Below are positions 1-64,000 of a stretch of 64,000 nt of DNA, piece after piece. Numbering within the stretch: the stretch's first letter is position 1; each line of letters opens with the position of its first letter. Under the pieces are notes generated by a model that saw only the letters and a program-made list of their open reading frames with translations, was not told the DNA's origin and searched no databases. The stretch comes from Rubripirellula amarantea. GTDB lineage: Bacteria > Planctomycetota > Planctomycetia > Pirellulales > Pirellulaceae. A program made the position numbers and the translations under genes. Location of the stretch: the NCBI RefSeq assembly GCF_007859865.1, contig NZ_SJPI01000002.1:1074721-1138720 (forward strand). Direction: 5' to 3'.

Positions 1-13
1 CAGGTCAAGCAAT

Positions 14-814
14 TTGAAAACTGCAACACTACTACTCGCCACATTCGCCTTGATTTTCTCAGGCTGTACGAACGAATCAGGTGAATCAACCACAACCCAA
101 AAGACAGAAGTCGAGAACGGAGGAGGAGGGAAAGTGCTTTTTGTTGTGACTAGCCATGACAAAAAAGGGGACACCGGCGAAAAGACTGGCTACTACCTGG
201 GAGAAGTATCTCACCCGTGGGAAGTCTTGCATTCGGCTGGATACGAAATTGATTTCGTCAGTCCCCAAGGCGGAAAAGCACCCATGGATGCCTTTGACAT
301 GGATGATCCAATTAACAAAAAGTTTTGGGACGATGACGTGTACCGCACCAAAATTGAAAACACAAAAAAGCCAAGCGAAGTAAATCCGCATGAGTATGTC
401 GCGATTCACTATGCAGGCGGACATGGAGCCATGTGGGACTTCGCTGACAACGCTGAAATTGCGGAGATCGCAAAAACGATCTATGAGAACAATGGTGTCG
501 TGAGCGCCGTTTGTCACGGACCGGCTGGTCTTGTGAATATCAAACTGAGCGATGGAACGTATCTTGTAGACGGGAAAAAAGTAAATGGCTTCACCGACGA
601 AGAAGAAGTCAAGGTCGGACTCGAAGACGTTGTTCCGTTTATGTTGGAGGACAAACTCATTGAGCGTGGGGGGAAGTTTGAAAAATCTGCTCCTTTTACC
701 GAGCATGTTGCTGTCGATCAGAGATTGGTAACAGGTCAGAACCCCCAGTCGGCGAAAGAGGTTGGCATGGCTACCTTGCAGGAGTTGCAAAAGTTGAAGG
801 AAGCGTCCCAGTAA
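14..814 (+). CDS. DJ-1/PfpI-family lipoprotein (type 1 glutamine amidotransferase-like)
   Basis: A 266-residue protein with an N-terminal lipoprotein signal: a hydrophobic stretch ending in FSGC, with the lipid-anchored Cys at residue 18. Residues 40-260 form a DJ-1/PfpI/Hsp31-like flavodoxin-type fold with the nucleophile elbow AVCHGPAG (Cys167, His168). Family members act as glyoxalases, chaperones or proteases, so the reaction cannot be fixed. It would be anchored in the outer or inner membrane and face the periplasm. The start used is a TTG at position 14 with no convincing ribosome site. The frame stays open to the window edge, so the true start may lie outside. Confidence 0.8.
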   Translation: MKTATLLLATFALIFSGCTNESGESTTTQKTEVENGGGGKVLFVVTSHDKKGDTGEKTGYYLGEVSHPWEVLHSAGYEIDFVSPQGGKAPMDAFDMDDPINKKFWDDDVYRTKIENTKKPSEVNPHEYVAIHYAGGHGAMWDFADNAEIAEIAKTIYENNGVVSAVCHGPAGLVNIKLSDGTYLVDGKKVNGFTDEEEVKVGLEDVVPFMLEDKLIERGGKFEKSAPFTEHVAVDQRLVTGQNPQSAKEVGMATLQELQKLKEASQ

Positions 815-976
815 TCGTTGCAAATTGGAAACGGAGGCAACCCATTAGATTTCAACTTGAAACAATGGATTACACAATGAAAATTCTTCTCGCCGGTCCA
901 GATGATGCTTGAGTCAACGGACAGCAATTGGATCGTTTGTGATCTGAGCGCCTTTCAGGTCGCAAAGAATCAGCAG

Positions 977-1183
977 TCAGGAGCGGCGGCTGATAATGAT
1001 CAGCCCCGAAACAATAATCAGTGCGGAACCCGCCATCATTTGCGAGCTGAGAGTTTCTTGAAACCAGAAGACTCCCAAGCCGACGCCAAACAGCAGGCGA
1101 GAATATCGGAAGGGAGTCACCGCTGACACGTCACCTGTTCGCATCGCTTTCATCAGGCAGGCATACGCAACGGAGAAGCGAAC
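977..1183 (-). pseudogene. C-terminal remnant of an EamA/DMT-family transporter
   Basis: The minus-strand frame reads like the last two helices of an EamA (drug/metabolite transporter) protein: a TGDVSAVTPFRY-like segment, then GVFWFQE, then a final hydrophobic helix ending IIISRRS. Only about 65 residues remain of a roughly 300-residue family, and the upstream sequence does not continue it. Between the first CDS and position 977 I see only short open stretches. This is a decayed gene. Confidence 0.6.
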
Positions 1184-1378
1184 AACGAAAGGCACTTCCG
1201 GCAAGCCGCGGGTCGTAGTCACCAGAGTTGGTCAGACTGTTTTGGTAAGCTAAATACAAAGGCAACGTGAATTTTGCAGCTTCCCCTTATCAGAACACCA
1301 ACCGACAACGCAGATGATGCAAAAGGCGAGCACAGTGCGACAGACTCCAAACGCTGCAAGAACAGGATGGTAGAACAA

Positions 1379-1792
1379 ATGAACGGAGAAGCGAATCTGC
1401 TGAAGTTGCTGCAAAACATGCGACCGGAACTGCAAGATGGCGAATATGTGTTTTGCTCATTGGAACCTGCAGTTGCGTCCGAACTTTGCCTTTCCCCCGT
1501 CGGTCAGTTTCTTGAAGAGGAGGGTTTGACGCTGATTCTTGCCAAGGACGAAGCGGAAGCGAACCGTCTCGACTTCACTTTTCCTTGCAGGAAGATCACT
1601 CTCAAAGTGCACTCCAGCCTCGAGGCTATCGGTTTCCTTGCCGTCGTTACTGAAAAACTCGCTCAGCAGGGCATCAGCGTCAATGCATTCTCAGCCTACT
1701 TCCATGACCACCTCTTTGTTCCAACGGAGAAAGCTGAAGACGCGATGCGTGTATTGGGCGACGTGGTCAGAAAATCACTTCGCTCGCAGTAA
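1379..1792 (+). CDS. ACT-domain protein, copy 1
   Basis: A 137-residue protein carrying an ACT-type small-molecule-binding fold. Its C-terminal half (KITLKVHSSLEAIGFLAVVTE and the following segment) is typical of stand-alone ACT proteins. It is a close paralogue of the protein at 52861-53268, differing at scattered residues over the whole length. That copy sets the start at MNGEA (1379), although an upstream in-frame ATG at 1367 also exists. The ligand is unknown; amino acids are usual for ACT domains. Confidence 0.75.
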   Translation: MNGEANLLKLLQNMRPELQDGEYVFCSLEPAVASELCLSPVGQFLEEEGLTLILAKDEAEANRLDFTFPCRKITLKVHSSLEAIGFLAVVTEKLAQQGISVNAFSAYFHDHLFVPTEKAEDAMRVLGDVVRKSLRSQ

Positions 1793-1860
1793 CGTCTATG
1801 AACGACAACGTCATCGACGACGGTAGCCGAACGAGTCCGATTTTCGATAACCAGTGGAGG

Positions 1861-1882
1861 GACTCGTGGCCTCGTCCACTAC
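1861..1882. repeat. REP family 1, single half-unit
   Basis: Contains GACTCGTGGCCTCGTCCACT, the reverse complement of the REP unit that flanks the transposase gene at 4418-4978. No facing unit is seen, so this is a solitary copy between the ACT gene and the AraC gene. Confidence 0.8.
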
Positions 1883-1965
1883 GCCAGCGTTTGGTTGTTC
1901 GCGCCAACTGTGCGACGTAGACTGCCTGTCAGGTTTCAAGTTGTTTAATCGCCAGCGAGGATAGG

Positions 1966-2793
1966 ATGGCTTCCGAATTCAAGGTGAAGCATTTCAAAGT
2001 TCGCGGTTCTGCTGACGACAAAATTACGGTCCATCAGTGGGAGTCGGTCAAACACACTTGGCCGCGTCACTCACACCCCGAATACAAACTGGGCGTCTCC
2101 GAAGGCGGGACGGGCACGTTCTTCTATCGGGGCGAGCGATACCACACTGGACCGGGAAAGCTACTTGTCATCCACCCCAATGAGGCGCATACGTGCTCAG
2201 CGACAGGGGCATGGCGGTATCTCTATGCTGCCCCAAGCGTCATCGCAAGCATCGTAAAAGCGTTTGACCGCAATGGTGATATCGAACCCTTGTTGCTGCC
2301 TCCGGTCATCGACGATTCTCAACTTGCAGAACTCGTTTTGCAGGCTCACCGGGCGATGGACGACGGAGCTTCGCAATTGGATCAGGAATCTGCGTTCTAT
2401 GATGCAATCTGTGAAGTCCTGGTTCGACACGCATCATTGCCCGACATACCAATGAAGGAAGAGCGTGCGAACATCCGCCGAGTCCAGGACAGCTTGGAAG
2501 CGAGATTCAATGAGAACGTCTCGCTTCACGAACTCGCTGAATTGGCAGGGACTTCTGCCCCGTATCTAAGCCGCGTCTTCTCCAAAGAGGTCGGCATGCC
2601 TATCCAGGTCTATCTCTCTCAAGTCCGAGTGCGTCGCGCGCAGCAGATGCTGATGGCCGGTGAGACTCCGGCGAATGTCGCCTACGCCGTCGGTTTCACG
2701 GACCAATCGCACTTCACGCGGCATTTCAAACGGCTCATTGGTGTTCCGCCCGGAACCTATTCCAGGGCCATTGGCACAGCTGGGTCCTCTTGA
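1966..2793 (+). CDS. AraC-family transcriptional regulator with cupin sensor domain
   Basis: A 275-residue regulator. Residues 1-100 form a cupin-like AraC ligand-binding domain (WPRHSHPEYKLGV, then a VIHPNEAH-type metal/ligand box). Residues about 170-270 carry the two helix-turn-helix motifs of HTH_18 (LHELAELAGTSAPYLSRVF and the PANVAYAVGFTDQSHFTRHFK signature). The ATG at 1966 is preceded by a weak AGGAT. It lies upstream of, and on the same strand as, the SDR gene, a possible target. The inducer is unknown. Confidence 0.88.
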   Translation: MASEFKVKHFKVRGSADDKITVHQWESVKHTWPRHSHPEYKLGVSEGGTGTFFYRGERYHTGPGKLLVIHPNEAHTCSATGAWRYLYAAPSVIASIVKAFDRNGDIEPLLLPPVIDDSQLAELVLQAHRAMDDGASQLDQESAFYDAICEVLVRHASLPDIPMKEERANIRRVQDSLEARFNENVSLHELAELAGTSAPYLSRVFSKEVGMPIQVYLSQVRVRRAQQMLMAGETPANVAYAVGFTDQSHFTRHFKRLIGVPPGTYSRAIGTAGSS

Positions 2794-2979
2794 CTCAAGT
2801 CGCAAGCCGTCGCTCGCCTCTGCATAGGGTGGCGTCAACGAATGAAGCTAGCGATCCGCGTTTTTGGTTGCGCGCAAGATCGTTCAAGAAGCGATGTCGT
2901 CATTTCCATAGACTCAAGATGGTGCCGTAATCTGGTCATCAAAAACACTATCTAAAATCACAAATAGGAAAATTACCCG

Positions 2980-3768
2980 ATGGACCTGAAACTCAACAAC
3001 AAAACTGCTTTGGTCACCGCATCGACGGGTGGCATCGGCCTGGCGATCGGGACTCGCTTGGCTGCCGAAGGGGCAACCACCATCATCAACGGTCGCAGCA
3101 ATTCGAGCGTTGACAAAGCGATAACAACGATTCGCAAAAGCAATCCGAAGGCCGACCTGATCGGACTGGTGTCCGACAACGGGACTATCGAAGGCGTCGC
3201 TCAAACCATCGCCGAACATCCACAGCTTGATATCCTCGTCAACAACTTGGGCATTTTTGAGGCGGTCGATTTCTTCGACCTGACGGACGAAGCCTGGCAA
3301 CACATTTTCGACATCAACGTGATGAGTGGCGTGCGTCTTGCCCGGCACTACCTCAAGCAAATGCTGGAGCAAAACACTGGACGCATCATTTTCATCAGCA
3401 GCGAATCCGGCGTCGTGCCGGCTCCTGAAATGCCACACTACGCGATGACGAAGACAGCACAACTGGCCGTCTCACGTAGTCTGGCTCAATTGACCAAAGG
3501 TAGCTCCGTTACCGTGAACACCGTGATGCCGGGTTCGACGTTGACCCCAGGCGTCAAGGAATTCGTCAGCAATCTGTTTCCGGATGAGCCCTATGAATCG
3601 GCCGAAAAACGATTCATGGCAGACAATCGGCCGACCTCGTTGATTCAGAGATTGATCGAACCAGAAGAGATTGCCAACATGGTTGCGTTTGTCGCCAGCC
3701 CACTCGCATCGGCGATCAACGGAGCGCCCATACGAGTCGACGGTGGTCTCATTCCAACGATTGCGTGA
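2980..3768 (+). CDS. Short-chain dehydrogenase/reductase
   Basis: A classical SDR of 262 residues. The cofactor motif TASTGGIG is at residues 13-20, NNLG at 88-91, the catalytic Ser lies in ISSESG (about 140-143), and Tyr154/Lys158 form the YxxxK pair. The fold binds NAD(P)H and reduces or oxidises a carbonyl/alcohol; the substrate cannot be named. It is full length for the family. It sits in a run of oxidoreductases (MDR at 5135, flavoprotein at 6360) and regulators that together resemble an electrophile or quinone detoxification set (inference). Confidence 0.9.
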
Positions 3769-3937
3769 TGTTCGGCGAATACGGATACGTTTCGCCCGCC
3801 CGAAAGACGGGCTCGAGGATTTGCCAAACAGACAGCCAATCATCAGGCTGAAAGAGTCGCAGAGTTGCCATCGACCTTCCAAATCATTCGCTTACTTGTT
3901 CACGTGCGGCAATCAAATCCATTGCGTGCTCTTCACC

Positions 3938-4255
3938 TCACTTCTTGAGTGACTTCAAAATGGGCTTGAGCGACTTGCCTTCTTCGGTGAGTTCGTATTC
4001 AACTCGCGGCGGCACTTCAGCGTAGACGATTCGGTTCACCAAACCGCTGGCTTCGAGTTCGCGAAGCTGCTTGGTCAGCATCCGCTGTGTGACACAACCG
4101 ATCTTCCGCTTGAGTTCACTGAAACGAAGCCGGCCGTCGAGCAAGTAGAAGAGTACGATCCCTTTCCACTTCCCGCCGATCAGCTCCAACGTCGCTTCAA
4201 CGGGACAGGCGGGCAGCACGTAACTGGTGTGCCGGGGCTTGTTAGCGGTATCCAT
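3938..4255 (-). CDS. HxlR-family winged-helix regulator
   Basis: A 105-residue regulator with the HxlR core: a conserved Cys early ([19 protein letters not shown]), the RFSELKRKI helix, and the wing region [10 protein letters not shown]. Family members often sense electrophiles or aldehydes through the conserved cysteine. It is divergent from the transposase/MDR side, so the MDR gene at 5135 is a plausible target once the later REP/transposase insertion is ignored. Confidence 0.9.
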
Positions 4256-4333
4256 TTGGTGCCTACATGTCCGAAATGTGCGTACTTGTTCGTTGAAGTC
4301 GTACCCGTATTATGTGCTTAGAGACGGCCAAAG

Positions 4334-4398
4334 GTAGTGGACGAGGCAACGAGTCCTCATCATTAAACGAAGACGGGACTCGTGGCCTCGTCCACTAC
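4334..4398. repeat. REP family 1, inverted pair upstream of transposase
   Basis: Two inverted units: GTAGTGGACGAGGCAACGAG at 4334 and its facing copy ending at 4398 (CTCGTCCACTAC). They are separated by about 20 bases and would fold as a long hairpin. They directly precede the Y1 transposase gene, with a second pair directly after it, the classic RAYT/REPtron arrangement. Confidence 0.88.
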
Positions 4399-4417
4399 AA
4401 GATATCAGGGAGACTAT

Positions 4418-4978
4418 ATGAACAAGCGAGATCACCTTCGGCGGCTCCCAAGAGAGCAATATCAGGCCGATGCGATTGTTCATTGGACGCTCACCACGGT
4501 CGATCGAAAACAGGGTTGGTTGTCTCCAACCTTCCTGTATCGCTTTCGCGAATTGCTAACGCATACGCTTTTCCGATACGGTCTAGCATGTCCGACGTTC
4601 TGCCTGATGCCTGATCATTTTCACATGGTATGGATGGGGCTTTGTGATGGAAGCGATCAGCTCAATGCAATGAAACACTTCCGTCCAAGATGCAACGAAT
4701 CCTTGAATCGGATTGGCTTTGAACTTCAAGACCAAGCTCACGACCACGTATTCACAAAAGAAGAGCGCCGGGATACCGAATTCAGAAACGTTTGCGAATA
4801 TATCGCTAGAAATCCTGAGCGTGCAGGATTGGTGGAGCCCGATCAGTTTGCTTCGTATAGCTTCACTGGTTGCCTCGTGCCTGGATACCCCGAACTACGC
4901 CCATTCGCTGCGGACTATTGGGATCACTTCGACAAGGTCATATCCTTCCTACGCAAGGATGGCCTGCTGCGAACGTAG
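4418..4978 (+). CDS. REP-associated tyrosine transposase (RAYT, Y1 family)
   Basis: A 186-residue Y1 transposase. The metal-binding HxH lies in MPDHFHMV (His67, His69), and Tyr128 in the EYIARNPERAGL segment is the nucleophile candidate. RAYTs nick single-stranded REP hairpins and are not self-spreading IS elements in the usual sense. The start is at MNKRDHL (4418), preceded by GGGAG; an upstream in-frame ATG at 4382 lies inside the REP. It is flanked on both sides by the same palindromic repeat found elsewhere in the window, so it is the probable mobiliser of that family. Confidence 0.9.
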   Translation: MNKRDHLRRLPREQYQADAIVHWTLTTVDRKQGWLSPTFLYRFRELLTHTLFRYGLACPTFCLMPDHFHMVWMGLCDGSDQLNAMKHFRPRCNESLNRIGFELQDQAHDHVFTKEERRDTEFRNVCEYIARNPERAGLVEPDQFASYSFTGCLVPGYPELRPFAADYWDHFDKVISFLRKDGLLRT

Positions 4979-4989
4979 AAGTTGTTCGC

Positions 4990-5116
4990 GTGGTGGACGA
5001 GGCAACGAGTCCCAACGACAGAATAGACAATTTCCGACGAAAAGAAGCGTGCGTACAAGTACAACCTTTTGCACCGATTCTGGCATTTTTGAAGGACTCG
5101 TTGCCTCATCCACTAC
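4990..5116. repeat. REP family 1, inverted pair downstream of transposase
   Basis: GTGGTGGACGAGGCAACGAG at 4990 and the facing GACTCGTTGCCTCATCCACT ending at 5116 form a widely spaced inverted pair. Together with 4334-4398 they bracket the RAYT gene. The right end lies about 20 bases upstream of the MDR start codon, so the MDR promoter may have been displaced. Confidence 0.85.
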
Positions 5117-5134
5117 CCAAACAGGAGAAACAAA

Positions 5135-6121
5135 ATGAAAGCGATGCTCATTAACGCCTATGGCGAAAACGCGACTTTTGACGCTGCAGATGTTGCGAAA
5201 CCCGAAGTGAAATCAGACCATGTGTTGGTCAAGATCGCCGCTTCGAGCGTGAACACGGTCGACACGATGATTCGCAACATGGGGAAGGACTTACCTTTGT
5301 CGCCCGATACGCCAGCCATTCTCGGGATGGACTTCGCCGGAACGGTTGAGGCAGTCGGCGAAGGTGTGAAAGACTATTCAGTCGGCGATGAAGTCTATGG
5401 CTGTGCCGGCGGGTTGGCTGACTTGCCTGGCACGTTGGCCGAATACATCGTCGCCGACAGCAACTTGATTGCCCACAAGGCGAAGAACCTGTCGATGCGA
5501 GAAGCCGCCGCATTGCCGCTGGTCGCGATTACGGCCTACGAAGGCTTGAAACGCGCCGGCATCCAAAAACGCCAGAAAGTTCTCGTGCATGGTGGCTCTG
5601 GCGGAGTTGGCCATGTCGCGCTGCAACTGGCAAAACACTGGGGCGCCGAAGTCTACTCGACTGGTGGCGGCGAGAAACAACTTGCTCTGATCGAACAACT
5701 CGGTGCAACTGGCATCAACTACAAAAATGAAACGGTGGAGCAGTACGTAGCCAAGCACACCGGCGGCGCGGGGTTTGAAGTCGTGTTCGACTCGGTTGGC
5801 GGTGCGAACCTGACGAACTCATTTGAAGCGGCTGCACTGAACGGTCAAGTCGCCACGACCGTCTCGATGTGCGAGCTGGATTTGACTCCGGCTCACTTCA
5901 AAGGCTTGTCTTTGCACGTCGTGTTCATGCTGATTCCGATGCTGCACAACTTTAAGCGGGAGCAACACGCAGAAATACTCCGCGCCCTGGCTCAGATTTG
6001 CGAGTCTGGCGGACTCAAGCCTGTACTGGATGAAGAACAGTTTTCGCTCGAACAAGTCGGGCAAGCGTACGCCCGCTTGGAGAGCGGAAAAGCAATGGGC
6101 AAAGTGGTTGTTGAGGTTTAA
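5135..6121 (+). CDS. Zinc-independent MDR, quinone-oxidoreductase-like
   Basis: A 328-residue medium-chain dehydrogenase/reductase. The N-terminal GroES-like part (residues 1-120) holds GMDFAGTVEAVGEGV. The Rossmann part has GGSGGVG at 153-159 (HGGSGGVGHVALQLAK). The four-cysteine structural zinc loop is absent, as in NADPH:quinone reductases and related enoyl reductases. An AGGAG precedes the ATG at 5135. It is probably NADPH-dependent; the substrate is unknown. Confidence 0.88.
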   Translation: MKAMLINAYGENATFDAADVAKPEVKSDHVLVKIAASSVNTVDTMIRNMGKDLPLSPDTPAILGMDFAGTVEAVGEGVKDYSVGDEVYGCAGGLADLPGTLAEYIVADSNLIAHKAKNLSMREAAALPLVAITAYEGLKRAGIQKRQKVLVHGGSGGVGHVALQLAKHWGAEVYSTGGGEKQLALIEQLGATGINYKNETVEQYVAKHTGGAGFEVVFDSVGGANLTNSFEAAALNGQVATTVSMCELDLTPAHFKGLSLHVVFMLIPMLHNFKREQHAEILRALAQICESGGLKPVLDEEQFSLEQVGQAYARLESGKAMGKVVVEV

Positions 6122-6359
6122 CCAATAATTTTTTCTCGTACCAAAACTTTATCGTCCTAAAAAAAACGTGTAACCAAGTCAGTAACCGAAAAGGGGGAAC
6201 CCTGACCGGCATCGACATGCACCAGCGAGGCTGGGTGTTTCCGCAGAGCATTTGCCCCGAGCCAATTGTCCGCGGAAAGGAACGGCCACACGCTGGCCCG
6301 TTCATTTTCTTTCACTGATTTTGATGCTGCCGTCTTTCCAATATCTATAGAGATTCCCT

Positions 6360-7328
6360 ATGAAAGTTCTAATTGTTCACGCTCACCATGAGCCAAAAAG
6401 TTTTTCATCGTCGCTCGCAAAGCGCGCTAAGGAGAAACTTCTTTCGCTCGGTCACGAAGTCACCTTCAGCGATCTGTACGCGTTGAAGTTTGATCCCGTC
6501 TCGGACCGTCGCAACTTCACGACGACCAAGGACTCCGGTTATCTCAAGCAACAGGCCAAAGAAGTTCACGCAACCGAAAACGATGGGTTCGCTCCTGATG
6601 TGGAAGCTGAGATGCAACAGCTCGAAGCTGCCGACTCAGTCATCTTCAGCTTTCCACTTTGGTGGTTTGGGATGCCTGCCATTTTGAAAGGTTGGGCCGA
6701 CCGCGTCTTGGCAGCTGGACGAATTTACGGTGGTCCCAAATTGTTCGAAGGCGGCATTGGCGGAGGCATCAAGCGCGGTCTAGTCCTGATGACGACCGGC
6801 GGGGGTGAAGCGACGTATGGTGGCTGGGGAGTGAACCCAGCACTCGATCGAATGATGACACCTATTCAGCACGGCACTTCTTGGTTCAACGGGTTTCGTC
6901 TGCTGAATCCCTTCGTTGCCTGGTCACCCGCTCACATCGGCGATGAAGGCCGCCGAGAGCAATTGCGGGAACTCGATCGAAGGATGAAGTCGCTTTTCGA
7001 TGTAGCTCTGTTGACGCTCCCGCCCCTTGCGGATTTTCCTAGCTTTAGCGTCGATACGAAAAACCGATTTCAGGTGGTCGTTCAATTCGTCAAACCATTC
7101 GACGAGGAATTTCATCGACTGGTACCCGCCGAACACAAAATGATCGACGAATGGCGACGCGATGGTCGGCTGCTCGAGTTTGCTCGTTCGGAAATGGACG
7201 ATCCGAATCCGCGAGTCTTCATGACGTTGCGTGCGACTGACGCTGCGGAGCTCCAGGACTGGTTCGAACAACTGCCGTTAGCAGACTACCTTGAGACTGA
7301 AGTCACCAAGCTTCATAAGCCCGTATAG
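6360..7328 (+). CDS. NAD(P)H-dependent flavodoxin-fold oxidoreductase with C-terminal extension
   Basis: A 322-residue protein. Residues 1-200 match the NQO1/Kef-ancillary flavodoxin-like family: HAHHEPKSFSSSLA at the FMN/FAD site, then FPLWWFGMPAILKGWADRV. Residues about 225-322 are an extra ferredoxin-like domain resembling muconolactone-isomerase/YCII folds (FQVVVQFVKPFDEEFHRL). Enzymes of the first type reduce quinones by two electrons. The fusion suggests a dedicated aromatic or quinone substrate (inference). The ATG at 6360 follows directly on GATTCCCT and has no strong ribosome site. Confidence 0.85.
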   Translation: MKVLIVHAHHEPKSFSSSLAKRAKEKLLSLGHEVTFSDLYALKFDPVSDRRNFTTTKDSGYLKQQAKEVHATENDGFAPDVEAEMQQLEAADSVIFSFPLWWFGMPAILKGWADRVLAAGRIYGGPKLFEGGIGGGIKRGLVLMTTGGGEATYGGWGVNPALDRMMTPIQHGTSWFNGFRLLNPFVAWSPAHIGDEGRREQLRELDRRMKSLFDVALLTLPPLADFPSFSVDTKNRFQVVVQFVKPFDEEFHRLVPAEHKMIDEWRRDGRLLEFARSEMDDPNPRVFMTLRATDAAELQDWFEQLPLADYLETEVTKLHKPV

Positions 7329-7587
7329 CGACAGGTTGCAAACGAAATACATTGCATCTGGCACGAAAGACGCGTAAGGTTGATGGCGGATTGCTACGTC
7401 TCAGTATATCCGGCCTTCGTTTTTCAGAACTTGACAATTCCACGAGTGACTCTGATGCAACCCACTATCGTGGCCCCACCGTAGTCATTGGCCAGACGCA
7501 GTAGGCTCTCGTGGAACCCGTGATTCGGAAAGGTTTCTTCCGCCTCTTTGATCGCTGCTTTGGAAAGCCCTTTTCGCAGTTTACCTT

Positions 7588-7606
7588 TCGTCGCCTCGTC
7601 CACTAT
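7588..7606. repeat. REP family 1, degenerate half-unit
   Basis: TCGTCGCCTCGTCCACTATG is a decayed copy of the family-1 unit. It lies in the roughly 290-base stretch between the flavoprotein and tetR genes, where I see no other feature. Confidence 0.6.
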
Positions 7607-7619
7607 GGAAATCGTGGAT

Positions 7620-8264
7620 TCAGTTCACTGCATACCTAGAAAGAAACATCTCGACCGTTTGGGCGACGATTTGATTGCGTTTGCGGCGTGAGGGTGGAGG
7701 CTCGCCGTGGACGATGGTTGGCCAGAAAGCAAACGTCCGCAGCAACCCGACGAACTGCATCGCTGCGAACTCGGCGTCGGCTTCAAGTAGACAGCCGGAA
7801 GCTTGCGCTTTCTTCATCCATGTGGTCACTCGCCGGATGAAGAATCGCTGATCGACCTGCTGTCCCGCATCCGGTTCCCCCAGCACGCGTGACAATCCGG
7901 CTCGGGCGAGTGCCTGCACGTCTTCCGACGTGAAAAAGTCAATCTCGGACTGTGCAAGCTCCGTCAACTGTTCGGCGAGATCACGCGAATCGTCGAACTT
8001 GCATTCCGGCAATTGCTCGACGCGGAACTTTAGTTCCTCAATGATCTCAATAAACAGAGCTTCCTTGCTGTCGAAATGGTTGTACAGCGTGCGTTTGCTG
8101 ACCGAGGCGGCCTCAGCGATGCCGTTCATGCTGGCAGCAAAATAGCCGTACTGCTGAAACGCCTCGACGGCCGCCTGCACGATCGACGCTCGCTTGCGAT
8201 CGGTCAGGCGTCCATGGAGCGCTGGCTCAGAAGGTACACTTTGCGGTTTACTTTTTCCTGGCAT
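7620..8264 (-). CDS. TetR-family regulator of the adjacent RND efflux operon
   Basis: A 214-residue TetR protein. The N-terminal helix-turn-helix is at residues about 28-65 (FAASMNGIAEAASVSKRTLYNHFDSKE), followed by a C-terminal ligand domain of the TetR_C AefR-like type. The start MPGKSK (8264) is preferred because the 23 residues upstream run through the operator-like palindrome. It is divergent from the membrane fusion gene at 8373, the standard arrangement for a local repressor of an efflux pump. Confidence 0.88.
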   Translation of the reverse strand: MPGKSKPQSVPSEPALHGRLTDRKRASIVQAAVEAFQQYGYFAASMNGIAEAASVSKRTLYNHFDSKEALFIEIIEELKFRVEQLPECKFDDSRDLAEQLTELAQSEIDFFTSEDVQALARAGLSRVLGEPDAGQQVDQRFFIRRVTTWMKKAQASGCLLEADAEFAAMQFVGLLRTFAFWPTIVHGEPPPSRRKRNQIVAQTVEMFLSRYAVN

Positions 8265-8267
8265 GAT

Positions 8268-8292
8268 GTAAAGTATACCGTACAGTTTACTG
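8268..8292. promoter_or_regulatory. Probable TetR operator
   Basis: An imperfect palindrome, TAAAGTATA-CCG-TACAGTTTA, lies immediately upstream of the tetR start and 80 bases before the membrane fusion gene. Position and symmetry suit a TetR-type dimer controlling both directions. Confidence 0.55.
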
Positions 8293-8372
8293 TTTTCAAG
8301 TAGAACTGCCAGCCTGTCGTTCGCAGTTTGCAACAGGCAGGCTGCCTGTTCTATCTATGCGTTGGGCAACTT

Positions 8373-10229
8373 ATGCGTTTTCAGAGGTTCAACCTTTTCG
8401 TAATGGCACTGTTGTGCTTTTGCGGTCTCGCAATGACGGGGTGTTCGCAGGAGAAGGAATCGGTTTCACCCGACAAACCTCCCAAACCGGTTTCGATCGC
8501 TGTCTTGCAGAAAACTTCTCCGATAAACCAGCAGTTCACAACAGGTTCGGTTGTGCCATGGAAATCCGAGCAGATCGGGTTTGAGGTCGCAGGGCGCGTC
8601 GCTGAAGTGATCGAACCCAACGAGCTCGTGACGCCACAAATCGGTAGTGAAGCCGATGAACGGACACCTGATGCGACTCCGCTTGCCCGTCTCGATGACG
8701 AAGAATTGAGAATCGCCGTCGAATCGGCACTTGCCAGCGTCGAAGTTGCGAAGCTGAATCGCGATGCCAACTTGGTGACGATTGAGCAGCAGTTGCCCGC
8801 CCAAATCGAATCTGCAAAGGCCGAAGCCGACCTTGCCGACATTGAACTATCTCGAGCGTCGGAGCTTTCAAGACAGAATGCAATTTCACGTTCGGAACTC
8901 GACGCCGCTCGGACCAACGCCGCGACGACGAAATCGCGTCTGGCAAGTTCCAATGCCGAGTTGGCTCAGGCGAAGGCCCGCCAGCTTGCCCTTGAGGCTC
9001 AGATCCTGCAGGCCCGGCAGCAACTTTCCGAAGCCCAACGCAGCCTCCGAAACGCGGTGCTGTTCAGCCCGTTCCCCGGCCAGGTTTCCCAGATCCACGC
9101 GGTTCCTGGCACTTATGTCAAAGAAGGCGATCCAGTGGTGACGGTGCAAATGATGGATCCGATGACCATCGAATTTGAAGTCACTGCCCGCGACTCTCGC
9201 CGCTACCGTCGCGGTGACATGTTGCCGGTTCAAGTCACTGATGGCAGCGGAAATTCTCGCCAGCTTAGCGGCATGGTTTACCGAGTCGACACGGTGGCTG
9301 ACCCGGCGGCGCGCACGTTCACGGTCACGATGCACGTGCGAAACGAGATCGACGAATCCGCGTACACGTTGCCCGACACCGACGAACCGATTGCTTGGAC
9401 GGATCAGATCACACCGCTAAATATTGGCCCGATGATTACCGGCGACCGGCGACAACTTGTCGTTCGCGAAGCGGTTCATATGATCGGCGGCGAGACGTTT
9501 GTTTGGAAAGTGACCAATCGTCGCTGGGGAACTCCGTCGCCGCCGGGCGATCGGTTGCTTTCAGTGACCAAAGTCCCCGTGCGAATCACCAGTGATGTGA
9601 TTCCCTATCTCGGTCGTTGGAAGTTCGTCGCGATCGAGTTCACCGATCCGAACGTCCCGATCAATGTCGACCGTGATCTAATCACCGGCAAACTTTACTT
9701 CAAGCCGACCCATTCCGATTCTCCCGTAGTGGACGAGGTTACGAGTCCCAGCATCAATCCAACCAATTCCGGTTCCCCCGTAGTGGACGAGGTTACGAGT
9801 CCCAGCATTGGAACCAGCTCGAAGGACTCGTTGCCTCGTCCACTACAAAATCTGGAGACTTGGACCGGCTGCCAAGTCATGCTTGACGATCAGCGGTGGC
9901 TATTGCGGTCGGGCGACATCGCGCGGATTTCATTGACCGCCAGCGAACCGACCGGTGGTTTCTTCGTTCCGATGAAGGCCGTCCGCGAAGAACAAGGTAA
10001 GACCTTCATCCACGTGATTGATGACACTGCGGATCGAGTCACCGCACGGCGAGTCTTCGTCGACGTTGCTGAAGGTGAATCGGTGCTCGGTGAAACCGTC
10101 TTACTGCGGATCACGTCGACTTCGCCAGACGAATTGCGTGAGGGAATGCAGGTCATTGTCGAAGGCACGCACTATCTGAACGACGGCGACCGAATTGTCG
10201 TTTCGACGCTTGTGGGAGGCCATCCATGA
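8373..10229 (+). CDS. RND efflux membrane fusion lipoprotein (AcrA/HlyD type) with REP insertion
   Basis: A 618-residue periplasmic adaptor. The lipobox Cys is at residue 24 (LAMTGCSQ). There is a barrel-sandwich/lipoyl part, a long coiled-coil hairpin (about residues 120-225, rich in A, E, Q, R), a second lipoyl half (LFSPFPGQVSQIHAVPGTYV) and a beta-barrel domain. It is longer than the usual 350-420 residues, partly because residues about 450-491 are encoded by three REP units read in frame (VVDEVTSPS twice, then KDSLPRPL). Its stop overlaps the RND start (ATGA at 10226), so the two are translationally coupled. Confidence 0.92.
   Translation: MRFQRFNLFVMALLCFCGLAMTGCSQEKESVSPDKPPKPVSIAVLQKTSPINQQFTTGSVVPWKSEQIGFEVAGRVAEVIEPNELVTPQIGSEADERTPDATPLARLDDEELRIAVESALASVEVAKLNRDANLVTIEQQLPAQIESAKAEADLADIELSRASELSRQNAISRSELDAARTNAATTKSRLASSNAELAQAKARQLALEAQILQARQQLSEAQRSLRNAVLFSPFPGQVSQIHAVPGTYVKEGDPVVTVQMMDPMTIEFEVTARDSRRYRRGDMLPVQVTDGSGNSRQLSGMVYRVDTVADPAARTFTVTMHVRNEIDESAYTLPDTDEPIAWTDQITPLNIGPMITGDRRQLVVREAVHMIGGETFVWKVTNRRWGTPSPPGDRLLSVTKVPVRITSDVIPYLGRWKFVAIEFTDPNVPINVDRDLITGKLYFKPTHSDSPVVDEVTSPSINPTNSGSPVVDEVTSPSIGTSSKDSLPRPLQNLETWTGCQVMLDDQRWLLRSGDIARISLTASEPTGGFFVPMKAVREEQGKTFIHVIDDTADRVTARRVFVDVAEGESVLGETVLLRITSTSPDELREGMQVIVEGTHYLNDGDRIVVSTLVGGHP
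9726..9846. repeat. REP family 1, three units inside the membrane fusion gene
   Basis: Two direct units starting GTAGTGGACGAGGTTACGAG (9726 and 9781) and one facing unit (9823-9846, ending CTCGTCCACTAC) lie inside an open reading frame. None introduces a stop or frameshift in the frame used. Copy spacing and the TTACGAG variant suggest a local tandem duplication after insertion. Confidence 0.88.
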
Positions 10230-13200
10230 GAAGCCTTCCCGATTTCGCGGTGCGCCGGCCGACGATCACGATCACGCTGGTGTTGCTACTGGTCGCTTGG
10301 GGCAGCGTCAGTTTCTTCACCATGCCGCGTCGCGAAGACCCTGAATTCACACTCAAAATCGCCCTCGTGACGACTCGGTGGCAAGGTGCGTCGGCGGAGC
10401 AGATGGAAAAACTGGTCACCGATCCATTGGAAGATGCGATCGACGGTTTGGAAGAAGTCCGCTTGATTCGATCGACGTCCAGCAGCGAACAGTCAGTCAT
10501 CTTCGTCGAACTCGAAGACAACGTGCCGGGTGCTCGAGTCGACGACGCGTGGGATCGCGTTCGGGCCCGGATTCGCAATGTGACGATGCCCGACGAAAGC
10601 ATTTCGCCGTTTCTATTCGATGAATTTGCTGACACCAGCGTCCTGCTGTACGCCGTCCACCAACGGCCGCTCGATGGGGACTCGGTCGTTGATCCAAAGT
10701 ACGCCTACTCATCGCGACAACTCGATTTGTACTCGGAACGCATTCGTGATTCGCTGAGGCTGCTACCGGGCGTTTCGCAGGTTGGTCGGTTCGGAGTTCA
10801 AGAAGAAGCCATCTATATCGAGACCGATGAAGGGAATTGGTCAACGCTGGATCTAACGACCGCACAAATTCAATCGCTTGCAAAATCGCAAAACATCGTC
10901 GCCCCGGGTGGAAAGATTGACGCCGAAGACGGACGTTTTTTCGTCAAGCCCAGTGGTGATGTCGGCGCGGTGGAGGCTTTTGATTCATTGGTCGTTGGTG
11001 TCGTGGCGACCGCGGAGGAGAACGGCGACGCAGGCTTCAATCAAGTGCAACTCAAGAACATGGGATTGAACGTTCGTCGTGGCTACGTCGACCCTGCTCA
11101 GCGGATTTGTCGTTACGGAACGCCCGAGTTCGAGACACCCGCCATCACCCTTGCGGTCTCGATGAAATCCGGTGCAAACATCATCGACATTTGCGACCGT
11201 TCCAAAGAAAGTGTCGCGCAGTTGCAAAGCACGGGCGTGTTGCCGCCCGATCTGGCCGTATCCATCATTTCCGATCAGTCGGATAGTGTGAAGCAGCGTA
11301 TTCGCGAAGTTGGCGTGAACATCGTCCAGGCGATTCTGGTCGTTGTCGTTCTGGTATATCTGGTCGTTGGCTTTCGCACGGCAGCCGTCATGGCCGCCAA
11401 CATCCCGTTCGTTGTTGTTTCGTCGCTGGCGATCATCACACTCTTTGATGTGCAACTGGAACAGATGTCACTGGCGTCGATGATCATCTCGCTGGGACTG
11501 CTGGTCGACAATGCGGTTCAGGTCTGCGACCAGAGTCGCACGAACCAGATCGCCGGCATGAGTCCACGCGAAGCATCCGTTGCGGGTGCAAAGATGCTTG
11601 GCATTTCGATGTTAAGCGGAACCGCAACGACGGTTGCCGCTTTCATTCCAATGCTGATCGCGATGGACGGTGCCAATCGAGAATTTATCTATAGCCTGCC
11701 AATCACGTTGTCCGTGATGCTGGCCGTCAGTTGGGTTTTGGCGATGACTTTCTGCGTCATCCTCGCCGCGTGGTTCATTCGACCTCCCAAAGATTTAAGT
11801 CGCCCCACCGCGCCGCTGCCCTGGTTGATGAGCAAACTGGGAACCGTGTGGCGCAGGCTTCGCCGAAAGAAAAACATGCCAAAGAATGTAGAACAGTTGT
11901 CCCCAGCTGTTCCCCAGCACTCAGTTGGGACAACTGAGCTACAAGGTGGCTTCTACCGACTCTACGCCATCGCCGTCGGATGGGCTCTGCGTCATCGCTT
12001 TGTCACGATCTTCGCATCCATCGGCACGTTGCTGCTGGCGACTCAGCTTCCGGTTTCAAGCGAGTTCTTTCCACTCACGGAGCGTGACCAATTTGCCGTT
12101 GAAATCTATCTACCCGAATCAGCTTCGATCGAACAAACCAACAAAGTGGCTCGTAGGGTCGAAGAAATGATCCGCGCGCTGAGCCCGCATGTTGATGAGG
12201 AAGGAGAATCGCACGAGCGTTTGTACAACATGCGCACGATCGTCGGCGGAGGCGGGTCGCGCTGGTATCTCGCATGGGAACCGGAAACCCTGAAGCCAAA
12301 CTACGCCGAAATCCTGATTCACACGACCAAGGGAGAGTTCACTCACGACTTCGCCGAACAACTGCGCGTCGTGGCGAGGCAAGGTGACGAATCGCTGGGG
12401 CTGTCGCCGATCGCCGGCGCCCGAGTCGTTCCGGTTGAACTGGTGCTTGGCCCGCCCGCGGATCCTGTCGTCCTGCGCGTCATGGGTAACGGGCTCGCCG
12501 ACGCGGACGAACTCAGGAGCATTGCGAATCGCGTCAAGTCGATTGTGGACGCCGAGCCTGACACGTGGGACGTTAATGATTCGTGGGGCGTGTCGGGCCA
12601 GCAGTTGTTCGTCGATGTGGATTCAGATCGGGCCAGCCTTTCAGGAATTCGCAACGCGGAAGTTGCCTCAACGCTTGATGCTTACTATTCCGGCAAACTG
12701 CTGACGACCTATCGCGAGAGCGACCGTCAAATCCCGGTCTACTTTCGGTTGAATCCCGAAAGCCGCCGGTCGCTTGGTGCCGTGAGCGGTTCACACATCG
12801 AAAGCCGCGTCGGCAAGGTTTCGCTGGCAGCCATCGCGAGCGTGAAACCGCAATGGCGTTTAGAGACCATTGATCGACGCGATGGGAATCGAACGATCGA
12901 AGTCCGATCACAGATCAACTACGGGGCGTCCGGCAACGACATCACGACGCGCGTCTTCAACTCCGAGCCGATGCAAAAGCTGAAAGCCGAGTTGCCTGCC
13001 GGATATCGCATCGAGATCGGGGGAGCTCTTGAAGAGTCGATGAAGGCTCAGTGGAAAATGTTCCGGTCATTCGGCATGTCATTCATCGCAATCATTTTGT
13101 TGTTAATTTTCCAATTCAACAGCCTCGCCCGCACCGCAATCATCATGGTCACGCTGCCGCTCGCTCTCGTGGGCGCACTGTTCGGACTGTGGGTGACGGG

Positions 13201-13567
13201 TAACGCGTTCGGATTCATGCCGCAACTTGGCGTGCTGGCGCTATTCGGAATCGTTTTGAATTCGGCCATTCTGTTTGTCGAATTCGCTGACATTGTCATG
13301 AAGGAACGAACATCCGGAACCGATCAGCCCCTTTCGCGCGAGGCTTATCACGCTGCGATCGTCGACGCTGCACGGCAACGACTGATGCCGATTTTTCTGA
13401 CAACCGCGACGACCGTCGGCGGACTCGTTCCTCTTGCACTTGGCGGTGGACCGCTTTGGCAAGGGCTGGCGTGGTTGCTGATCTTCGGCCTGTCCTTCGC
13501 CACTCTGCTGACGCTGTTCGTCATCCCCGTCCTGTATTCCTTCATGTCGCCAGAGCAACAAACGTAG
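10226..13567 (+). CDS. RND-family efflux transporter (AcrB/HAE1-like)
   Basis: A 1113-residue inner-membrane proton-driven exporter with the two-fold RND repeat. TM1 follows VRRPTITITLVLLL. TM2-TM6 cluster around residues 365-515, with the GLLVDNAVQVCDQ segment that carries the proton-relay Asp position. The second half repeats this pattern at residues about 590-620 and 950-1100 (LFGIVLNSAILFVEFAD). It pairs with the membrane fusion protein upstream; no outer-membrane factor gene is adjacent. An in-frame palindrome adds about 18 residues in the cytoplasmic loop between the halves. Confidence 0.93.
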   Translation: MRSLPDFAVRRPTITITLVLLLVAWGSVSFFTMPRREDPEFTLKIALVTTRWQGASAEQMEKLVTDPLEDAIDGLEEVRLIRSTSSSEQSVIFVELEDNVPGARVDDAWDRVRARIRNVTMPDESISPFLFDEFADTSVLLYAVHQRPLDGDSVVDPKYAYSSRQLDLYSERIRDSLRLLPGVSQVGRFGVQEEAIYIETDEGNWSTLDLTTAQIQSLAKSQNIVAPGGKIDAEDGRFFVKPSGDVGAVEAFDSLVVGVVATAEENGDAGFNQVQLKNMGLNVRRGYVDPAQRICRYGTPEFETPAITLAVSMKSGANIIDICDRSKESVAQLQSTGVLPPDLAVSIISDQSDSVKQRIREVGVNIVQAILVVVVLVYLVVGFRTAAVMAANIPFVVVSSLAIITLFDVQLEQMSLASMIISLGLLVDNAVQVCDQSRTNQIAGMSPREASVAGAKMLGISMLSGTATTVAAFIPMLIAMDGANREFIYSLPITLSVMLAVSWVLAMTFCVILAAWFIRPPKDLSRPTAPLPWLMSKLGTVWRRLRRKKNMPKNVEQLSPAVPQHSVGTTELQGGFYRLYAIAVGWALRHRFVTIFASIGTLLLATQLPVSSEFFPLTERDQFAVEIYLPESASIEQTNKVARRVEEMIRALSPHVDEEGESHERLYNMRTIVGGGGSRWYLAWEPETLKPNYAEILIHTTKGEFTHDFAEQLRVVARQGDESLGLSPIAGARVVPVELVLGPPADPVVLRVMGNGLADADELRSIANRVKSIVDAEPDTWDVNDSWGVSGQQLFVDVDSDRASLSGIRNAEVASTLDAYYSGKLLTTYRESDRQIPVYFRLNPESRRSLGAVSGSHIESRVGKVSLAAIASVKPQWRLETIDRRDGNRTIEVRSQINYGASGNDITTRVFNSEPMQKLKAELPAGYRIEIGGALEESMKAQWKMFRSFGMSFIAIILLLIFQFNSLARTAIIMVTLPLALVGALFGLWVTGNAFGFMPQLGVLALFGIVLNSAILFVEFADIVMKERTSGTDQPLSREAYHAAIVDAARQRLMPIFLTTATTVGGLVPLALGGGPLWQGLAWLLIFGLSFATLLTLFVIPVLYSFMSPEQQT
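11888..11942. repeat. In-frame palindrome inside the RND transporter gene
   Basis: GTAGAACAGTTGTCCC (11888-11903) faces GGGACAACTGAGCTAC (11927-11942), matching at 14 of 16 positions. The unit is different in sequence from family 1 but similar in design. It encodes VEQLSPAVPQHSVGTTEL in the transporter, within the cytoplasmic linker after TM6. Confidence 0.8.
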
Positions 13568-13622
13568 TGGACGAGGCCACGAGTCCCCTTGCTCGCGAAG
13601 GACTCGTCACCTCGTCCACTAC
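13564..13622. repeat. REP family 1, inverted pair after the RND gene
   Basis: GTAGTGGACGAGGCCACGAG and a facing unit ending CTCGTCCACTACC form a hairpin that begins at the RND stop codon. It may also act as a 3' stabiliser or terminator of the efflux transcript (inference). Confidence 0.85.
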
Positions 13623-13653
13623 CATCACTCACCACAACAAAGGAGTCTCAACA

Positions 13654-13743
13654 GTGAGTACCAAAACAAAGTTCGGCCCCAAGGGCTGGACGCCAGAACG
13701 AATCGGCTCCCTGGCGAAGAAAACGAAACGGGGGTTGAATTGA
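13654..13743 (+). pseudogene. Truncated SDR oxidoreductase (N-terminal 20 residues only)
   Basis: A good ribosome site (AAGGAG, 13640-13645) precedes a GTG start and the sequence STKTKFGPKGWTPERIGSLA. This is the characteristic N-terminus of a retinol-dehydrogenase-like SDR family, just before its cofactor-binding GKTYLITG segment. Homology stops abruptly where the family-2 REP repeat begins (13718), and the frame ends after nine repeat-derived residues. The rest of the gene is missing. Confidence 0.6.
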
Positions 13744-13792
13744 TCACTTGCGGCGAAGAAAACGGGACGGGGGTTGAATTGATCACTTGGCG
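13718..13792. repeat. REP family 2, two direct units
   Basis: Two tandem copies of a unit beginning GAAGAAAACG(G/A)(G/A)ACGGGGG and continuing TTGAATTGATCACTTG. Inverted copies of the first part occur on the other side of the transposase gene (14545-14584), so the pair brackets it. Confidence 0.85.
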
Positions 13793-14478
13793 GTTGCCTT
13801 TGACTTTTGTCGCTTGCGTGGACGACCGGCGGGACGCAGAGTGTGCCAAAGCCCGTAGCGTTCAGCGACCTGTTCAACCCACTCTTCGCTTCCATAGGGA
13901 CGAGAGCGACCAACACACGTTCGCAACTCCTTCAGCTCGCCAGCGGTCAAAGCCTGATCGACCCGTTCATTCCAGCGGGGGAGTCGACGGATTGGCCACG
14001 GGGAAAGCAGCTTTGGATCCGGCTCGAATGACTTGTTCCAGCGGTAGAGCGAACCGTGAGGCCAGTCCTTCGCGGAATTGACCAGCTTGGCCCGCAGAGG
14101 ATTGCGTTCGACATAGCGACAGACCACATAGAAGTGCTCGTCGTCGTCGATCGGGAAACTTTTAAACCTTCCTTGGTAAAGATGCCCGTCGCCTCGGTTG
14201 TGATAATGACCCCGGTATCGAAGGGTGTGTGTCGCGGTGACCCAACGTAGCAATCGTCCCATCTGTCCGTCCTTCGCCGGGCGAAGGACCAAGTGCCAAT
14301 GATTCGGCATCAAAGTAAAACTGAACAATTCAAGAGGATACTTTTGCAAACCCTCGGCCAGCACACGGATGAAGCCCTCGTAGTCTTCTGGCTTGTGAAA
14401 GATCTCTTGTCTTTGATTCCCACGATTCAGAGCATGGTAGATCTGCCCTGCTCGATCATCTCGGCTTTGACGTGGCAT
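13783..14478 (-). CDS. REP-associated tyrosine transposase, second family
   Basis: A 231-residue Y1 transposase. Its HxH lies in LMPNHWHLVL (His60, His62) and a Tyr in VVCRYVERNPLRA is the likely nucleophile, with a basic C-terminal tail. It is only distantly related to the RAYT at 4418 and is flanked by a different repeat. The start is at MPRQSRD; the longer open frame upstream only reads through the repeat. Its stop codon lies inside the repeat region at 13783-13792. Confidence 0.88.
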   Translation of the reverse strand: MPRQSRDDRAGQIYHALNRGNQRQEIFHKPEDYEGFIRVLAEGLQKYPLELFSFTLMPNHWHLVLRPAKDGQMGRLLRWVTATHTLRYRGHYHNRGDGHLYQGRFKSFPIDDDEHFYVVCRYVERNPLRAKLVNSAKDWPHGSLYRWNKSFEPDPKLLSPWPIRRLPRWNERVDQALTAGELKELRTCVGRSRPYGSEEWVEQVAERYGLWHTLRPAGRPRKRQKSKATAK

Positions 14479-14544
14479 CGGAACCGCCCGGGGTAAATCT
14501 TGAACGCAACCAACCCAACCTATCGCGATAGAACCGGCGAATCC

Positions 14545-14584
14545 ACCCCCGTCCCGTTTTCTTCCCCCGTCCCGTTTTCTTCCC
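14545..14584. repeat. REP family 2, two inverted units
   Basis: CCCCCGTCCCGTTTTCTTC occurs twice in tandem, the reverse complement of the units at 13718-13792. The truncated DUF393 frame begins two bases after the second unit. Confidence 0.85.
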
Positions 14585-14585
14585 C

Positions 14586-14936
14586 GACGGCGAGTGCCCA
14601 CTGTGCCTGCGAGAAATCAAGCTGCTGAAATGGCTCGATCGCAAAAACCGCATCCAATTCACTGACATCGCAGCGGACGATTTCAACGCGGCAGAATACG
14701 AAAAGACGCCCGCTCAATTCATGGATGAAATCCACGGTCGACTTCCTGATGGCCAGTGGATCATCGGCGTCGAAGTCTTCCGCCAACTCTACTCCGCCGT
14801 CGGCCTCGGCCCGCTCGTTTGGCCAACCCGCCTCCCCGGCATCTCGCACGCCCTCGACTTCGGCTACCAAGTCTTCGCCAAGAACCGTCTCCGTTTAACC
14901 GGTCGCTGCACGAAAGAGACTTGCGAAGTCGGGTGA
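14586..14936 (+). pseudogene. 5'-truncated DUF393 (DCC thiol-disulfide oxidoreductase family) gene
   Basis: The frame begins at [14 protein letters not shown], carrying the family's CxxC motif, and continues to a normal C-terminus ([10 protein letters not shown]). Compared with the intact paralogue at 22995-23426, the first 22 or so residues, including the start and the VEVFY strand, are replaced by family-2 REP sequence. No start codon precedes the homology. The gene was probably cut when the repeat/transposase unit landed or recombined here. Confidence 0.8.
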
Positions 14937-15001
14937 GGTTTTGCAACTCATTGACGATGACGCGAACCGAGCTGAACGCAGCGTGTCTGAACTCGTTGTG
15001 A

Positions 15002-15283
15002 GTGGAAGCAGGTGTGGAGAAAATGATGAGCAGTGTAGAAGAAGATCGGTACGGGTTAATTGCTCGGTTCCATGAATCAACCGACGACGAGCTGATTTCC
15101 GCTTTCAACTCCCAAGTTGGCGTCAACGCCTGGGTTACCACTCGAGCACACTATCTATCCGCTCTTCGTCTGGAGATGTTAAGCAGGGACTTCTATTTCA
15201 GCCTGATTGCGGACGAAGGAGGCCTCAAGCTCAAGAGGCGAGTTCGACGTATTGGAAACCAACTCGAATACGTCGATTGCTGA
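15002..15283 (+). CDS. Hypothetical protein
   Basis: A 93-residue protein with no family I recognise. It is acidic at the N-terminus and basic near the C-terminus (KLKRRVRRIGNQ). Starts at 15002 or at the MMSS codons near 15023 are both possible. It lies between the truncated DUF393 gene and a block of gene fragments, so it may itself be recent or decaying. Confidence 0.45.
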   Translation: MEAGVEKMMSSVEEDRYGLIARFHESTDDELISAFNSQVGVNAWVTTRAHYLSALRLEMLSRDFYFSLIADEGGLKLKRRVRRIGNQLEYVDC

Positions 15284-15319
15284 AGCCCGGCTGAGCATTA
15301 GCCGTTACGCCGACTCACC

Positions 15320-15447
15320 ACGCAACCGAGAAACCGATCGCCCTCGCCGTATCCACCGGGCACCGCCTGAAAGAACCCAGGCAGAAACGCAGCCTTATCT
15401 TCGCGAGCCACCTCGCGAAGTGCCGAAAGAACCTGCTTCGCTGTCAT
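15320..15447 (-). pseudogene. 5' fragment of an AlkD-like DNA alkylation repair gene
   Basis: On the minus strand, the translation MTAKQVLSALREVAREDK, then AAFLPGFFQAVPGGYGEGD, closely matches the first 40 residues of the intact AlkD-like protein at 60901-61626. It then breaks off. The nucleotide sequence is also clearly alike, which points to a segmental duplication or recombination between the two sites. Confidence 0.75.
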
Positions 15448-15459
15448 TCTAGCGACGCC

Positions 15460-15576
15460 GGGTATCCGCTAAGCGATTGGACGCAAGTCGATGTCGACTG
15501 GGACAACGGCCGGTCGCTGATGCTTTCCATTCCCCCGGACGTCGTCGAGCGACTGCCGGCCGACAAAACGAACTAA
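15460..15576 (+). pseudogene. C-terminal fragment of a small mobile-element protein (DUF4314-like)
   Basis: A plus-strand frame without a start ends WTQVDVDWDNGRSLMLSIPP, then VVERLPADKTN and a stop. The pattern 'V-WD-GRSLML' resembles small DUF4314-type plasmid/phage proteins. It is followed by AAGGAGC and the next fragment at 15589, so the two look like the remains of one operon. Confidence 0.4.
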
Positions 15577-15588
15577 GGAGCAACCACC

Positions 15589-15747
15589 ATGTCCACACGA
15601 GCGACGATCGCCGTCCGCCGCGCCGACCGAACGTATGCAGCGGTCTACCTTCACTACGACGGTTACCCAGAACACACCGGAGCACTTTTGATGGCCAACT
15701 ACCGAACAACCGAAGAAGCGGAAACCTTGATCGACGGCGGCGATATT
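15589..15747 (+). pseudogene. N-terminal part of a phage/plasmid-type small protein
   Basis: MSTRATIAVRRADRTYAAVY and a following HYDGYPEHTGALLMANY match a small protein family common on phages and plasmids, preceded by a good ribosome site (AAGGAGC). After about residue 53 the frame continues through the reverse strand of a DNA methylase fragment, so the natural C-terminus is lost. The junction is near 15747. Confidence 0.55.
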
Positions 15748-15749
15748 CG

Positions 15750-16260
15750 GCCCGAAGAACTTGTGGCCGGCTCCTTCACGCCAACCGTAGAACGCCCATT
15801 CGTGTCCCGACATAAAATCTTTTCGATTGATGACCGGGTGCATCTTGTCCCAAATGATGGTCTGCGAAAGATACAGCCCGCTGGCCGCCAGTGCCGGCGG
15901 ATAGCACCCGATGTTGGAGAAGCCGCCCCAGATGTAGAAGCAGCGCCCCGGTTCCAACACGCGGCCGATGTTACCGAACCAAGCGGCGAGTAGTGACGCG
16001 AACTCATCGTCGCTGACTTTGTCGTTGGCGAGCACGCGATCCTTGGCCCGCATCGTCTTCTCGCCGGCCTTCGTCTTTCCTTCGCCAGCCGGGAAGGAAC
16101 TGTTGCCGGCGGCGATCGCGTTCTTGCTTCGCGGTTCGACGTTGACGTTGTACGGCGGATCGGTATTCACCAGGTGAATCTTTGCGCCGGCGAGCAAGCG
16201 ATCGACGTCGTCGGCTTCCGTCGATGAAAGCCGGCGATTCAATGTCTTCACCGAGTTCAT
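15750..16260 (-). pseudogene. Internal fragment of a DNA methylase (N4/N6 adenine or cytosine type)
   Basis: The minus-strand frame holds the catalytic motif NTDPPYNV, then a WGGFSNIGCYPPAL segment and WDKMHPVINRKDF, then GHEWAFYGWREGAGHKFFG. This matches phage-type ParB/DNA modification methylases. The N-terminal ParB-like part and the C-terminal SAM-binding FxGxGxT region are missing, so it cannot be active. Its downstream end is fused to the fragment at 15589. Confidence 0.75.
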
Positions 16261-16282
16261 GAATCGGAGACAGGTCAAACAA

Positions 16283-16690
16283 CTACGATGTCGGAAAGAA
16301 GTCCTCGTCACCGAAAAGGTACTCTCCGATCAAACGGCAATACTCACGGTGCTCGCTGATCAACGAAGCGTGAACGTGCAATTCTCCAAGCTGCTTTTGA
16401 ACGAGGATGGTGTCGTAGCCGGCCGGTCGTTGGACTTGATAGCGACTCTTTTCGCCCTCGATGTATTCGCCGCGTTTTAGGTTCTCGCCACGTCGGACAA
16501 CGAATGCCAGGACGTCGCCTACGTCGTGCATCCACAACGCTGTCCCACCACCACGGTGCCGATCGCGGTTGAACGTCGACAAGCGTTTCTCCATCGCATT
16601 GATGACGACCGTGGTCGGCAACTGAAACGGCATCGGTTTCTCGTGCCGATTCATGTAGTGGCGAAACGAACGCTGGCTGGTCGCGAAGCG
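16283..16690 (-). pseudogene. C-terminal fragment of an unrecognised protein
   Basis: An open frame running SFRHYMNRHEKPMPFQLP to a stop (LFGDEDFFPTS) has protein-like composition but no start. Upstream it joins a DUF2924 fragment in another frame. I do not recognise the family; the setting suggests a phage or plasmid origin. An in-frame ATG at 16654 would allow a 123-residue product. Confidence 0.4.
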
Positions 16691-16880
16691 CCCGTTCGCT
16701 CAGTCCGCCTTCTTCACTCGCTTGAATTCGCCAAGCGATACGTCGGACGATGAAGTTGCGATTTCGGGAACGACATTTCTCTTGATGAACGACCTCAAAC
16801 TTCGCCACCAATTGGTCAATCGTCAGGTCGGCCAACTCGGCGATTTCAAATGCTGCACTGTTTTTAGGATTGGGACTCAT
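16690..16880 (-). pseudogene. DUF2924 protein, 5' fragment
   Basis: MSPNPKNSAAFEIAELADLT, then QEKCRSRNRNFIVRRIAWRI and EGGLSERA, match the N-terminal half of DUF2924, also seen at 59534-60010 beside the serine recombinase. After about 60 residues the frame loses similarity and runs into a different fragment. The ATG overlaps the preceding small gene, as in the intact cassette. Confidence 0.65.
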
Positions 16881-17037
16881 CAGCTACCTCCGGTTGGCTC
16901 GGAAGTTGAGGTTCGTCTTGCGTGCTCTTTGCCGCCTTCTTTTCTTGCGTTCGTCGAATCGCCCGCGCCAAAATGGTCGCGATCTCTTCGCGTTGTTGTT
17001 CGCTCAATTGGATCACCGTTACTGTTTGAGAGTTCAT
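16864..17037 (-). CDS. Small protein of the DUF2924/recombinase cassette
   Basis: A 57-residue frame, MNSQTVTVIQLSEQQREEIA followed by TILARAIRRTQEKKA. The ILARAIRR core recurs in the small frame upstream of DUF2924 at 60000-60137. It overlaps the DUF2924 start by 17 bases. Its function is unknown; its constant position beside DUF2924 suggests a role in the same mobile cassette. Confidence 0.5.
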   Translation of the reverse strand: MNSQTVTVIQLSEQQREEIATILARAIRRTQEKKAAKSTQDEPQLPSQPEVADESQS

Positions 17038-17245
17038 CGCGGACCGTCTTGCCCGTTGCAAAACAGTCACCGCGAGACACAGTGATCACTGACGGCGGAG
17101 AGATCTCAAGTCCCGTTTCCTCAATCTCGCGAGAACTTTCCAACGTCTCTGGAATCTCGCCGCGTTTGACCCGAATCGTCACCAACTCCAGCAATTTTGC
17201 CACTTTCCGTACCTGAACGGCGGGCTGGATATAGTCCAACGCCAT
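16880..17245 (-). CDS. Hypothetical small protein with strong ribosome site
   Basis: A perfect AGGAGG sits nine bases before the ATG at 17245. The first 70 residues (MALDYIQPAVQVRKVAKLLE, then VTIRVKRGEIPETL) look like a real protein. The rest of the 121-residue frame is low-complexity and overlaps the small gene at 16864-17037 in another frame, so the natural C-terminus may have been lost. Probably part of the same degraded element. Confidence 0.45.
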   Translation of the reverse strand: MALDYIQPAVQVRKVAKLLELVTIRVKRGEIPETLESSREIEETGLEISPPSVITVSRGDCFATGKTVRDELSNSNGDPIERTTTRRDRDHFGAGDSTNARKEGGKEHARRTSTSEPTGGS

Positions 17246-17380
17246 ATAACCCTTCCTCCTAAAACCATTCCCTAGCGAACCGAACGAAACGGTCCCGCCC
17301 TCAGGGTTATGTAGGAGAGAACTCGATAGGGTTAACCAGAAACTGCGAAGCAACCCGCCACCGGCGGGCTCTTTTGGAGG

Positions 17381-17782
17381 ATGATAAAGAGCACAATGAA
17401 AACAGCAGTTCAAATCGCATCGGGGACAATGTTGGCGACAACCATTGGATTGTTGGCCATGCAATTGGTGGGGCTGATGTCATGGCCACTGGCTAGAGGC
17501 GTGAGCGGAATCGCGATCGGCTTGATCGCATCGACCATGTTTGCATTGCTGTTGCGTAAGAAGCTTGGCCAGCCAATTTCGATCGTCGCCAGCGGAATCG
17601 GAGCGATCGTCGCGTGCTTCTTCGCGATTTCGACCGTAGAGATCCTCCCGCCAGGAAGCTTGCAGTGGTTTTTCCAAGGCGGCCTCTACGGCGCTGCCTT
17701 CGGTGTCCCCGTTGCCGCGATACTGTCGCCGCTGGCATTGATGGAACGTCGCCGCGTCATTGACGATTCAGTTTCAAACTGA
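17381..17782 (+). CDS. Small integral membrane protein
   Basis: A 133-residue protein with about four hydrophobic helices (residues 10-35, 38-58, 66-86, 98-120) and short basic loops. I do not recognise a family. Starts at 17381 (after GGAGG) or at MKTAV (17396) are possible; the first has the better ribosome site. Confidence 0.6.
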   Translation: MIKSTMKTAVQIASGTMLATTIGLLAMQLVGLMSWPLARGVSGIAIGLIASTMFALLLRKKLGQPISIVASGIGAIVACFFAISTVEILPPGSLQWFFQGGLYGAAFGVPVAAILSPLALMERRRVIDDSVSN

Positions 17783-17900
17783 AGTGTGAACGTTCACTGG
17801 ATAAGGCGTCTGCATACAAACGGTCGCTTCTTCGCTCGTTCGAGTGTCTGACTGTGCGATGGCTAGGCTTGCCGTCCCGGTGGCTGAACGAGGTTGAGTA

Positions 17901-18488
17901 TTACGAAGGTTTCCAATGGCGATTGATCTCGTAGAAAATGGAGTCTGCACTTTGGTCGACGCAGTTGAGTTCGACGACAAGCAGCTTCGACCAGTGGTAG
18001 CGTCCGCCCGGTCGCGAGTGGCGATTCCATTCTCTTAGCAGCTTGGATGTCGCTCGCTTATGAATCAAAAGACGGTTTCCTGACCTGCGTACGTGCGAGA
18101 CATCACACCACCTGAATGACCTGCGAAGCCACGCGTGGTAGCCTTGAACGCCTTCCTCAGTGATCACAATTGCCGTGGGATCGAGAGCCAGCCTGACTGT
18201 ACTGAGCAACGCCTCAACCAGACACATGCCGAACAAGGCGAGAAAAATGTAGCTCATGACACTTCTCTCCCATGGTCCTGGAATGGTAGCTCCCTTTCCA
18301 AGTGGAAAGTTGAACCACACAGCATCGGTTTGAATGGCGATCAACGGGACTCCGAATAGCAGTAGCAGGGGCGCATGCGTGCGAAACAGCACCCATCCGC
18401 TCGATACAACCGAGGCGACGAATGGACGTTCTTTGGCATGGCGATCGAAAGGATCGGTAGCAGAAAGATCGAATTTTTCTTGAGACAT
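17901..18488 (-). CDS. Membrane protein with PH-like cytoplasmic domain
   Basis: A 195-residue protein with two membrane segments (residues about 28-50 and 75-100). A soluble C-terminal part follows the pattern of bacterial PH-like (bPH2/YdbT) domains: IVITEEGVQGYHAWLRRSFR, then WCDVSHVRR. The start MSQEKF (18488) is preferred over an upstream ATG because upstream residues are arginine-rich read-through. The role is unknown. Confidence 0.55.
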   Translation of the reverse strand: MSQEKFDLSATDPFDRHAKERPFVASVVSSGWVLFRTHAPLLLLFGVPLIAIQTDAVWFNFPLGKGATIPGPWERSVMSYIFLALFGMCLVEALLSTVRLALDPTAIVITEEGVQGYHAWLRRSFRWCDVSHVRRSGNRLLIHKRATSKLLREWNRHSRPGGRYHWSKLLVVELNCVDQSADSIFYEINRHWKPS

Positions 18489-18516
18489 GGCGAGTGGTTT
18501 CTTTGAGCGATCGTGT

Positions 18517-20259
18517 TTAGATCTCGGCTTGAATGCGTTGCAGCCGATCGCGGATTTGGGTCTTGGTCCGGTTGATCTGCTGCTGGCTTGAGTGGGGAAA
18601 GAACGGTAAGTCATCGAGGGAGACTCCCATCCTTGCCAGAGTCAATCGCCACGCTTGCACATCATTGAAACCAGACGTGATCGGTGACGGACGCTGCAAA
18701 ACCAGAGTGCTGATCCTCGTGGCATCCTGCTTCGCGGCCGGCCCGAGTGACGCGTAAGCGTCTCGAATGCCTTCCACCATCGCACGTCGTTGGCGCCAGT
18801 TGTCTTTGGTCGAAACGTGATCGAGTGCGTCGCGCAAAATGGGCATGGCACGCTCAGCATCGAGGTCAGCAAGCCTTGAAAGAAAATGCCCAGCCTGTTC
18901 GTAGAGTTCGGGTCTTGTCCAAATGGCGAGGTGAACTGGATCGGGTTTGGCGAACGTGCCCGGTGGCATCAAAGATAAGGCTTTCGCTAACTGCGATCGT
19001 TCTTTTTCGGTCGCATCATCGAACGCAATCCGTCGTGCGTAGGCGGTTCTGAGTTCGATCGGCGTTTTGCCCTTGGAAAAAACGTTCTCGATCGGACCGG
19101 CAATGTCTTTCACTCGCTGGTCACCGACAACGCGGGCGATCAATTGATGGTCGTCGGGGCCTGCGTCGAAGAAAAAGAGCGAAAGCCAGCGTCTCGCTAA
19201 TTCCAGCCTGGCTGGACTCGCGTCGGGATCGTCGATCGCGCGTTGGACTTCCCGGCGCAATCGTTCGCGGGTGTCATCAAGCTCGGCGAGAAGCGGTACC
19301 TCGATGGCTTCCAACAACGTCGGCTCCAAATCAATCTGTTGGTCCGACGACTTCCAATCACTTCCGCCAATACCAAACGATGCGTTAGAGATCGTTCCGG
19401 CACCCCATCGAACATCAAAGCCGAAGTAGAAGACGTTGCCAGGAACAAAGTGTCGAACTTCACTCCTGCGAAATTGAACGTCCGTGCCGGTGTGGGAAAT
19501 CTCGACTCGTTCGACTCGTGGAATTTCTTTATTGTGGGTCGAAACCAAACGCACGACCCAATCCGCTTCTTCGGCGGGTGTTGGCTCAACCTCGACAATT
19601 CGCTCCACACCGGCAAGACGTAGCGCCCAATCGGCTTCGAGCGATTTCTCAACCTGTCGCAACTCGTTGCCTCTCACTCGCCGCATGAGTCCCGGATGTT
19701 TGCGAATCAATTGACCAGGATTTGACGGGAATACGCCTGGTTCTGCATCATCACCCGTCCGGACCAAAGCGAACGCCGCAACCGAAGGATCGCGTTTTCG
19801 GCCAGTCGGGCCGGTGCTTTCGACGGTGACACTTTCGACGCCCGGTAAATCTAGAAGCACTGTGCATAAGTAGTCACATTCGGGAGACCGGTAGAGTTCG
19901 CCGTTCTCGACGTACACGTTTCCTGTCAAGATGATCGGTTTACCAGGGAGAATGTCGGGTGAGACTTCCGCGCGGAACTCCGATATCGCTGACGAGCGAA
20001 TCGGTTGCATGACCAACCAGCCCAGTCCAAGCGTAAGTAAGATCGCGATCGGGAACGCGGCCCAACCGATCTTGGTTGGTAATAGTCGCTGAATACCGAG
20101 TGTCGTCGCAAGATAAACAAACGCGGTGGGAGCCGAGATCAGCACCAATCCTGGAATGATGAGTGCCACGAAGCCAAGCACGACCAGCATCGGGCAACAG
20201 AGCGCCATCGCGGCGGTGACGCCTGTGAGGATTAAAACAATGTTGCCAAATTTACGCAT
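18517..20259 (-). CDS. Large membrane-anchored protein of unknown function
   Basis: A 580-residue protein with three or four hydrophobic helices in the first 105 residues. A long soluble region then shows no motif I recognise. Residues about 340-560 are helical and repeat-like, as in HEAT/TPR-type scaffolds. It has a mature periplasmic-style segment with VENGELYRSPECDYLCTVLL. The start MRKFGN (20259) is chosen because it begins directly before the first helix. It is followed after 28 bases by the PH-like membrane gene, so the two may be co-transcribed. Confidence 0.55.
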   Translation of the reverse strand: MRKFGNIVLILTGVTAAMALCCPMLVVLGFVALIIPGLVLISAPTAFVYLATTLGIQRLLPTKIGWAAFPIAILLTLGLGWLVMQPIRSSAISEFRAEVSPDILPGKPIILTGNVYVENGELYRSPECDYLCTVLLDLPGVESVTVESTGPTGRKRDPSVAAFALVRTGDDAEPGVFPSNPGQLIRKHPGLMRRVRGNELRQVEKSLEADWALRLAGVERIVEVEPTPAEEADWVVRLVSTHNKEIPRVERVEISHTGTDVQFRRSEVRHFVPGNVFYFGFDVRWGAGTISNASFGIGGSDWKSSDQQIDLEPTLLEAIEVPLLAELDDTRERLRREVQRAIDDPDASPARLELARRWLSLFFFDAGPDDHQLIARVVGDQRVKDIAGPIENVFSKGKTPIELRTAYARRIAFDDATEKERSQLAKALSLMPPGTFAKPDPVHLAIWTRPELYEQAGHFLSRLADLDAERAMPILRDALDHVSTKDNWRQRRAMVEGIRDAYASLGPAAKQDATRISTLVLQRPSPITSGFNDVQAWRLTLARMGVSLDDLPFFPHSSQQQINRTKTQIRDRLQRIQAEI

Positions 20260-20474
20260 AATGGATTCGATACCGTGACGATCGGCGCACACCTTCCGCG
20301 GCAACGACCGCAGGTCGATGAAGCTTAGGTCACGATTTGAACCCGCTAAAACCCATTGTTGACGATGTCTTCATCGAGCGTCAGTTGCCCAGGCTTTGGC
20401 CAAGCTTCTTTGATGGCTTTGCCGATGGCGTCATTCAGCAATTGCGACGATTCGGTTTTGAAAACATCCATCCG

Positions 20475-20996
20475 CTAAAATGGGTACGGCAAGTCTTTCA
20501 GTTTTGGGACCACGTCGTTTGGAGACGGTGACCGAATGGACATGAATAATAGAATCAGCTTTGACTTTTCTGTTGCGTCTGCTGTTCGAAACTGAATTTG
20601 GACCGGGGTTCCCGACTGCAGGCAATGTAAAACTGACTCGCGATAACTTGCTGGAAGTGTCGCAGTTACAGATTTGGCGGATTTTTTGAATTCTCCAATG
20701 GGTCGGTCCAGCACATCATCGTCTCGAAAGCTGATCGTACCACTTTCGGCTAAAGCATCCGAATTTGGCTGCGGCTCACCCCACCACCAAATGGCAGAAG
20801 CTGGAATCTGTTCTCGACGTCCGTTGCTTGTAAAGCCTGTGACAAAAGAGTACCGCTTGATGATCACTGAGCCATTCTTTTGATCCGATGCCGAAGCACT
20901 GGGAGTCACGTCCCATGGTGGTAACGGGTCGTCCGCGTTCACGAGGCTAGCGAAAACAAAAATCGACACCAAAGTGATAGGCAGTAATGCACGCAT
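20475..20996 (-). CDS. Secreted hypothetical protein
   Basis: 173 residues with a signal peptide (MRALLPITLVSIFVFASLVN, cleavage likely after NA at 20-21) and no known domain. The mature part has a WWWGEP cluster and beta-rich composition. The start at 20996 begins the signal peptide exactly. Confidence 0.6.
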   Translation of the reverse strand: MRALLPITLVSIFVFASLVNADDPLPPWDVTPSASASDQKNGSVIIKRYSFVTGFTSNGRREQIPASAIWWWGEPQPNSDALAESGTISFRDDDVLDRPIGEFKKSAKSVTATLPASYRESVLHCLQSGTPVQIQFRTADATEKSKLILLFMSIRSPSPNDVVPKLKDLPYPF

Positions 20997-21331
20997 AAGT
21001 GATCTCCAAGTAGTTTCCAAGACGCAAAGCCAGGTTTTGATCGAAGCCCTGTGTGAGCACCGCTGAACCGATATAAGGTATCGGAAATGGTTTTGCGTTG
21101 CACTTCTCGGCTCAGACCGCCACCAGCAACGTTGACCACTTTTTTCCGATAGCACTCTGGGACTTCATAACCTTGAGGTCAAATAGTACAGAGACAAGAG
21201 AGACCTTTGGCCGAGATCGGCCCAGAGACCGTTTCGCCGGTGGCCGGATAGTACTTTTCCAGAGACACTCAGAGAGATCTCTGCGGATCGGTCGTTGACG
21301 TAAGTCCTTGCCAGGACTGCGGTAAACCACG

Positions 21332-21367
21332 AAAAAAGCCGGCGTCAGTCCATGGGACCAACGTCGG
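21332..21367 (-). terminator. Rho-independent terminator, minus strand
   Basis: On the minus strand a GCCGACGT...ACGCCGGC hairpin is followed by six T. It lies about 190 bases after the rhodanese stop in an otherwise gene-free stretch (20997-21557) and would end that operon's transcript. The same stretch holds repeated AGAGAC and ATAACCCG words of unknown meaning. Confidence 0.65.
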
Positions 21368-21557
21368 CTTGTTCGATAACCCGACGGTCGGAGTAAACCG
21401 AAGGGTCTAATTGGAGTTGAGCGAACCGGGCGCTTTTCAAACCTTCTCAGGTGTCTCTCGTCGTGGGTTATGGGAAAGCCTTCGTTTGCGCGAATAACCC
21501 GGTAAATCACGGTGCGAAATGGTCTCTGGGTGATGAGCGAGCGGAACCACGTCGACT

Positions 21558-22055
21558 TCATAACCCGGATTGGGCGTCTTGGGAGGCGTTCGTTCTCACT
21601 TCGTACTCGTCCGGGACATGGAAGATCCGCCAGTAGGGATGCACGTCGTTGGTTGCCTTTCCGTCGGGCGATTCCAACGGCAAGCCGGCACGGCACCAAC
21701 CCAGGATGCTGTCGCGATAGTTCACCGCATCGACGCCGCCGGCCACCAGCTTCCGGGCGAACAAATAACTGCGTCCGCCAACCGTGCAATAAGCCACCAC
21801 CCTTCTGCCCGCCAATTCCTCCGAGCCGGCTTTGTATTCCTGCTGCGTGATCGCACCCGGAATTCGAGACACCGCATGTTCCGAATCGCTGCGGACATCG
21901 ACTAACACCGGCGAAGTCTCGCGCGAGGTCATTGCGGATTGCAGATCCGAGGTCGTGATCGTCTTCACCCTTCTTTGGCAAAGCAACCGCCGCGCCGCTT
22001 CGAAGGCACCGAAGCCGGCATCGCAAAGACGAATGATCAGATCACCGAGTGACAT
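21558..22055 (-). CDS. Rhodanese-domain protein
   Basis: 165 residues with a single rhodanese fold: LVDVRSDSEHAVSRIPGAI, then the active-site loop AYCTVGGRSY (Cys90), which would carry a persulfide. The N-terminus has a short helical lead. It follows the tiny zinc-ribbon gene at 22072 by 16 bases, so they probably form an operon. The sulfur acceptor is unknown. Confidence 0.85.
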   Translation of the reverse strand: MSLGDLIIRLCDAGFGAFEAARRLLCQRRVKTITTSDLQSAMTSRETSPVLVDVRSDSEHAVSRIPGAITQQEYKAGSEELAGRRVVAYCTVGGRSYLFARKLVAGGVDAVNYRDSILGWCRAGLPLESPDGKATNDVHPYWRIFHVPDEYEVRTNASQDAQSGL

Positions 22056-22071
22056 TCAAATCCCGTCGTCG

Positions 22072-22221
22072 TTACCCACGACCACCTTCGCAGCAAGTCT
22101 CGCAAATCCGATGGCACTTGGTGCATTGAAGCTTGCCCCGAATGTCGATCATCACCCCGCCACAAACCGGGCAAGCGGGATCGGACGGCTCTTGCGGCGA
22201 TGGTTTTGTTTCAGCGGACAT
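22072..22221 (-). CDS. Small zinc-ribbon protein
   Basis: A 49-residue frame: MSAETKPSPQEPSDPACPVC, then GG, then a LQCTKCHRICETCC tail. Two CxxC pairs and a final CC suggest a zinc site, like small planctomycete zinc-ribbon proteins. It starts at 22221, ends at 22072 and precedes the rhodanese gene on the same strand. Confidence 0.65.
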   Translation of the reverse strand: MSAETKPSPQEPSDPACPVCGGVMIDIRGKLQCTKCHRICETCCEGGRG

Positions 22222-22374
22222 GGCTCGGAGGAGTGAAAGTCACGAATGAGGGACGACAGACGGCGTTACTTGTATCCTACCGGAATTTACATGTATCGAC
22301 GCCCCGCCTAGCCGCTCGGCTATCCTTACTCGGACGACTATTCACGGAAGCCAATTCATTTCAGGGCCGAACGA

Positions 22375-22998
22375 GTGACACGAAAACGAATGACGTACAT
22401 GCTGGGGATCGCCGCCGTTGCTGTGATCGGCGTTTTAGGCTGGAACATGACCGCACGAGCTGGCTACGAATCCGCCGAATACAAGGTGATCGAAAAAGAC
22501 GGCAAGTTCGAGATCCGCGAATACCCCGACCTGATGCTCGCGTCGACGACCACTCAAATAGACGCCCAAGGCCGCGACGGTAGCTTTATGAAACTGTTCC
22601 GCTACATCTCCGGCGCGAACCAAGCCGAGCAAAAGATCTCGATGACCACGCCCGTGTTCATGGAGAAAGACGAAACCGAAGCCCAAATGGGATTCGTGAT
22701 GCCCAAAGAAGTCGCCGTCGCCGGCACTCCACAACCAACCGGCGAAGGAGTCGCGATCCGCAAACGAGCCGGCGGACGCTTCGCCGTCATCCGCTTCTCC
22801 GGTCGCCTCAGCGAAAAGCTCGCCAAAGAAAACGAAACCAAACTCCGTGAGTGGATGAAAACCAAAAACCTCACCGCCGCCCAAACCAATTCCGACGATC
22901 CCGAATCCACCAACGTCGAATCCGCCTCCTACGATCCACCCTTCACACCTGGCCCGCTGCGTCGCAACGAAGTCCTCATCCGGTTGCAACCAGAATGA
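22375..22998 (+). CDS. SOUL-family heme-binding protein
   Basis: 207 residues with an N-terminal hydrophobic segment (signal peptide or anchor, residues 9-28). The SOUL/HBP fold follows: [20 protein letters not shown] near the start, then [10 protein letters not shown] and [20 protein letters not shown]. Family members bind heme or porphyrin. The start may be the GTG at 22375 or ATG at 22390. The stop overlaps the DUF393 start (ATGA), so the two are coupled. Confidence 0.88.
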
Positions 22999-23426
22999 GC
23001 ACCGACATCACTAATCCCGATCACAGTGTTACTCGGGACCATTCTGTCGAAGTCTTCTACGACGGCGAATGTCCACTCTGCGTCCGCGAGATCAAACTCC
23101 TGCGTTGGCTCGACCGCAAGCAAAACATTCGCTTCACCGACATCGCCGCTGCTGAATTCAACGCCTCCAACTACGGCAAAACGCCCGACCAATTCATGGA
23201 CGAAATCCACGGCCGGCTACCCGCCAAAGATGGCCAGCCCGCCCAATGGATCATCGGAGTCGAAGTCTTCCGCCGGCTCTACGCCGCCGTCGGCTTCGGC
23301 CTACTCGTCTGGCCAACCCGCCTGCCCGGCGTCTCCCACGCCATGAACTTCGGCTACCACATCTTCGCCAAAAACCGCCTCCGCCTCACCGGCCGCTGCA
23401 CCACCGACACCTGCAAAGTGAGCTAA
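22995..23426 (+). CDS. DUF393 (DCC family) protein, intact paralogue
   Basis: 143 residues with the family signature [19 protein letters not shown] (CxxC at the start of the fold) and the conserved [20 protein letters not shown] and [10 protein letters not shown] segments. It is a predicted thiol-disulfide oxidoreductase of the thioredoxin-like DCC group. The start ATG at 22995 overlaps the SOUL stop. It is the undamaged relative of the gene broken at 14586. Confidence 0.88.
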
Positions 23427-23529
23427 CTTTCGCATCGCACTCCGGCTTCTCGGACATTGCCGGCGAACTAGCCAGAATGGTTTTGTGTCGACAGAATACT
23501 GTCTGTCCATCCTGGCCAAGAGCGAATGC

Positions 23530-24474
23530 ATGTCCGTGTCGAACGAATCCAACCTGATCTACTCCGTCGGCACGCAGGTCGTTGCTCAGAAAGACGTGAT
23601 GGCGGCGAACGATCGCATTGCTCATCCGGCCGGTGCCGTTGGCGTCATCGTCCGCAGCCCAGTCGATCGCACGCATGCTTACCGAGTGAAGTTCAGCGAC
23701 GGCTTCGAGGCTCCGATCCATCACGACCAACTCGTTCGGCTTGCGGAGTTCAAAAGCCAAACGATTCGCGACGCCGATGCATCGCTGGCCAGTGCCGGGC
23801 TGTACGAACGAGTCATCTATCGCTGCGTGATCGGCTCGCGGGCTTACGGACTGGATGATGAAGCGTCCGACACCGATCGTCGAGGCATCTATTTACCGAC
23901 CGCCGATCTGCATTGGTCGTTGTACGGCGTTCCCGAGCAACTCGAAAACGATGAAACGCAGGAAGTGTACTGGGAGTTGCAGAAGTTCATCGTGCTCGCG
24001 CTCAAGGCGAACCCGAACGTTCTGGAATGCCTCTATTCACCGATCGTCGAAAACGTCACGCCGCTCGGCGAAGAACTGCTGGCGATGCGAGAAGCGTTCT
24101 TGTCGAAGCTCGTTTTCCAAACGTTCTCGGGCTACGTTGCATCACAATTCAAGAAGATGCAAACCGACATCCGCAACCAAGGCCGCGTGAAGTGGAAGCA
24201 CGTCATGCATTTGATTCGATTGTTGTTGTCCGGCACCCATGTTCTTCGCGAAGGCGCGATGATCGTCGATGTCGGCGAGCATCGCGAGAGACTGCTGACA
24301 ATCAAACGCGGCGAGATGTCGTTCGACGAAGCCGACCGATGGCGAAAACGCCTGCAGTCCGAATTTGAATCCGCGTTCAAAACCACCACACTCCCCGACC
24401 GTCCCGACTACGAACGCGCCAATGCGTTTCTCGTCGACGCCCGCCGGCGAGCCATCCAATCCGACCTGCCATGA
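23530..24474 (+). CDS. RlaP-type nucleotidyltransferase 1
   Basis: 314 residues from ATG 23530 (a GTG at 23485 is an alternative). An SH3-like lead (VGTQVVAQKDVM, then GAVGVIVRSPVD) precedes a polymerase-beta-type nucleotidyltransferase: GSRAYGLDDEASDTDRRGIY at residues 102-121 holds the GS and DxD catalytic motifs. The C-terminal part is helical. The family (PF10127) is found in RNA-repair gene sets with RNA ligases. Its stop overlaps the next gene of the same family by four bases. Confidence 0.8.
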   Translation: MSVSNESNLIYSVGTQVVAQKDVMAANDRIAHPAGAVGVIVRSPVDRTHAYRVKFSDGFEAPIHHDQLVRLAEFKSQTIRDADASLASAGLYERVIYRCVIGSRAYGLDDEASDTDRRGIYLPTADLHWSLYGVPEQLENDETQEVYWELQKFIVLALKANPNVLECLYSPIVENVTPLGEELLAMREAFLSKLVFQTFSGYVASQFKKMQTDIRNQGRVKWKHVMHLIRLLLSGTHVLREGAMIVDVGEHRERLLTIKRGEMSFDEADRWRKRLQSEFESAFKTTTLPDRPDYERANAFLVDARRRAIQSDLP

Positions 24475-25241
24475 CCGACGCCACCACGATCGACTACGAC
24501 AAGATGATGCAGCACGTCAGCGTGCATCCACACCCGCTGCTGTTCGCCACGATTAGCGGTGCGCATCTGTACGGCTTCCCGTCGCCCGATTCCGACTTCG
24601 ATCTTCGCGGCGTTCACCTGCTGCCGATCGAAACAGTCGTCAGCCTGGATGATGGCGACCAAACGGTCGAAAAGGAAGGCATGTACGACGGGCTAGAAAT
24701 CGACCTGGTCACACACGACGCATCCAAATTCTTCGCTCTGATGCTGCGTCGCAACGGCTACGTGCTCGAACAGATCTTTTCGCCGTTGGTTGTGTTCGCG
24801 GGCGACGAGTTCGATGAATTGAAATCAATCGCGTCCAACTGCATCACCAAGCATCACGCCCATCACTACCTCGGCTTCGCCGCAACCCAATGGAAACTGT
24901 TCGGCAAAGAATCGCCGCCAAGGGTCAAACCGTTGCTGTACGTTTACCGCGTCCTGCTGACCGGCATCCATCTGGTGCGCACCGGCGAAGTCGAAGCCAA
25001 CCTCATCAAACTCAACGAAACCGCGAAGCTACCATTCCTCGACGACCTGATTGCCCAAAAGCGAACTGGTCCCGAGAAGGGAACCCTCGACGCGGCTGAT
25101 CTCGACTTTCACACGAAGCAGTACGAACGACTGACTGCTGAATTGGAAGCGGCTTACGATCAAAGCAAACTACCCGACCTGCCGTCGGCAAGGCCAGCTC
25201 TGAATGACTTGCTTGTCCGTTTGCGACTTCAGACCAGGTGA
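24471..25241 (+). CDS. RlaP-type nucleotidyltransferase 2
   Basis: 256 residues, the same family as the preceding gene. GAHLYGFPSPDSDFDLRGVH at residues 30-49 carries the catalytic GS/DxD-type motif, with Ala replacing the usual Ser after Gly. It is coupled to gene 1 by an ATGA overlap. Tandem divergent copies suggest a hetero-oligomer or two substrates (inference). The substrate is unknown; RNA ends are plausible from family associations. Confidence 0.8.
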   Translation: MTDATTIDYDKMMQHVSVHPHPLLFATISGAHLYGFPSPDSDFDLRGVHLLPIETVVSLDDGDQTVEKEGMYDGLEIDLVTHDASKFFALMLRRNGYVLEQIFSPLVVFAGDEFDELKSIASNCITKHHAHHYLGFAATQWKLFGKESPPRVKPLLYVYRVLLTGIHLVRTGEVEANLIKLNETAKLPFLDDLIAQKRTGPEKGTLDAADLDFHTKQYERLTAELEAAYDQSKLPDLPSARPALNDLLVRLRLQTR

Positions 25242-25295
25242 TACATTGAAAGGGAATCGAACGATATCGAGTATTCACCAAAGAGCGTAAGACGA

Positions 25296-25757
25296 ATGGG
25301 ACAACTTCAGGATGTGGGCGAGGCGGACGGTTGGCGATGTTGGTTGTGTGACGAACCGGTTGAGCCGGACATGTCGCCGAACGATCCCCGCGGAGCGAGC
25401 TTGGACACTCGGACGAGTAAGGGCCGGGCGAAGAAGAAGAAACAGGACAAGGGCAACTTGCCGACCGAGCGTTTGGCTCACAAGAGTTGCAACACCGGCA
25501 AGGGATCGAATGACCCGGTCGTGCCCTGGCCCGATCATCTGATCGTCGTCGACCCGGCTCCGATCATTGCTGCGGCGGAACGATTGGAGCGAAAGGGTGG
25601 CCGCGAGGCGATGGCTCGTTGTCCTACCCGCCAAGACGCCGAAGCGGTTGCCGAGTGGCTCGTCGACCGCCTCTCGCGTCTTGCGCCGGGGCTCGATGTG
25701 AGTACGGAAATCGCCACCACCGGCGGCCAGCATCTGGTCAGCTTGCGAACGTCCTAA
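25296..25757 (+). CDS. HNH-nuclease-like zinc protein
   Basis: 153 residues. CWLCDEPVEPD (CxxC) near the N-terminus and LAHKSCNTGKG about 45 residues later follow the spacing of HNH endonucleases. The first His of the HNH triad is replaced in LDTRTSKGRAKKKK, so activity is doubtful. The C-terminal half is an uncharacterised alpha/beta region. It starts 54 bases after the RlaP pair on the same strand. Confidence 0.6.
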   Translation: MGQLQDVGEADGWRCWLCDEPVEPDMSPNDPRGASLDTRTSKGRAKKKKQDKGNLPTERLAHKSCNTGKGSNDPVVPWPDHLIVVDPAPIIAAAERLERKGGREAMARCPTRQDAEAVAEWLVDRLSRLAPGLDVSTEIATTGGQHLVSLRTS

Positions 25758-25819
25758 ACTCACCTCGCTCGATCTCGTTGCCAACAACCCGTTCTCCACC
25801 AAAATCGGACTCATGAACT

Positions 25820-26209
25820 TTGTCGAATTCTGGCGTCTACTTCATCACCTGCGAGTTCCTTGGTAAACGATTCGTGAAGATCGGTCGTTCCACGAACATC
25901 GCACGACGGCGAAACCAACTGCAGTCGGGATGCCCGTTCCGCCTCAAGGTGGAACACATCGAAACGATGTCAGAGTTGGAAGCCGGCGCGAAAGAGAAGC
26001 AGTGGCACGCGATGTTCAAAGACATGCGAAAGCGGTGCGAGTGGTTCAATGCCATCGCGAACGAGGCTGACACCCAACTCATGTTTCACTGGTTCCCCTA
26101 TGAGAACGACATCGAGGCATTCATCGAACGCCGGAAAACAAGCGACGCAGCCACTGAGTTCGACGGAAAAAAATTGGAGCTAAACCACCAAGAACAACTG
26201 TTGTTTTGA
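25820..26209 (+). CDS. T5orf172/MUG113-type GIY-YIG nuclease-like protein
   Basis: 129 residues: GVYFITCEF (GIY part), then FVKIGRSTNIARRRNQLQSG (YIG part and catalytic Arg), and a Glu in ELEAGAKEKQWHAMF. This is the T5orf172 variant of the GIY-YIG fold, often phage- or defence-linked. The start is taken as TTG at 25820 because no in-frame ATG begins before the GVY strand. Confidence 0.75.
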   Translation: MSNSGVYFITCEFLGKRFVKIGRSTNIARRRNQLQSGCPFRLKVEHIETMSELEAGAKEKQWHAMFKDMRKRCEWFNAIANEADTQLMFHWFPYENDIEAFIERRKTSDAATEFDGKKLELNHQEQLLF

Positions 26210-26240
26210 TGGCAACGATCGCTTCGTATCAAATTTCAAA

Positions 26241-26543
26241 CTAATCGACTCGCCGACGCATCATCGCTTCGATCGCCCGAATTCCATTCTCCATCTTCGT
26301 CCTCGCCGACACGTTCGCCGAGTGAACCTTCATCGCCGGCGGCACGAAGCCGTGCAACGCGACCTGCTCCTCGATCCAAAGCACGACGTCGTAGCCGGTC
26401 CCGCGATCATCGTCGCCCAGATCATGATCCAAGCTGATCTCGGTGACCGATCCAGTCTTCAGCAACTCAACCGCCTCGTCCGGCCAATACACACGGTGCC
26501 AACCGTCAGGCGTGGTTCGCTCGTCCTCGAGGTAGATCTTCAT
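26241..26543 (-). CDS. Cyclic-phosphate-processing receiver-domain protein (cPPRD)
   Basis: 100 residues: KIYLEDERTTPDGWH at the start and SLDHDLGDDDRGTGYDVVLW at residues 37-56 are the hallmark acidic motifs of the cyclic-phosphate-processing receiver-like family, predicted to act on 2',3'-cyclic phosphate RNA ends. It is the last gene of a five-gene minus-strand operon (27906 to 26241) with very short spacings. Confidence 0.75.
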   Translation of the reverse strand: MKIYLEDERTTPDGWHRVYWPDEAVELLKTGSVTEISLDHDLGDDDRGTGYDVVLWIEEQVALHGFVPPAMKVHSANVSARTKMENGIRAIEAMMRRRVD

Positions 26544-26546
26544 CGT

Positions 26547-26717
26547 TCAAAGTTCGGTGTGAGCGAGTCGGTCAAACAACACCTTCAAGAGTTCTCTCTT
26601 GCGATCTGAGTTCGCGGTCATTCGTTCGCGAACCGCGTCGATCGTCAGCCACTCGTTCGCCGACACCTCCGCCGGATTGCAGATGATCGAGGCGTCGAAG
26701 CGACCCCGCTTATGCAT
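26547..26717 (-). CDS. Hypothetical 56-residue protein
   Basis: MHKRGRFDASIICNPAEVSA, then a WLTIDAVRERM segment. The ATG overlaps the stop of the upstream gene (GATGCATAA) and the stop is three bases before the cPPRD start. The tight coupling argues it is real. Function unknown. Confidence 0.55.
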   Translation of the reverse strand: MHKRGRFDASIICNPAEVSANEWLTIDAVRERMTANSDRKRELLKVLFDRLAHTEL

Positions 26718-27012
26718 CCAGCGATTCCTCGTCCCACATCTCGCGGAAGGCACTGATGTAGCTCGCAGTTGCGAGCGGACCGAGATCCCAGTAATAGCGG
26801 CAGAGCTTTTTGAATAGTGCCAGTCCATCTTCCGTCCCTGCGAATCCGAGCAAACCATCGAGCGTGGATTCAATCAAACTGCGATCAGTCGACTGCTGAG
26901 TGACAATCTGCTCAACGATCGGTGAATAGATCGAGACTGCCTGGCTATTCAGCGACAGCAACTGCCTCGCAAGATCAACGATCGGATCGCTGGTCGATTC
27001 GCGTTCGCTCAT
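26710..27012 (-). CDS. Hypothetical helical protein
   Basis: 100 residues, mostly helical, acidic C-terminus, no recognised family. It overlaps the 203-residue gene upstream by four bases and the 56-residue gene downstream. Expression as part of the cPPRD operon is likely. Confidence 0.6.
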   Translation of the reverse strand: MSERESTSDPIVDLARQLLSLNSQAVSIYSPIVEQIVTQQSTDRSLIESTLDGLLGFAGTEDGLALFKKLCRYYWDLGPLATASYISAFREMWDEESLDA

Positions 27013-27620
27013 TCGTTCACCTCATCATCAACGATGTAGAGAAAGGCATTGCCCTTCTTCTTATACGAGAGTTTACCTGCCTCACGAAGGTGCGAAAGCT
27101 CGCACGAAGATACGCCTAAGCGAGACGCCATTTCCTCGCTGTTCAGCCAGGTTTCCTTGCCGGGTGTCAATCTCGGTAGGACGTGCTCTTGCCAGTAGCT
27201 GAGTCTTCCAATTCGCTTCTTGTCGATTCCATCAAGGGCAAGCCATGCGAGTGACCGTTGCTTGCTCTCTTCGACGTCGAAACCAACGTAGTCATCTTTG
27301 ACGAACAACCATTTGTGATGATAGATGTACGGGTCTGACAAGCGTTTTCGGCGTTTGACCTTGCCACCAAACGTCACAGTTGCAAATTCACCGACTGTGG
27401 GTTCATCTACCAAATCGAAGTCGGAGCTTTCGATAAACGAAACGGTTTCCGTTTTTTCGGCATACTTCACAACAGAGAATTGCATCTTGTGTTCAATCAG
27501 TTTGAAGCATTCTGCCACGACTCCCGGAAGTAGATCCATGTAAGAGCGATGCATGTAGACCGCGCCGCCGATGTCTTTGCCGACATTGAACGTTTTCGAG
27601 CGTTTGGGCAATTTAGACAT
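27009..27620 (-). CDS. Hypothetical protein with C-terminal excisionase-like HTH
   Basis: 203 residues from MSKLPKR. Residues 1-150 show no known motif. Residues about 160-200 (WLNSEEMASRLGVSSCELSH, then LREAGKLSYKKKG) form a MerR/excisionase-like winged helix. It overlaps both neighbours in the operon by a few bases. Confidence 0.6.
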   Translation of the reverse strand: MSKLPKRSKTFNVGKDIGGAVYMHRSYMDLLPGVVAECFKLIEHKMQFSVVKYAEKTETVSFIESSDFDLVDEPTVGEFATVTFGGKVKRRKRLSDPYIYHHKWLFVKDDYVGFDVEESKQRSLAWLALDGIDKKRIGRLSYWQEHVLPRLTPGKETWLNSEEMASRLGVSSCELSHLREAGKLSYKKKGNAFLYIVDDEVNE

Positions 27621-27906
27621 GTTTCGTCTTTCGCCGGATTGAGAAACCGGCATCTTCCAGGATCTGAAAACACTTCGTCCCCTTCCCCGCACAGAAACCA
27701 GGCTCTGGAACTGATCCCGTAATCGCCTTGGCCGCGAGTGCGACGATCGCCGGTGGTGGGTAAAGCTTTCCATCGATTTCGACGTCGTGCGAATGCGAAG
27801 GTCTGTAGCCTAAAGGGATGCCGAGTTCATCAAACTCGCCGGCAAAGGTGAGTAAGTGCGATCGCGTGATGACATCAGGGAGTGCTTGATTGCGGTTTTG
27901 ATTCAT
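27613..27906 (-). CDS. Stand-alone ScoMcrA-head-like domain protein
   Basis: 97 residues. The segment KLYPPPAIVALAAKAITG followed by KCFQILEDAGFSI matches the N-terminal 'head' that precedes HNH modules in McrA-type nucleases, including phosphorothioate-sensing ScoMcrA. Here the nuclease part is absent. It is the first gene of the cPPRD operon and is divergent from the phosphorothioation-associated methyltransferase gene. The assignment rests on motif memory, so it is tentative. Confidence 0.5.
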   Translation of the reverse strand: MNQNRNQALPDVITRSHLLTFAGEFDELGIPLGYRPSHSHDVEIDGKLYPPPAIVALAAKAITGSVPEPGFCAGKGTKCFQILEDAGFSIRRKTKHV

Positions 27907-28029
27907 GAAGACGGCTCGCGTGTCATGTCGTCGCGGTGCTTGTTACAGGCTAGAATTGTCCTCTTTCGAGCATTCTACGCTCGCGCAAAGCAGTTTGCGA
28001 CATCACATGGTCAACACAGGAAAGCGGTC

Positions 28030-29490
28030 GTGATCGAGAACACGCCGGTAAAAATCAAGCGTCATCGGACGGCAATCAAACGAGCCAGCTTTTCGCTTCC
28101 CGTGAAGTGCATGCTCAGGGACGGCCTGCTCGATAAGTCAAAGACCATGTTCGATTACGGATGCGGGCACGGTCGTGATCTCGACTTGCTCGAAAACATG
28201 GAAATCGAATGCACGGGCTGGGATCCGAGCTTCCGCCCCGATGCGGCCATCACACGGGCCGAGATCGTCAATCTGAGTTACGTCCTCAACGTGATTGAAG
28301 ATATCAACGAGCGATCTCAGGCACTTCACAAAGCATGGTCCCTCTGTGACAGTTTGCTTACCGTCGCAGCACAAATTGAGTTTGCTGCCCCCGATAAAGA
28401 ACAGGAGCAATTCGGGGATGGTGTGCTGACCTCGCGTCAGACCTTTCAGAAATACTATAACCAGCATGAGCTTCGGGAGTACATCGAATCCGAGTTGGGC
28501 GAAGACGCGATCACCGCCGCGCCAGGCGTCTTTTATGTCTTTAAAGACGAGCAAGCGAAGCAACAGTTTATCGCGAACCGATTCCACCGACGGATCACGG
28601 TTCCTCGTCGGCGGATATCGGAGGTTTTGTTTGAGCAGAACCAAGACGTACTCGAACCCCTGATGGGGTGTTTGACGCAGTACGGGCGACTCCCGGCTCC
28701 TGAAGAATGTGAGCAAACAGCCGAGTTGGTCGACCGCTTTGGATCGCTTAAACGGGCATTCAAACTGATTCAGAAGGTGACCGACGAATCTCCATGGGAA
28801 GAGATCGCTCAAAAGCGAACCGAAGACTTGTTGGTCTATCTTGCGTTAGCTCGATTCAAGAAGCGGCCACCGCTTTCCAAGCTACCGGTAACGATCCAGC
28901 ACGATGTTAAGTCGTTCCTGGGTGGTTACAAGATCGCGTGCGGGCGAGCGGATGCACTACTCTTCCGAGCTGGCGATCCTGACGCCATCGACCAAGCCTG
29001 CCAACGAGCGACGGTAGGCCAACTCGTCGACAACGCACTCATCCTCCATCGAAGCTCACTCGACTACCTCGAGCCACTACTGCGAATCTACGAAGGATGT
29101 GCCCGCGCCCTCGTCGGCGAAATCGACGAGGCGAACGTAATCAAGTTGCATCGCTTTTCAGGCAAAGTGAGCTACGTTGCCTACCCAGATTTCGAGAAGC
29201 TGCCTCACCCACCTCTTCGTCAACGAATTAAGGTCAGTCTGCCAACCCTCTCGATCGACCTGTTCGACTACTCGCACTGGCAAGATCCTCCGCTCCTGTT
29301 CCGCAAGGATGAGCTGCTGCACAATGAACACCCGAAAGCGAAACTCTTTCAAGCATTGGCGAAACAAGAAGAACGCGTTGGTCTATTGCCCACCGCCGAC
29401 AGCCAACTCTCAGCTAGCAAGTGGCAAGCCAAGCTTGAGCAAGCTGGGCTGCAACTCCGGGGGCATAGGCTAATTACAAAAAACACATAG
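28030..29490 (+). CDS. DNA phosphorothioation-associated putative methyltransferase
   Basis: 486 residues from GTG 28030; an open frame extends upstream to 27856 but lacks similarity-like sequence. A class I SAM fold has motif I FDYGCGHGRD at residues 41-50, a GWDP acidic loop, and NLSYVLNVIED. A long helical and beta C-terminal part follows, as in the family annotated with dnd/ssp loci. The target (DNA base or other) is unproven. It is convergent with the DGQHR gene. Confidence 0.85.
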   Translation: MIENTPVKIKRHRTAIKRASFSLPVKCMLRDGLLDKSKTMFDYGCGHGRDLDLLENMEIECTGWDPSFRPDAAITRAEIVNLSYVLNVIEDINERSQALHKAWSLCDSLLTVAAQIEFAAPDKEQEQFGDGVLTSRQTFQKYYNQHELREYIESELGEDAITAAPGVFYVFKDEQAKQQFIANRFHRRITVPRRRISEVLFEQNQDVLEPLMGCLTQYGRLPAPEECEQTAELVDRFGSLKRAFKLIQKVTDESPWEEIAQKRTEDLLVYLALARFKKRPPLSKLPVTIQHDVKSFLGGYKIACGRADALLFRAGDPDAIDQACQRATVGQLVDNALILHRSSLDYLEPLLRIYEGCARALVGEIDEANVIKLHRFSGKVSYVAYPDFEKLPHPPLRQRIKVSLPTLSIDLFDYSHWQDPPLLFRKDELLHNEHPKAKLFQALAKQEERVGLLPTADSQLSASKWQAKLEQAGLQLRGHRLITKNT

Positions 29491-29517
29491 CCTTGAACTG
29501 ATTAAACCACGCGACAC

Positions 29518-30825
29518 CTAGGTGTCTTCACCTGAAGTGACATGGGAACCCGCCTCTTTAACGACCAAAACACTGAGATCCGATTCGGCTACCTCATACT
29601 GCGATCCACGAACATCCTTAAAATTCTTTCTGGCTCTTTTGATTTCTTGGATACTAGGTGGAGCAAGGTGGACCTTCAGTAGCTGTTCAAGCAACACGGT
29701 GTTTTCCTTGCCAGTAAGCATTTTTCCAGCGTCCGGGCTAAAGACGGCAAGCCATGGAGCCTCGGAAAGTTGCCACGGAAGCTTCGACAGCCTCTTGAGC
29801 AGCTCATCCCAACTAAGAACTTTTTGCACCATCAAATTCGCTGAAACTCGAGCAATCGCCTTCTGGATCACGGGCCTCATGAAAGGATGCCCCGTGCCCT
29901 CTGCATCCTTCGGTGCACGTAGTTCACGCGCGGATGAGCAAGCTTCAAGTTTGCTCTTTACATCACCGCAAGCAACTAACAATTCATCAATTCGAGCACT
30001 TACCAACTCGTAAGCCGCTTCCAAAATTACGTCGCTCGGTCGGCGTGTACGGTCATGTAAAACTGTTGGCTGATCCCACGATAGAGATTTGATAACGTCA
30101 TAAAGGACCGTAAAAGTCGTCAGTGCTCTCGCCTCCGTTTTTGGAACACTACCTGACGCGAGTTTCAGCTCGCCCTCCGCGCCTTGCGAAAGGATAACGC
30201 GAACCCTGCCATCTTCCTTCAAAAACGGATGCTCTTCCACAACTCTTCGCGTCAGAACAGCAAACGCATCGTCCTCATCAAGAGCGATATTCTCGGCCGC
30301 ACCGGTTTGTTTTGCATTCCGATTAATATTCGTGAAAAGCCTTCTGGTGCGGAGGCGACCCTCATCGTTGTCGTAATGAGTAACGAGCAACACGCAAATA
30401 TCCTCCTTGCCAATTTCCGGCTTTTGCTTGATGGCATCTTTGATTGCCTTTAAACGATGCTGGCCATCCAAAGCGAAGTACTGCTGTGTTCCATCAAAGG
30501 TCAGAACACCGAACTCACGATCTAAGCCGTTGAGAATTCCATCGGGATCGTCCATTGAGAGCCGTGTGTACTCAGGCTCGCCTCCCCAAGCCGCGACAAC
30601 CATCGAACCCAAAAACCGGTGCTCAGACTTCACTAAGTACTCAGTTATGCCCTTGGTGCGGCTTGAAATCCCTCTCTGAATTAGCTGTCCGAGTTCTTCG
30701 TTTGCACCAAGCTCGAAAGCAAAGTTAACTTGCCGTGCAACTTCGCCGTACTTCATCATGCAAATGTAGTACTTCCAATCGCCGACAGAGCATTGGAAAG
30801 CGGGAATGAAAGTTTTGTTGCTCAT
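29518..30825 (-). CDS. DGQHR-domain protein (DndB-like)
   Basis: 435 residues with the diagnostic ALDGQHRLKAI at residues 118-128 and a downstream RRLFTNINRNAKQT segment typical of ParB-like DGQHR proteins. DndB of this family represses dnd operons and limits modification. In this locus it may play the same part for the ssp genes (inference). It follows the GIY-YIG gene by 10 bases on the same strand. Confidence 0.88.
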   Translation of the reverse strand: MSNKTFIPAFQCSVGDWKYYICMMKYGEVARQVNFAFELGANEELGQLIQRGISSRTKGITEYLVKSEHRFLGSMVVAAWGGEPEYTRLSMDDPDGILNGLDREFGVLTFDGTQQYFALDGQHRLKAIKDAIKQKPEIGKEDICVLLVTHYDNDEGRLRTRRLFTNINRNAKQTGAAENIALDEDDAFAVLTRRVVEEHPFLKEDGRVRVILSQGAEGELKLASGSVPKTEARALTTFTVLYDVIKSLSWDQPTVLHDRTRRPSDVILEAAYELVSARIDELLVACGDVKSKLEACSSARELRAPKDAEGTGHPFMRPVIQKAIARVSANLMVQKVLSWDELLKRLSKLPWQLSEAPWLAVFSPDAGKMLTGKENTVLLEQLLKVHLAPPSIQEIKRARKNFKDVRGSQYEVAESDLSVLVVKEAGSHVTSGEDT

Positions 30826-30835
30826 GTTTGTCTCG

Positions 30836-31429
30836 TTAAAAAGCAGGTTCAGGTTTACTCGGGCGAAGTCTCGTTCCGTGTGTTCGGTTTATCGGCGGAT
30901 TGAAAACCCTGATAAGCTGACGCTCAACAAGCTCAATCTCTTTCGCGTCTATCAACGGTAGAGGAAGCATCCAGAATTCCAACGGGCGTAGGTTCAAGAA
31001 TTTCCGCAGGCGTTGCTCTCGTGTAGTATCAGCTGTCCGATCCCAAAGGGTATTCGGATCGCAGTTAACAAATTTGCGGTACTCTGAATAGTACCGATCT
31101 CGAATTGTGTCCGTTGTACCATTCTCAATTCCGGCTTTACCCACATAGAGAATATAGTTCACACACTCTTTGCCATTCGGATCGAACGCAAACTCGAACG
31201 GGGGACGCCAAACAAACATGTAAACACCACGTTCCCTTGGAAGTGTGGTGTGAAGTGAAGATGTAGCAACATGGCGCTCCCACTTTGCTTCAAACCCGTG
31301 AACGAAATCGCAAATTTGTCGGCAGTGTTCAAAGTCAACCAATTTTTCAATTCTTGGCTGAAACTCAAGGCAAGCCGCAGGCTCATCGCGATGACGATGG
31401 ACAGCTGAGATAAATTCTTCATCGTTCAT
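30836..31429 (-). CDS. GIY-YIG nuclease-like protein of the ssp locus
   Basis: 197 residues with a complete GIY-YIG signature: RGVYMFV (residues 67-73), YILYVGKAG (92-100), Arg110/Arg112 in IRDRYY, Glu169 in LVERQLIRVF, and Asn181 in NPPIN. All catalytic positions are present. About 65 N-terminal residues are extra. Placed between sspD and the DGQHR gene, it is a candidate restriction effector of the phosphorothioation system. Confidence 0.75.
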   Translation of the reverse strand: MNDEEFISAVHRHRDEPAACLEFQPRIEKLVDFEHCRQICDFVHGFEAKWERHVATSSLHTTLPRERGVYMFVWRPPFEFAFDPNGKECVNYILYVGKAGIENGTTDTIRDRYYSEYRKFVNCDPNTLWDRTADTTREQRLRKFLNLRPLEFWMLPLPLIDAKEIELVERQLIRVFNPPINRTHGTRLRPSKPEPAF

Positions 31430-31475
31430 ATTTGAAATGGATCATGCTTTTCGGATCAACAAAAAATGATATCTG

Positions 31476-31649
31476 TCAGTCGTCGTTCGTCGTCTGTGCC
31501 CGAGATGAACCTGCAAACGTAATACGATCTTTGACAAGGGGAGACGAAAACTGATGGCATCTTGAAGTGTTTCTTTGGTAATGACATGCCAATTCTCTTT
31601 TGTCTATCCACACACTATAGTCCTCGCCGACTTGCACTACTCCAATCAT
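31476..31649 (-). CDS. Possible small protein between sspD and the GIY-YIG gene
   Basis: A 57-residue frame starting MIGVVQVGEDYSVWID, with a TTG start at 31676 as an alternative. It fills most of the 273-base gap between the two genes. No family is recognised and it may not be expressed. Otherwise the gap shows nothing. Confidence 0.3.
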   Translation of the reverse strand: MIGVVQVGEDYSVWIDKRELACHYQRNTSRCHQFSSPLVKDRITFAGSSRAQTTNDD

Positions 31650-31702
31650 GAAATCCCAAAGTTTGCTTTTGCACAAGTCGGTTTTTCAGGCACGATTGCG
31701 TT

Positions 31703-32518
31703 CTACAGATGACAGATCGCACAACCCTGTGATTCATCAAGAATCGGCAGGGGTTGCTCGGGGAGGTCGGCAATTTCGTCAAGCGTCCTGCCTTCGCACC
31801 AAGTGAATCCGTCTGAAAGTCGTTCGTATTCCTTCGCCTTGTCGAATAGGTCAGGGTGATACTTCTTGAGCCGTTGCCATTCTCCGATCTGCTGATAGAA
31901 GCAGAAATAGCAGCCGGATCGTGAACGCCATTCGTAGTAGCTGGGGAGCCCCACGCCGTTGCTTTCAAGCAGCATTTTGATGTCGGCCAAGCCCATTCCA
32001 TCGTCTTTAAACGGGTAGACAGGGATGATGTTTTGCTTGTTGGAAAGCGACGGGGGCTTTTTGGTAACGTAGCCGTCCCGATTCTCGTCGGCACGAATGC
32101 CTATGTAGCTGTATGCTTGCCGCTGGCCAATGAAGTCCTCAAACGGTTCGATCTTGAGAGCCCTTGTACACCATCGACTTCGGGGGCTTGGCAGGTAGCC
32201 ACCGAACTTTTCGTTTAGAATGATGTCAAACGGATTTCGATCGGGCTTGTTGCGGATGTCGAGCAGTGTGATTGCATTCAAACGGCGAATTGTTTTACCG
32301 AGGTAGTCCTCGAGGGTCTCGAGGTATTCGTAAGTCTCCTCAAGCTCGCAGTCGGTGTCGCAGAAAACGTATTCGGCGCAGGCGTGGATTTCCGGATACT
32401 TCGTTCGGACGTAAACGGCGAGCGCGGCAGAATCTTTTCCACCGGAGATGTTTACGATATGGAGCGTCTCATCGCTTTTGTCGCGAACGCTTTCGAGTGC
32501 ATCAGTGATTGACGCCAT
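31703..32518 (-). CDS. sspD: SspD/DndC-like sulfur transferase (PAPS reductase/ATP pyrophosphatase family)
   Basis: 271 residues with the PP-loop NISGGKDSAALA (SGGKDS at 25-30), which activates the DNA backbone with ATP. Cysteines in GCYFCFYQ and near the end (GCAICHL) fit the 4Fe-4S cluster site of DndC-type proteins. It would transfer sulfur from SspA to the DNA phosphate. The gene overlaps the end of sspC by 17 bases, placing it fourth in sspABCD. Confidence 0.88.
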   Translation of the reverse strand: MASITDALESVRDKSDETLHIVNISGGKDSAALAVYVRTKYPEIHACAEYVFCDTDCELEETYEYLETLEDYLGKTIRRLNAITLLDIRNKPDRNPFDIILNEKFGGYLPSPRSRWCTRALKIEPFEDFIGQRQAYSYIGIRADENRDGYVTKKPPSLSNKQNIIPVYPFKDDGMGLADIKMLLESNGVGLPSYYEWRSRSGCYFCFYQQIGEWQRLKKYHPDLFDKAKEYERLSDGFTWCEGRTLDEIADLPEQPLPILDESQGCAICHL

Positions 32519-35500
32519 GGCGGTTTGCTCCTTTGATTGAGTTGAATTGTTTCAGCATGGTCTTGGCCTCATCTTCACCGACGAGATCGGAAAGCTGATG
32601 ATAGAGCTCTTGTATGCGGCCGAGGACCAGTCGAGATAGCCCTTCCTGCAGCTGCGGCGTGGGAGCTGGGAACGTTCGGGCGGAGTTCTCGATTTTGCTG
32701 ACGTAGGCGGTGAATTCGCGATCGAACGCGGCGGCCATGCTGTCGTCCCATCGCCGTACCGATTTTTTGACCAGCAAGCTCGCCAAGGAGTCAATTAGCA
32801 GCGAATCGGACTCGTACTCGAGTGACATTCGCGACAGCATTCCCTTCGCGACGCCATCGCTAAGCTTCTCGATGAACTGACCTGGGAAGAAGCTGGCCCA
32901 TTGCTTGGCGATCGCTCGAACGCTTTGGTCGGAGTTGGGGTCATTGCCGACGGTCAGAGATGCTCGAACAATTTCGCTGGCTTGTTCGGTGTAAGAAGAC
33001 GCCACATTCTCGAGTTCATCGACGCATTTACGAATTACGTTGATTAGCGATGTGGGTTTATCGACTGACTTCGATAACGCCTTGGGCAACTCGGTGAAGA
33101 AAAGCTGCACTGGGTCGTTTACTCGTGTGATGGTTGCACGAAAGCTGTCGGTGTCTTCGGAGAGCCGGCCGGTGGTGAACGCGGCGGGGGGAAGTTGGTG
33201 CTTCCAGGCTTCCAATGCGTCGAAGCAGTGGCGGACAAGATCGTTTTCTTCGATCTCGTAATTGGCGACCTTGCTGAAATGTTTGTAGAGGCCGCGTAAC
33301 AGCTTCTGTTTGGATGCGTCGATGTCGAGAACGAGGATTTGATAGTCGCTGGGGAACTTGCAAATGTTCTCGATATCGGATGGCAAAACGTCGTTGAGAT
33401 ACTTGCCCTTGTGCATCAACGAGATCGCACTTGGGAAAGCGCGAAGTGCTGCGGCGAGCAGGATCGGCATGACGCCGAGTCGCAATCCGAATGGCGGCGA
33501 TTGAAGTCGCGCAAAGAGTGCTTGGAATGTGGTGGGGCGATCCGATGATTCGGTCAGAAACTTTCGGAAAGCTCCCCAGACGGCTTTCATTCCAGGGTCT
33601 TTGAGTGAATTTTCGTGGACGTAGCTCCAACGATCGGAGGCCTCGTCTTTGCGGTACAGGCCGGTGTGCAAGAGCACGGTGTTGAACATCGAGCGATCGG
33701 GGAAGAAGCCTTCGAGTCCGAGACGTTCGCGGCCGTGGCGTTCAAGGATCGCCATCGTCAACTTCTTGCGGGCGTTGACCAACGCGGGCGATGGCTTTCG
33801 TCGGTTGATCATTTCGTTGTTGATCATCGGCGTCTTGGAAAAGACGTTGGCCATGATGGCGGAGAACGATCGTCGCAACTCGAGTGAGTTTGATCCGTCG
33901 ATTCGATTGCCGTCGTGGAACCACTTGGCTCCCGATGCCGATGGTGTGACGAGGCGATCAATCAGCTTTTGCAGATGCTCCAGTGCGTCGTCGGTCATCT
34001 GTTGCAATTCGGATAACGCGATCGGATCGGATTCGACCAACTCACTATCTTGTTGCATTCGTTGCAGGGCGCTGACTTCGATGGCGGCGTCTCGTAGCGG
34101 TAGCGGGTCACTGGGGACGGCGAAAAAGAGTCGCTCTTCGGTCTTGGCTTTGGACGCGACTTCTTCGGCCATCGCGAGGTCTTCTTCGCTGTCGGCCAGC
34201 AAGTAGGCGATATGCCCGTCGCTGTCGTCTGCGATGTGATTGATCACCCAGGATTCGATGCTATTGAATTGGTCCTTTGTGAGATACGACCCAGGCAGAA
34301 AACGACGAATGCAATGGGTGTCGTTGTATTCGACGGGCTTCCAAACGGGCGGTGATGCTTCCCGGTTCAAGAAGGTGACCAAGTCGAAGTCAGTACCGAG
34401 CTTGGAACGCTCTTCATCGAGTCGGCCACGGAGATCGAGGTCGGTTCCGTGCCAGACCGACACGTCATCGTTGTGGACGCGGTGCAACAGGAGTTTGCGA
34501 CCAAAGAGGTCGCGAAGGATCTTGTCAGCTTGCTTGGGTTCGTATCCGTTGATGGCGAACTTCATCAGATCGACGGTAGTTCGCGATCTTGCGCCGCTGG
34601 TACCCAGGCCAAGTAGACACGCGGTCTTCAAAGCGTTGACGGCGGATTCGTCGTCGGGGAGTTTTGAAATGGCGCTCTCGGTTTCGAGCCATTGCCGATA
34701 AGTTCCACCGACGGCGGTGTCGGCTCGCATGGCTGGTGAGAAGAAATCGTACAGGTCGCTGACGCGAACAGGCGTGTTCAAGTCGCAGTTGTAAAGGAAA
34801 CTAAATAGCGTTCGCTCGTTTTGGGCGACGCGGGCGGAGACTCGCGGCAACAAGTAGAGCGCTGTCGGCTCCATCGGATACGCCGTCTTGAGCAGAGCCG
34901 ACAAGTCTCGGACGCTGAAACCGGAGAACAGGCCGAGCGAGAGGCAACTTTTTGCAGTCGCCTGTGTTGCTTTGCATTCGATGTTCGACGGCGCTCGCGA
35001 CTGAATGACTTCACCGATCAATCGGTAGATTTCTTTGCTGTCGTCGACGTACTGGATCGTTTCAAAACGACCTTCGATCTTTTTCCAGTTGGATCGGATC
35101 GCCTGCGGCAGACCGGAAGCGTAGTGCGAGAGTCCTTGGTGAAGGATCGCACAGAACGTGATTGGGAACGCTTTGGTGCGAGAGGCGATCTCGGCGAGCA
35201 ATTGGATTTCAGCCAACTCGTCGCCTCGGCCTTCGGCGACCAGGCCTTCGAGATGGCGTCCAAATTCGTCCCAAACGATCGTGACGCGATCGCATTCCAT
35301 TTCGTCGCAAATGCTTCGGATCAGCTTGATGACTTCGGCAATGTCGTTCTCGTCTGAGTTGCGAAGTTTAGTCCAGCGTCGAACGCCGATCCGCTTAAGC
35401 GAGTCTGCTGCGGCTAGCCTCAACTGCTGGCCGACGTTGGCAACATGTCCGTGAAGACAAAGTGACAAACCTTTCTGCTTCGTGCTCGCGCGTCGTCGTT

Positions 35501-35825
35501 TGGCAAAATCGGCCAAGTCGGGACTGACGACTTCGAGACGCCGGTTAATCTCCAGACGCACAGGACCGGAAGACTTGCTATTTTCGACCAAGTGGCCGGC
35601 GTATGCAGCAGTCAGCGATTTGCCGGAGCCGTACGGAGCGACCAAGAAAAAGGCACGTTGGTCTTCGCTGCCTAGCAAAGCTCGGATCAGCGGGACGCAT
35701 TTAGCGGTCGGCCGGAAATGGCTGATGCGTTCGGGAAAGTCGGCGTCGAACGCGATGTTGATCGAACGCAAGAACAATTCGGCATCGACGCTTTGAGCTG
35801 ACGGCTTGTTTCGTGTTTTAGACAT
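32502..35825 (-). CDS. sspC: SspC-like large ATPase of the phosphorothioation system
   Basis: 1107 residues from MSKTRNK (35825). Walker A APYGSGKS is at 63-70 and Walker B VTIVWDEFGRH near 181-191, followed by a very long helical region without recognised domains. SspC proteins are P-loop ATPases needed for single-strand phosphorothioation. Its start overlaps sspB by eight bases. Full length for the family, no damage seen. Confidence 0.85.
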   Translation of the reverse strand: MSKTRNKPSAQSVDAELFLRSINIAFDADFPERISHFRPTAKCVPLIRALLGSEDQRAFFLVAPYGSGKSLTAAYAGHLVENSKSSGPVRLEINRRLEVVSPDLADFAKRRRASTKQKGLSLCLHGHVANVGQQLRLAAADSLKRIGVRRWTKLRNSDENDIAEVIKLIRSICDEMECDRVTIVWDEFGRHLEGLVAEGRGDELAEIQLLAEIASRTKAFPITFCAILHQGLSHYASGLPQAIRSNWKKIEGRFETIQYVDDSKEIYRLIGEVIQSRAPSNIECKATQATAKSCLSLGLFSGFSVRDLSALLKTAYPMEPTALYLLPRVSARVAQNERTLFSFLYNCDLNTPVRVSDLYDFFSPAMRADTAVGGTYRQWLETESAISKLPDDESAVNALKTACLLGLGTSGARSRTTVDLMKFAINGYEPKQADKILRDLFGRKLLLHRVHNDDVSVWHGTDLDLRGRLDEERSKLGTDFDLVTFLNREASPPVWKPVEYNDTHCIRRFLPGSYLTKDQFNSIESWVINHIADDSDGHIAYLLADSEEDLAMAEEVASKAKTEERLFFAVPSDPLPLRDAAIEVSALQRMQQDSELVESDPIALSELQQMTDDALEHLQKLIDRLVTPSASGAKWFHDGNRIDGSNSLELRRSFSAIMANVFSKTPMINNEMINRRKPSPALVNARKKLTMAILERHGRERLGLEGFFPDRSMFNTVLLHTGLYRKDEASDRWSYVHENSLKDPGMKAVWGAFRKFLTESSDRPTTFQALFARLQSPPFGLRLGVMPILLAAALRAFPSAISLMHKGKYLNDVLPSDIENICKFPSDYQILVLDIDASKQKLLRGLYKHFSKVANYEIEENDLVRHCFDALEAWKHQLPPAAFTTGRLSEDTDSFRATITRVNDPVQLFFTELPKALSKSVDKPTSLINVIRKCVDELENVASSYTEQASEIVRASLTVGNDPNSDQSVRAIAKQWASFFPGQFIEKLSDGVAKGMLSRMSLEYESDSLLIDSLASLLVKKSVRRWDDSMAAAFDREFTAYVSKIENSARTFPAPTPQLQEGLSRLVLGRIQELYHQLSDLVGEDEAKTMLKQFNSIKGANRHGVNH

Positions 35826-36726
35826 GAGCGAGCTCCTCGCTGGTTTCATAAAACAACGTCGCCCAATCTTCGGCTGGCATGCAGTGCAGCCGAATGGTGC
35901 GGTCGCCAGCCATCCCCGCAATCTGGATAAAGTGGTCGGACTGTTGTTCGATTTGCGACACGGTTTCAAAGAGCGTCTCGCTGCTTAAGCAAAACACTCG
36001 ACCGGGACCACCGAATTTGCGAGCGGCTTCTTGAAGTTTGATGTCTGTGGTTTTGGATTCCCGCATGGCTTCGGGGAATGCGAGCGATGTGACGTAGCCA
36101 AAAACGTTGGTGGGAATTCGCTTTGCTGCTTGATGAACGTGAAAGTAACCGGACGTCCGGTAGTAGCTGAGCAGACCCAGTTCTCGGAACGGGCAATCAG
36201 CGCCGTCTTCGGGGTCGTCGTTTCCGGCGGGCACTGCACGGGCGTAACTGAGCAGCATGCAGCCAAGATCACGGGAGAGCGTCGAAGTGCTGGGGACACG
36301 TTTTTGCGACGACTCGATGAAGCGGCGAAGCGACTCGAGGCAAACAGCTCGATCAAATCGGTCGTGACTGAAGTTGTTGAAGAACCAAGACCAGGTTGTC
36401 GTTGCGTTGATATTGTTAACGAGATTCGCGTGCAGGATCCACCAAGTGCCTTCGTTCAAGAAGAACGGATCGTAGTCCCAGATGAGTTGCCCGAGCTTGG
36501 TCGGTTGAAGTAGCGTCGCACGCCCACGGGATTCTGTACCGTCGACTTCAGCAAGTCCGGTGACCATCAACCAATGACGAACCGACTTGGCCATGTTGCG
36601 GCCGACACCGAGATAGTCGGCCACTTCTTCGTCGAGGAATTGTTCTGGCGTTTCCGCTACCAGCTTCATGCCTTTGTGAAGCCACCCTTCGCGAACGGGG
36701 AATGTTTCGTGACCGCTAAACTTCAT
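35818..36726 (-). CDS. sspB: SspB, DUF4007 protein
   Basis: 302 residues opening with the DUF4007 signature FSGHETFPVREGWLHKGM, then a winged-helix-like segment (DYLGVGRNMAKSVRHWLMV). SspB is described as the DNA-nicking/binding component that prepares the strand for sulfur insertion. It overlaps sspA by 11 bases and sspC by eight. Confidence 0.9.
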   Translation of the reverse strand: MKFSGHETFPVREGWLHKGMKLVAETPEQFLDEEVADYLGVGRNMAKSVRHWLMVTGLAEVDGTESRGRATLLQPTKLGQLIWDYDPFFLNEGTWWILHANLVNNINATTTWSWFFNNFSHDRFDRAVCLESLRRFIESSQKRVPSTSTLSRDLGCMLLSYARAVPAGNDDPEDGADCPFRELGLLSYYRTSGYFHVHQAAKRIPTNVFGYVTSLAFPEAMRESKTTDIKLQEAARKFGGPGRVFCLSSETLFETVSQIEQQSDHFIQIAGMAGDRTIRLHCMPAEDWATLFYETSEELAHV

Positions 36727-37909
36727 GCTTGGCTGCTCCTTGCAAATAATCCGACTGCGACGGCGGCGATTGAAAGCCCGAGAGACGGGCGACTATCGAA
36801 ACCAACTTCGCCGCAGCGGTTTCGACTTCCACCATTGTGTTTTGATTTGAAAAACTGAACCGCACACTCGCGAACGCCTCATCCTCGCTTAAACCCATCG
36901 CGCGAAGAACATATGACGGCTCAGGGCGATTGCTTGTGCAAGCTGAGCTTTGTGAACAGCGAATCCCCTCGCGATCGAGCAACGCGACTATGGCCGCGCC
37001 GTCGAGTCCTGGAAACATCATGTTTGTCGAATTGCAGAGCCGATCTTCCGTACTGCCGTTGATTTCAATCTGCGGAATCGCGGAAAGAACTAAAGACTCA
37101 AATTGATCTCGCAATTTAGTGATGACCTCAACCGCTGCGTCAAATGATCCTTCCCTTTCACTTGCGGCTCGACCGAACCCAATAATGCCTAGCGTGTTTT
37201 CGGTACCTGGACGAAGTCCAGTCTCTTGATTGCCTCCACGAAACAATGGTTGAAGCGTTCGCGGCTCTTTAACGCACAAAGCGCCAATGCCGGTCGGTCC
37301 ATGCATTTTGTGAGCTGATGCGGTCAAGTAGTCGATACCGGTCCCCGAGAAGTTAACGCGCAGTCGGCCCGTAGCTTGAGCTGCGTCGCAATGAAAGGGC
37401 ACTTTAAACCGCCGACAGATAGCAGCGATCTCGCGAATCGGTTGGATCACACCGGTTTCGTTGTTTGCCCATTGAACCGAGACGAATGTCCCACCATCGG
37501 CAACCGCGGCAGTAAGTGAGTCAATATCAAGGCGACCATCACGACCAACAGGCATTCGCGTCACCCGAATCCCTTCCGCCTCTAGAATGTTTGCGGTTTC
37601 GATCACGCAGGAGTGTTCGACCTGGCTGGTCACTAAATGCGGCGATTGATGACCACGAAGGGCGTTAGTCAATACCCAATAATTCAGCTCCGTTACACCG
37701 CTGCCAAAGACAATGCTTTCGGACTTGGCCCCCAACAACAACGCCACCGAGTCCCGAGCCTGCATAATCGCCCGTCGAGTCTTCTCGCCGGAACGGTGTT
37801 CGCTGGATGCATTGCCGAAATCCTGATTGATTGCCGTCGACAACGCTTCACGTACCTCATCCGAGGGATGTGTTGTGGCGTTGTTGTCGAGGTAAATCTC
37901 AGGTTTCAT
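36716..37909 (-). CDS. sspA: SspA/DndA-type cysteine desulfurase
   Basis: 397 residues from MKPEIYL. A NifS/IscS-like PLP enzyme: YLDNNATTHP at the start, PLP Lys201 in SAHKMHGPTGIG, and the persulfide Cys324 in SQSSACTS. It supplies sulfur to SspD. First gene of the sspABCD operon on the minus strand; the 247-base gap upstream holds no gene and should contain the promoter. Confidence 0.9.
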   Translation of the reverse strand: MKPEIYLDNNATTHPSDEVREALSTAINQDFGNASSEHRSGEKTRRAIMQARDSVALLLGAKSESIVFGSGVTELNYWVLTNALRGHQSPHLVTSQVEHSCVIETANILEAEGIRVTRMPVGRDGRLDIDSLTAAVADGGTFVSVQWANNETGVIQPIREIAAICRRFKVPFHCDAAQATGRLRVNFSGTGIDYLTASAHKMHGPTGIGALCVKEPRTLQPLFRGGNQETGLRPGTENTLGIIGFGRAASEREGSFDAAVEVITKLRDQFESLVLSAIPQIEINGSTEDRLCNSTNMMFPGLDGAAIVALLDREGIRCSQSSACTSNRPEPSYVLRAMGLSEDEAFASVRFSFSNQNTMVEVETAAAKLVSIVARLSGFQSPPSQSDYLQGAAKHEV

Positions 37910-38156
37910 TCGGACTCCGTCCCTCACGGGCTTTGATTTGCTAGCATTTTACGGAATGAGTGAGAAACTTGCGACGGGCGTAGCGTGCTTGATCTCCAAG
38001 CCGGTGTTATGGCCGACCGGTTGGAGGATACAGGTAAGCTGTGACACGTTTGGTCCGGCAGTGGCAATGAGGCGAGAGGTTGTCGCCTTCGCGCCAGCAC
38101 ACGCTCGAGGCCATTTCTGGCAGCTCCGTCGCTTACTAGGCGATTTCCTTCGCCGT

Positions 38157-38390
38157 TCATTTTCCGAAAAACTCGTCGTGTAGCCTTTGCCCAGCCGGAC
38201 CCAAATCGACGAGGAGTTTTTGGATCTGCTTGATGGCAAGAGGAGACGGTTGGACCTTGCCATTTTCCCAACGGTTCACGGTTGAGAAGGTCACCCCGAG
38301 TTTCGCCGCCAGCTTCTCTTGGCTGATTTCCAGCTGGCCCCGAAGTGATTTGATCAATTGCCCAATATCCCTTGATCGTGTTGCAGTCAT
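38157..38390 (-). CDS. XRE-family helix-turn-helix regulator
   Basis: 77 residues: LIKSLRGQLEISQEKLAAKL followed by GVTFSTVNRWENGKVQPSPL is a textbook XRE/Cro HTH. It is transcribed toward sspA from 250 bases upstream, and a perfect inverted repeat lies just before its start. It probably controls the ssp operon and itself. Confidence 0.85.
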   Translation of the reverse strand: MTATRSRDIGQLIKSLRGQLEISQEKLAAKLGVTFSTVNRWENGKVQPSPLAIKQIQKLLVDLGPAGQRLHDEFFGK

Positions 38391-38409
38391 CGGCTCTCCG
38401 TCAAGTTTT

Positions 38410-38429
38410 GCAGATGCTATATCATCTGC
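38410..38429. promoter_or_regulatory. Probable operator of the XRE regulator
   Basis: GCAGATG-CTATAT-CATCTGC is a perfect inverted repeat with seven-base arms, 20 bases upstream of the XRE start codon. The TATA-rich centre could overlap a -10 element. Position and symmetry suit autoregulation. The rest of 38430-38765 shows no gene. Confidence 0.6.
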
Positions 38430-38765
38430 ACTACAGCTTACGCCTTCTCCGAAAGGGAGTCAACGAAGGGTGCGGACGGAAAAAACATTGGCTGCGACAA
38501 CAATCTCGGCTAAGCGGAAAAAACCATAAGTCATTGCCCGCAAACGACTTGGAACCACCAGCGCTCGTGTTCGTTAACGCGCGCATACATTTTTTCATGC
38601 TTTCCCTTGTTGTGAGCATGCTTGGGCTGTCCCATAATCCATGTGCTCTGGCCGATTCGACCGACGTGGCGGGTTTGGCAAAAACCGAGCAAACCAATGA
38701 TTCCACTGTTGGGCGTGACTGCACCTATCTTTTCAGGGCGGTTGGGCACCAAAGGAGCTGTTTAC

Positions 38766-39290
38766 ATGATTTCTGCGCCAACATTGCGCTTTGATTGCTT
38801 TCTGCAGTTTCAGGAGCGGCTAGGCCACTTCTCACCCGGTTCTCCCGAATACGAAGAGGCGGATATTGCTTGCCGGCTCGCATTGAATCCTCGGCGCTCT
38901 ACTGAGCCCGCCGAGTTCTTCTCGCGAAACCTTCGACGTGATGCTCGCCGAACTTTTGTTCGGCAACCCAATCAACCGGTCACCTTCAGCAGCCTGAAGG
39001 ATCCCCAAAAGGATGACGGTGACGCTGCCTGCGAAGTAGCTTCGCCGAAGCGTTCTTCGTGTCGACCGATAGACGAAGCAATCGCACTTGAACTGCTTTC
39101 GCGGTTAAGTCAACGCGTCGGTCACATTCCGGGTGCGCTTCGTTGCCTCGATGGGATGCTGACGAACGAATCTGTCAAAGACACGGCGACCGCGATGGTG
39201 GTTTCCGAGCGTCGTGTTCATCACGTGCGCGGCTTGATCCGGAAAGCCTATCAAGACATGACCTGTCGCGATGAAACGTCCGACAGTTAG
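38766..39290 (+). CDS. Sigma-factor-like or HTH protein of unknown function
   Basis: 174 residues from ATG 38766. The N-terminal half is basic and resembles region 2 of ECF-type factors only weakly. The C-terminal segment KDTATAMVVSERRVHHVRGL has region-4-like helix-turn-helix spacing. It lies upstream of the GHKL ATPase on the same strand with a 100-base gap. Confidence 0.45.
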   Translation: MISAPTLRFDCFLQFQERLGHFSPGSPEYEEADIACRLALNPRRSTEPAEFFSRNLRRDARRTFVRQPNQPVTFSSLKDPQKDDGDAACEVASPKRSSCRPIDEAIALELLSRLSQRVGHIPGALRCLDGMLTNESVKDTATAMVVSERRVHHVRGLIRKAYQDMTCRDETSDS

Positions 39291-39392
39291 TTCCACAAAC
39301 CATTTTTCCAAGCCGGCTACTCTCGGTAGCCGGCTAAGTCACCCGGTGCTGGTCGAGCGAATGCCGATCGGCTCAAAAACAGGAGTCTTTCA

Positions 39393-41135
39393 ATGAACAC
39401 AACAATCAAAGCCATTCCAATGGTCCTTGCCGGCCAGGCCCTAAATTCACTTCGCGATTCAGGTTATGACCTTGCGACAGCTTTAGGCGAACCGGTCGAC
39501 AACAGTCTCGAAGCGAATGCAAATCTCGTCCAAATTCGACTCGATCAATCAACCAACGATCGAGGCAAGAAGCACATTCATCAGATTGTCATTGCCGATG
39601 ACGGTGATGGAATGAACGAAGATACCCTGTGGCACTATTTGCAACTGGGATATTCCTCGCGATACATGAGCAAGAAGACTATCGGTAAGTACGGCGTAGG
39701 TGCAAAACTTGCTGCGCTGAACTTCGCACGACGAATCGACGTGTGGAGTCGAACGGCCGATGGTCCATGGCGGCATGTCTACTTTGACCTCGATGAAGTG
39801 CGGCAGGGTGAACAAGGTGGCGAAGTACCAGGGATCGCCCAGCCGGAAGAGATGGAGGTACCCGCTGAACTAAAACTGAAGCTACCTTCGTCAAGCGGTA
39901 CGATTGTCGTTTGGTCCAAGGTGGACCGCTTGGAGGATGGGCGGCGAGCACCTGACGCCAACGAGCTTCGGCTCGAAGTCGAAAAGGAACTGTCGCGAAT
40001 TTTTCGGTACTTTCTTCACGGAGGGCGAAGGATCACGGTTAACGAGACTGACCTAGTTCTCTTTGACCCTTTAATGTCGATGGATCAGAGTTGGGCAGAC
40101 CAGGTATTGAGTGATCATTACAGCAACGCAAAAGCGACCAAAGGTGCGAAGAAGAAACCACGGGAGGAGCACTTCGGCTCAAAATTGATTTGGGAAGAGC
40201 CAGTGAAAATTGAGGGGCACGAAGCCTTGGTTCGCATCACGTTGTACCCTCGCGAAGTTCTGCGAAAACGCGGGACCGGCGGTGATAAGCTCGCAAAAAA
40301 GCTTCGTCTTCCCGAGAACGAAGGCAAAATCTCATTTGTTCGACTTGATCGGGAGGTTTCATACACGAATGTTCCCCGGATTTTTGGGCGGGCCGTCCAG
40401 GAGCCTGATCGCTTTATAGGAATCGAGGTTTCGTTCACGCCGGAATTGGATGACTACTTTGGAATTCGCAACGTCAAACGCGGTGTTGAGCCACACGGCG
40501 AACTTCGCGAAAGAATCCGAACGATCATAAAAAAATATGTCACGACCGCTCGGAAAGAGATTGACGAAGTCTGGGGTGCAGCTGCAAGGGATACGCTAAG
40601 CACGCAGGGTGAACATGCCAGCATCCTTGATGCCGCGAAGAATGCCGGTCGAACACTTCCTAGTGGGCGAGCGAAAGGCCCGGAAAGCCAAGAAGAAAAA
40701 GACCAACTATTGGACGATCTCGCACGAGATGTGGTGGGGTCCGACGTCGATAAAGAAAAGGAACGACTTGAGTACATTGAACGCTTGAAGGAACTCCCTT
40801 TCGTGGTTGAGTCGGTGGATTTTCCTGGCACGCAGTTCGTCGATATCCAACACGTTGCTGGCAAGGTTCTGATTCGCCTGAATACCAGGCATCGTTTCTA
40901 CCGAGAAATGTGGGCACCAGTTCGAGAGATTGCATCTCTTGATGCCGGGAGCGTCTCAGGTGCCGATGCCGTGAAGGCAGCGCGTCGCACAATCGAAGCG
41001 TTGACATTGATGATGATTGCATTCGGTAAGGCCGAATCAATGCATGAGGATCCGCAGGAGCAATATGGTGAACTGAGAAGCTACTGGGGGCAGTTCTTGA
41101 GTTCCTTGATGGGCAAGGTGAAGGACATCGTTTAG
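39393..41135 (+). CDS. GHKL (MORC/Hsp90-like) ATPase of the defence island
   Basis: 580 residues. ATP-site motifs of the GHKL fold are all visible: Glu33 and Asn37 in GEPVDNSLEANA, DDGDGM at 69-74, and GKYGVGAKLAALN at 98-110. The rest follows MORC/MutL-like architecture with a helical C-terminal part. Such ATPases occur beside restriction and modification systems. The ribosome site AGGAGT precedes ATG 39393. It may be the partner that acts on unmodified DNA here (inference). Confidence 0.8.
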   Translation: MNTTIKAIPMVLAGQALNSLRDSGYDLATALGEPVDNSLEANANLVQIRLDQSTNDRGKKHIHQIVIADDGDGMNEDTLWHYLQLGYSSRYMSKKTIGKYGVGAKLAALNFARRIDVWSRTADGPWRHVYFDLDEVRQGEQGGEVPGIAQPEEMEVPAELKLKLPSSSGTIVVWSKVDRLEDGRRAPDANELRLEVEKELSRIFRYFLHGGRRITVNETDLVLFDPLMSMDQSWADQVLSDHYSNAKATKGAKKKPREEHFGSKLIWEEPVKIEGHEALVRITLYPREVLRKRGTGGDKLAKKLRLPENEGKISFVRLDREVSYTNVPRIFGRAVQEPDRFIGIEVSFTPELDDYFGIRNVKRGVEPHGELRERIRTIIKKYVTTARKEIDEVWGAAARDTLSTQGEHASILDAAKNAGRTLPSGRAKGPESQEEKDQLLDDLARDVVGSDVDKEKERLEYIERLKELPFVVESVDFPGTQFVDIQHVAGKVLIRLNTRHRFYREMWAPVREIASLDAGSVSGADAVKAARRTIEALTLMMIAFGKAESMHEDPQEQYGELRSYWGQFLSSLMGKVKDIV

Positions 41136-41235
41136 GCCTAGAGGCTAGAAAGTACTAACGGTAGCCAAATTGTCGGATCACGAGGCTGCGGTAAACGACT
41201 TGTTAAAGCCCAACGCAATCAGCGGTAAATGAATG

Positions 41236-41272
41236 AAAACGCCCGCGGGGGATTGCTCCTCCACGGGCGTTT
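41236..41272. terminator. Bidirectional terminator between GHKL ATPase gene and rsr
   Basis: AAAACGCCCG...CGGGCGTTT is a GC-rich hairpin flanked by A and T runs on both sides. It sits between the two convergent stop codons (41135 and 41293) and can serve both. Confidence 0.8.
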
Positions 41273-41292
41273 ATTGTTGTTCGTCGTTCGAC

Positions 41293-42951
<1,659 letters not shown>

Positions 42952-43038
42952 GTTTGACCTCCTCGATTGAAAACGGATGTGTTTGAACATCCGGGCAGCC
43001 GCCAGTCTTTGGAAAAGACCCAAGGCGGCGAAGTGAAA

Positions 43039-43148
43039 AACGCACTCGACGAATTGTTGGACAGAGATCCCGCAGGATCGTTTCCGAGCTAGCGGGGCGG
43101 GAGTCGAACCTGCAAAGCCATGTACTCCGTGCCGGCAGTCGAGTGTGT
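43039..43148 (-). ncRNA. Y-RNA-like RNA F, reduced module, upstream of rsr
   Basis: The outer stem CACTCGAC/GTCGAGTG is perfect. The inner stem GGCACGGAG/CTCTGTCC has one bulged C. Between them the 5' strand carries the shared CTGCC and TACAT words, and the 3' strand ends with TTCGTCGAG like the others. The central module keeps a tRNA T-arm signature (GG-TTCGACT-CC) and CCCGC/GCGGG, but the D-arm is not convincing. A T-run (GCGTTTTTC) follows. It ends 87 bases before the rsr start, so it may be transcribed with it. Confidence 0.7.
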
Positions 43149-43158
43149 GCGGTTGAAT

Positions 43159-43215
43159 GTGGGATAAGCTTCCAGCTTGTCGGTTGTTGAATGACAGGCA
43201 GGATGCCTATCCCAC
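43159..43215. repeat. Long imperfect palindrome between Y-RNA-like genes
   Basis: GTGGGATA at 43159 faces TATCCCAC at 43215, with further pairing between the inner CCAGCTTGTC and GACAGGCAGG parts. The design resembles planctomycete REP elements; related words occur near 8310-8350. It separates RNAs F and E. Confidence 0.7.
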
Positions 43216-43244
43216 AGGCAGTGATGCACTTGATGAAAAGAAAA

Positions 43245-43396
43245 ACACGATCGACGAAGTGGTGACCAGAGGTTGTTACGGCGCTCTACCACTGAGCTAC
43301 GCCCCTGCGAGTTTGACAAGCAGTTGGGGCGGTGGGACTCGAACCCACGACACCCGGCTCCTGAAGCATGTACTCAGAATCGGCAGTCGATCGTGT
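43245..43396 (-). ncRNA. Y-RNA-like RNA E with permuted tRNA module
   Basis: The outer stem ACACGATCGAC/GTCGATCGTGT has 11 perfect pairs and is followed by TTTTTC, a terminator-like end. The inner stem GATTCTGAG/CTCTGGTC has a bulged U and a U-U mismatch. The module reads in permuted order: short anticodon-arm side, T-arm GTGGG-TTCGAGT-CCCAC, acceptor CGCCCC, a 20-base loop, acceptor GGGGCG, TA, D-arm GCTC-AGTGGTA-GAGC, then the other anticodon-arm side. The acceptor is thus closed and the tRNA is opened in the anticodon loop. Confidence 0.85.
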
Positions 43397-43403
43397 GCGC
43401 TTT

Positions 43404-43775
43404 CTATTTCGTTTTCTTCTTGGTGGTCTTTCCCATTTGTTTCCAAAGGGAACGGCCGTTGTCTCGGTCGAGTCGCACTAGTTGTTGCTGTCGTGTGTCG
43501 AAAGCGATCAGGTTTCCCTTGGGTCGCTTCGCGTAAACGAACGGCAAGCAAACGGCAACGACTTTGTGCGGTTCGCCGGCTGCGCGAGGCAAGTAGCGAA
43601 GTCGAACGAGTTCGTCGATGGGTTGCGAGATGCCAGAGCAGTCCCACAAGTAGGATGGAAGTTCGATGATCTCGCTGAGGATGGTGACGTAGTCACCTTT
43701 GGCGATATCTTCGCCAGCGATCCTGGCCGCGACGGTGGTCACGGTTTTGGATCGGCTTTCGGTTGTGGTTTTCAT
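43404..43775 (-). CDS. Hypothetical protein embedded among Y-RNA-like genes
   Basis: 123 residues starting MKTTTESRSK. A beta-rich central part (GDYVTILSEIIELPSYLWD) leads to a very basic tail (KQMGKTTKKKTK), which would suit RNA binding. I know no family. The stop lies eight bases before the 5' end of RNA E, and the start 143 bases after RNA D, so it shares the transcription unit. A longer open frame upstream is noncoding-like. Confidence 0.6.
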   Translation of the reverse strand: MKTTTESRSKTVTTVAARIAGEDIAKGDYVTILSEIIELPSYLWDCSGISQPIDELVRLRYLPRAAGEPHKVVAVCLPFVYAKRPKGNLIAFDTRQQQLVRLDRDNGRSLWKQMGKTTKKKTK

Positions 43776-43917
43776 GTTTCCGTAATCGTTGAAAGATTGA
43801 ATGGTGCATGTGTGTTCTCTGCTGAATCGCGAGTGGGGATTACTCGCGGCCGGTCGGAATGGCGAAACAGGAATGTAAAACACGCATAGTTCGATCTCTC
43901 GAGACGATTGGGGAAAA

Positions 43918-44056
43918 CGCGATTGACGAAGTGGGTCGACCAGACAAATTCGATGCTCTACCCACTGAGCTACGAAGCGAACGCGAGGATCGCTTTGGTG
44001 GGACTCGAACCCACGGCCGTCGAGGTGATGTAGTCCAATCTGGCAGTCAATCGTGT
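43918..44056 (-). ncRNA. Y-RNA-like RNA D with complete permuted tRNA module
   Basis: Outer stem CGATTGAC/GTCAATCG; inner stem GATTGGAC/GTCTGGTC, eight pairs with G-U. The module is the clearest of the set: anticodon-stem half TCGA, variable CGGCC, T-arm GTGGG-TTCGAGT-CCCAC, acceptor CAAAGCG(A), loop, acceptor (T)CGCTTCG, TA, D-arm GCTC-AGTGGGTA-GAGC, A, anticodon-stem half TCGA. So a whole tRNA is present in circularly permuted order, its acceptor capped by about nine bases and its anticodon loop replaced by the Y stem. A TTTT run follows. Confidence 0.88.
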
Positions 44057-44062
44057 GCGGTT

Positions 44063-44194
44063 GGCGACGAAGTTTTGGTCAGACGTTGTTGACTGAGCTA
44101 TCGACGATCCTTTCGGATGCCGAGCAGGATTTGAACCCGCGACCTCGCCGCATTGCGACGCGCTCTACCCATGTAGTCCGAACCGGCAGTCGCC
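44063..44194 (-). ncRNA. Y-RNA-like RNA C with tRNA module opened in the D-loop
   Basis: Outer stem GGCGAC/GTCGCC, inner stem GGTTCGGAC/GTCTGACC with a bulged U. The module starts within a D-loop (GGGTAGAGC), goes through an anticodon-arm region, T-arm GCGGG-TTCAAAT-CCTGC, acceptor TCGGC(ATC), a CGAAAG loop, acceptor (GAT)C-GTCGA, TA, and ends with the D-stem half GCTCAGT. The D-stem GCTC/GAGC closes at the junction with the Y stem. RNA D begins six bases downstream. Confidence 0.85.
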
Positions 44195-44212
44195 GTGGTT
44201 TGGTTGAAGACG

Positions 44213-44275
44213 GATCGACGAAGGGACAACTCAGATGTTTCACATTTGCAATGTAATCCAAGCCTGCAGTCGATC
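44213..44275 (-). ncRNA. Y-RNA-like hairpin B, behind tRNA-Cys
   Basis: A 63-base hairpin without a tRNA module: outer GATCGAC/GTCGATC, then an internal loop with the shared CTGCA and CCTTC words, inner GCTTGGAT/ATCTGAGT, and a terminal ACAT-TGCAA-ATGT. Exactly six bases (CTGACT) separate it from the discriminator base of tRNA-Cys, so tRNA 3'-end maturation would create its 5' end. Confidence 0.8.
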
Positions 44276-44281
44276 AGTCAG

Positions 44282-44352
44282 AAACGCTGGTGGGAGTCGA
44301 ACCCACTTTGGCCGGGTTGCAACCGGCTGCCTGGCCATCTGGCTCCAGCGTT
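44282..44352 (-). tRNA. tRNA-Cys(GCA)
   Basis: Acceptor AACGCTG/CAGCGTT, anticodon arm GCCGG-TTGCAAC-CCGGC, T-arm GTGGG-TTCGACT-CCCAC. Discriminator U73 is the known Cys identity base. CCA is not encoded. Confidence 0.9.
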
Positions 44353-44428
44353 TTATTGCTCGCGGGGTTGCCGCGAGCGTGTGTTGTTCAGTCGTCGTCT
44401 CTAAAAGTAGTCGTCGCGATTGACGCCA

Positions 44429-44593
44429 TCACAGACGCCCCGATCGTAGGCAACAACGTTTGAACCGCTGACCGCTGCCGCATGGGCACAGGTCGTTTCG
44501 GCCGAGTTTCTCCTCGAGTTGCTTGCCTTGGATGATTCGGACTCCGCGTTTGACTTTCGTTTCTGACGGGTAGCCTTTACGACGTTTGCTCAT
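44429..44593 (-). CDS. Small SEC-C motif protein
   Basis: 54 residues from MSKRRKG (an ATG 11 codons earlier at 44626 is an alternative). The C-terminal [20 protein letters not shown] is the SEC-C zinc motif found at the end of SecA and in many small proteins. The N-terminus is basic. It sits within the tRNA array on the same strand. Confidence 0.75.
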
Positions 44594-44692
44594 CGGCTCG
44601 AAAGCATTGGGCGTTGTCGTCGTCACATTGGTGTTCGTATCGCATCGTTCTGCTCCGGTTTGAGTGTGAAAACGTTTAATTGTGCAAAGACC

Positions 44693-44757
44693 AATCGGCG
44701 AAGGTACAACTCAGATGGTTCACATTTTCAAGATGTAATCCGAGTCTGCAGTCGATC
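44693..44757 (-). ncRNA. Y-RNA-like hairpin A, behind tRNA-Arg(GCG)
   Basis: Outer GATCGAC/GCCGATT (one A-C mismatch, one G-U), inner ACTCGGAT/ATCTGAGT (eight pairs), terminal ACAT-CTTGAAA-ATGT. The same CTGACT hexamer as in B links it to the tRNA-Arg discriminator base. Close paralogue of B and simplest member of the family. Confidence 0.78.
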
Positions 44758-44763
44758 AGTCAG

Positions 44764-44836
44764 TGCTCTCGCCAGGAATCGAACCTGGTCTACGACCTTC
44801 GCAAAGTCGCGTGCGAATCCAGCACACTCCGAGAAC
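44764..44836 (-). tRNA. tRNA-Arg(GCG)
   Basis: Acceptor GTTCTCG/CGAGAGC, anticodon arm CGACT-TTGCGAA-GGTCG, T-arm CCAGG-TTCGATT-CCTGG. Anticodon GCG reads CGC/CGU. Confidence 0.88.
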
Positions 44837-44844
44837 ATTTGGAG

Positions 44845-44916
44845 TAACCCGCCCAGGAATCGAACCTGGTCCGACAGTTTCGAAGACTGTCATGCTATCC
44901 AGCACACCCGCGAGTC
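44845..44916 (-). tRNA. tRNA-Arg(TCG)
   Basis: Acceptor GACTCGC/GCGGGTT, anticodon arm ACAGT-CTTCGAA-ACTGT, T-arm CCAGG-TTCGATT-CCTGG. Anticodon UCG reads CGA/CGG. Confidence 0.88.
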
Positions 44917-44948
44917 ATTTCGTTGTTTTCTTCATTCATAGTCACAAG

Positions 44949-45022
44949 AGCCGACGACTGGGTTCGCACCAGCATGAGCCGCTTTACAAGAGCGGTGCCT
45001 TTCTGCATCGAGCCACGTCGGC
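44949..45022 (-). tRNA. tRNA-Thr(TGT)
   Basis: Perfect acceptor GCCGACG/CGTCGGC, anticodon arm CCGCT-CTTGTAA-AGCGG, T-arm GCTGG-TGCGAAC-CCAGT. The T-loop starts TGC instead of TTC, an unusual change. Confidence 0.85.
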
Positions 45023-45039
45023 CTGGGTTGTCGCATCAG

Positions 45040-45111
45040 TAGCCCGACCAGGAATCGAACCCGGAACTTCTGGTTAGAAGCCAGAGATGATGTCCGTTTC
45101 ACCATCGAGCC
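45040..45111 (-). tRNA. tRNA-Arg(TCT)
   Basis: Acceptor GGCTCGA/TCGGGCT, anticodon arm TCTGG-CTTCTAA-CCAGA, T-arm CCGGG-TTCGATT-CCTGG. Reads AGA/AGG. Confidence 0.87.
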
Positions 45112-45123
45112 GTTTCAAACAAG

Positions 45124-45209
45124 CGGAAGGCGAGGGAGTCGAACCCTCATCACCCGAAGGTGGCACGCGTTAGCAGTGCGGCCCGGCAAACCGTATCCGG
45201 CTGCCTTCC
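45124..45209 (-). tRNA. tRNA-Ser(GCT)
   Basis: 86 bases with the long variable arm of class II tRNAs. Acceptor GGAAGGC/GCCTTCC, loop CTGCTAA, T-arm GAGGG-TTCGACT-CCCTC, discriminator G73 as in Ser. The anticodon stem is weak. Confidence 0.85.
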
Positions 45210-45224
45210 GTAAACAATCGTGAG

Positions 45225-45296
45225 TGGACCGGAAGGGAATCGAACCCTTCCACCGACTTTGCAAAAGTCAGTCGCCTCCTTGGAACATGCCAGCCC
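45225..45296 (-). tRNA. tRNA-Ala(TGC), copy 1
   Basis: Acceptor GGGCTGG/CCGGTCC with G3:U70, the Ala identity pair. Anticodon arm TGACT-TTTGCAA-AGTCG. Confidence 0.88.
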
Positions 45297-45318
45297 ATTT
45301 GTTTCAAACGTCACTCAG

Positions 45319-45389
45319 AGGTCCGTCCGGGAATTGAACCCGGTCTTCGTCCATACCACAGACGCGTGCTGCCGCAACACTTACAGACC
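45319..45389 (-). tRNA. tRNA-Thr(GGT)
   Basis: Acceptor GGTCTGT/ACGGACC, anticodon arm CGTCT-GTGGTAT-GGACG, T-arm CCGGG-TTCAATT-CCCGG. Discriminator U, shared with the other two Thr tRNAs here. Confidence 0.85.
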
Positions 45390-45400
45390 GTTTGTGTCAG

Positions 45401-45473
45401 TGATCACGGATGGAATCGAACCATCGGTCTCCTGCTTGTCACGCAGGCGTCTTAGCCGCTGGACCACGCGATC
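45401..45473 (-). tRNA. tRNA-Val(GAC)
   Basis: Acceptor GATCGCG/CGTGATC, anticodon arm CCTGC-GTGACAA-GCAGG, T-arm GATGG-TTCGATT-CCATC, A73. Confidence 0.87.
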
Positions 45474-45481
45474 GTTTGTCA

Positions 45482-45557
45482 TGACCGAGGTGGGAGTCGA
45501 ACCCACAAAGTCACGAGGCTCTCGACCTCGTCGCTTTGCCAGTTTGCGTACCCGGCC
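45482..45557 (-). tRNA. tRNA-Leu(GAG)
   Basis: Acceptor GGCCGGG/CTCGGTC, anticodon arm CGAGG-TCGAGAG-CCTCG, T-arm GTGGG-TTCGACT-CCCAC. Position 33 is C rather than U and the variable arm is short for Leu, so it may be impaired. Confidence 0.75.
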
Positions 45558-45565
45558 GAATGAAG

Positions 45566-45634
45566 TAGCGGATCCGGGGGTCGCACCCGGCGGTCCTGGC
45601 TTATGAGGCCTGGCTGAGCTCTGGCCCATCCGCA
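45566..45634 (-). tRNA. tRNA-Met(CAT), copy 1
   Basis: 69 bases; acceptor GCGGAT/ATCCGC with U1:U72 unpaired, loop CTCATAA, T-arm CCGGG-TGCGACC-CCCGG. The D-arm is poor. Initiator, elongator or lysidine-Ile use cannot be decided. Confidence 0.7.
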
Positions 45635-45651
45635 TTGTTCTCGCATCGAAG

Positions 45652-45719
45652 TAGCGGGTTCGGGGGTCGCACCCGACGGTCCAGGCTTATGAGGCCCGGA
45701 TGAGCCTGGCTCACCCGCA
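45652..45719 (-). tRNA. tRNA-Met(CAT), copy 2
   Basis: Acceptor GCGGGT/ACCCGC with U1:U72 unpaired, anticodon arm CGGGC-CTCATAA-GCCTG, T-arm TCGGG-TGCGACC-CCCGA. Close relative of copy 1, a tandem duplicate. Confidence 0.72.
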
Positions 45720-45746
45720 TCGTTGTTTCACTACTGAAAGTGAAAG

Positions 45747-45831
45747 TAGCCAAGGCGAGAGTTGAACTCGCACGCCGCATGTGGGCACGACATTCTGAGT
45801 GTCGCGTGTCTACCGGTTCCACCAGTTGGCT
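45747..45831 (-). tRNA. tRNA-Leu(CAG)
   Basis: 85 bases with a long variable arm. Acceptor AGCCAA/TTGGCT, anticodon arm CGACA-CTCAGAA-TGTCG, T-arm GCGAG-TTCAACT-CTCGC, A73. Confidence 0.9.
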
Positions 45832-45844
45832 GTATGAATCGAAG

Positions 45845-45918
45845 TACTGCGGGAGGGAGTTGAACCCTCAAACACGAACGTTTGAAATTCGCCGCTTTGC
45901 CGGTTTGCGTACCACAGC
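45845..45918 (-). tRNA. tRNA-Leu(CAA)
   Basis: Acceptor GCTGTGG/CCGCAGT, anticodon arm CGAAT-TTCAAAC-GTTCG, T-arm GAGGG-TTCAACT-CCCTC. Variable arm short for Leu. Confidence 0.83.
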
Positions 45919-45930
45919 AAGTTGAGTCAG

Positions 45931-46002
45931 TGCTGAGGGCGGGAGTCGAACCCGCAAGCACTTGTTCCTAAGACAAGCGGCTCGCCGTTGGCCTACCTCA
46001 GC
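45931..46002 (-). tRNA. tRNA-Leu(TAG)
   Basis: Perfect acceptor GCTGAGG/CCTCAGC, anticodon arm CTTGT-CTTAGGA-ACAAG, T-arm GCGGG-TTCGACT-CCCGC. Variable arm short for Leu. Confidence 0.85.
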
Positions 46003-46015
46003 GTTTGCGAATAAG

Positions 46016-46086
46016 TGGAGCACCGGGGAATCGAACCCCGATTTTCTGCGTGCAAAACAGACGTCTTCCCGTTGGACGAGCGCCCC
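46016..46086 (-). tRNA. tRNA-Ala(TGC), copy 2
   Basis: Acceptor GGGGCGC/GTGCTCC with G3:U70, anticodon arm TCTGT-TTTGCAC-GCAGA, T-arm CGGGG-TTCGATT-CCCCG. Not a recent duplicate of copy 1. Confidence 0.87.
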
Positions 46087-46106
46087 ATGTTGTTGTTTCG
46101 TTTCAG

Positions 46107-46180
46107 TGCCCAGAGCAGGAGTCGAACCTGCAAACACTCGGGTTTAAGTCGAGCCGCTCGGCCAGTTGGCGTATCTAGGC
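46107..46180 (-). tRNA. tRNA-Leu(TAA)
   Basis: Acceptor GCCTAGA/TCTGGGC, loop CTTAAAC on a CTCG/CGAG stem, T-arm GCAGG-TTCGACT-CCTGC. Confidence 0.83.
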
Positions 46181-46244
46181 GTCTTGTGTTTGGTGCCGTG
46201 GGAAGGACGCGATTGCTCACGCCCTTCCGTTGGCTGCCAACGTG

Positions 46245-46514
46245 TCATGCCCTGAGTCGCGGCGTACTATCGCCCGTTGACTTGCGGTGGTTTCGGATTG
46301 CCTTGCGGTAGTCCGGAACACGCTCGCCTTCGACGATCACGTCGCCGACCGTTTCAACCACCCAGCCATCGACCCAGTTGTCGTCGCTATCTTTCAGCTT
46401 TAGCACTCGGCCGACTTTGGCGAACTGCGTCGGGATGTACGAAGTCGTCACGACGCTGGCACCAGCGACGATGCGTCTCATCGCACATTGCGCGTACTTT
46501 ACGTTTCTGGTCAT
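46245..46514 (-). CDS. Hypothetical protein embedded in the tRNA array
   Basis: 89 residues starting MTRNVKYAQCAMRR after a good AGGAG. It has an SH3-like beta pattern (VGRVLKLKDSDDNWVDGWVV) and a basic tail. No family recognised. Same strand as the surrounding tRNA genes. The upstream part of the longer open frame reads through tRNA-Val and is not coding. Confidence 0.6.
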   Translation of the reverse strand: MTRNVKYAQCAMRRIVAGASVVTTSYIPTQFAKVGRVLKLKDSDDNWVDGWVVETVGDVIVEGERVPDYRKAIRNHRKSTGDSTPRLRA

Positions 46515-46564
46515 CGTCGTCTCCTGGTTAGGCGGAATGAAAATTGTCGTAGCGAAGGTCGAAG

Positions 46565-46636
46565 TAGTCCCGGATGGAATCGAACGATCGTTTCCTGCGT
46601 GTAAAACAGGTGTCGTAGCCGTTGGACCACAGGACT
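46565..46636 (-). tRNA. tRNA-Val(TAC)
   Basis: Acceptor AGTCCTG/CGGGACT, anticodon arm CCTGT-TTTACAC-GCAGG, T-loop TTCGATT on a stem with one C-C mismatch. Confidence 0.85.
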
Positions 46637-46660
46637 TTGTCAAAATGTCGATCCGAAGAG

Positions 46661-46731
46661 CACGTCCCCAAGGATTTGAACCCTGACTAACTGGTTTGGA
46701 ATCAGTAGTGCTACCGTTACACCAGAGACGT
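46661..46731 (-). tRNA. tRNA-Trp(CCA)
   Basis: Acceptor ACGTCTC/GGGACGT, loop TTCCAAA on an ACTG/CAGT stem, T-arm CAGGG-TTCAAAT-CCTTG, G73 as in Trp. Confidence 0.88.
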
Positions 46732-46750
46732 AGAAACTTTTCAAAACAAG

Positions 46751-46835
46751 TGGGAACGCAAGGAATCGCACCTCTCGCCGACTACCACACAATTAAAGGC
46801 AGAAGGGTTACAACCTCCCGTGTGGAAACGCTCCC
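46751..46835 (-). tRNA. tRNA-Tyr(GTA)
   Basis: 85 bases with a long variable arm, as in bacterial Tyr. Acceptor GGGAGCG/CGTTCCC, anticodon arm GGAGG-TTGTAAC-CCTTC, T-loop TGCGATT (unusual), A73. Confidence 0.82.
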
Positions 46836-46853
46836 AAGTTGTCGTCAAACAAG

Positions 46854-46936
46854 CGGAAGCCGTGGGACTCGAAGCCACAACGGTCTTACCCGCAGCTGTT
46901 TTCAAGACAGTGTCCTCATCCGGCCGGGTGACTTCC
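46854..46936 (-). tRNA. tRNA-Ser(TGA)
   Basis: Class II with a long variable arm. Acceptor GGAAGTC/GGCTTCC, loop CTTGAAA, T-loop TTCGAGT, G73. Confidence 0.87.
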
Positions 46937-46958
46937 GTAGTTGCGTTATTGAACGCAG

Positions 46959-47033
46959 TGACGTGAGCGGGAATCGAACCCGCGGACTCCTGGATGAAAA
47001 CCAGACGATTCTGCCATCAGAATCTACCACGCC
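46959..47033 (-). tRNA. tRNA-Glu(TTC)
   Basis: Acceptor GGCGTGG/TCACGTC, anticodon arm TCTGG-TTTTCAT-CCAGG, T-arm GCGGG-TTCGATT-CCCGC. Confidence 0.88.
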
Positions 47034-47064
47034 GTTTTGTTGGCCAGCCTTGTCGCCAGCCGAG

Positions 47065-47136
47065 TACCGCATAGGAGTTTCGATCTCCTTCCTGCTGCCT
47101 GAGAAGCAGCCGACCTAGCCAGTAGTCGAATGCGGC
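47065..47136 (-). tRNA. tRNA-Glu(CTC)
   Basis: Acceptor GCCGCAT/ATGCGGT, anticodon arm GCTGC-TTCTCAG-GCAGC. T-arm AGGAG-ATCGAAA-CTCCT lacks T54, an odd change. Confidence 0.78.
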
Positions 47137-47146
47137 GTTTGCAAAG

Positions 47147-47219
47147 CGATGGCAACGGGAGTCGAACCCGCAGCGACTTGATAGACAATCAAGCTTCCTT
47201 CCCAGAGGAACTTACCACC
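47147..47219 (-). tRNA. tRNA-Asp(GTC)
   Basis: Acceptor GGTGGTA/TGCCATC, anticodon arm CTTGA-TTGTCTA-TCAAG, T-arm GCGGG-TTCGACT-CCCGT, G73 as in Asp. Confidence 0.86.
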
Positions 47220-47231
47220 GTATCGGTTCAG

Positions 47232-47307
47232 GGTGACTAACCGGAATTGAACCGGCGACAAACTCATTCACAGTGAGTCTCTGGAAACCAGCACCAGATC
47301 TAGCCAC
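47232..47307 (-). tRNA. tRNA-His(GTG)
   Basis: Acceptor GTGGCTA/TAGTCAC, anticodon arm ACTCA-CTGTGAA-TGAGT, T-arm GCCGG-TTCAATT-CCGGT, C73 as in His. The base before position 1 is T, so the G-1 is not genome-encoded. Confidence 0.88.
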
Positions 47308-47309
47308 AG

Positions 47310-47384
47310 CGCCGAGGACAGGAATCGAACCTGTGTGTGCCTGATTCAGAGTCAGGTGCAACGACCAGCAGTTGCCGCCTCGGT
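47310..47384 (-). tRNA. tRNA-Gln(CTG)
   Basis: Acceptor pairs at six of seven positions (A1:C72 open), anticodon arm CCTGA-CTCTGAA-TCAGG, T-arm ACAGG-TTCGATT-CCTGT, G73. A weak 1:72 pair is a Gln feature. Confidence 0.87.
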
Positions 47385-47400
47385 GTCTTCGTTTCATCAG

Positions 47401-47468
47401 CACTCCGTCCGGGAATTGAACCCGACCTGCGAGCTTCAAAGGCTCACGTCGCGACTACGCGCCGGAGA
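47401..47468 (-). tRNA. tRNA-Gln(TTG)
   Basis: Anticodon arm TGAGC-CTTTGAA-GCTCG, T-arm TCGGG-TTCAATT-CCCGG, G73. Acceptor pairs only at five central positions and the gene is short (68 bases). Confidence 0.78.
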
Positions 47469-47487
47469 GAGTTTTCAACAATGAAAG

Positions 47488-47559
47488 AGTGTCCTGTGGG
47501 AGTCGAACCCACCTAGCCGGATTGGAAGTCCGGAACCTTTGCCGCTCGGCCAAGGACAC
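47488..47559 (-). tRNA. tRNA-Gly(TCC)
   Basis: Perfect acceptor GTGTCCT/AGGACAC, anticodon arm CCGGA-CTTCCAA-TCCGG, T-arm GTGGG-TTCGACT-CCCAC, U73. Confidence 0.9.
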
Positions 47560-47569
47560 TGAATATGCG

Positions 47570-47640
47570 GAAGTCTGAAGGGCGAGGTGTGAAACGAAGC
47601 GAGCTATTCCACACTTCTCGCTTCACCCTTCAAACTTCGC
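47570..47640. repeat. Imperfect inverted repeat within the tRNA array
   Basis: GAAGTCTGAAGGGCGAG faces a CTCGCTTCACCCTTCAAACTTC arm split by GTGTGAAAC-type spacers. It fills the largest tRNA-free gap of this part and is not a tRNA. It may be a small REP-like element. Confidence 0.5.
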
Positions 47641-47644
47641 GAAG

Positions 47645-47716
47645 CTCCGGCGGATGGACTCGAACCATCACTCGTCTCCTTAACAGGGAGCCGCCTTACC
47701 ATTGGGCCACACCGGA
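47645..47716 (-). tRNA. tRNA-Asn(GTT)
   Basis: Acceptor TCCGGTG/CGCCGGA, loop CTGTTAA on CTCC/GGAG, T-arm GATGG-TTCGAGT-CCATC, G73. Confidence 0.88.
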
Positions 47717-47724
47717 ATTTTGCA

Positions 47725-47795
47725 AGCGCCCAGTGGGAGTCGAACCCACACTTCCGCCATGGCAAGGCAGCAGGCTACCGCTACATCATGGGCGC
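47725..47795 (-). tRNA. tRNA-Gly(GCC)
   Basis: Perfect acceptor GCGCCCA/TGGGCGC, anticodon arm CTGCC-TTGCCAT-GGCGG, T-arm GTGGG-TTCGACT-CCCAC, U73. Confidence 0.88.
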
Positions 47796-47847
47796 AAAAA
47801 TGCATCACTACCAAATTGTCAAAGATCAATACGCCGAAGCGTTCAAG

Positions 47848-47918
47848 AGCACCGAGCCGGAATCGAACCCGCATCACCTCGTTACGACGGAGGAGTCTTG
47901 CCGTTAGACCATCAGTGC
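47848..47918 (-). tRNA. tRNA-Thr(CGT)
   Basis: Acceptor GCACTGA/TCGGTGC, loop GTCGTAA, T-loop TTCGATT with one stem mismatch, U73 as in the other Thr genes. Confidence 0.82.
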
Positions 47919-47938
47919 TTGCTTCAAAATGTCTCAAG

Positions 47939-48011
47939 TGGGATCGGTGAGAATCGAACTCACATCGCTCGGATTAAGAGTCCGATGCATTACCTTGTCT
48001 GCCACAATCCC
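47939..48011 (-). tRNA. tRNA-Lys(CTT)
   Basis: Acceptor GGGATTG/CGATCCC, anticodon arm TCGGA-CTCTTAA-TCCGA, T-arm GTGAG-TTCGATT-CTCAC. Confidence 0.9.
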
Positions 48012-48051
48012 ATGTGTTGTTGTTCTCGGCGTCGTCGTTGTTTTGTTTCAG

Positions 48052-48124
48052 TCGGCGTGGCGGGAATTGAACCCGCGACCGTCGCCTTATAAGGACGCCG
48101 CTCTCACCCCTGAGCTACACGCCG
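48052..48124 (-). tRNA. tRNA-Ile(TAT)
   Basis: Perfect acceptor CGGCGTG/CACGCCG, D-arm GCTC-AGGGGTGA-GAGC, loop CTTATAA, T-arm GCGGG-TTCAATT-CCCGC. An unmodified UAU anticodon for AUA is uncommon in bacteria, which mostly use lysidine-CAU. Confidence 0.87.
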
Positions 48125-48135
48125 ATGCGTAGCGA

Positions 48136-48208
48136 TGGGGCCGAAGGGAGTTGAACCCTCACCGAACGGATTAAAAGTCCGTCATGCTGCCAGTTACACC
48201 ACAGCCCC
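48136..48208 (-). tRNA. tRNA-Lys(TTT)
   Basis: Acceptor GGGGCTG/CGGCCCC, anticodon arm ACGGA-CTTTTAA-TCCGT, T-arm GAGGG-TTCAACT-CCCTT. Confidence 0.9.
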
Positions 48209-48285
48209 GATGTTCGATCGCGGCTATGCGTTTCAATCGCAGTGCAGACAGCATGTTGGTTTTCCTTTCGTGTCGTTGTCGTAAG

Positions 48286-48357
48286 TGGTAGCCCCGAGGA
48301 TCGAACTCAGCGCGACCCGCGTATCAGGCGGATTTGGGCGACCAGCCCTCGACTACC
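48286..48357 (-). tRNA. tRNA-Ile(GAT)
   Basis: Acceptor GGTAGTC/GGCTACC, anticodon arm TCCGC-CTGATAC-GCGGG, T-arm CTGAG-TTCGATC-CTCGG. Confidence 0.86.
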
Positions 48358-48373
48358 GTTGTCGTTTCAAAAG

Positions 48374-48446
48374 TCGGACACCTCGGAGTCGAACCGAGAG
48401 CCTTCCGCTCCCAAAGCGGACGTGCTTCCATCTGCACCTGTATCCG
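48374..48446 (-). tRNA. tRNA-Pro(TGG)
   Basis: Acceptor CGGATAC/GTGTCCG, anticodon arm TCCGC-TTTGGGA-GCGGA, T-arm CTCGG-TTCGACT-CCGAG. C1:G72 fits bacterial Pro. Confidence 0.9.
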
Positions 48447-48504
48447 ATGTTCTGTTTCTTCCATCGCCGCGGCGGTTGCCGTCGGCGCATATCTTCCTTG
48501 TCAG

Positions 48505-48576
48505 TGGGCCGGGAGGCGCTCGAATCCTCGTCTGCGGTTCTTCAGACCGCCGCTAGACCGTCTCAGCTACCAGCCC
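48505..48576 (-). tRNA. tRNA-Phe(GAA)
   Basis: Acceptor GGGCTGG/CCGGCCC, anticodon arm GCGGT-CTGAAGA-ACCGC, T-loop TTCGAGC with one stem mismatch. First gene of the array in the direction of transcription. Confidence 0.87.
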
Positions 48577-48619
48577 AAATTGGGTTCGTTGTTGGGGTTG
48601 CCCGTTCGATGCGGACACG

Positions 48620-48652
48620 AAAAAAGGCTCAATGTCTGCGTGACACCGAGCC
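48620..48652 (-). terminator. Terminator-like hairpin just upstream of the tRNA array
   Basis: On the minus strand GGCTCGGTGTC-ACGCA-GACATTGAGCC is followed by TTTTTT. It lies 43 bases before tRNA-Phe. It may end transcripts from the DUF1569 gene side, or act as a leader attenuator for the array. The rest of 48577-48979 shows no convincing gene. Confidence 0.65.
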
Positions 48653-48979
48653 TTCATGAAGAAGTCGTTCGCTAATGAAAGCGAGTGTCACATCAGACGC
48701 GGATACGCCGGGGCATTATCAAACGACGGTGTCCCGCCGAAGAGATTGCCTTCGTGTATCTGTTCGAGTCGACTGGATTGAATATTCGTTAACATCAGAA
48801 AGCTCGATACTCGCTCGTCTGTGAATGTGACTTGTGTGTTCGGAGAGATAGACTCTCTCGCGGCCAGATGGTTCGCCAAAAATGTCAGCTTCTGCGAAAA
48901 ACATTCTTGGCCGATGCTGCCTCACACGAACATGAAACACCGCTCAGACTCGAAAGTACTCATAGGACGCGAAAAAAGA

Positions 48980-49438
48980 TCAATCGCGGGGTGCAAGGAA
49001 ACGCAAGTGATGAGCGGCATGGGCAGAATGAATTTGCTCAATTCGCTCACGTGGCAGTCGCCCAAACGCTGGATGCGGAGCATAGTCACCAACGTGAGCG
49101 TAGAACCGAGACACGCTCGCAGCAAAAGCTTCAACCTCACGAGCGTCGTCCAGCTCCGCCGGCGGAACGAACATCGACGCTGTGCGAATTCCACGAGGTG
49201 AATCGCCGCCGAGAACTTTCGGCAAGAGGATCCGTCGCATCACAGGACGCAAGAACGCGAAGAATGACATCCACTTCGGATAGCCATCGACGCTCGGATC
49301 TTGCACGAGCGTTAGGTGACGGCAGATTTCCCCCAGCGACCAATTGCCATTCTGGTTGTATCCGCTCTGCAGTAGCGATCGTGCCTCTCGGGCCGCCGCG
49401 TTCAGATCGTCGAAGTGTAGTTCCCGCAGTTGTTCCAT
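48980..49438 (-). CDS. DUF1569 (DinB-like) protein
   Basis: 152 residues with a DinB-type four-helix pattern. The segment NWSLGEICRHLTLVQDPSVD carries a metal-ligand His, and SAHAAHHLRFL ends the fold, as in DUF1569. Function unknown; related DinB proteins are metal-dependent thiol transferases. Confidence 0.78.
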   Translation of the reverse strand: MEQLRELHFDDLNAAAREARSLLQSGYNQNGNWSLGEICRHLTLVQDPSVDGYPKWMSFFAFLRPVMRRILLPKVLGGDSPRGIRTASMFVPPAELDDAREVEAFAASVSRFYAHVGDYAPHPAFGRLPRERIEQIHSAHAAHHLRFLAPRD

Positions 49439-49524
49439 GCGGTTAGTTTAACGCGATAGGACATTGTTGAAACCGAAGTGCAAGCATTGTCGATGCAGAG
49501 CCAACCCTCGATACGAAACTCCCT

Positions 49525-49917
49525 ATGAACTCAATCGAAAAGTTTCTCGCCGCAAAAACTTATGCAGTCGCCGGCGCATCCAATCGCCAACACAAGTACG
49601 GCAACAAAGTCTTCCGCGCCCTCCTCGCCGCCGGCCGCGAGACGTATCCGCTGAACCCGGTCACGGAAGAAATTGAAGGCCACAAGGCTTATCCGAAAAT
49701 GGCGGACCTTCCCATCGTCCCCGAATCACTGTCAATCATCACGCCACCAGAAGTCACCCGGAAAGTCATCGCTGACGCGATCGCTGCCGGCGTGAAGAAC
49801 ATTTGGATGCAGCCGGGGGCGGAACACGAGCAGGCCAGTGAATCGGCACGCGAAGCCGGCATCAACGTCATCGACGACGGCAGTTGCATTCTCGTGCTTT
49901 TGGCCCGCCAATCATGA
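49525..49917 (+). CDS. CoA-binding protein (YccU-like)
   Basis: 130 residues of the CoA_binding_2 Rossmann type: YAVAGASNRQHKYGNKVFRA at the N-terminus, LNPVTEEIEGHKAYP, and KNIWMQPGAEHEQASE. Small stand-alone proteins of this type are widespread and mostly uncharacterised. The stop overlaps the GNAT start (ATGA). Confidence 0.88.
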   Translation: MNSIEKFLAAKTYAVAGASNRQHKYGNKVFRALLAAGRETYPLNPVTEEIEGHKAYPKMADLPIVPESLSIITPPEVTRKVIADAIAAGVKNIWMQPGAEHEQASESAREAGINVIDDGSCILVLLARQS

Positions 49918-50474
49918 CGCAAGCCGAAGTGGAGATTCGCAAGGCCACGGAACAGGATCGCGATTCGATTCTTGTGGTCCACACGAATGCCTTTGGCGAG
50001 GCCGAAGGTACGGTGATCGCCAAGCTCGTCGATGAGATGCTCAATGACGCTTCCGGCGAGCCAATGCTATCTCTTGTCGGTGAAACGGACGGCGAACTCG
50101 TCGGGCACCTACTCTTTACGTCCGCGAAACTCGAACCGGACCATGGCCAAGTCAGTGCAAGGATTCTCGCACCGCTGGCGATTGTGCAAAATCGACAACG
50201 TCGGGGGATTGGCGGTCGTTTGATCGAAACGGGGTTACGCCTGTTGGAGGAATCCGGCGTCGACCTCGTCTTCGTTCTGGGCTATCCCGACTACTACTCG
50301 CGATTCGGGTTCAAGCCCGCAGGTGTTCAGGGTCTTCAGGCAACCTACCCAATCCCACCGCAAAATGCAGACGCTTGGATGGTGACGGAATTGAAGCCAG
50401 GAACGATCGAGAATTGCAAGGGAACCGTTCGCTGCTCAAAAGCCTTGGACCATCCGAAATACTGGCTTGAGTGA
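49914..50474 (+). CDS. GNAT-family N-acetyltransferase
   Basis: 186 residues of the YhbS type: LAPLAIVQNRQRRGIGGRLI is the acetyl-CoA loop, then LVFVLGYPDYYSRFGFKPA. Substrate unknown. Coupled to the CoA-binding gene by a four-base overlap, which suggests linked function. Confidence 0.88.
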   Translation: MTQAEVEIRKATEQDRDSILVVHTNAFGEAEGTVIAKLVDEMLNDASGEPMLSLVGETDGELVGHLLFTSAKLEPDHGQVSARILAPLAIVQNRQRRGIGGRLIETGLRLLEESGVDLVFVLGYPDYYSRFGFKPAGVQGLQATYPIPPQNADAWMVTELKPGTIENCKGTVRCSKALDHPKYWLE

Positions 50475-50522
50475 GCCAGCATCCGTTTTTCTCTCCATAA
50501 GCATTGACTCGCCGATCTATAC

Positions 50523-50535
50523 CTGTAATATACAG
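50523..50535. promoter_or_regulatory. Probable MarR operator
   Basis: CTGTA-ATA-TACAG is a perfect palindrome 33 bases upstream of the DoxX-like start, in the short promoter region of a three-gene unit that includes a MarR gene. Confidence 0.5.
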
Positions 50536-50568
50536 CTACATGCCTTGCCCGCGACTGAACCGAGTGAT

Positions 50569-51030
50569 ATGTCCACTTTAGAAAAACGCAGCGTTCGACT
50601 CCCGCGTCTCGCCCTCGTGGTGCGGATACTCTTTGCGTTGTTCCTTGTCGGAACCGGGGTCATGACGATGGGTTTCGGCATAAATGGGTACCCGGTGGGC
50701 GATCCGCCAACTGAGCTCGATCAATTCATGCTCGCGCTTGAGAAAACAGGCTACCTGATCTTTTGGGTTGGCTTGCTCAAGACGGTCGCTGGCGGGCTGA
50801 TGTTCTTCCCGCGGACAACGCCACTCGCGATCCTGATGGCGCTGCCTTATGCGTTCAATATCTTGCTGTATGTCATCTTCTTTGCTCATCAATACCTCGT
50901 TGTCGGCCTTCCCGATTTCGCAGCGTGCGCACTGCTGATTTACTGCTACTTCGATTGGTATCGCCCGATCTTTGCTGGGCCGACGCCCGTCTCGTCTCAA
51001 GATTCTTCCGGAGGCGAACATGCAGTTTGA
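50569..51030 (+). CDS. DoxX-like integral membrane protein
   Basis: 153 residues with four membrane helices (residues about 15-35, 55-80, 85-105, 112-135) and a FWVGLLKTVAGGLMF segment typical of DoxX-like proteins. The start at 50569 follows the MarR-type palindrome. Its 3' end overlaps the MarR gene by 11 bases. Confidence 0.7.
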   Translation: MSTLEKRSVRLPRLALVVRILFALFLVGTGVMTMGFGINGYPVGDPPTELDQFMLALEKTGYLIFWVGLLKTVAGGLMFFPRTTPLAILMALPYAFNILLYVIFFAHQYLVVGLPDFAACALLIYCYFDWYRPIFAGPTPVSSQDSSGGEHAV

Positions 51031-51472
51031 CTCGGAATCCTCGCCTGGATTCGCGATCGGGCGTGTCGCCTATCTGATCCGTTCGGGAATGGCTGCGGTG
51101 CTGAAGAGCGCGGGTTGGCCGTTTTCGCCGGAGGAAACGCAAACATTGATCACTTTGCTGGATGCCGACCAGCCGCTGAGCATGAACGAGCTGGCGTCAC
51201 TGATGATTCGTGATCCAACGACTGTGAAACGCCAGTTGGATCGGCTCGTCGAACAGAAGTTTGTCGAGCGAAGCGTATCGAGTGAAGACGCTCGCATCGT
51301 GATGGTCGGATTGACTCGCCGCGGCGAGCAGAAACTTCAAACCGTCCTGCCGCTGTTAGACGACTTGCGAAAAACCACGCTTAAAGGCATCTCGAAGTCG
51401 GAACTGGAAGCAACGCAAAACGTTCTGCAAAAGATGCAGAAGAACTTAATCAAACACATTTCAAAGGAATAG
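51020..51472 (+). CDS. MarR-family regulator
   Basis: 150 residues. Winged helix: LSMNELASLMIRDPTTVKRQ is the recognition part and DARIVMVGLTRRGEQKL the wing. It probably controls the DoxX-like, marR, MBL unit; the last gene begins four bases later. Confidence 0.88.
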   Translation: MQFDSESSPGFAIGRVAYLIRSGMAAVLKSAGWPFSPEETQTLITLLDADQPLSMNELASLMIRDPTTVKRQLDRLVEQKFVERSVSSEDARIVMVGLTRRGEQKLQTVLPLLDDLRKTTLKGISKSELEATQNVLQKMQKNLIKHISKE

Positions 51473-51476
51473 TCTC

Positions 51477-52820
51477 ATGAACAAAATCATCTTCTCTCTC
51501 TGCCTTGTGCTATCCGGGGTCAGCGTCGGCGTTGCTCAGGAAGCGACAAACGCAACCCAGCGGCTGCGAAACCAGGGCGTCCAGTTCCAAGAACAAGTCG
51601 TCAAAGTCGCTGACAAAGTCCACGTCGCCGTCGGCTTCAGCCCCGCGAATGTTTCTATGATCGAAGGCGATGATGGACTGATCATCATCGACACGGGCAT
51701 GTCGATTGATGATGGCACTCGCATCATGGAAGAATTCCGTAAGCTTAGTGACAAGCCGGTCAAGGCGATCATTTTCACCCACGCCCACGGCGATCACACT
51801 GGCGGCGCGGCGGCGTTTCTCGGTGACGAGCGACCGCAGATTTGGGCGCACGAGAATTTTGGTAGCGAAGCCGGTCCGTGGAAAGCCGGGGGGCTGACGT
51901 TTCAAAACGTTCGCGGTGCGAGGCAAGCCGGATTCAAGCTGCCGCCCGAGCAGCGGATCAACAACGGCGTTGCACCGGCCCGATACCCCAAACGCGGTGG
52001 AGCCGTCTTTTCATCTGGCAGAGAAACGGTGCCGACCCATTTTCTGAAGGGCGACCGCAAATCAATCAACGTAGGCGGAGTGGAAATCGAACTCGTTGCC
52101 GCACCGGGCGAGACCAACGATGAATTATTCGTCTGGTATCCGGCAGGCAAAGTCGTGTTCGCTGGCGATAACTTCTACCGATCATTTCCTAACTTGTACG
52201 CAATTCGTGGAACTCCCAATCGTAGCACTCGCCTGTGGGCCGAAAGCCTCGGCAAGATGGCCGACACAGATGCGGTTGCCTTGGTTGGCGGTCACACCAA
52301 TCCGATTCACGGAGCAGTCCAAGTCAAGCAAGTTCTGATCGATTACCGCGACGCGGTACAATTCATCCACGACAAAACAGTTGAAGGGATCAACAAAGGA
52401 CTGACGCCGGACGAGTTAGTTGAGTACGTGCGGCTTCCTGAGGAACTCGCAGGCAAAGAATACTTGCAACCGTTCTACGGACATCCGGACTGGGGCGTCC
52501 GAACGACCTTCAACTACTACCTCGGCTGGTTCGACGGAAATCCGTCCAACTTGTTTCCGCTGCCGCCCCAGGCAGAAGCCGAGCGGGTCGCAAAGCTGGC
52601 AGGCGGAACGGAAAAGCTATTGGAATCCGCCCGCGAAGCGCTGGCCGCTGACGACAATCAATGGGCCGCGCAGCTCGCTGATCACTTGCTTTCGATCGAC
52701 GCTGACGACACAAACGCAAAGCAAATCAAAGCTGACGCCTTAACAAAACTTGCCAGCAACATGGTCAACGCAACCGCTCGCAACTACTACCTCACCGTCG
52801 CCCGCGAGCTACGAGAATGA
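51477..52820 (+). CDS. Alkyl-sulfatase-type metallo-beta-lactamase-fold hydrolase
   Basis: 447 residues with a signal peptide (cleavage near VAQE, residue 20). MBL metal motif THAHGDHTGG at 101-110, later GGHTNPIHG, then the SDS1/alkyl-sulfatase dimerisation region (GKEYLQPFYGHPDWGVR, YYLGWFDGNP). The class hydrolyses sulfate esters. It lacks the C-terminal SCP2-like sterol domain, so it is shorter than classical SdsA1. Confidence 0.88.
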   Translation: MNKIIFSLCLVLSGVSVGVAQEATNATQRLRNQGVQFQEQVVKVADKVHVAVGFSPANVSMIEGDDGLIIIDTGMSIDDGTRIMEEFRKLSDKPVKAIIFTHAHGDHTGGAAAFLGDERPQIWAHENFGSEAGPWKAGGLTFQNVRGARQAGFKLPPEQRINNGVAPARYPKRGGAVFSSGRETVPTHFLKGDRKSINVGGVEIELVAAPGETNDELFVWYPAGKVVFAGDNFYRSFPNLYAIRGTPNRSTRLWAESLGKMADTDAVALVGGHTNPIHGAVQVKQVLIDYRDAVQFIHDKTVEGINKGLTPDELVEYVRLPEELAGKEYLQPFYGHPDWGVRTTFNYYLGWFDGNPSNLFPLPPQAEAERVAKLAGGTEKLLESAREALAADDNQWAAQLADHLLSIDADDTNAKQIKADALTKLASNMVNATARNYYLTVARELRE

Positions 52821-52860
52821 ATTCAGCTCCAACCGCTGCAGAAACACGATGGGAAAATAG

Positions 52861-53268
52861 ATGAACGGCGAAGCGAATCTGCTGACATTGCTGCAAAACA
52901 TGCGGCCCGAACTGCAAGATGGCGAATTTGTGTTTTGCTCATTGGAACCGGCAGTCGCGTCCGAACTATGCCTTTCCCCCATCGGACAGTTTCTTGAAGA
53001 GGAGGGTTTGACGCTGATTCTTGCGAAGGACGAATCGGACGCGAAAGGCCTCGACTTCACTTTTCCTTGCAGGAAGATCACTCTCAAAGTGCACTCCAGC
53101 CTTGAGGCGATTGGGTTCCTTGCCGTCGTCACTGAAAAGCTGGCTAAACACGGCATCAGCGTCAATGCAATCTCAGCCTACTTCCATGATCACCTTTTTG
53201 TTCCGACGGAGAAAGCTGAACACGCGATGCGTGTGTTGAGTGACGTGGTCGAGCAATCGCATCTCTAG
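52861..53268 (+). CDS. ACT-domain protein, copy 2
   Basis: 135 residues, near-identical along its length to the copy at 1379. It starts at MNGEANLL directly after a TAG of another frame. Ligand unknown. The high similarity of the two genes, at DNA level too, points to a recent duplication about 51 kb apart. Confidence 0.78.
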   Translation: MNGEANLLTLLQNMRPELQDGEFVFCSLEPAVASELCLSPIGQFLEEEGLTLILAKDESDAKGLDFTFPCRKITLKVHSSLEAIGFLAVVTEKLAKHGISVNAISAYFHDHLFVPTEKAEHAMRVLSDVVEQSHL

Positions 53269-53369
53269 TAGTAACGATTCGTCGAACGCTCGGTCTGCAA
53301 ACGAACGACCGAAAGAATAAGCCAGCCTGAATTCGCGTGCGAGAGTATATCGACAGGCGAGCGGATTGT

Positions 53370-53931
53370 TCAATCAAGCCTACGAATCACCTTGGCCGGA
53401 TTGCCCGCAACGACGACTTCGGGCGGCACATCTTTCGTAACCACGCTGCCGGCACCGATGACGCTGCAATCTCCGATCGTCACGCCAGGGCAGATGACCG
53501 CCTTGCCTCCGATCCATACATCGTTGCCGACCGTGACGGGCTTACCGAACTCTTGAGTTCGACGCAGTTCGGCTTCGAGCGGATGTGTTGCCGTGTAGAT
53601 GTGAACGCCAGGAGCAATGAAAACATGGTTCCCGATCCGGACTTCGCAAACGTCCAGGATGACGCAATCGAAGTTGAAGTAGACCTTCTCATCAAGATAG
53701 ATGTTGGTCCCGTAATCGCAGCGAAAAGGTGGTTCGAGCCAAACCGTATCTCCGCCACTGCCGAACAGTTTGCGGCAAACATCTCTCATGCGTTCGGCGT
53801 CGCCCGGTTCGGCGTGGTTCAGCGTGGTTCAGCGTGTGGATTAGCGTCCGCGCGTGCAGGCGATCGGCCGTCAGTTCTGGATCAGCCGGGTCGTAAGGTT
53901 CGCCGGCGAGCATCTTTTGCTTCTCGCTCAT
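53370..53931 (-). pseudogene. Sugar O-acetyltransferase (Maa type), frameshifted
   Basis: The start MSEKQKMLAGEPYDPADPEL is the usual maltose-acetyltransferase N-terminus. The second frame, from MRDVCRKLFGSGG, holds the left-handed beta-helix and the VWIGGKAVICPGV active-site region. The two frames join at 53803-53840, where GCTGAACCAC is tandemly duplicated, adding 10 bases. Removing one copy restores one frame. The 140-residue hexapeptide part alone could still be made from its internal ATG. Confidence 0.8.
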
Positions 53932-53932
53932 C

Positions 53933-54529
53933 TCACTGAACCATGATCGAGTCGATCAAGATCTCGAACGGTCCCGGTTTCTTGTCGCCGAGCAAAATAC
54001 CGATGGATTGCACTTGGCTGGGCGTCAGCTTCATGCCGGGTATGCGGCGGCCGAAGGAGTGAGCGACGAACTGGTCGATCGGCAGTTTGACTTCCGTCCA
54101 CTGGCCGGCGGTCGTGGCGAATTCCATCTGGTAGGAGAATGCCGTCCGGCGATCGGGCGTGTAGAGATTGAACGTGTAGCGACGTCCGTCGCCTTTGACT
54201 CGCAACACGATCGTCTCGCCGGGATCGAGACCGAGTGAACCGCTGGGCCGCGAGCGTACTGACGCGAACCCGCCGTTGTTTTCAAGCGACAGGTTGCCGG
54301 CGAACCGCATCGCGTCTTCACCCGTGTCCAATTTGACAATCGACGCTTGGCTGCTTGATCGCCCGCCCATGACTCCGTCGTTGACGATCTGCCACTTGGC
54401 CGCGTCACTGGACTGTGTGTCAGCAGATTGGGCAAAGTCGAACAGGCTGGTCATCGTTTGTGCTTCCGCGGCCGGTACCGTGAGGACAGCGAACAAGAGA
54501 ACGGCGGCAAATCGAAAGAGCGGTTTCAT
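53933..54529 (-). CDS. CIA30-family secreted protein
   Basis: 198 residues with a signal peptide (cleaved near AEAQ, residue 23). The CIA30 (complex I intermediate-associated 30) jelly-roll follows: WQIVNDGVMGGRSSSQ, then GNLSLENNGGFASVRS and IGILLGDKKPGPFEI. Bacterial members are periplasmic and of unknown function. Confidence 0.85.
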   Translation of the reverse strand: MKPLFRFAAVLLFAVLTVPAAEAQTMTSLFDFAQSADTQSSDAAKWQIVNDGVMGGRSSSQASIVKLDTGEDAMRFAGNLSLENNGGFASVRSRPSGSLGLDPGETIVLRVKGDGRRYTFNLYTPDRRTAFSYQMEFATTAGQWTEVKLPIDQFVAHSFGRRIPGMKLTPSQVQSIGILLGDKKPGPFEILIDSIMVQ

Positions 54530-54605
54530 GCTTGGTGATCACGGCAAGAGGATTGGGGCGGGCAGTGAACTATACCGACGAAGCAAACCAAACCTTTCGA
54601 TCATC

Positions 54606-54926
54606 TCACAGCTTGATGGCGGCTTTGCAAAATCGCTTCACGATCTTTGCATCGACATCATCGAGGCTTTTGTACGTCAGGTGCCGCCGAAACTTGCCGC
54701 CACCTTCGAGCAAACCATCAGGATCGTCGAGGGACGAACCTTGCGCGAACGATAATTGAACGTGTGCTTTGTAGGGAAACACGCCGCAAAACTGCCCTTC
54801 CTTCTCCTCTGGTTTCAGCGTGTAAAGCGTCCCTCCGTACTTGGGGACCTTCGTCGCTTTCGGTACCGCCGCCATCACCAGCGAATCGAGCAAATCCATC
54901 AGGTTGGTCTTCTCTGCGTCGGTCAT
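54606..54926 (-). CDS. DUF1801 protein
   Basis: 106 residues with the DUF1801/YdhG pattern KVPKYGGTLYTL, then FCGVFPYKAHVQLSFAQG and a C-terminal helix. Function unknown. Followed in the same orientation, 12 bases away, by csaA-like and YdeI-like genes upstream. Confidence 0.75.
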   Translation of the reverse strand: MTDAEKTNLMDLLDSLVMAAVPKATKVPKYGGTLYTLKPEEKEGQFCGVFPYKAHVQLSFAQGSSLDDPDGLLEGGGKFRRHLTYKSLDDVDAKIVKRFCKAAIKL

Positions 54927-54937
54927 GATCTGTCTCG

Positions 54938-55285
54938 CTAAGCCAGTTTGGCACCGTTGGGAATTGTCTTGTCGGGCACCGCCAAGATGACTGATCCATC
55001 GTCGCGGTAGAATCCCACGATCAGGAACTCGGACATGATCGGGCCCATTTGCTTGGGCGGAAAGTTCACCACGCCAATAACTTGCCGGCCAACGAGATCC
55101 GCTTTGCTGTAGTTCACCGTGATCTGAGCACTCGTGCGTTTGACGCCAATCTCGGAACCGAAGTTGACGGTAACCTTGTATGCCGGCTTGCGAGCCTCCG
55201 GGAAATCGTCAACCGACGTGATCGTGCCCGCTCGCATGTCCACGTTTTCAAACTCTTGCCAAGTGATGATGCCTGATTCGTTCAC
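54938..55285 (-). CDS. csaA: CsaA-like tRNA-binding-domain protein
   Basis: 115 residues forming the OB-fold tRNA-binding domain: FENVDMRAGTITSVDDFPEA, KVTVNFGSEIGVKRTSAQIT, VVNFPPKQMGPIMSEFL. CsaA is a small dimer with chaperone-like and tRNA-binding activity. It overlaps the YdeI-like gene by four bases. Confidence 0.9.
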   Translation of the reverse strand: MNESGIITWQEFENVDMRAGTITSVDDFPEARKPAYKVTVNFGSEIGVKRTSAQITVNYSKADLVGRQVIGVVNFPPKQMGPIMSEFLIVGFYRDDGSVILAVPDKTIPNGAKLA

Positions 55286-55755
55286 TCGGCGTGCTCCATC
55301 AAGGTGTCGATAACTTCTTCGACGCGACGCTCACGCGTCTCAATCATCTTCGCGTTGCAGACTCGGTAGCAGAAACTGCGTCGCTTGCCGGCCGTCCAGC
55401 TGTCCCAAACTTCACGAGCGGCATCGTTGGCTTCCAATGCGTATTGCAGTTCTGTCGGTACCGTGATTGCGTCCTGGTCAGCTACCTCGAAAGCGATTGG
55501 CACCGTATCGCCCACTGTCACGCCGATCAACTTTTGAAGCTTCTTTGACACCATCAACAGCCACTTGCCACGCGTGGGTAGCAGCGCGGCCTCGATGCGA
55601 ATACCAGCGATCTCACCGTCGATCCGCAAACGCTTTGACTTTCCAAACGTCAATCGCGACGTGATCGTTTCGGGGACGTAGACGACCGAGTTTTTCATCT
55701 TGCCAAATTCGTAGGTGACGATCTCGGCGTCGAAGTGGTAGGGATAGTCACTCAT
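55282..55755 (-). CDS. DUF1905/YdeI-type protein
   Basis: 157 residues: an N-terminal DUF1905 beta-barrel (RLRIDGEIAGIRIEAALLP) and a C-terminal YdeI/OmpD-associated helical part (EANDAAREVWDSWTAGKRRS). Members are linked to peptide or bacteriocin resistance without a known mechanism. Confidence 0.82.
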   Translation of the reverse strand: MSDYPYHFDAEIVTYEFGKMKNSVVYVPETITSRLTFGKSKRLRIDGEIAGIRIEAALLPTRGKWLLMVSKKLQKLIGVTVGDTVPIAFEVADQDAITVPTELQYALEANDAAREVWDSWTAGKRRSFCYRVCNAKMIETRERRVEEVIDTLMEHAE

Positions 55756-55855
55756 GGTGTTTCAAATCGTCGGCCCGTAAGTTGTACGGCGAGAGTCTAG
55801 ATGATCGAACGAAGTTGCCCGAGCCCAGCGTCTAAATCACAGAGGAAAAGAGCGA

Positions 55856-56245
55856 ATGAAACTTGGATACATCATTTTGTACGTTCCCAACGTCAGTGAC
55901 GCGGTCGCGTTTTACGAAGCTGCGTTTGGTTTGAGGTGTCGCTTCACCCACGAAGGCGGCGATTATGCCGAGATGGAAACTGGCGAAACGGCGCTTGCGT
56001 TTGCGTCCGAAGAACTCGGTGACTCGCACGGGTTTGCCTACCGAAAGACGACCGCCGCCGAAGATCCCCCGAGCGTCGAATTGGCGCTGGTCACGGGCGA
56101 CGTGCAATCCGCATTCGACAAAGCCATCGCGGCGGGAGCGTCTTCCGCCAAACCTCCGACGCAGCAACCGTGGGGGCAAACGGTGTCTTACGTTCGAGAC
56201 GCCAACGGGTACCTGGTTGAAATCTGCTCGCCGGTGGGCGGTTGA
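55856..56245 (+). CDS. VOC-family (glyoxalase/bleomycin-resistance) protein
   Basis: 129 residues with the paired beta-alpha-beta-beta-beta units of the VOC fold: YIILYVPNVSDAVAFYEAAF at the start and SYVRDANGYLVEICSP at the end. Metal ligands of true glyoxalase I are not all evident. Substrate unknown. Confidence 0.88.
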   Translation: MKLGYIILYVPNVSDAVAFYEAAFGLRCRFTHEGGDYAEMETGETALAFASEELGDSHGFAYRKTTAAEDPPSVELALVTGDVQSAFDKAIAAGASSAKPPTQQPWGQTVSYVRDANGYLVEICSPVGG

Positions 56246-56250
56246 GCCGG

Positions 56251-56745
56251 ATGAGCAAACTCGGCCGAGCGACCGAACGCGTGATGGGGATGGACGACGC
56301 TGTCTGGGAACGTCATGCCAACCCGTGGAGCGGATGGACTCGCGTTGCCATCTCGCCGATGCTTGGACTGGCGATTTGGAGTCGTGTTTGGATCGGTTGG
56401 TGGTCGCTCATCCCGATCGCGACGATCGTTGCGTGGATTTGGATCAACCCGAGAATCTTCCCGAGACCAAAGTCACTCGACAATTGGATGTCACGCGGCG
56501 TCCTCGGCGAACGCATCTGGCTCGCGGACGAACCGGGCACCGTCGCCAACCACCATCATCGGATCATCCGAGTGCTCACCACGCTGGCAAGTCTGGGAGC
56601 GGTCGTTTTCATCGCCGGACTGGTCTGGCTGAACCTCGCAGCGACACTCAGCGGACTGGCAATCACGATGCTCGGCAAGCTTTGGTTCATCGACCGGATG
56701 GTTTGGGTTTGGTGGGAAAACCAATCAGATTCCTCGACCGAGTGA
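56251..56745 (+). CDS. DUF6653-like membrane protein
   Basis: 164 residues. HANPWSGWTRVAISPMLGLA, then FPRPKSLDNWMSRGVLGERI, match a small family with three or four helices. The ATG at 56251 is used; a TTG at 56242 overlaps the VOC stop. Function unknown. Confidence 0.65.
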   Translation: MSKLGRATERVMGMDDAVWERHANPWSGWTRVAISPMLGLAIWSRVWIGWWSLIPIATIVAWIWINPRIFPRPKSLDNWMSRGVLGERIWLADEPGTVANHHHRIIRVLTTLASLGAVVFIAGLVWLNLAATLSGLAITMLGKLWFIDRMVWVWWENQSDSSTE

Positions 56746-56776
56746 ATGGATCGTGCCGATTTTCGGTTTGACGCCT

Positions 56777-57112
56777 ATGTTTGATGAACAAAGGCACGAC
56801 CGACCGCACCGCTACGAGCTTCAGGATCGCTACCTCGAGCTGACTCGCACGGAACTGCCGGCGGCGGCGAGACTGGGCAAGTGGGTTGTCACCGAGGACC
56901 ACTGCTTCATGCGCATCATTCTGGATCAGCTTTTTCAGGGCTGCTGGTACGACCATCTCGATCGCCGCCTTGTCGCCTACAAACAATTGAACGACGAACA
57001 ACTCACCCGAGCGATCGCGATGGGCGAGCAACTGCTCACCGGCGACATAACAACGCTGAATCGCTGGAACAACGAGAGCCTTGCATGGCGAGGCAAACAG
57101 AAACGCAAATGA
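56777..57112 (+). CDS. Conserved hypothetical protein
   Basis: 111 residues from MFDEQRHDRPH (a GTG at 56753 is possible). It has a WVVTEDHCFMRIILDQLFQG helix and is followed by an overlapping TIGR03643-type gene (ATGA). The family is not named by me; the coupling suggests an operon of small conserved genes. Confidence 0.55.
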   Translation: MFDEQRHDRPHRYELQDRYLELTRTELPAAARLGKWVVTEDHCFMRIILDQLFQGCWYDHLDRRLVAYKQLNDEQLTRAIAMGEQLLTGDITTLNRWNNESLAWRGKQKRK

Positions 57113-57387
57113 CCGAATCGAAAGACAACGAACTGACTCGAGGCGAGATCGACCGCATCATCATGATGGCGTGGGAGGATCGCACGAGCTTCGACGCGAT
57201 CCGCACGCAGTTCGGTCTAACGCCCGGCGACGTGATCAAGCTGATGCGATCCGAGATGACCGCGAACTCGTTCAAAATGTGGCGAAAGAGAACGCACGGT
57301 CGAACCACCAAGCACGAAGCGAAGTTCGCCGAGACCGACGCCGGCGACGAGCCGCGTCGCTTCCGAGCCAAGTCGCAGCGCGGCTAA
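57109..57387 (+). CDS. TIGR03643/DUF2805 family protein
   Basis: 92 residues: IMMAWEDRTSFDAIRTQFGL, then DVIKLMRSEMTANSFKMWRK, the family's helix-turn-helix-like core with a basic tail. Function unknown; it may bind nucleic acid. Confidence 0.82.
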   Translation: MTESKDNELTRGEIDRIIMMAWEDRTSFDAIRTQFGLTPGDVIKLMRSEMTANSFKMWRKRTHGRTTKHEAKFAETDAGDEPRRFRAKSQRG

Positions 57388-57391
57388 CACG

Positions 57392-57583
57392 ATGCCAAAG
57401 ATCAAACGCGTCCGCACCAAACCCTGCTCGCGATGCACCGAAACGAACGACGTTCTCTACCGCGTCCGCATCGACGAAGACGGCGATTGGATCTTCGTCT
57501 GCCCGGCTTGTCTCGAAAAGGTCAAACCGGGCAACCCGCACTACCAATACGGCGGCACTTGGAAGAGCAAGAAGCGTCACTGA
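57392..57583 (+). CDS. Small double-CxxC zinc protein
   Basis: 63 residues with CSRCTE and CPACLE pairs 25 residues apart and a YQYGGTWKSKKRH tail, a zinc-ribbon arrangement. It follows the previous gene by four bases and ends six bases before a convergent gene. Confidence 0.7.
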   Translation: MPKIKRVRTKPCSRCTETNDVLYRVRIDEDGDWIFVCPACLEKVKPGNPHYQYGGTWKSKKRH

Positions 57584-57588
57584 AACGG

Positions 57589-57975
57589 TCAGCCATCTTT
57601 GCCACTCTGAAGTTCTTTCCACATCCGACGTTGTTTGCTCCAGTCCATTTCCATCGCGAGTGGACGCACTTGTTTCTCGAACACCGTGTCCGAACCGTTC
57701 TCTGGTCTTGGTAGGAACAGCAACCGTTCTTGAAGGTCCGGTGCAAGCGACACCAATGCGAGAATCTGCGACACCCTCGGTTGCGAAATGCGACCGATCT
57801 CGGCGAGTTGTCGGATTCCTTTGACTTCGCCCGATCGAATCAGTTGATCGAAGCGGATCGCCAAAGCCATCACTTCGGAAACTCGCTGCACGCTACCCGG
57901 CAACGGGTCGCATTGGTCGACCTTTTTTCGGCGACGAGTTGTTTTCACGGCGACTCGGCGTTTGATCGTCTTCAT
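57589..57975 (-). CDS. ParB-like HTH protein of the recombinase cassette
   Basis: 128 residues, basic N-terminus (RRVAVKTTRRRKK) and a helix-turn-helix IRQLAEIGRISQPRVSQILA. The start overlaps the recombinase stop (ATGA), so both are made together. It may direct or regulate recombination. Confidence 0.72.
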   Translation of the reverse strand: MKTIKRRVAVKTTRRRKKVDQCDPLPGSVQRVSEVMALAIRFDQLIRSGEVKGIRQLAEIGRISQPRVSQILALVSLAPDLQERLLFLPRPENGSDTVFEKQVRPLAMEMDWSKQRRMWKELQSGKDG

Positions 57976-59537
57976 ACGGCGACCTCGCCCAGCGTTTCGG
58001 AATTCGCAGCGGCATCCGACAAACGATGCGTGATTGTTAACTCGCCTTGGTCGGGATCGTAAACGACGCGATCGACCAGTAGACCGATCACTTCAACACA
58101 TTCCTTCGGCGTGAGCATTTTCCAAACGCGGTCAAAGTCGGACAGAATCGCGTTCAGTTCGTCGCGTGAGATCCGACGGTCATTCCACGTTGACAATTGA
58201 TGCATCGCCACGGGAAGCTGAATCGTCGCCAAGTCGGTGCGATCGCTCAAGTCGCTCAGTCGGTCGTCTGCGAACCGTTCAAACGTCTCGCGTTGATTGA
58301 TCCGAGTCATCTCCGCGAGGTCGCGATTCCTCTGCTCGCGGATCTGCGTGACAGTCGTTTGGAGGGTGGCTTTGTCCTTCGCCAACGACCGCTCGATGTG
58401 TTCATGAACTGTGCGTCGTAGAGTCTCGTCGGCAACGACGGCTCGGATTTCGTCCACGACTGCGGCTTCGATCATCGGTGCCGACATGGAGCCCATTTCG
58501 CAGTCGTCCCCTGATTCGTTCGGTCGTGATCGACAGATGTAGTAACGGTAGAATTGGCTTCGGTTTCGCGTCATCGAATGCTGCATGGGACGATCGCATA
58601 GCGGACAAACGATCATTCCGCGTAACAGCGCCGCATGTTTGTTGACCAATTGACGAGCCTCCGGCATGCAGTTCGCCTTGAGCCTTTCCTTCACCTGTTC
58701 AAAGATCTCGGAATCGACAATCGCTTCGTGCTGACCATCGTAAACGTTCTCCTTGTGGGTGACTTTGCCGATGTACAGTGGGTTGGTCAGCAACGCATGA
58801 ACGGCACTCCTGCTGAAATCACGACCGCCGCGAAGCTTGCCTTTGCGAGTTCGCCAAGACTTTGTTTTCCAGCCCTTGGTCGCTATCGCTTGGACGACGG
58901 GACTGAGTGATCCAAGCTCCAAATACAGATCGAAAATCTCACGCACCTTTCGAGCCTCGTCCGCGTCGATCACAAGCTTAAGCGTCGGACCGCTGCGGTC
59001 GATGTCGTACCCCAGAATCGGAAAGCCGCCACACCATTGGCCCTTCTTCCGGGTCGCGGCGATCTTATCGCGGATGCGTTCGCCGATGATCTCTCGTTCA
59101 AACTGTGCGAACGACAACAGGATGTTGAGCGTCAAGCGACCCATCGAATGTGTGGTGTTGAATTGCTGCGTCACCGAAACGAACGACACGCTGTGCTTGT
59201 CGAGCGTTTCCATGATTCTTGTGAAATCCATCAACGATCGACTCAGGCGGTCGACTTTGTAAACAACGACACAATCAATCTTGCCGGCCTCGATGTCCGT
59301 GATCAATCGACGGTAGGCCGGTCGCTCAAGATTGCCACCGGTGAAACCACCGTCGTCGTATTTGGTATTCACGCAAACCCAACCTTCGGCGGCTTGGCTG
59401 GCGATGAACGCCTCCCCGGCTTCGCGTTGAGCGTCCAGCGAATTGAATTCTTGATCGAGTCCTTCCTCGGTGGATTTGCGAGTGTAGATCGCACATCGAA
59501 TCGGCTTTGAAGTAGCTTGGTCAGCTTTGGAATTCAT
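57972..59537 (-). CDS. Large serine recombinase
   Basis: 521 residues from MNSKADQ. Resolvase domain with the catalytic Ser22 in AIYTRKSTEEGL and VVYKVDRLSRSLMDF, then the recombinase domain (GFPILGYDIDRSGPTLKLV, ALLTNPLYIGKVTH), a zinc ribbon (CPLCDRPMQHS) and a coiled-coil C-terminus. Such proteins integrate and excise elements at short att sites. Attachment sites were not identified. It overlaps DUF2924 by four bases. Confidence 0.9.
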   Translation of the reverse strand: MNSKADQATSKPIRCAIYTRKSTEEGLDQEFNSLDAQREAGEAFIASQAAEGWVCVNTKYDDGGFTGGNLERPAYRRLITDIEAGKIDCVVVYKVDRLSRSLMDFTRIMETLDKHSVSFVSVTQQFNTTHSMGRLTLNILLSFAQFEREIIGERIRDKIAATRKKGQWCGGFPILGYDIDRSGPTLKLVIDADEARKVREIFDLYLELGSLSPVVQAIATKGWKTKSWRTRKGKLRGGRDFSRSAVHALLTNPLYIGKVTHKENVYDGQHEAIVDSEIFEQVKERLKANCMPEARQLVNKHAALLRGMIVCPLCDRPMQHSMTRNRSQFYRYYICRSRPNESGDDCEMGSMSAPMIEAAVVDEIRAVVADETLRRTVHEHIERSLAKDKATLQTTVTQIREQRNRDLAEMTRINQRETFERFADDRLSDLSDRTDLATIQLPVAMHQLSTWNDRRISRDELNAILSDFDRVWKMLTPKECVEVIGLLVDRVVYDPDQGELTITHRLSDAAANSETLGEVAV

Positions 59538-60010
59538 GATGCCTTCCAATTCGCGAAGAACGATTCGGCCTGTTCGCGGTCACCGCAAATTTGCATCGCG
59601 ACATCGGACAGCCGAACATACCGAGTGCTTTCAAACTCGAACCCGTCGTCCATCACCATCACGCGAAAGGGTCGTCCCTGAAACGCTCCTTCGATCAAGC
59701 TACCAGGTGTTGAATCGCACCGATCGACGGATGAATTCGCAGAACGTTGATGAAGATCCGCACCGGAGTTGACGTCAGACGAAGTGGTTCGGATCGGTGC
59801 AGTGCTCGCGATCGCCTTGGCACGCAAACGAGCCTTCTTGCTCAAGCCGCCCTCCGTTCGGGCTTGCAACTTCCACGCGATCCGTCGCAATAGGAACTGC
59901 CGATTCCGACTTTGACAGCGTTCGTCGAACAGCTCTTCATAGAGAGCCGCAACTTGGCTGATCCGCGTGTCTTTAATCGCATCGAACTTCTGCCGCGCTT
60001 CAGGATTCAT
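59534..60010 (-). CDS. DUF2924 protein
   Basis: 158 residues: ELFDERCQSRNRQFLLRRIA followed by WKLQARTEGGLSKKARLRAK, the DUF2924 core, and a C-terminal FKGRPFRVMVMDDGFEF-type segment (FQGRPFRV). It is a regular companion of this recombinase type. A broken homologue lies at 16690-16880. Confidence 0.85.
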   Translation of the reverse strand: MNPEARQKFDAIKDTRISQVAALYEELFDERCQSRNRQFLLRRIAWKLQARTEGGLSKKARLRAKAIASTAPIRTTSSDVNSGADLHQRSANSSVDRCDSTPGSLIEGAFQGRPFRVMVMDDGFEFESTRYVRLSDVAMQICGDREQAESFFANWKAS

Positions 60011-60137
60011 TCGATGATCCTTTTTGGGCCGTTTCGCCGGTGCTGGCGGGCAGGTCGACTGCAAGGTCTTTCTCTCGGTCGCGACGGATGGCTCTCGCCA
60101 GAATTGCCGCTACGGTCTCATAAGTATTTTCGTCCAA
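60000..60137 (-). CDS. Small protein upstream of DUF2924
   Basis: A 45-residue frame, TTG start at 60137: DENTYETVAAILARAIRRDR, then a short acidic tail. It shares ILARAIRR with the frame at 16864-17037 and overlaps DUF2924 in the same way, so the arrangement is conserved. The start codon is uncertain. Confidence 0.45.
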   Translation of the reverse strand: MDENTYETVAAILARAIRRDREKDLAVDLPASTGETAQKGSSNES

Positions 60138-60301
60138 GGTGTATCCAGATCTGTTCAGTTGTCGTCGTCGCCTGTCTGAAACGTATCCAAGACAAGTGCC
60201 AACGACGTACCCTAATCAGATTGAAAGCGAGCCTTCGTTCCGAGTTTAGAAAAGGATTCAAACGACGAAAAAAGAAAGTCGAACAAGACAACGCTAACGA
60301 T

Positions 60302-60916
60302 TTAACGGCCGTTCTCACGCATGAACTGATCCAAAAACGTTCGCATGAACGCTTCGCGGTCTCCCGCCATTCGTCGTCCCGCGTCGGTGTTCATCAACGA
60401 CTTCAGCTTGAACAGCTTTTCGTGGAAGTGCCCAACACCTGTCTTCGCATCGACAGCGTCAGGTCGATAGAACGGCTGATCAAAAGCTGCACCGTACTCG
60501 ATCGTCCGCACGATCCCGATCGCTCCGAGTGCATCGAGCCGATCCGCGTCTTGCACGACTTGGCCCTCCAGCGACAGCGGTTTGGCGGAGTCCCCTTTGC
60601 GGAACGAGATATTGTCGACGATGTGAGCGACATGCTCGATCAAATCATCGCCGGCACCGATGCTGCTCAGTATCTCACGAGCGAACTCGGCGCTCCGTTC
60701 CACACCGTCATGGAATTTTGCGTCGCCCACATCGTGCAGCAAAGCCGAGAGTTCCACGATCTGCAAATCGCCGCCGACTTCGGATTGAATCGCCCGAGCC
60801 GACGCCAACACTCGCAGCACATGGTCCATCCCATGCCCCGCGGCTTGGCCCGACATCCGCTCACGAACGACCGCCTCGGTTTGTTTGACAAGTTGCTGCG
60901 TCACTGATTCATCCAT
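60302..60916 (-). CDS. HD-domain phosphohydrolase (YedJ-like)
   Basis: 204 residues with HGMDHVLRVLASARAI, LLHDVGDAKFHDG and QDADRLDALGAIGIVRT, the H-HD-D metal ligands. Members hydrolyse nucleotides or phosphoesters. It overlaps the AlkD-like gene by 16 bases, suggesting coupling. Confidence 0.88.
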   Translation of the reverse strand: MDESVTQQLVKQTEAVVRERMSGQAAGHGMDHVLRVLASARAIQSEVGGDLQIVELSALLHDVGDAKFHDGVERSAEFAREILSSIGAGDDLIEHVAHIVDNISFRKGDSAKPLSLEGQVVQDADRLDALGAIGIVRTIEYGAAFDQPFYRPDAVDAKTGVGHFHEKLFKLKSLMNTDAGRRMAGDREAFMRTFLDQFMRENGR

Positions 60917-61626
60917 TTCGTTCGGTCTTCCCTCGACAACTTTTCAATCGAATAGCGAAGCATGGTTCGCGGCATCGTTTTGGCATATTTCTTCAAGAAC
61001 TTCTCCAAGCGAGCCTGATCGCGCTTTCCCATTTCACGAAGCATCCATCCGATCGCCTTGTTCATCAGGTCGTGCCCGTCGTCCATCAATCGCTCGGAAA
61101 GCTCGATGATCTCCTCGAACTCGTCGTTCTTGATCAGGGAGAAAGTCGCCAAAACCGCCACGCGTCGCTCCCACAACACATCGCTCGCGGCCAGCCGATC
61201 GAGCACGTCACGCTCATCGTCTTTTTCAACCAACCAAGCCCCAAGAATCTTTGGAGCCGTCGAATCCACAATGTCCCAATTGTTCACCGCATCCAGATTC
61301 GCCAGGTAGAACTCCACAATCTCGCGGCATTCAAATTCGCAATGAGGGTTCTTCGGCTTCGCGGCGGCCTCATACTGACCGACCAGAACAAACATCCCAG
61401 TCAGCCGACACTCATGCCAAGGCGAAGCGAACAGTTTCACCAACTCATCACGCGACAAATCACGAAACTGCCGAGCCACCTTCCGCTGGTCGGGCACGAC
61501 ACAACCGAGAAATTGATCGCCCTCGCCGTACCCACCTGGAACCGCCTGAAAGAAACCCGGCAAGAACGCTGCCTTGTCTTCGCGAGCCACGCCGCGAAGC
61601 GTCGCAAGCACCTGCCTTGCCGTCAT
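60901..61626 (-). CDS. AlkD-like DNA alkylation repair protein
   Basis: 241 residues of HEAT-like repeats: FQAVPGGYGEGDQFLGCVVP at the start, NNWDIVDSTAPKILGAWLVE and MNKAIGWMLREMGKRDQARL. AlkD excises alkylated bases without base flipping. A copy of its 5' end lies at 15320-15447. Confidence 0.88.
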   Translation of the reverse strand: MTARQVLATLRGVAREDKAAFLPGFFQAVPGGYGEGDQFLGCVVPDQRKVARQFRDLSRDELVKLFASPWHECRLTGMFVLVGQYEAAAKPKNPHCEFECREIVEFYLANLDAVNNWDIVDSTAPKILGAWLVEKDDERDVLDRLAASDVLWERRVAVLATFSLIKNDEFEEIIELSERLMDDGHDLMNKAIGWMLREMGKRDQARLEKFLKKYAKTMPRTMLRYSIEKLSREDRTKWMNQ

Positions 61627-61627
61627 T

Positions 61628-61849
61628 TTAGCGACGACGACCAGCAGCGCGTTTCAGACCTTTGGAAATAAAGTCGAAGGCATCGGCGGGCTTTTGATCT
61701 TCGAGCACGTCGAAGAAGCACGCCAACACGCGTTTGGTTTCGGCGACGTTGATCTTGACACCATCGGTATCAGCATGGGCTGCCACCTGGTTGTAGATGT
61801 CGTTGAGATTAGAAGCCGCTTTCTTCTTCGTTGCTTTCTTCTTGGCCAT
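61628..61849 (-). CDS. Small lysine-rich conserved protein
   Basis: 73 residues: a basic lead MAKKKATKKKAASNL, then a helical region with LACFFDVLEDQKPADAFDFI and a basic end (KGLKRAAGRRR). It looks like a DNA- or RNA-associated small protein, family unnamed. It ends one base before the AlkD-like start. Confidence 0.6.
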   Translation of the reverse strand: MAKKKATKKKAASNLNDIYNQVAAHADTDGVKINVAETKRVLACFFDVLEDQKPADAFDFISKGLKRAAGRRR

Positions 61850-62026
61850 AACAAAAGTCCTTGTGAAAGTTGTGAACACTGCCTTGAGCCAGTGTTTGTA
61901 ACCTCCAAAGGACTCAGTTGAAATGATGCGTGAATATCGAACGGAGTTCAGCTCACGCCGGTGGATACTATCGGCAAACTGTATCCGTCATCACGCAATT
62001 CGCCATCACCAACGATGCCCGCCACG

Positions 62027-62060
62027 AAAAACGGCCGCATTGGATTGTCCAATGCAGCCG
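62027..62060 (-). terminator. Rho-independent terminator after the Pro-rich gene
   Basis: On the minus strand CGGCTGCATTGGA-CAA-TCCAATGCGGCCG is followed by TTTTT. It lies 28 bases beyond the stop of the proline-rich gene, so it closes the radical SAM operon. Confidence 0.82.
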
Positions 62061-62087
62061 TGGCGTGAATTCAGTTGTTGTTGACGA

Positions 62088-62558
62088 TTAATCTTCGTCG
62101 TCTTCGTGCGTCGGTGGCCAGTCGTCGAGGATGCCGGGGTAGCTGGGCCAGTCTTCGCCCCAGTCGCCGGGATGCACGACCGGGTAGTCTGGCATGCCGG
62201 GGTACGCGCTGCCGGGGTGACCGGGCGGCAGGTTGTCGGGGTAAGAGTGACCCGGCGGCAAATGATAAGGATGGTCCGGCGGGAGTCGCGGCCAGATATG
62301 TGGTGGCAACGGGGATTCGATCACGACTGGTTCCTCCGGTCGCGGCGGCCAGTCGTAGTCGTCCGGCCACCAGGGTGGACGCGGGCCAGGATCGGGTGTG
62401 CCCGGTGGATAGTCGTCGGGCCAAATCGGCGGTGGTGGTTCGGGCGGTGGCGTCAGGATAATCGGGCCATCGGGCTCGTACGGTGGATCGTCGCCCGGCG
62501 GATCAAACGGAGGGACGAACGGGTACGGCGGCATGTCGGGTTCGTAGGGTCCGGGCAT
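62088..62558 (-). CDS. Proline/aromatic/aspartate-rich protein, possible radical SAM substrate
   Basis: 156 residues made mainly of P, D, Y, W, G and H. There is no signal peptide and no Cys. Short repeats include WPDDYPP, WWPDDYDWPP, PPDHPYHLPPGHSYPD and DDWPPTHEDDED. Its ATG overlaps the radical SAM stop (ATAATG), so translation is coupled. No known family. The repeated W/Y/H beside P and D could be sites for crosslinking, which is inference only. It could instead be a structural low-complexity protein. Confidence 0.65.
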   Translation of the reverse strand: MPGPYEPDMPPYPFVPPFDPPGDDPPYEPDGPIILTPPPEPPPPIWPDDYPPGTPDPGPRPPWWPDDYDWPPRPEEPVVIESPLPPHIWPRLPPDHPYHLPPGHSYPDNLPPGHPGSAYPGMPDYPVVHPGDWGEDWPSYPGILDDWPPTHEDDED

Positions 62559-63370
62559 TATTCGGCAGTCCTTTGCAGCGGGTTGGGGTGGACGAAGGCG
62601 GTGCGGTTGCTCGGGCAGAGTCCGCACTGCGGGATGGCTTTGGTTTTGATGAACGTGCGAAGTTCATCGTCGGTGTCGGTCGCGGCAATCGCTTTGTAGT
62701 CGCGGAAGAGTTGCCACTGTGGGAGATCGTGCAGGTCAAGCTTGGCTTTGAGTTGAGCGAAGTACGCCAGTGCGGGGCACTTCCACAACATGCCGCGATA
62801 AAGTTGCGTGCAAGTCTTCTGCATGCAGACCTTGAACGCGGCATCCGGATTGGAATCGAACGGCATCGGTTTGCCGTCTTCGACGTTGTATTGCCGCATC
62901 CAACCGCGATGTGATTGGCGGATCTTGATCTGAATGCCGGGATGCTCTTCTCGCCATTTCCAGACGAGTCGCTTCACCTCGCGGAATCGTTTGACGTAGT
63001 CGTCGTGCGTTCCGTGTTGGCTGACTTCGAGCCGGCAGTTGGTGTCGACTAGAACCGCTGGCAACTTTGGGAAGCGATGAAGAAAGAATCCGTTGGTGAC
63101 CAGCATTAGGTTGCTGTCGGACCAGTGCTTCCGCGCCAGCTTGATGTGCTCGATGATTTGCGGGTTCAGCAGCGGTTCGCCGCCGAGCAACGCGAACCGT
63201 CGTGGCTTCAGGCGATGTGACCACTTCGCGTAATCGGCCTCGGCGTCTTCCACGGTCGGCAACTTGCCGGCGACGTGGAAGTTCGAATAGTGGCTGCATT
63301 GTTGGCACGACAGGTTGCAACCGTGGGCGATGTGATACTCAAGAGCCGGCAGCGGCAAGCGTCGATCCAT
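62558..63370 (-). CDS. Radical SAM protein with C-terminal Cys-rich region
   Basis: 270 residues from MDRRLPL. The 4Fe-4S motif CNLSCQQC (Cys18, 22, 25) is followed by LLGGEPLLNPQI. The C-terminal cysteines CMQKTC, CPAL and CGLC resemble SPASM/twitch auxiliary-cluster sites. Several such enzymes modify peptides. The only gene coupled to it is the proline-rich one. An upstream ATG at 63454 is less likely. Confidence 0.82.
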   Translation of the reverse strand: MDRRLPLPALEYHIAHGCNLSCQQCSHYSNFHVAGKLPTVEDAEADYAKWSHRLKPRRFALLGGEPLLNPQIIEHIKLARKHWSDSNLMLVTNGFFLHRFPKLPAVLVDTNCRLEVSQHGTHDDYVKRFREVKRLVWKWREEHPGIQIKIRQSHRGWMRQYNVEDGKPMPFDSNPDAAFKVCMQKTCTQLYRGMLWKCPALAYFAQLKAKLDLHDLPQWQLFRDYKAIAATDTDDELRTFIKTKAIPQCGLCPSNRTAFVHPNPLQRTAE

Positions 63371-63462
63371 CGACAACGTCCTTTGATTGTGTTCTATGGT
63401 TTTGTCTGCGGTACAGGTACACTCTGGTTTTCGATCAATTGCATGTTTATCCAAAAAACCTG

Positions 63463-64000
63463 ATGCCCACGCCTGACCCGAAGAAAACCAAGAGCTTCAC
63501 AAGTCCAGAGAAACTCGGGCGATGGTTGGAAAAGAACCATGAAGCCGAAGACGAACTTTGGGTGCAGGTGTTCAAGAAGAAAACAGGTGAACCAAGTGTG
63601 ACATGGGCGGAGATCGTTTTTGAAACTTTGTGCTGGGGTTGGATCGACGGAATGAAAAAGTCCGTCGATGACAAGACTTACTTGCAGCGGATCACTCCGC
63701 GAAAGAAGCGAAGCAGTTGGTCAAAGCGGAATTGTGAACATGCTGAGCAATTGATCCGTGAAGGACGGATGCGGGAAGCGGGACTTGAGCAAGTTAAGCT
63801 GGCAAAGGCGGACGGCCGTTGGGAGAACGCTTACGCTCCGGCAAGCGAGTCTGAAGTGCCCTCGGATTTTGTTTCTGCCGTCAACCGAAAGCCGAAAGCA
63901 AAACGATTCTTCGAATCGCTCAATAAGTCAAGTCGATATGCAATCACCTACGGACTGACGACCGCCAAAAAGCCAGAAACGAGGCAGCGGCGGTTTGAAA
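63463..64000 (+). CDS. YdeI-family protein (3' end beyond window)
   Basis: At least 179 residues from ATG 63463: FTSPEKLGRWLEKNHEAEDE, TWAEIVFETLCWGWIDGMKK, TPRKKRSSWSKRN and a C-terminal YdeI part (ESLNKSSRYAITYGL) still open at the window edge. The family is tied to bacteriocin or peptide resistance. It is divergent from the radical SAM gene. Confidence 0.85.
   Translation, partial: MPTPDPKKTKSFTSPEKLGRWLEKNHEAEDELWVQVFKKKTGEPSVTWAEIVFETLCWGWIDGMKKSVDDKTYLQRITPRKKRSSWSKRNCEHAEQLIREGRMREAGLEQVKLAKADGRWENAYAPASESEVPSDFVSAVNRKPKAKRFFESLNKSSRYAITYGLTTAKKPETRQRRFE

Follow-up and report, generated by a model that had tools for sequence, protein, structure and literature searches.

Divergent Y RNA genes joined to a second tRNA set beside the Ro60 gene of Rubripirellula amarantea

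The rsr-yrlBA-rtcBA operon of Salmonella is induced by tRNA fragments, and Rsr and a Y RNA of D. radiodurans act with PNPase, according to the available passages of PMC7790460. Of the 29 archaeal tRNA clusters counted in a passage of PMC6333295, 20 come with a TROVE gene. Accounts of the tRNA array units of mycobacteria, their plasmids and phages contain, in the portions available, no mention of TROVE, Y RNA or Ro-like (PMC5966550) and no mention of TROVE, Ro60 or Y RNA (PMC12803027); in a passage of PMC9569102, yrlA is predicted in some mycobacteria, separately from remarks on tRNA clusters. Excerpts on phages report Ro60 genes from jumbo phages and from a Listeria phage with proposed Y RNAs (PMC7824862, PMC7765460, PMC12282133), cite Y RNAs in mycobacteriophages (PMC12282133) and propose that phage tRNAs evade anticodon nucleases (PMC10264068). 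None of the papers covered by our search joined Ro60 with a tRNA array or a tRNA gene cluster, and for Y RNA with Rhodopirellula one unrelated paper stood among the matches listed. Three questions have mostly been treated apart, namely the role of bacterial Ro60 and Y RNAs, the tRNA mimicry of Y RNAs and the spare tRNA sets of bacteria and phages. A recurrent unit that joins Ro60 and Y RNAs, tRNA mimicry and spare tRNAs makes the links among them testable at a single locus.

In this study, a window of 64,000 nucleotides from Rubripirellula amarantea (contig NZ_SJPI01000002.1) was analysed, in which the order on one strand is tRNA array, Y RNAs and rsr. The gene adjoining the Y elements (41293..42951, minus strand; 552 aa from the ATG at 42951, some searches having used a sequence one codon longer) is Ro60 as judged by sequence, Pfam domains and predicted fold, as the earlier note on this DNA had proposed. 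Its product contains vWA_Ro60 (51 bits, cut-off 27.7) and TROVE (29.5 bits, cut-off 23, with only 265-351 matched), and its sequence matches D. radiodurans Rsr (2nvo) at E 6e-19. The predicted model (pLDDT 76.9) matches 2nvo at E 1.2e-16 with a TM of 0.74 by target length, and every one of its 13 PDB matches at E <= 0.001 is a Ro60/TROVE protein. Because rsr reaches 97% identity between genera, a recent horizontal transfer of the unit was weighed and then dropped; at fourfold third positions the identity of rsr to the relative L025 is 0.82, similar to the values for two flanking genes (0.82 and 0.86), and thus gives no sign of recent transfer.

Covariance model R1 recovers all six elements, each on the minus strand and no more than a few bases from the coordinates that the earlier note had given. 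R1 was trained on 19 short elements, among them the two of the window; its four long elements played no part in the training. The short, YrlB-like elements 1 (44689..44760; R1 79.6 bits) and 2 (44209..44278; R1 71.9 bits), both training rows, start 2 nt after tRNA-Arg(gcg) (44763..44836, minus strand) and 2 nt after tRNA-Cys(gca) (44281..44352, minus strand; the last tRNA of the array), respectively. Long element 3 (44058..44198; placed by R1 at 44060-44196) carries motifs for both the T-arm and the D-arm of a permuted tRNA and scores 28.2 bits with R1 (E 1.8e-4) and 83.0 bits with R2, of which it is a training row. Long element 4 (43917..44055; R1 34.7 bits) is YrlA-like with T-arm and D-arm, long element 5 (43245..43395; R1 26.2 bits) is YrlA-like with T-arm, acceptor-like stem and D-arm, and long element 6 (43040..43147; R1 34.3 bits) has a T-arm-like motif and no D-arm by the motif test. 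T runs come after several of the elements.

The count of six copies therefore holds, but the description of them as standing in a row does not, because tRNA-Cys and two protein genes intervene. Elements 1 and 2 are set apart by tRNA-Cys and a 54-aa protein gene (44429..44593, minus strand) with a SEC-C-like motif; tblastn matches to this protein were found in 9 loci, one spanning 19 aa only. A conserved 123-aa protein gene (43404..43775, minus strand) stands inside the Y array, between the fourth and fifth elements, and has tblastn matches in 15 loci, one spanning 30 aa only. A small beta fold is predicted for it (pLDDT 79.8), and assignment of a function was abandoned, since the top match in Foldseek, to a chain of a ribosomal particle, has E 0.055 and none reaches E <= 0.001. 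Another small protein gene (46245..46514, minus strand), inside the tRNA array, has tblastn matches in 4 loci.

An outer stem, a CUGC/UUC internal loop, an inner stem and UACAU are common to all six elements. For comparison, 95 elements upstream of planctomycete rsr genes were assembled, six of them from the window, after removal of three of 98 descriptor matches judged false (two overlapping tRNA-Cys and one distant from the cluster); 93 were placed in register. Alignments A1 (40 long elements) and A2 (19 short elements) consist of rows hand-picked for diversity rather than of all elements. Elements were chosen by CTGC, TTCG and outer-stem pairing, so the conservation of these features is partly built in, whereas the inner stem was not used. 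Upstream of rsr, over 69 kb from 31 loci and the window, 77 of 668 CTGC...TTCG motif pairs form 6/6 outer-stem pairs, compared with 9 of 2502 in 460 kb of control, the reverse strand of the same DNA. In the 19 short elements, pairing holds for 94.7% of cells vs 18-46% after sliding by 1-3 columns, and the covariation score is 0.630 vs 0.306 shuffled, a value reached in 0/500 shuffles; further pair types are unexceptional (25 vs 23.1 shuffled; 53/500 shuffles). The 40 long elements pair at 92.1% vs 36-48% slid, with a covariation score of 0.379 vs 0.151. The closing pair of the inner stem is formed in 69 of the 93 elements (G-C 33, C-G 18, U-A 7, A-U 4, G-U 7), the mean of 5000 shuffles being 38.8 and the maximum 53. 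The covariation of the stems reported by the earlier note is thus borne out in both classes and in the inner stem, and the stems are kept in planctomycete relatives. Folding energies of single sequences are unremarkable (z -0.63 to -2.25) and were dropped as support, so that the case for the elements is comparative rather than thermodynamic.

In permissive mode, Rfam matched four of the six elements to the families YrlA and YrlB, all below gathering. Elements 5 and 4 match YrlA (RF02553) at 42.8 bits (E 4.7e-7) and 38.0 bits (E 1.2e-5) against a gathering score of 69, and elements 1 and 2 match YrlB (RF02565) at 26.8 bits (E 0.049) and 25.8 bits (E 0.091) against 97. Elements 3 and 6 have no match to YrlA at E <= 5 or to any other Rfam Y family. 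In the alignments, the YrlA features T-arm, acceptor-like stem and D-arm can be recognised, as can the YrlB words UGC...GAUUACAU...GUCG. As no element reaches a gathering score, they are named divergent Y RNAs rather than members of RF02553 or RF02565; in the comparison with Rfam that the earlier note had suggested, four elements thus show a likeness, below gathering, to one or the other family, and two have no match. Chen et al. 2014 reportedly held that at least one Y RNA per species has a tRNA-like domain; here, T-arm and D-arm motifs occur together in elements 3, 4 and 5. The adjoining Ro60 gene, the Y-type internal-loop stem kept by covariation and the four sub-gathering Rfam matches agree with the original assignment to Y RNAs. 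On this comparative evidence, it is well supported that the six elements are divergent bacterial Y RNA genes, of which the four long ones carry a permuted tRNA-like module and the other two are short and YrlB-like.

The Y genes continue an array of 32 tRNA genes called by ARAGORN in 4.3 kb (44281..48576, minus strand), at the end of which elements 1 and 2 sit; on this array the earlier note was silent. Elsewhere in the genome, 40 tRNA genes were called in 35 stretches and used as the main set, beside which the array is a dense second set of the kind that marks tRNA array units. The array tRNAs have 57-73% identity to the closest main gene sharing the anticodon, and their anticodon loop is altered in 18/27, with U33 kept in 31/32. 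RtcB is encoded elsewhere in the same genome and is not linked to the unit. Across planctomycete loci with a called tRNA-Cys, a Y element begins 1-3 nt past this tRNA in 20/21 (all 19 tabulated loci and L041, with L047 the exception, the last two judged by inspection). The tRNA-Cys of L047, L104, L110, L113 and L123 has no R1 match within 5 nt, and a Y element abutting tRNA-Arg occurs in 3/18 loci only. ARAGORN called no tRNAs in the 6.7-10 kb upstream of rsr in L007, L027 and L032, one in L012 and three in L029, and in 7/14 further genomes rsr and a Y match, weak or better, occur with zero tRNAs in the stretch examined. The tie of Y RNAs and rsr to the tRNA array is not obligatory.

With R1 (E <= 0.05), elements were found in 31/37 sources (the window and L002-L037), all in the rsr sense; of the six sources without one, five offer no more than 60 nt of sequence upstream of the rsr match, and L014 offers 758. 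Among 294 genomes of the phylum, all 9 that match R1 also carry this rsr, which is present in 30/294 (P 3.6e-10 assuming independent genomes, which is not quite true). The window's elements 3-6 compare at 0.79-0.95 with their counterparts in L009 vs at most 0.58-0.74 with their own paralogs. Loci of this lineage commonly hold 5-11 Y elements, with a maximum of 11, and the idea that six copies are exceptional was given up; six exceed the two Y RNAs of Salmonella (available part of PMC7790460) but are ordinary here. Among phage-like contigs whose Ro60 belongs to the same subfamily, 10/16 Y matches abut a tRNA within 4 nt, where 0.43 were expected; 4/30 viral R1 matches, with E above 0.01, were left out. 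These contigs are not taken as certain phages, because phrog_2, presumably the terminase large subunit, matches 13/21 viral records and also circular contigs in 11/14 control genomes, and L090 carries ParB, RepB and recombinase genes. The Ro60 of Myxococcus phage Mx1 lies among tRNAs without an R1 match, and this phage was dropped as a full parallel; in halovirus HGTV-1, the stretch around Ro60 carries a single annotated tRNA and gave no match to R1. Clusters of this type are found again in planctomycete relatives and, in looser form, in phage-like contigs, and their recurrence suggests that Y RNAs could act jointly with spare tRNAs.

Other explanations of the elements were weighed against this record. 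If the long elements were decayed circularly permuted tRNA genes and the short ones leftover inter-tRNA hairpins, with no Ro60 function, one would understand their situation among tRNA genes and the tRNA motifs of the 40 aligned long elements (T-arm in 37/40, D-arm in 25/40, the other 15/40 lacking it by the motif test). The non-tRNA inner stem nevertheless covaries although it played no part in choosing elements, and R1 still matches beside rsr in genomes without a tRNA in the stretch; the invariance of CTGC/TTCG is no evidence here, because the scan required both words. We consider this decay very improbable. A role as cis-acting hairpins for processing or attenuation within a long tRNA-rsr transcript, rather than as separate RNAs, is improbable as well. 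The shared strand and unit, the T runs and a sigma-70 scan of 41000-49500 that found 0 promoters vs 3.2 expected by chance are consistent with such hairpins, but the long elements carry YrlA-type tRNA-like modules, and the R1 matches of the L046-L053 stretches lie downstream of rsr (coordinates derived by hand) and cannot be leaders of its message.

It is also conceivable, though unlikely, that the Y RNAs bind Rsr and serve ordinary RNA quality control, namely decay of structured RNA by Rsr, Y RNA and PNPase, the tRNA neighbourhood reflecting co-expression or processing with no role in tRNA damage or nuclease evasion. The D. radiodurans precedent and the seven genomes with rsr and Y matches in tRNA-free stretches favour quality control, and the tight abutment of Y elements and tRNAs in planctomycetes and phage-like contigs and the altered anticodon loops of the second set argue against it.

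We regard it as rather probable that the Y RNAs, spare tRNAs and Ro60 together constitute a tRNA-damage response unit. Each Y RNA would bind the neighbouring Rsr via its outer stem and CUGC/UUC internal loop. The tRNA array, Y RNAs and rsr form a same-strand unit that is probably read as one or a few long transcripts, and this transcription unit stays putative given the empty promoter scan. RNase Z and RNase P would free the tRNAs and in doing so fix where abutting Y RNAs end; the spacing of 1-3 nt suggests that tRNA enzymes define some of these ends. The array tRNAs, a divergent spare set with altered anticodon arms, would supply replacements when anticodon-cleaving nucleases deplete ordinary tRNAs. 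Ro60 and Y RNAs would manage, degrade or protect the damaged tRNA, and the differing tRNA-like modules may be tethers for different partners, or decoys. A bolder version is put forward tentatively, as possible and somewhat doubtful: Y RNAs would be regular members of tRNA arrays with ends made by tRNA-processing enzymes, and several diverged Y RNAs with different tRNA mimics would be made together with nuclease-resistant spare tRNAs and Ro60, as a tRNA-damage kit common to planctomycete chromosomes and large phages. The unit poses the questions of whether tRNA-maturing enzymes excise the Y RNAs, whether the several tRNA-like modules attract distinct partners, and whether the substrates of Ro60 are the spare tRNAs or their damaged counterparts.

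Compared with described systems, the long elements resemble YrlA in having an internal-loop stem followed by a permuted tRNA-like module (T-arm, acceptor-like stem and D-arm) beside rsr, but differ from RF02553 in their several paralogs at one locus, their sub-gathering scores and two members without a match. The short elements share with YrlB (RF02565) a short stem with the UGC, GAUUACAU and GUCG words, whereas their genes directly abut tRNAs and their scores lie far under gathering. The locus is like the Salmonella rsr-yrlBA-rtcBA operon, as described in part of PMC7790460, in combining rsr with YrlB and YrlA and, on the reading proposed here, in a link to tRNA damage; unlike that operon, with two Y RNAs and rtcBA inside, it has six Y RNAs, RtcB elsewhere and a joined tRNA array. 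A TROVE/Ro60 gene beside a tRNA cluster is already in print for archaea (PMC6333295), a different lineage, and the passage concerned has no word on Y RNAs. With the tRNA array units of mycobacteria, plasmids and phages (passages of PMC5966550 and PMC12803027), the locus shares a dense second tRNA set with anticodon-domain differences. It also resembles the Ro60-bearing phages in its Ro60 gene and, for the Listeria phage, in proposed Y RNAs, whereas a Y array abutting tRNAs is not described in the available excerpts of those accounts (PMC7824862, PMC7765460, PMC12282133).

Six minus-strand elements were recovered at the positions where the earlier note had placed an array of Y-RNA-like genes, namely, the short YrlB-like elements 1 (44689..44760) and 2 (44209..44278) and the long elements 3 (44058..44198), 4 (43917..44055), 5 (43245..43395) and 6 (43040..43147). 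In each, the outer stem ends in GAC/GUC or a variant of it, the loop carries CUGC on its 5′ side and UUC on its 3′ side, and an inner stem and a UACAU word complete the element. Scanning the window and 31 loci of rsr, the Ro60 gene beside the elements, yielded 98 candidates, spread over the window and 27 loci; three were judged false and dropped, leaving 95. Candidates were selected on CTGC and TTCG (or TACG) words and outer-stem pairing, and inner-stem pairing was not used. The closing pair of the inner stem occurred in all four Watson–Crick forms and was paired in 69 of 93 elements (shuffle mean 38.8, maximum 53; 5000 shuffles). The short elements (n = 19) had 94.7% paired cells and a covariation score of 0.630 against 0.306 when shuffled, and the long elements (n = 40) had 92.1% and 0.379 against 0.151. 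These shuffles leave relatedness in, and slid controls (alignment columns shifted by 1–3), which retain it, dropped to 18–48% paired. The stem covariation claimed from the sequence was upheld in both alignments and at the inner closing pair. Single-sequence folding energies (z − 0.63 to − 2.25) were weak evidence.

At gathering scores, Rfam returned only tRNAs across the whole window. A permissive search gave YrlA matches for two elements (42.8 and 38.0 bits, below the gathering score of 69) and YrlB matches for two others (26.8 and 25.8 bits, below 97), and elements 3 and 6 matched neither model at E <= 5. The Rfam comparison proposed in the earlier note therefore related four of the six elements to YrlA or YrlB, each below gathering; because of these scores, we named the elements divergent Y RNAs and kept them out of RF02553 and RF02565. 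In the alignments, the T-arm precedes the D-arm, as in the circularly permuted tRNA of YrlA with the Y stem replacing the anticodon arm; the T-arm motif was present in 37 and the D-arm motif in 25 of 40 long elements. The UGC, GAUUACAU and GUCG words of YrlB were also present. Comparative evidence shows that the elements are conserved, structured and of the Y type.

The elements lie between a tRNA array (32 ARAGORN genes, 48576 to 44281, minus strand, 5′ to 3′) and rsr (42951–41293, minus strand), and overlap the array end, with element 1 after tRNA-Arg(gcg) and element 2 after tRNA-Cys(gca). Both its sequence and its predicted fold confirmed the neighbouring gene as a true Ro60: Pfam vWA_Ro60 and TROVE both scored above cut-off, the best PDB sequence match was D. 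radiodurans Rsr (E 6e-19), and the predicted model (pLDDT 76.9) gave 13 structural matches at E <= 0.001, all Ro60/TROVE. The 6.9-Mb host genome has a single TROVE match. Three small minus-strand genes are interspersed. A 54-aa ORF between elements 1 and 2 (44429–44593), encoding a SEC-C-like zinc-motif protein, was identical in two loci (L004 and L035) and 74–98% identical in six more (tblastn). Another ORF, of 123 aa, separates elements 4 and 5 (43404–43775); it showed 47–99% identity across 11 aligned relatives and no Pfam match; a small beta fold is predicted, and its likeness to ribosomal proteins is insignificant. The third (46245–46514), inside the tRNA array, had tblastn matches in four of the loci searched. 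A cysteine-desulfurase-like gene beside a DUF4007 gene (35818–37927) was observed, which may belong to a DNA-modification defence locus; both genes recur downstream of rsr in L029.

The array is a divergent tRNA set. Scored with the Rfam tRNA model, its genes reached 31–65 bits, compared with mostly 54–79 for the rest of the genome. For the 27 of 32 array tRNAs that could be compared by anticodon with the 40 tRNA genes called elsewhere, identity to the closest main gene was 57–73%, and the anticodon loop was altered in 18. U33 was retained in 31 of 32, and CCA was encoded in 1/32 array and 6/40 main-set tRNAs. ARAGORN called no Met, Ser or Tyr tRNA in the array. Three uncalled tRNA-like stretches (45125–45209, 45570–45717 and 46855–46936), with weak Rfam matches to tRNA-Sec or viral tRNA-like models, may represent the Ser, Met or Tyr genes that are lacking among the calls. 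A 33rd ARAGORN call, tRNA-Phe at 29116, is far from the array and lacks an Rfam tRNA match.

Spacing between Y and tRNA genes is tight and recurrent. A Y element started 1–3 nt past tRNA-Cys in all 19 loci compared (20 of 21 with L041, which agrees, and L047, which disagrees, added by reading), and tRNA-Arg directly adjoined one in 3 of 18 loci (the window, L025 and L035). Elements 3–6 shared 0.79–0.95 identity with their counterparts in the related locus L009 and at most 0.58–0.74 with their own paralogs; therefore, the long paralogs predate the split of these genera. Elements 1 and 2 were 0.92–0.94 identical to the sole short element of L009 and 0.86 to each other. Not all types are kept in each locus; element 6, for instance, had no match above 0.59 in L008.

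The rsr search gave 36 loci, all with planctomycete names except one titled only 'bacterium'. R1, a covariance model from the 19 short elements, elements 1 and 2 included, matched 31 of 37 sources (these loci and the window) at E <= 0.05, all in the rsr sense; in L035 this match and a partial rsr match were 7.7 kb apart. R1 counted 11 elements in L004, ten each in L025 and L010 (the latter including one match at E 0.32) and six in the window. At least ten tRNAs occurred in 14 of the 36 loci, and many of the remainder are short contigs; three loci (L007, L027 and L032) had no ARAGORN tRNA across 6.7–10 kb upstream of rsr, and L012 and L029, each with 10 kb upstream, had one and three. Two rsr loci were seen in Neorhodopirellula pilleata (L002 and L031, the latter partial) and R. 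maiorica (L003 and L005).

Among 294 genomes of the phylum, this rsr was present in 30; R1 matches at E <= 1e-4 occurred in nine, every one of them among those 30 (P 3.6e-10, assuming independent genomes, some of which may be kin of training rows). This search undercounts: for the genome to which the window belongs, it recovered three of the six elements. Stretches from 14 of the 30 each had an R1 match at E <= 0.05 (the weakest being those of L046, at 0.042, and L053, at 0.006), with six or more tRNAs in four, one or two in three and none in seven. In the more distant L046–L053, matches lay downstream of rsr on the same strand, the nearest ~20 to 520 nt away (computed by hand), mostly without tRNAs; L047 had 31 tRNAs upstream and one downstream. 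One genome (G205) had a single short match (L045, 7917–7991) on a contig other than that of its rsr.

Ro60 relatives were also found in 359 phage records (best, Myxococcus phage Mx1, 38%, within a tRNA array) and 34 IMG/VR loci (35–69% identity, contigs up to 481 kb), 24 of the latter with ARAGORN tRNAs; phrog_2, which we take to be terminase, matched 13 of 21 viral records. R1 gave 30 matches at E <= 1 in the 34 IMG/VR loci plus a halovirus stretch, which itself had none. Sixteen of the 26 matches with E below 0.01 were in tRNA-bearing loci, and ten of these 16 lay <= 4 nt from a tRNA (random placement between tRNAs: 0.43 on average, at most 3 in 500), seven with a tRNA that close on either flank. 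Two tRNA-Leu genes of L104 are separated by exactly one Y element, which takes up the whole space between them. The ten abutments are not all independent, because L104 and L119 look related, and two come from L090, possibly not a phage; L090 and L091 (64–69% identity) could be of planctomycete or plasmid origin. Rfam at gathering scores found only tRNAs in eight viral loci, five with R1 matches, and the tRNA-Cys genes of L104, L110, L113 and L123 had no R1 match within 5 nt. A PARG-type gene lies shortly downstream of Ro60 on a 481-kb contig (L120, 10121–10966), and a CUA-anticodon tRNA called tRNA-Pyl, perhaps a suppressor, just upstream of Ro60 on a 320-kb contig (L098, 7653–7729).

We propose that the Y RNAs would be made, cut out by tRNA enzymes and bound by Rsr, and that the tRNA array–Y RNA–rsr unit may answer tRNA damage, by analogy with a Salmonella operon induced by tRNA fragments; the authors of that work suggest a possible part for Rsr and Y RNAs in the decay of tRNA or, alternatively, inhibition of the nuclease by the tRNA-like domain of YrlA (PMC7790460). 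The literature searched, with the central Y RNA papers outside its coverage, showed no paper joining multi-copy Y RNAs with tRNA arrays. Ro60 with adjacent Y RNAs, tRNA mimicry by YrlA and a TROVE gene in archaeal tRNA clusters (20 of 29; PMC6333295) are already known. The window array resembles the spare tRNA sets proposed to be anticodon-nuclease-resistant (PMC10264068) or an antidefence device (PMC12803027).
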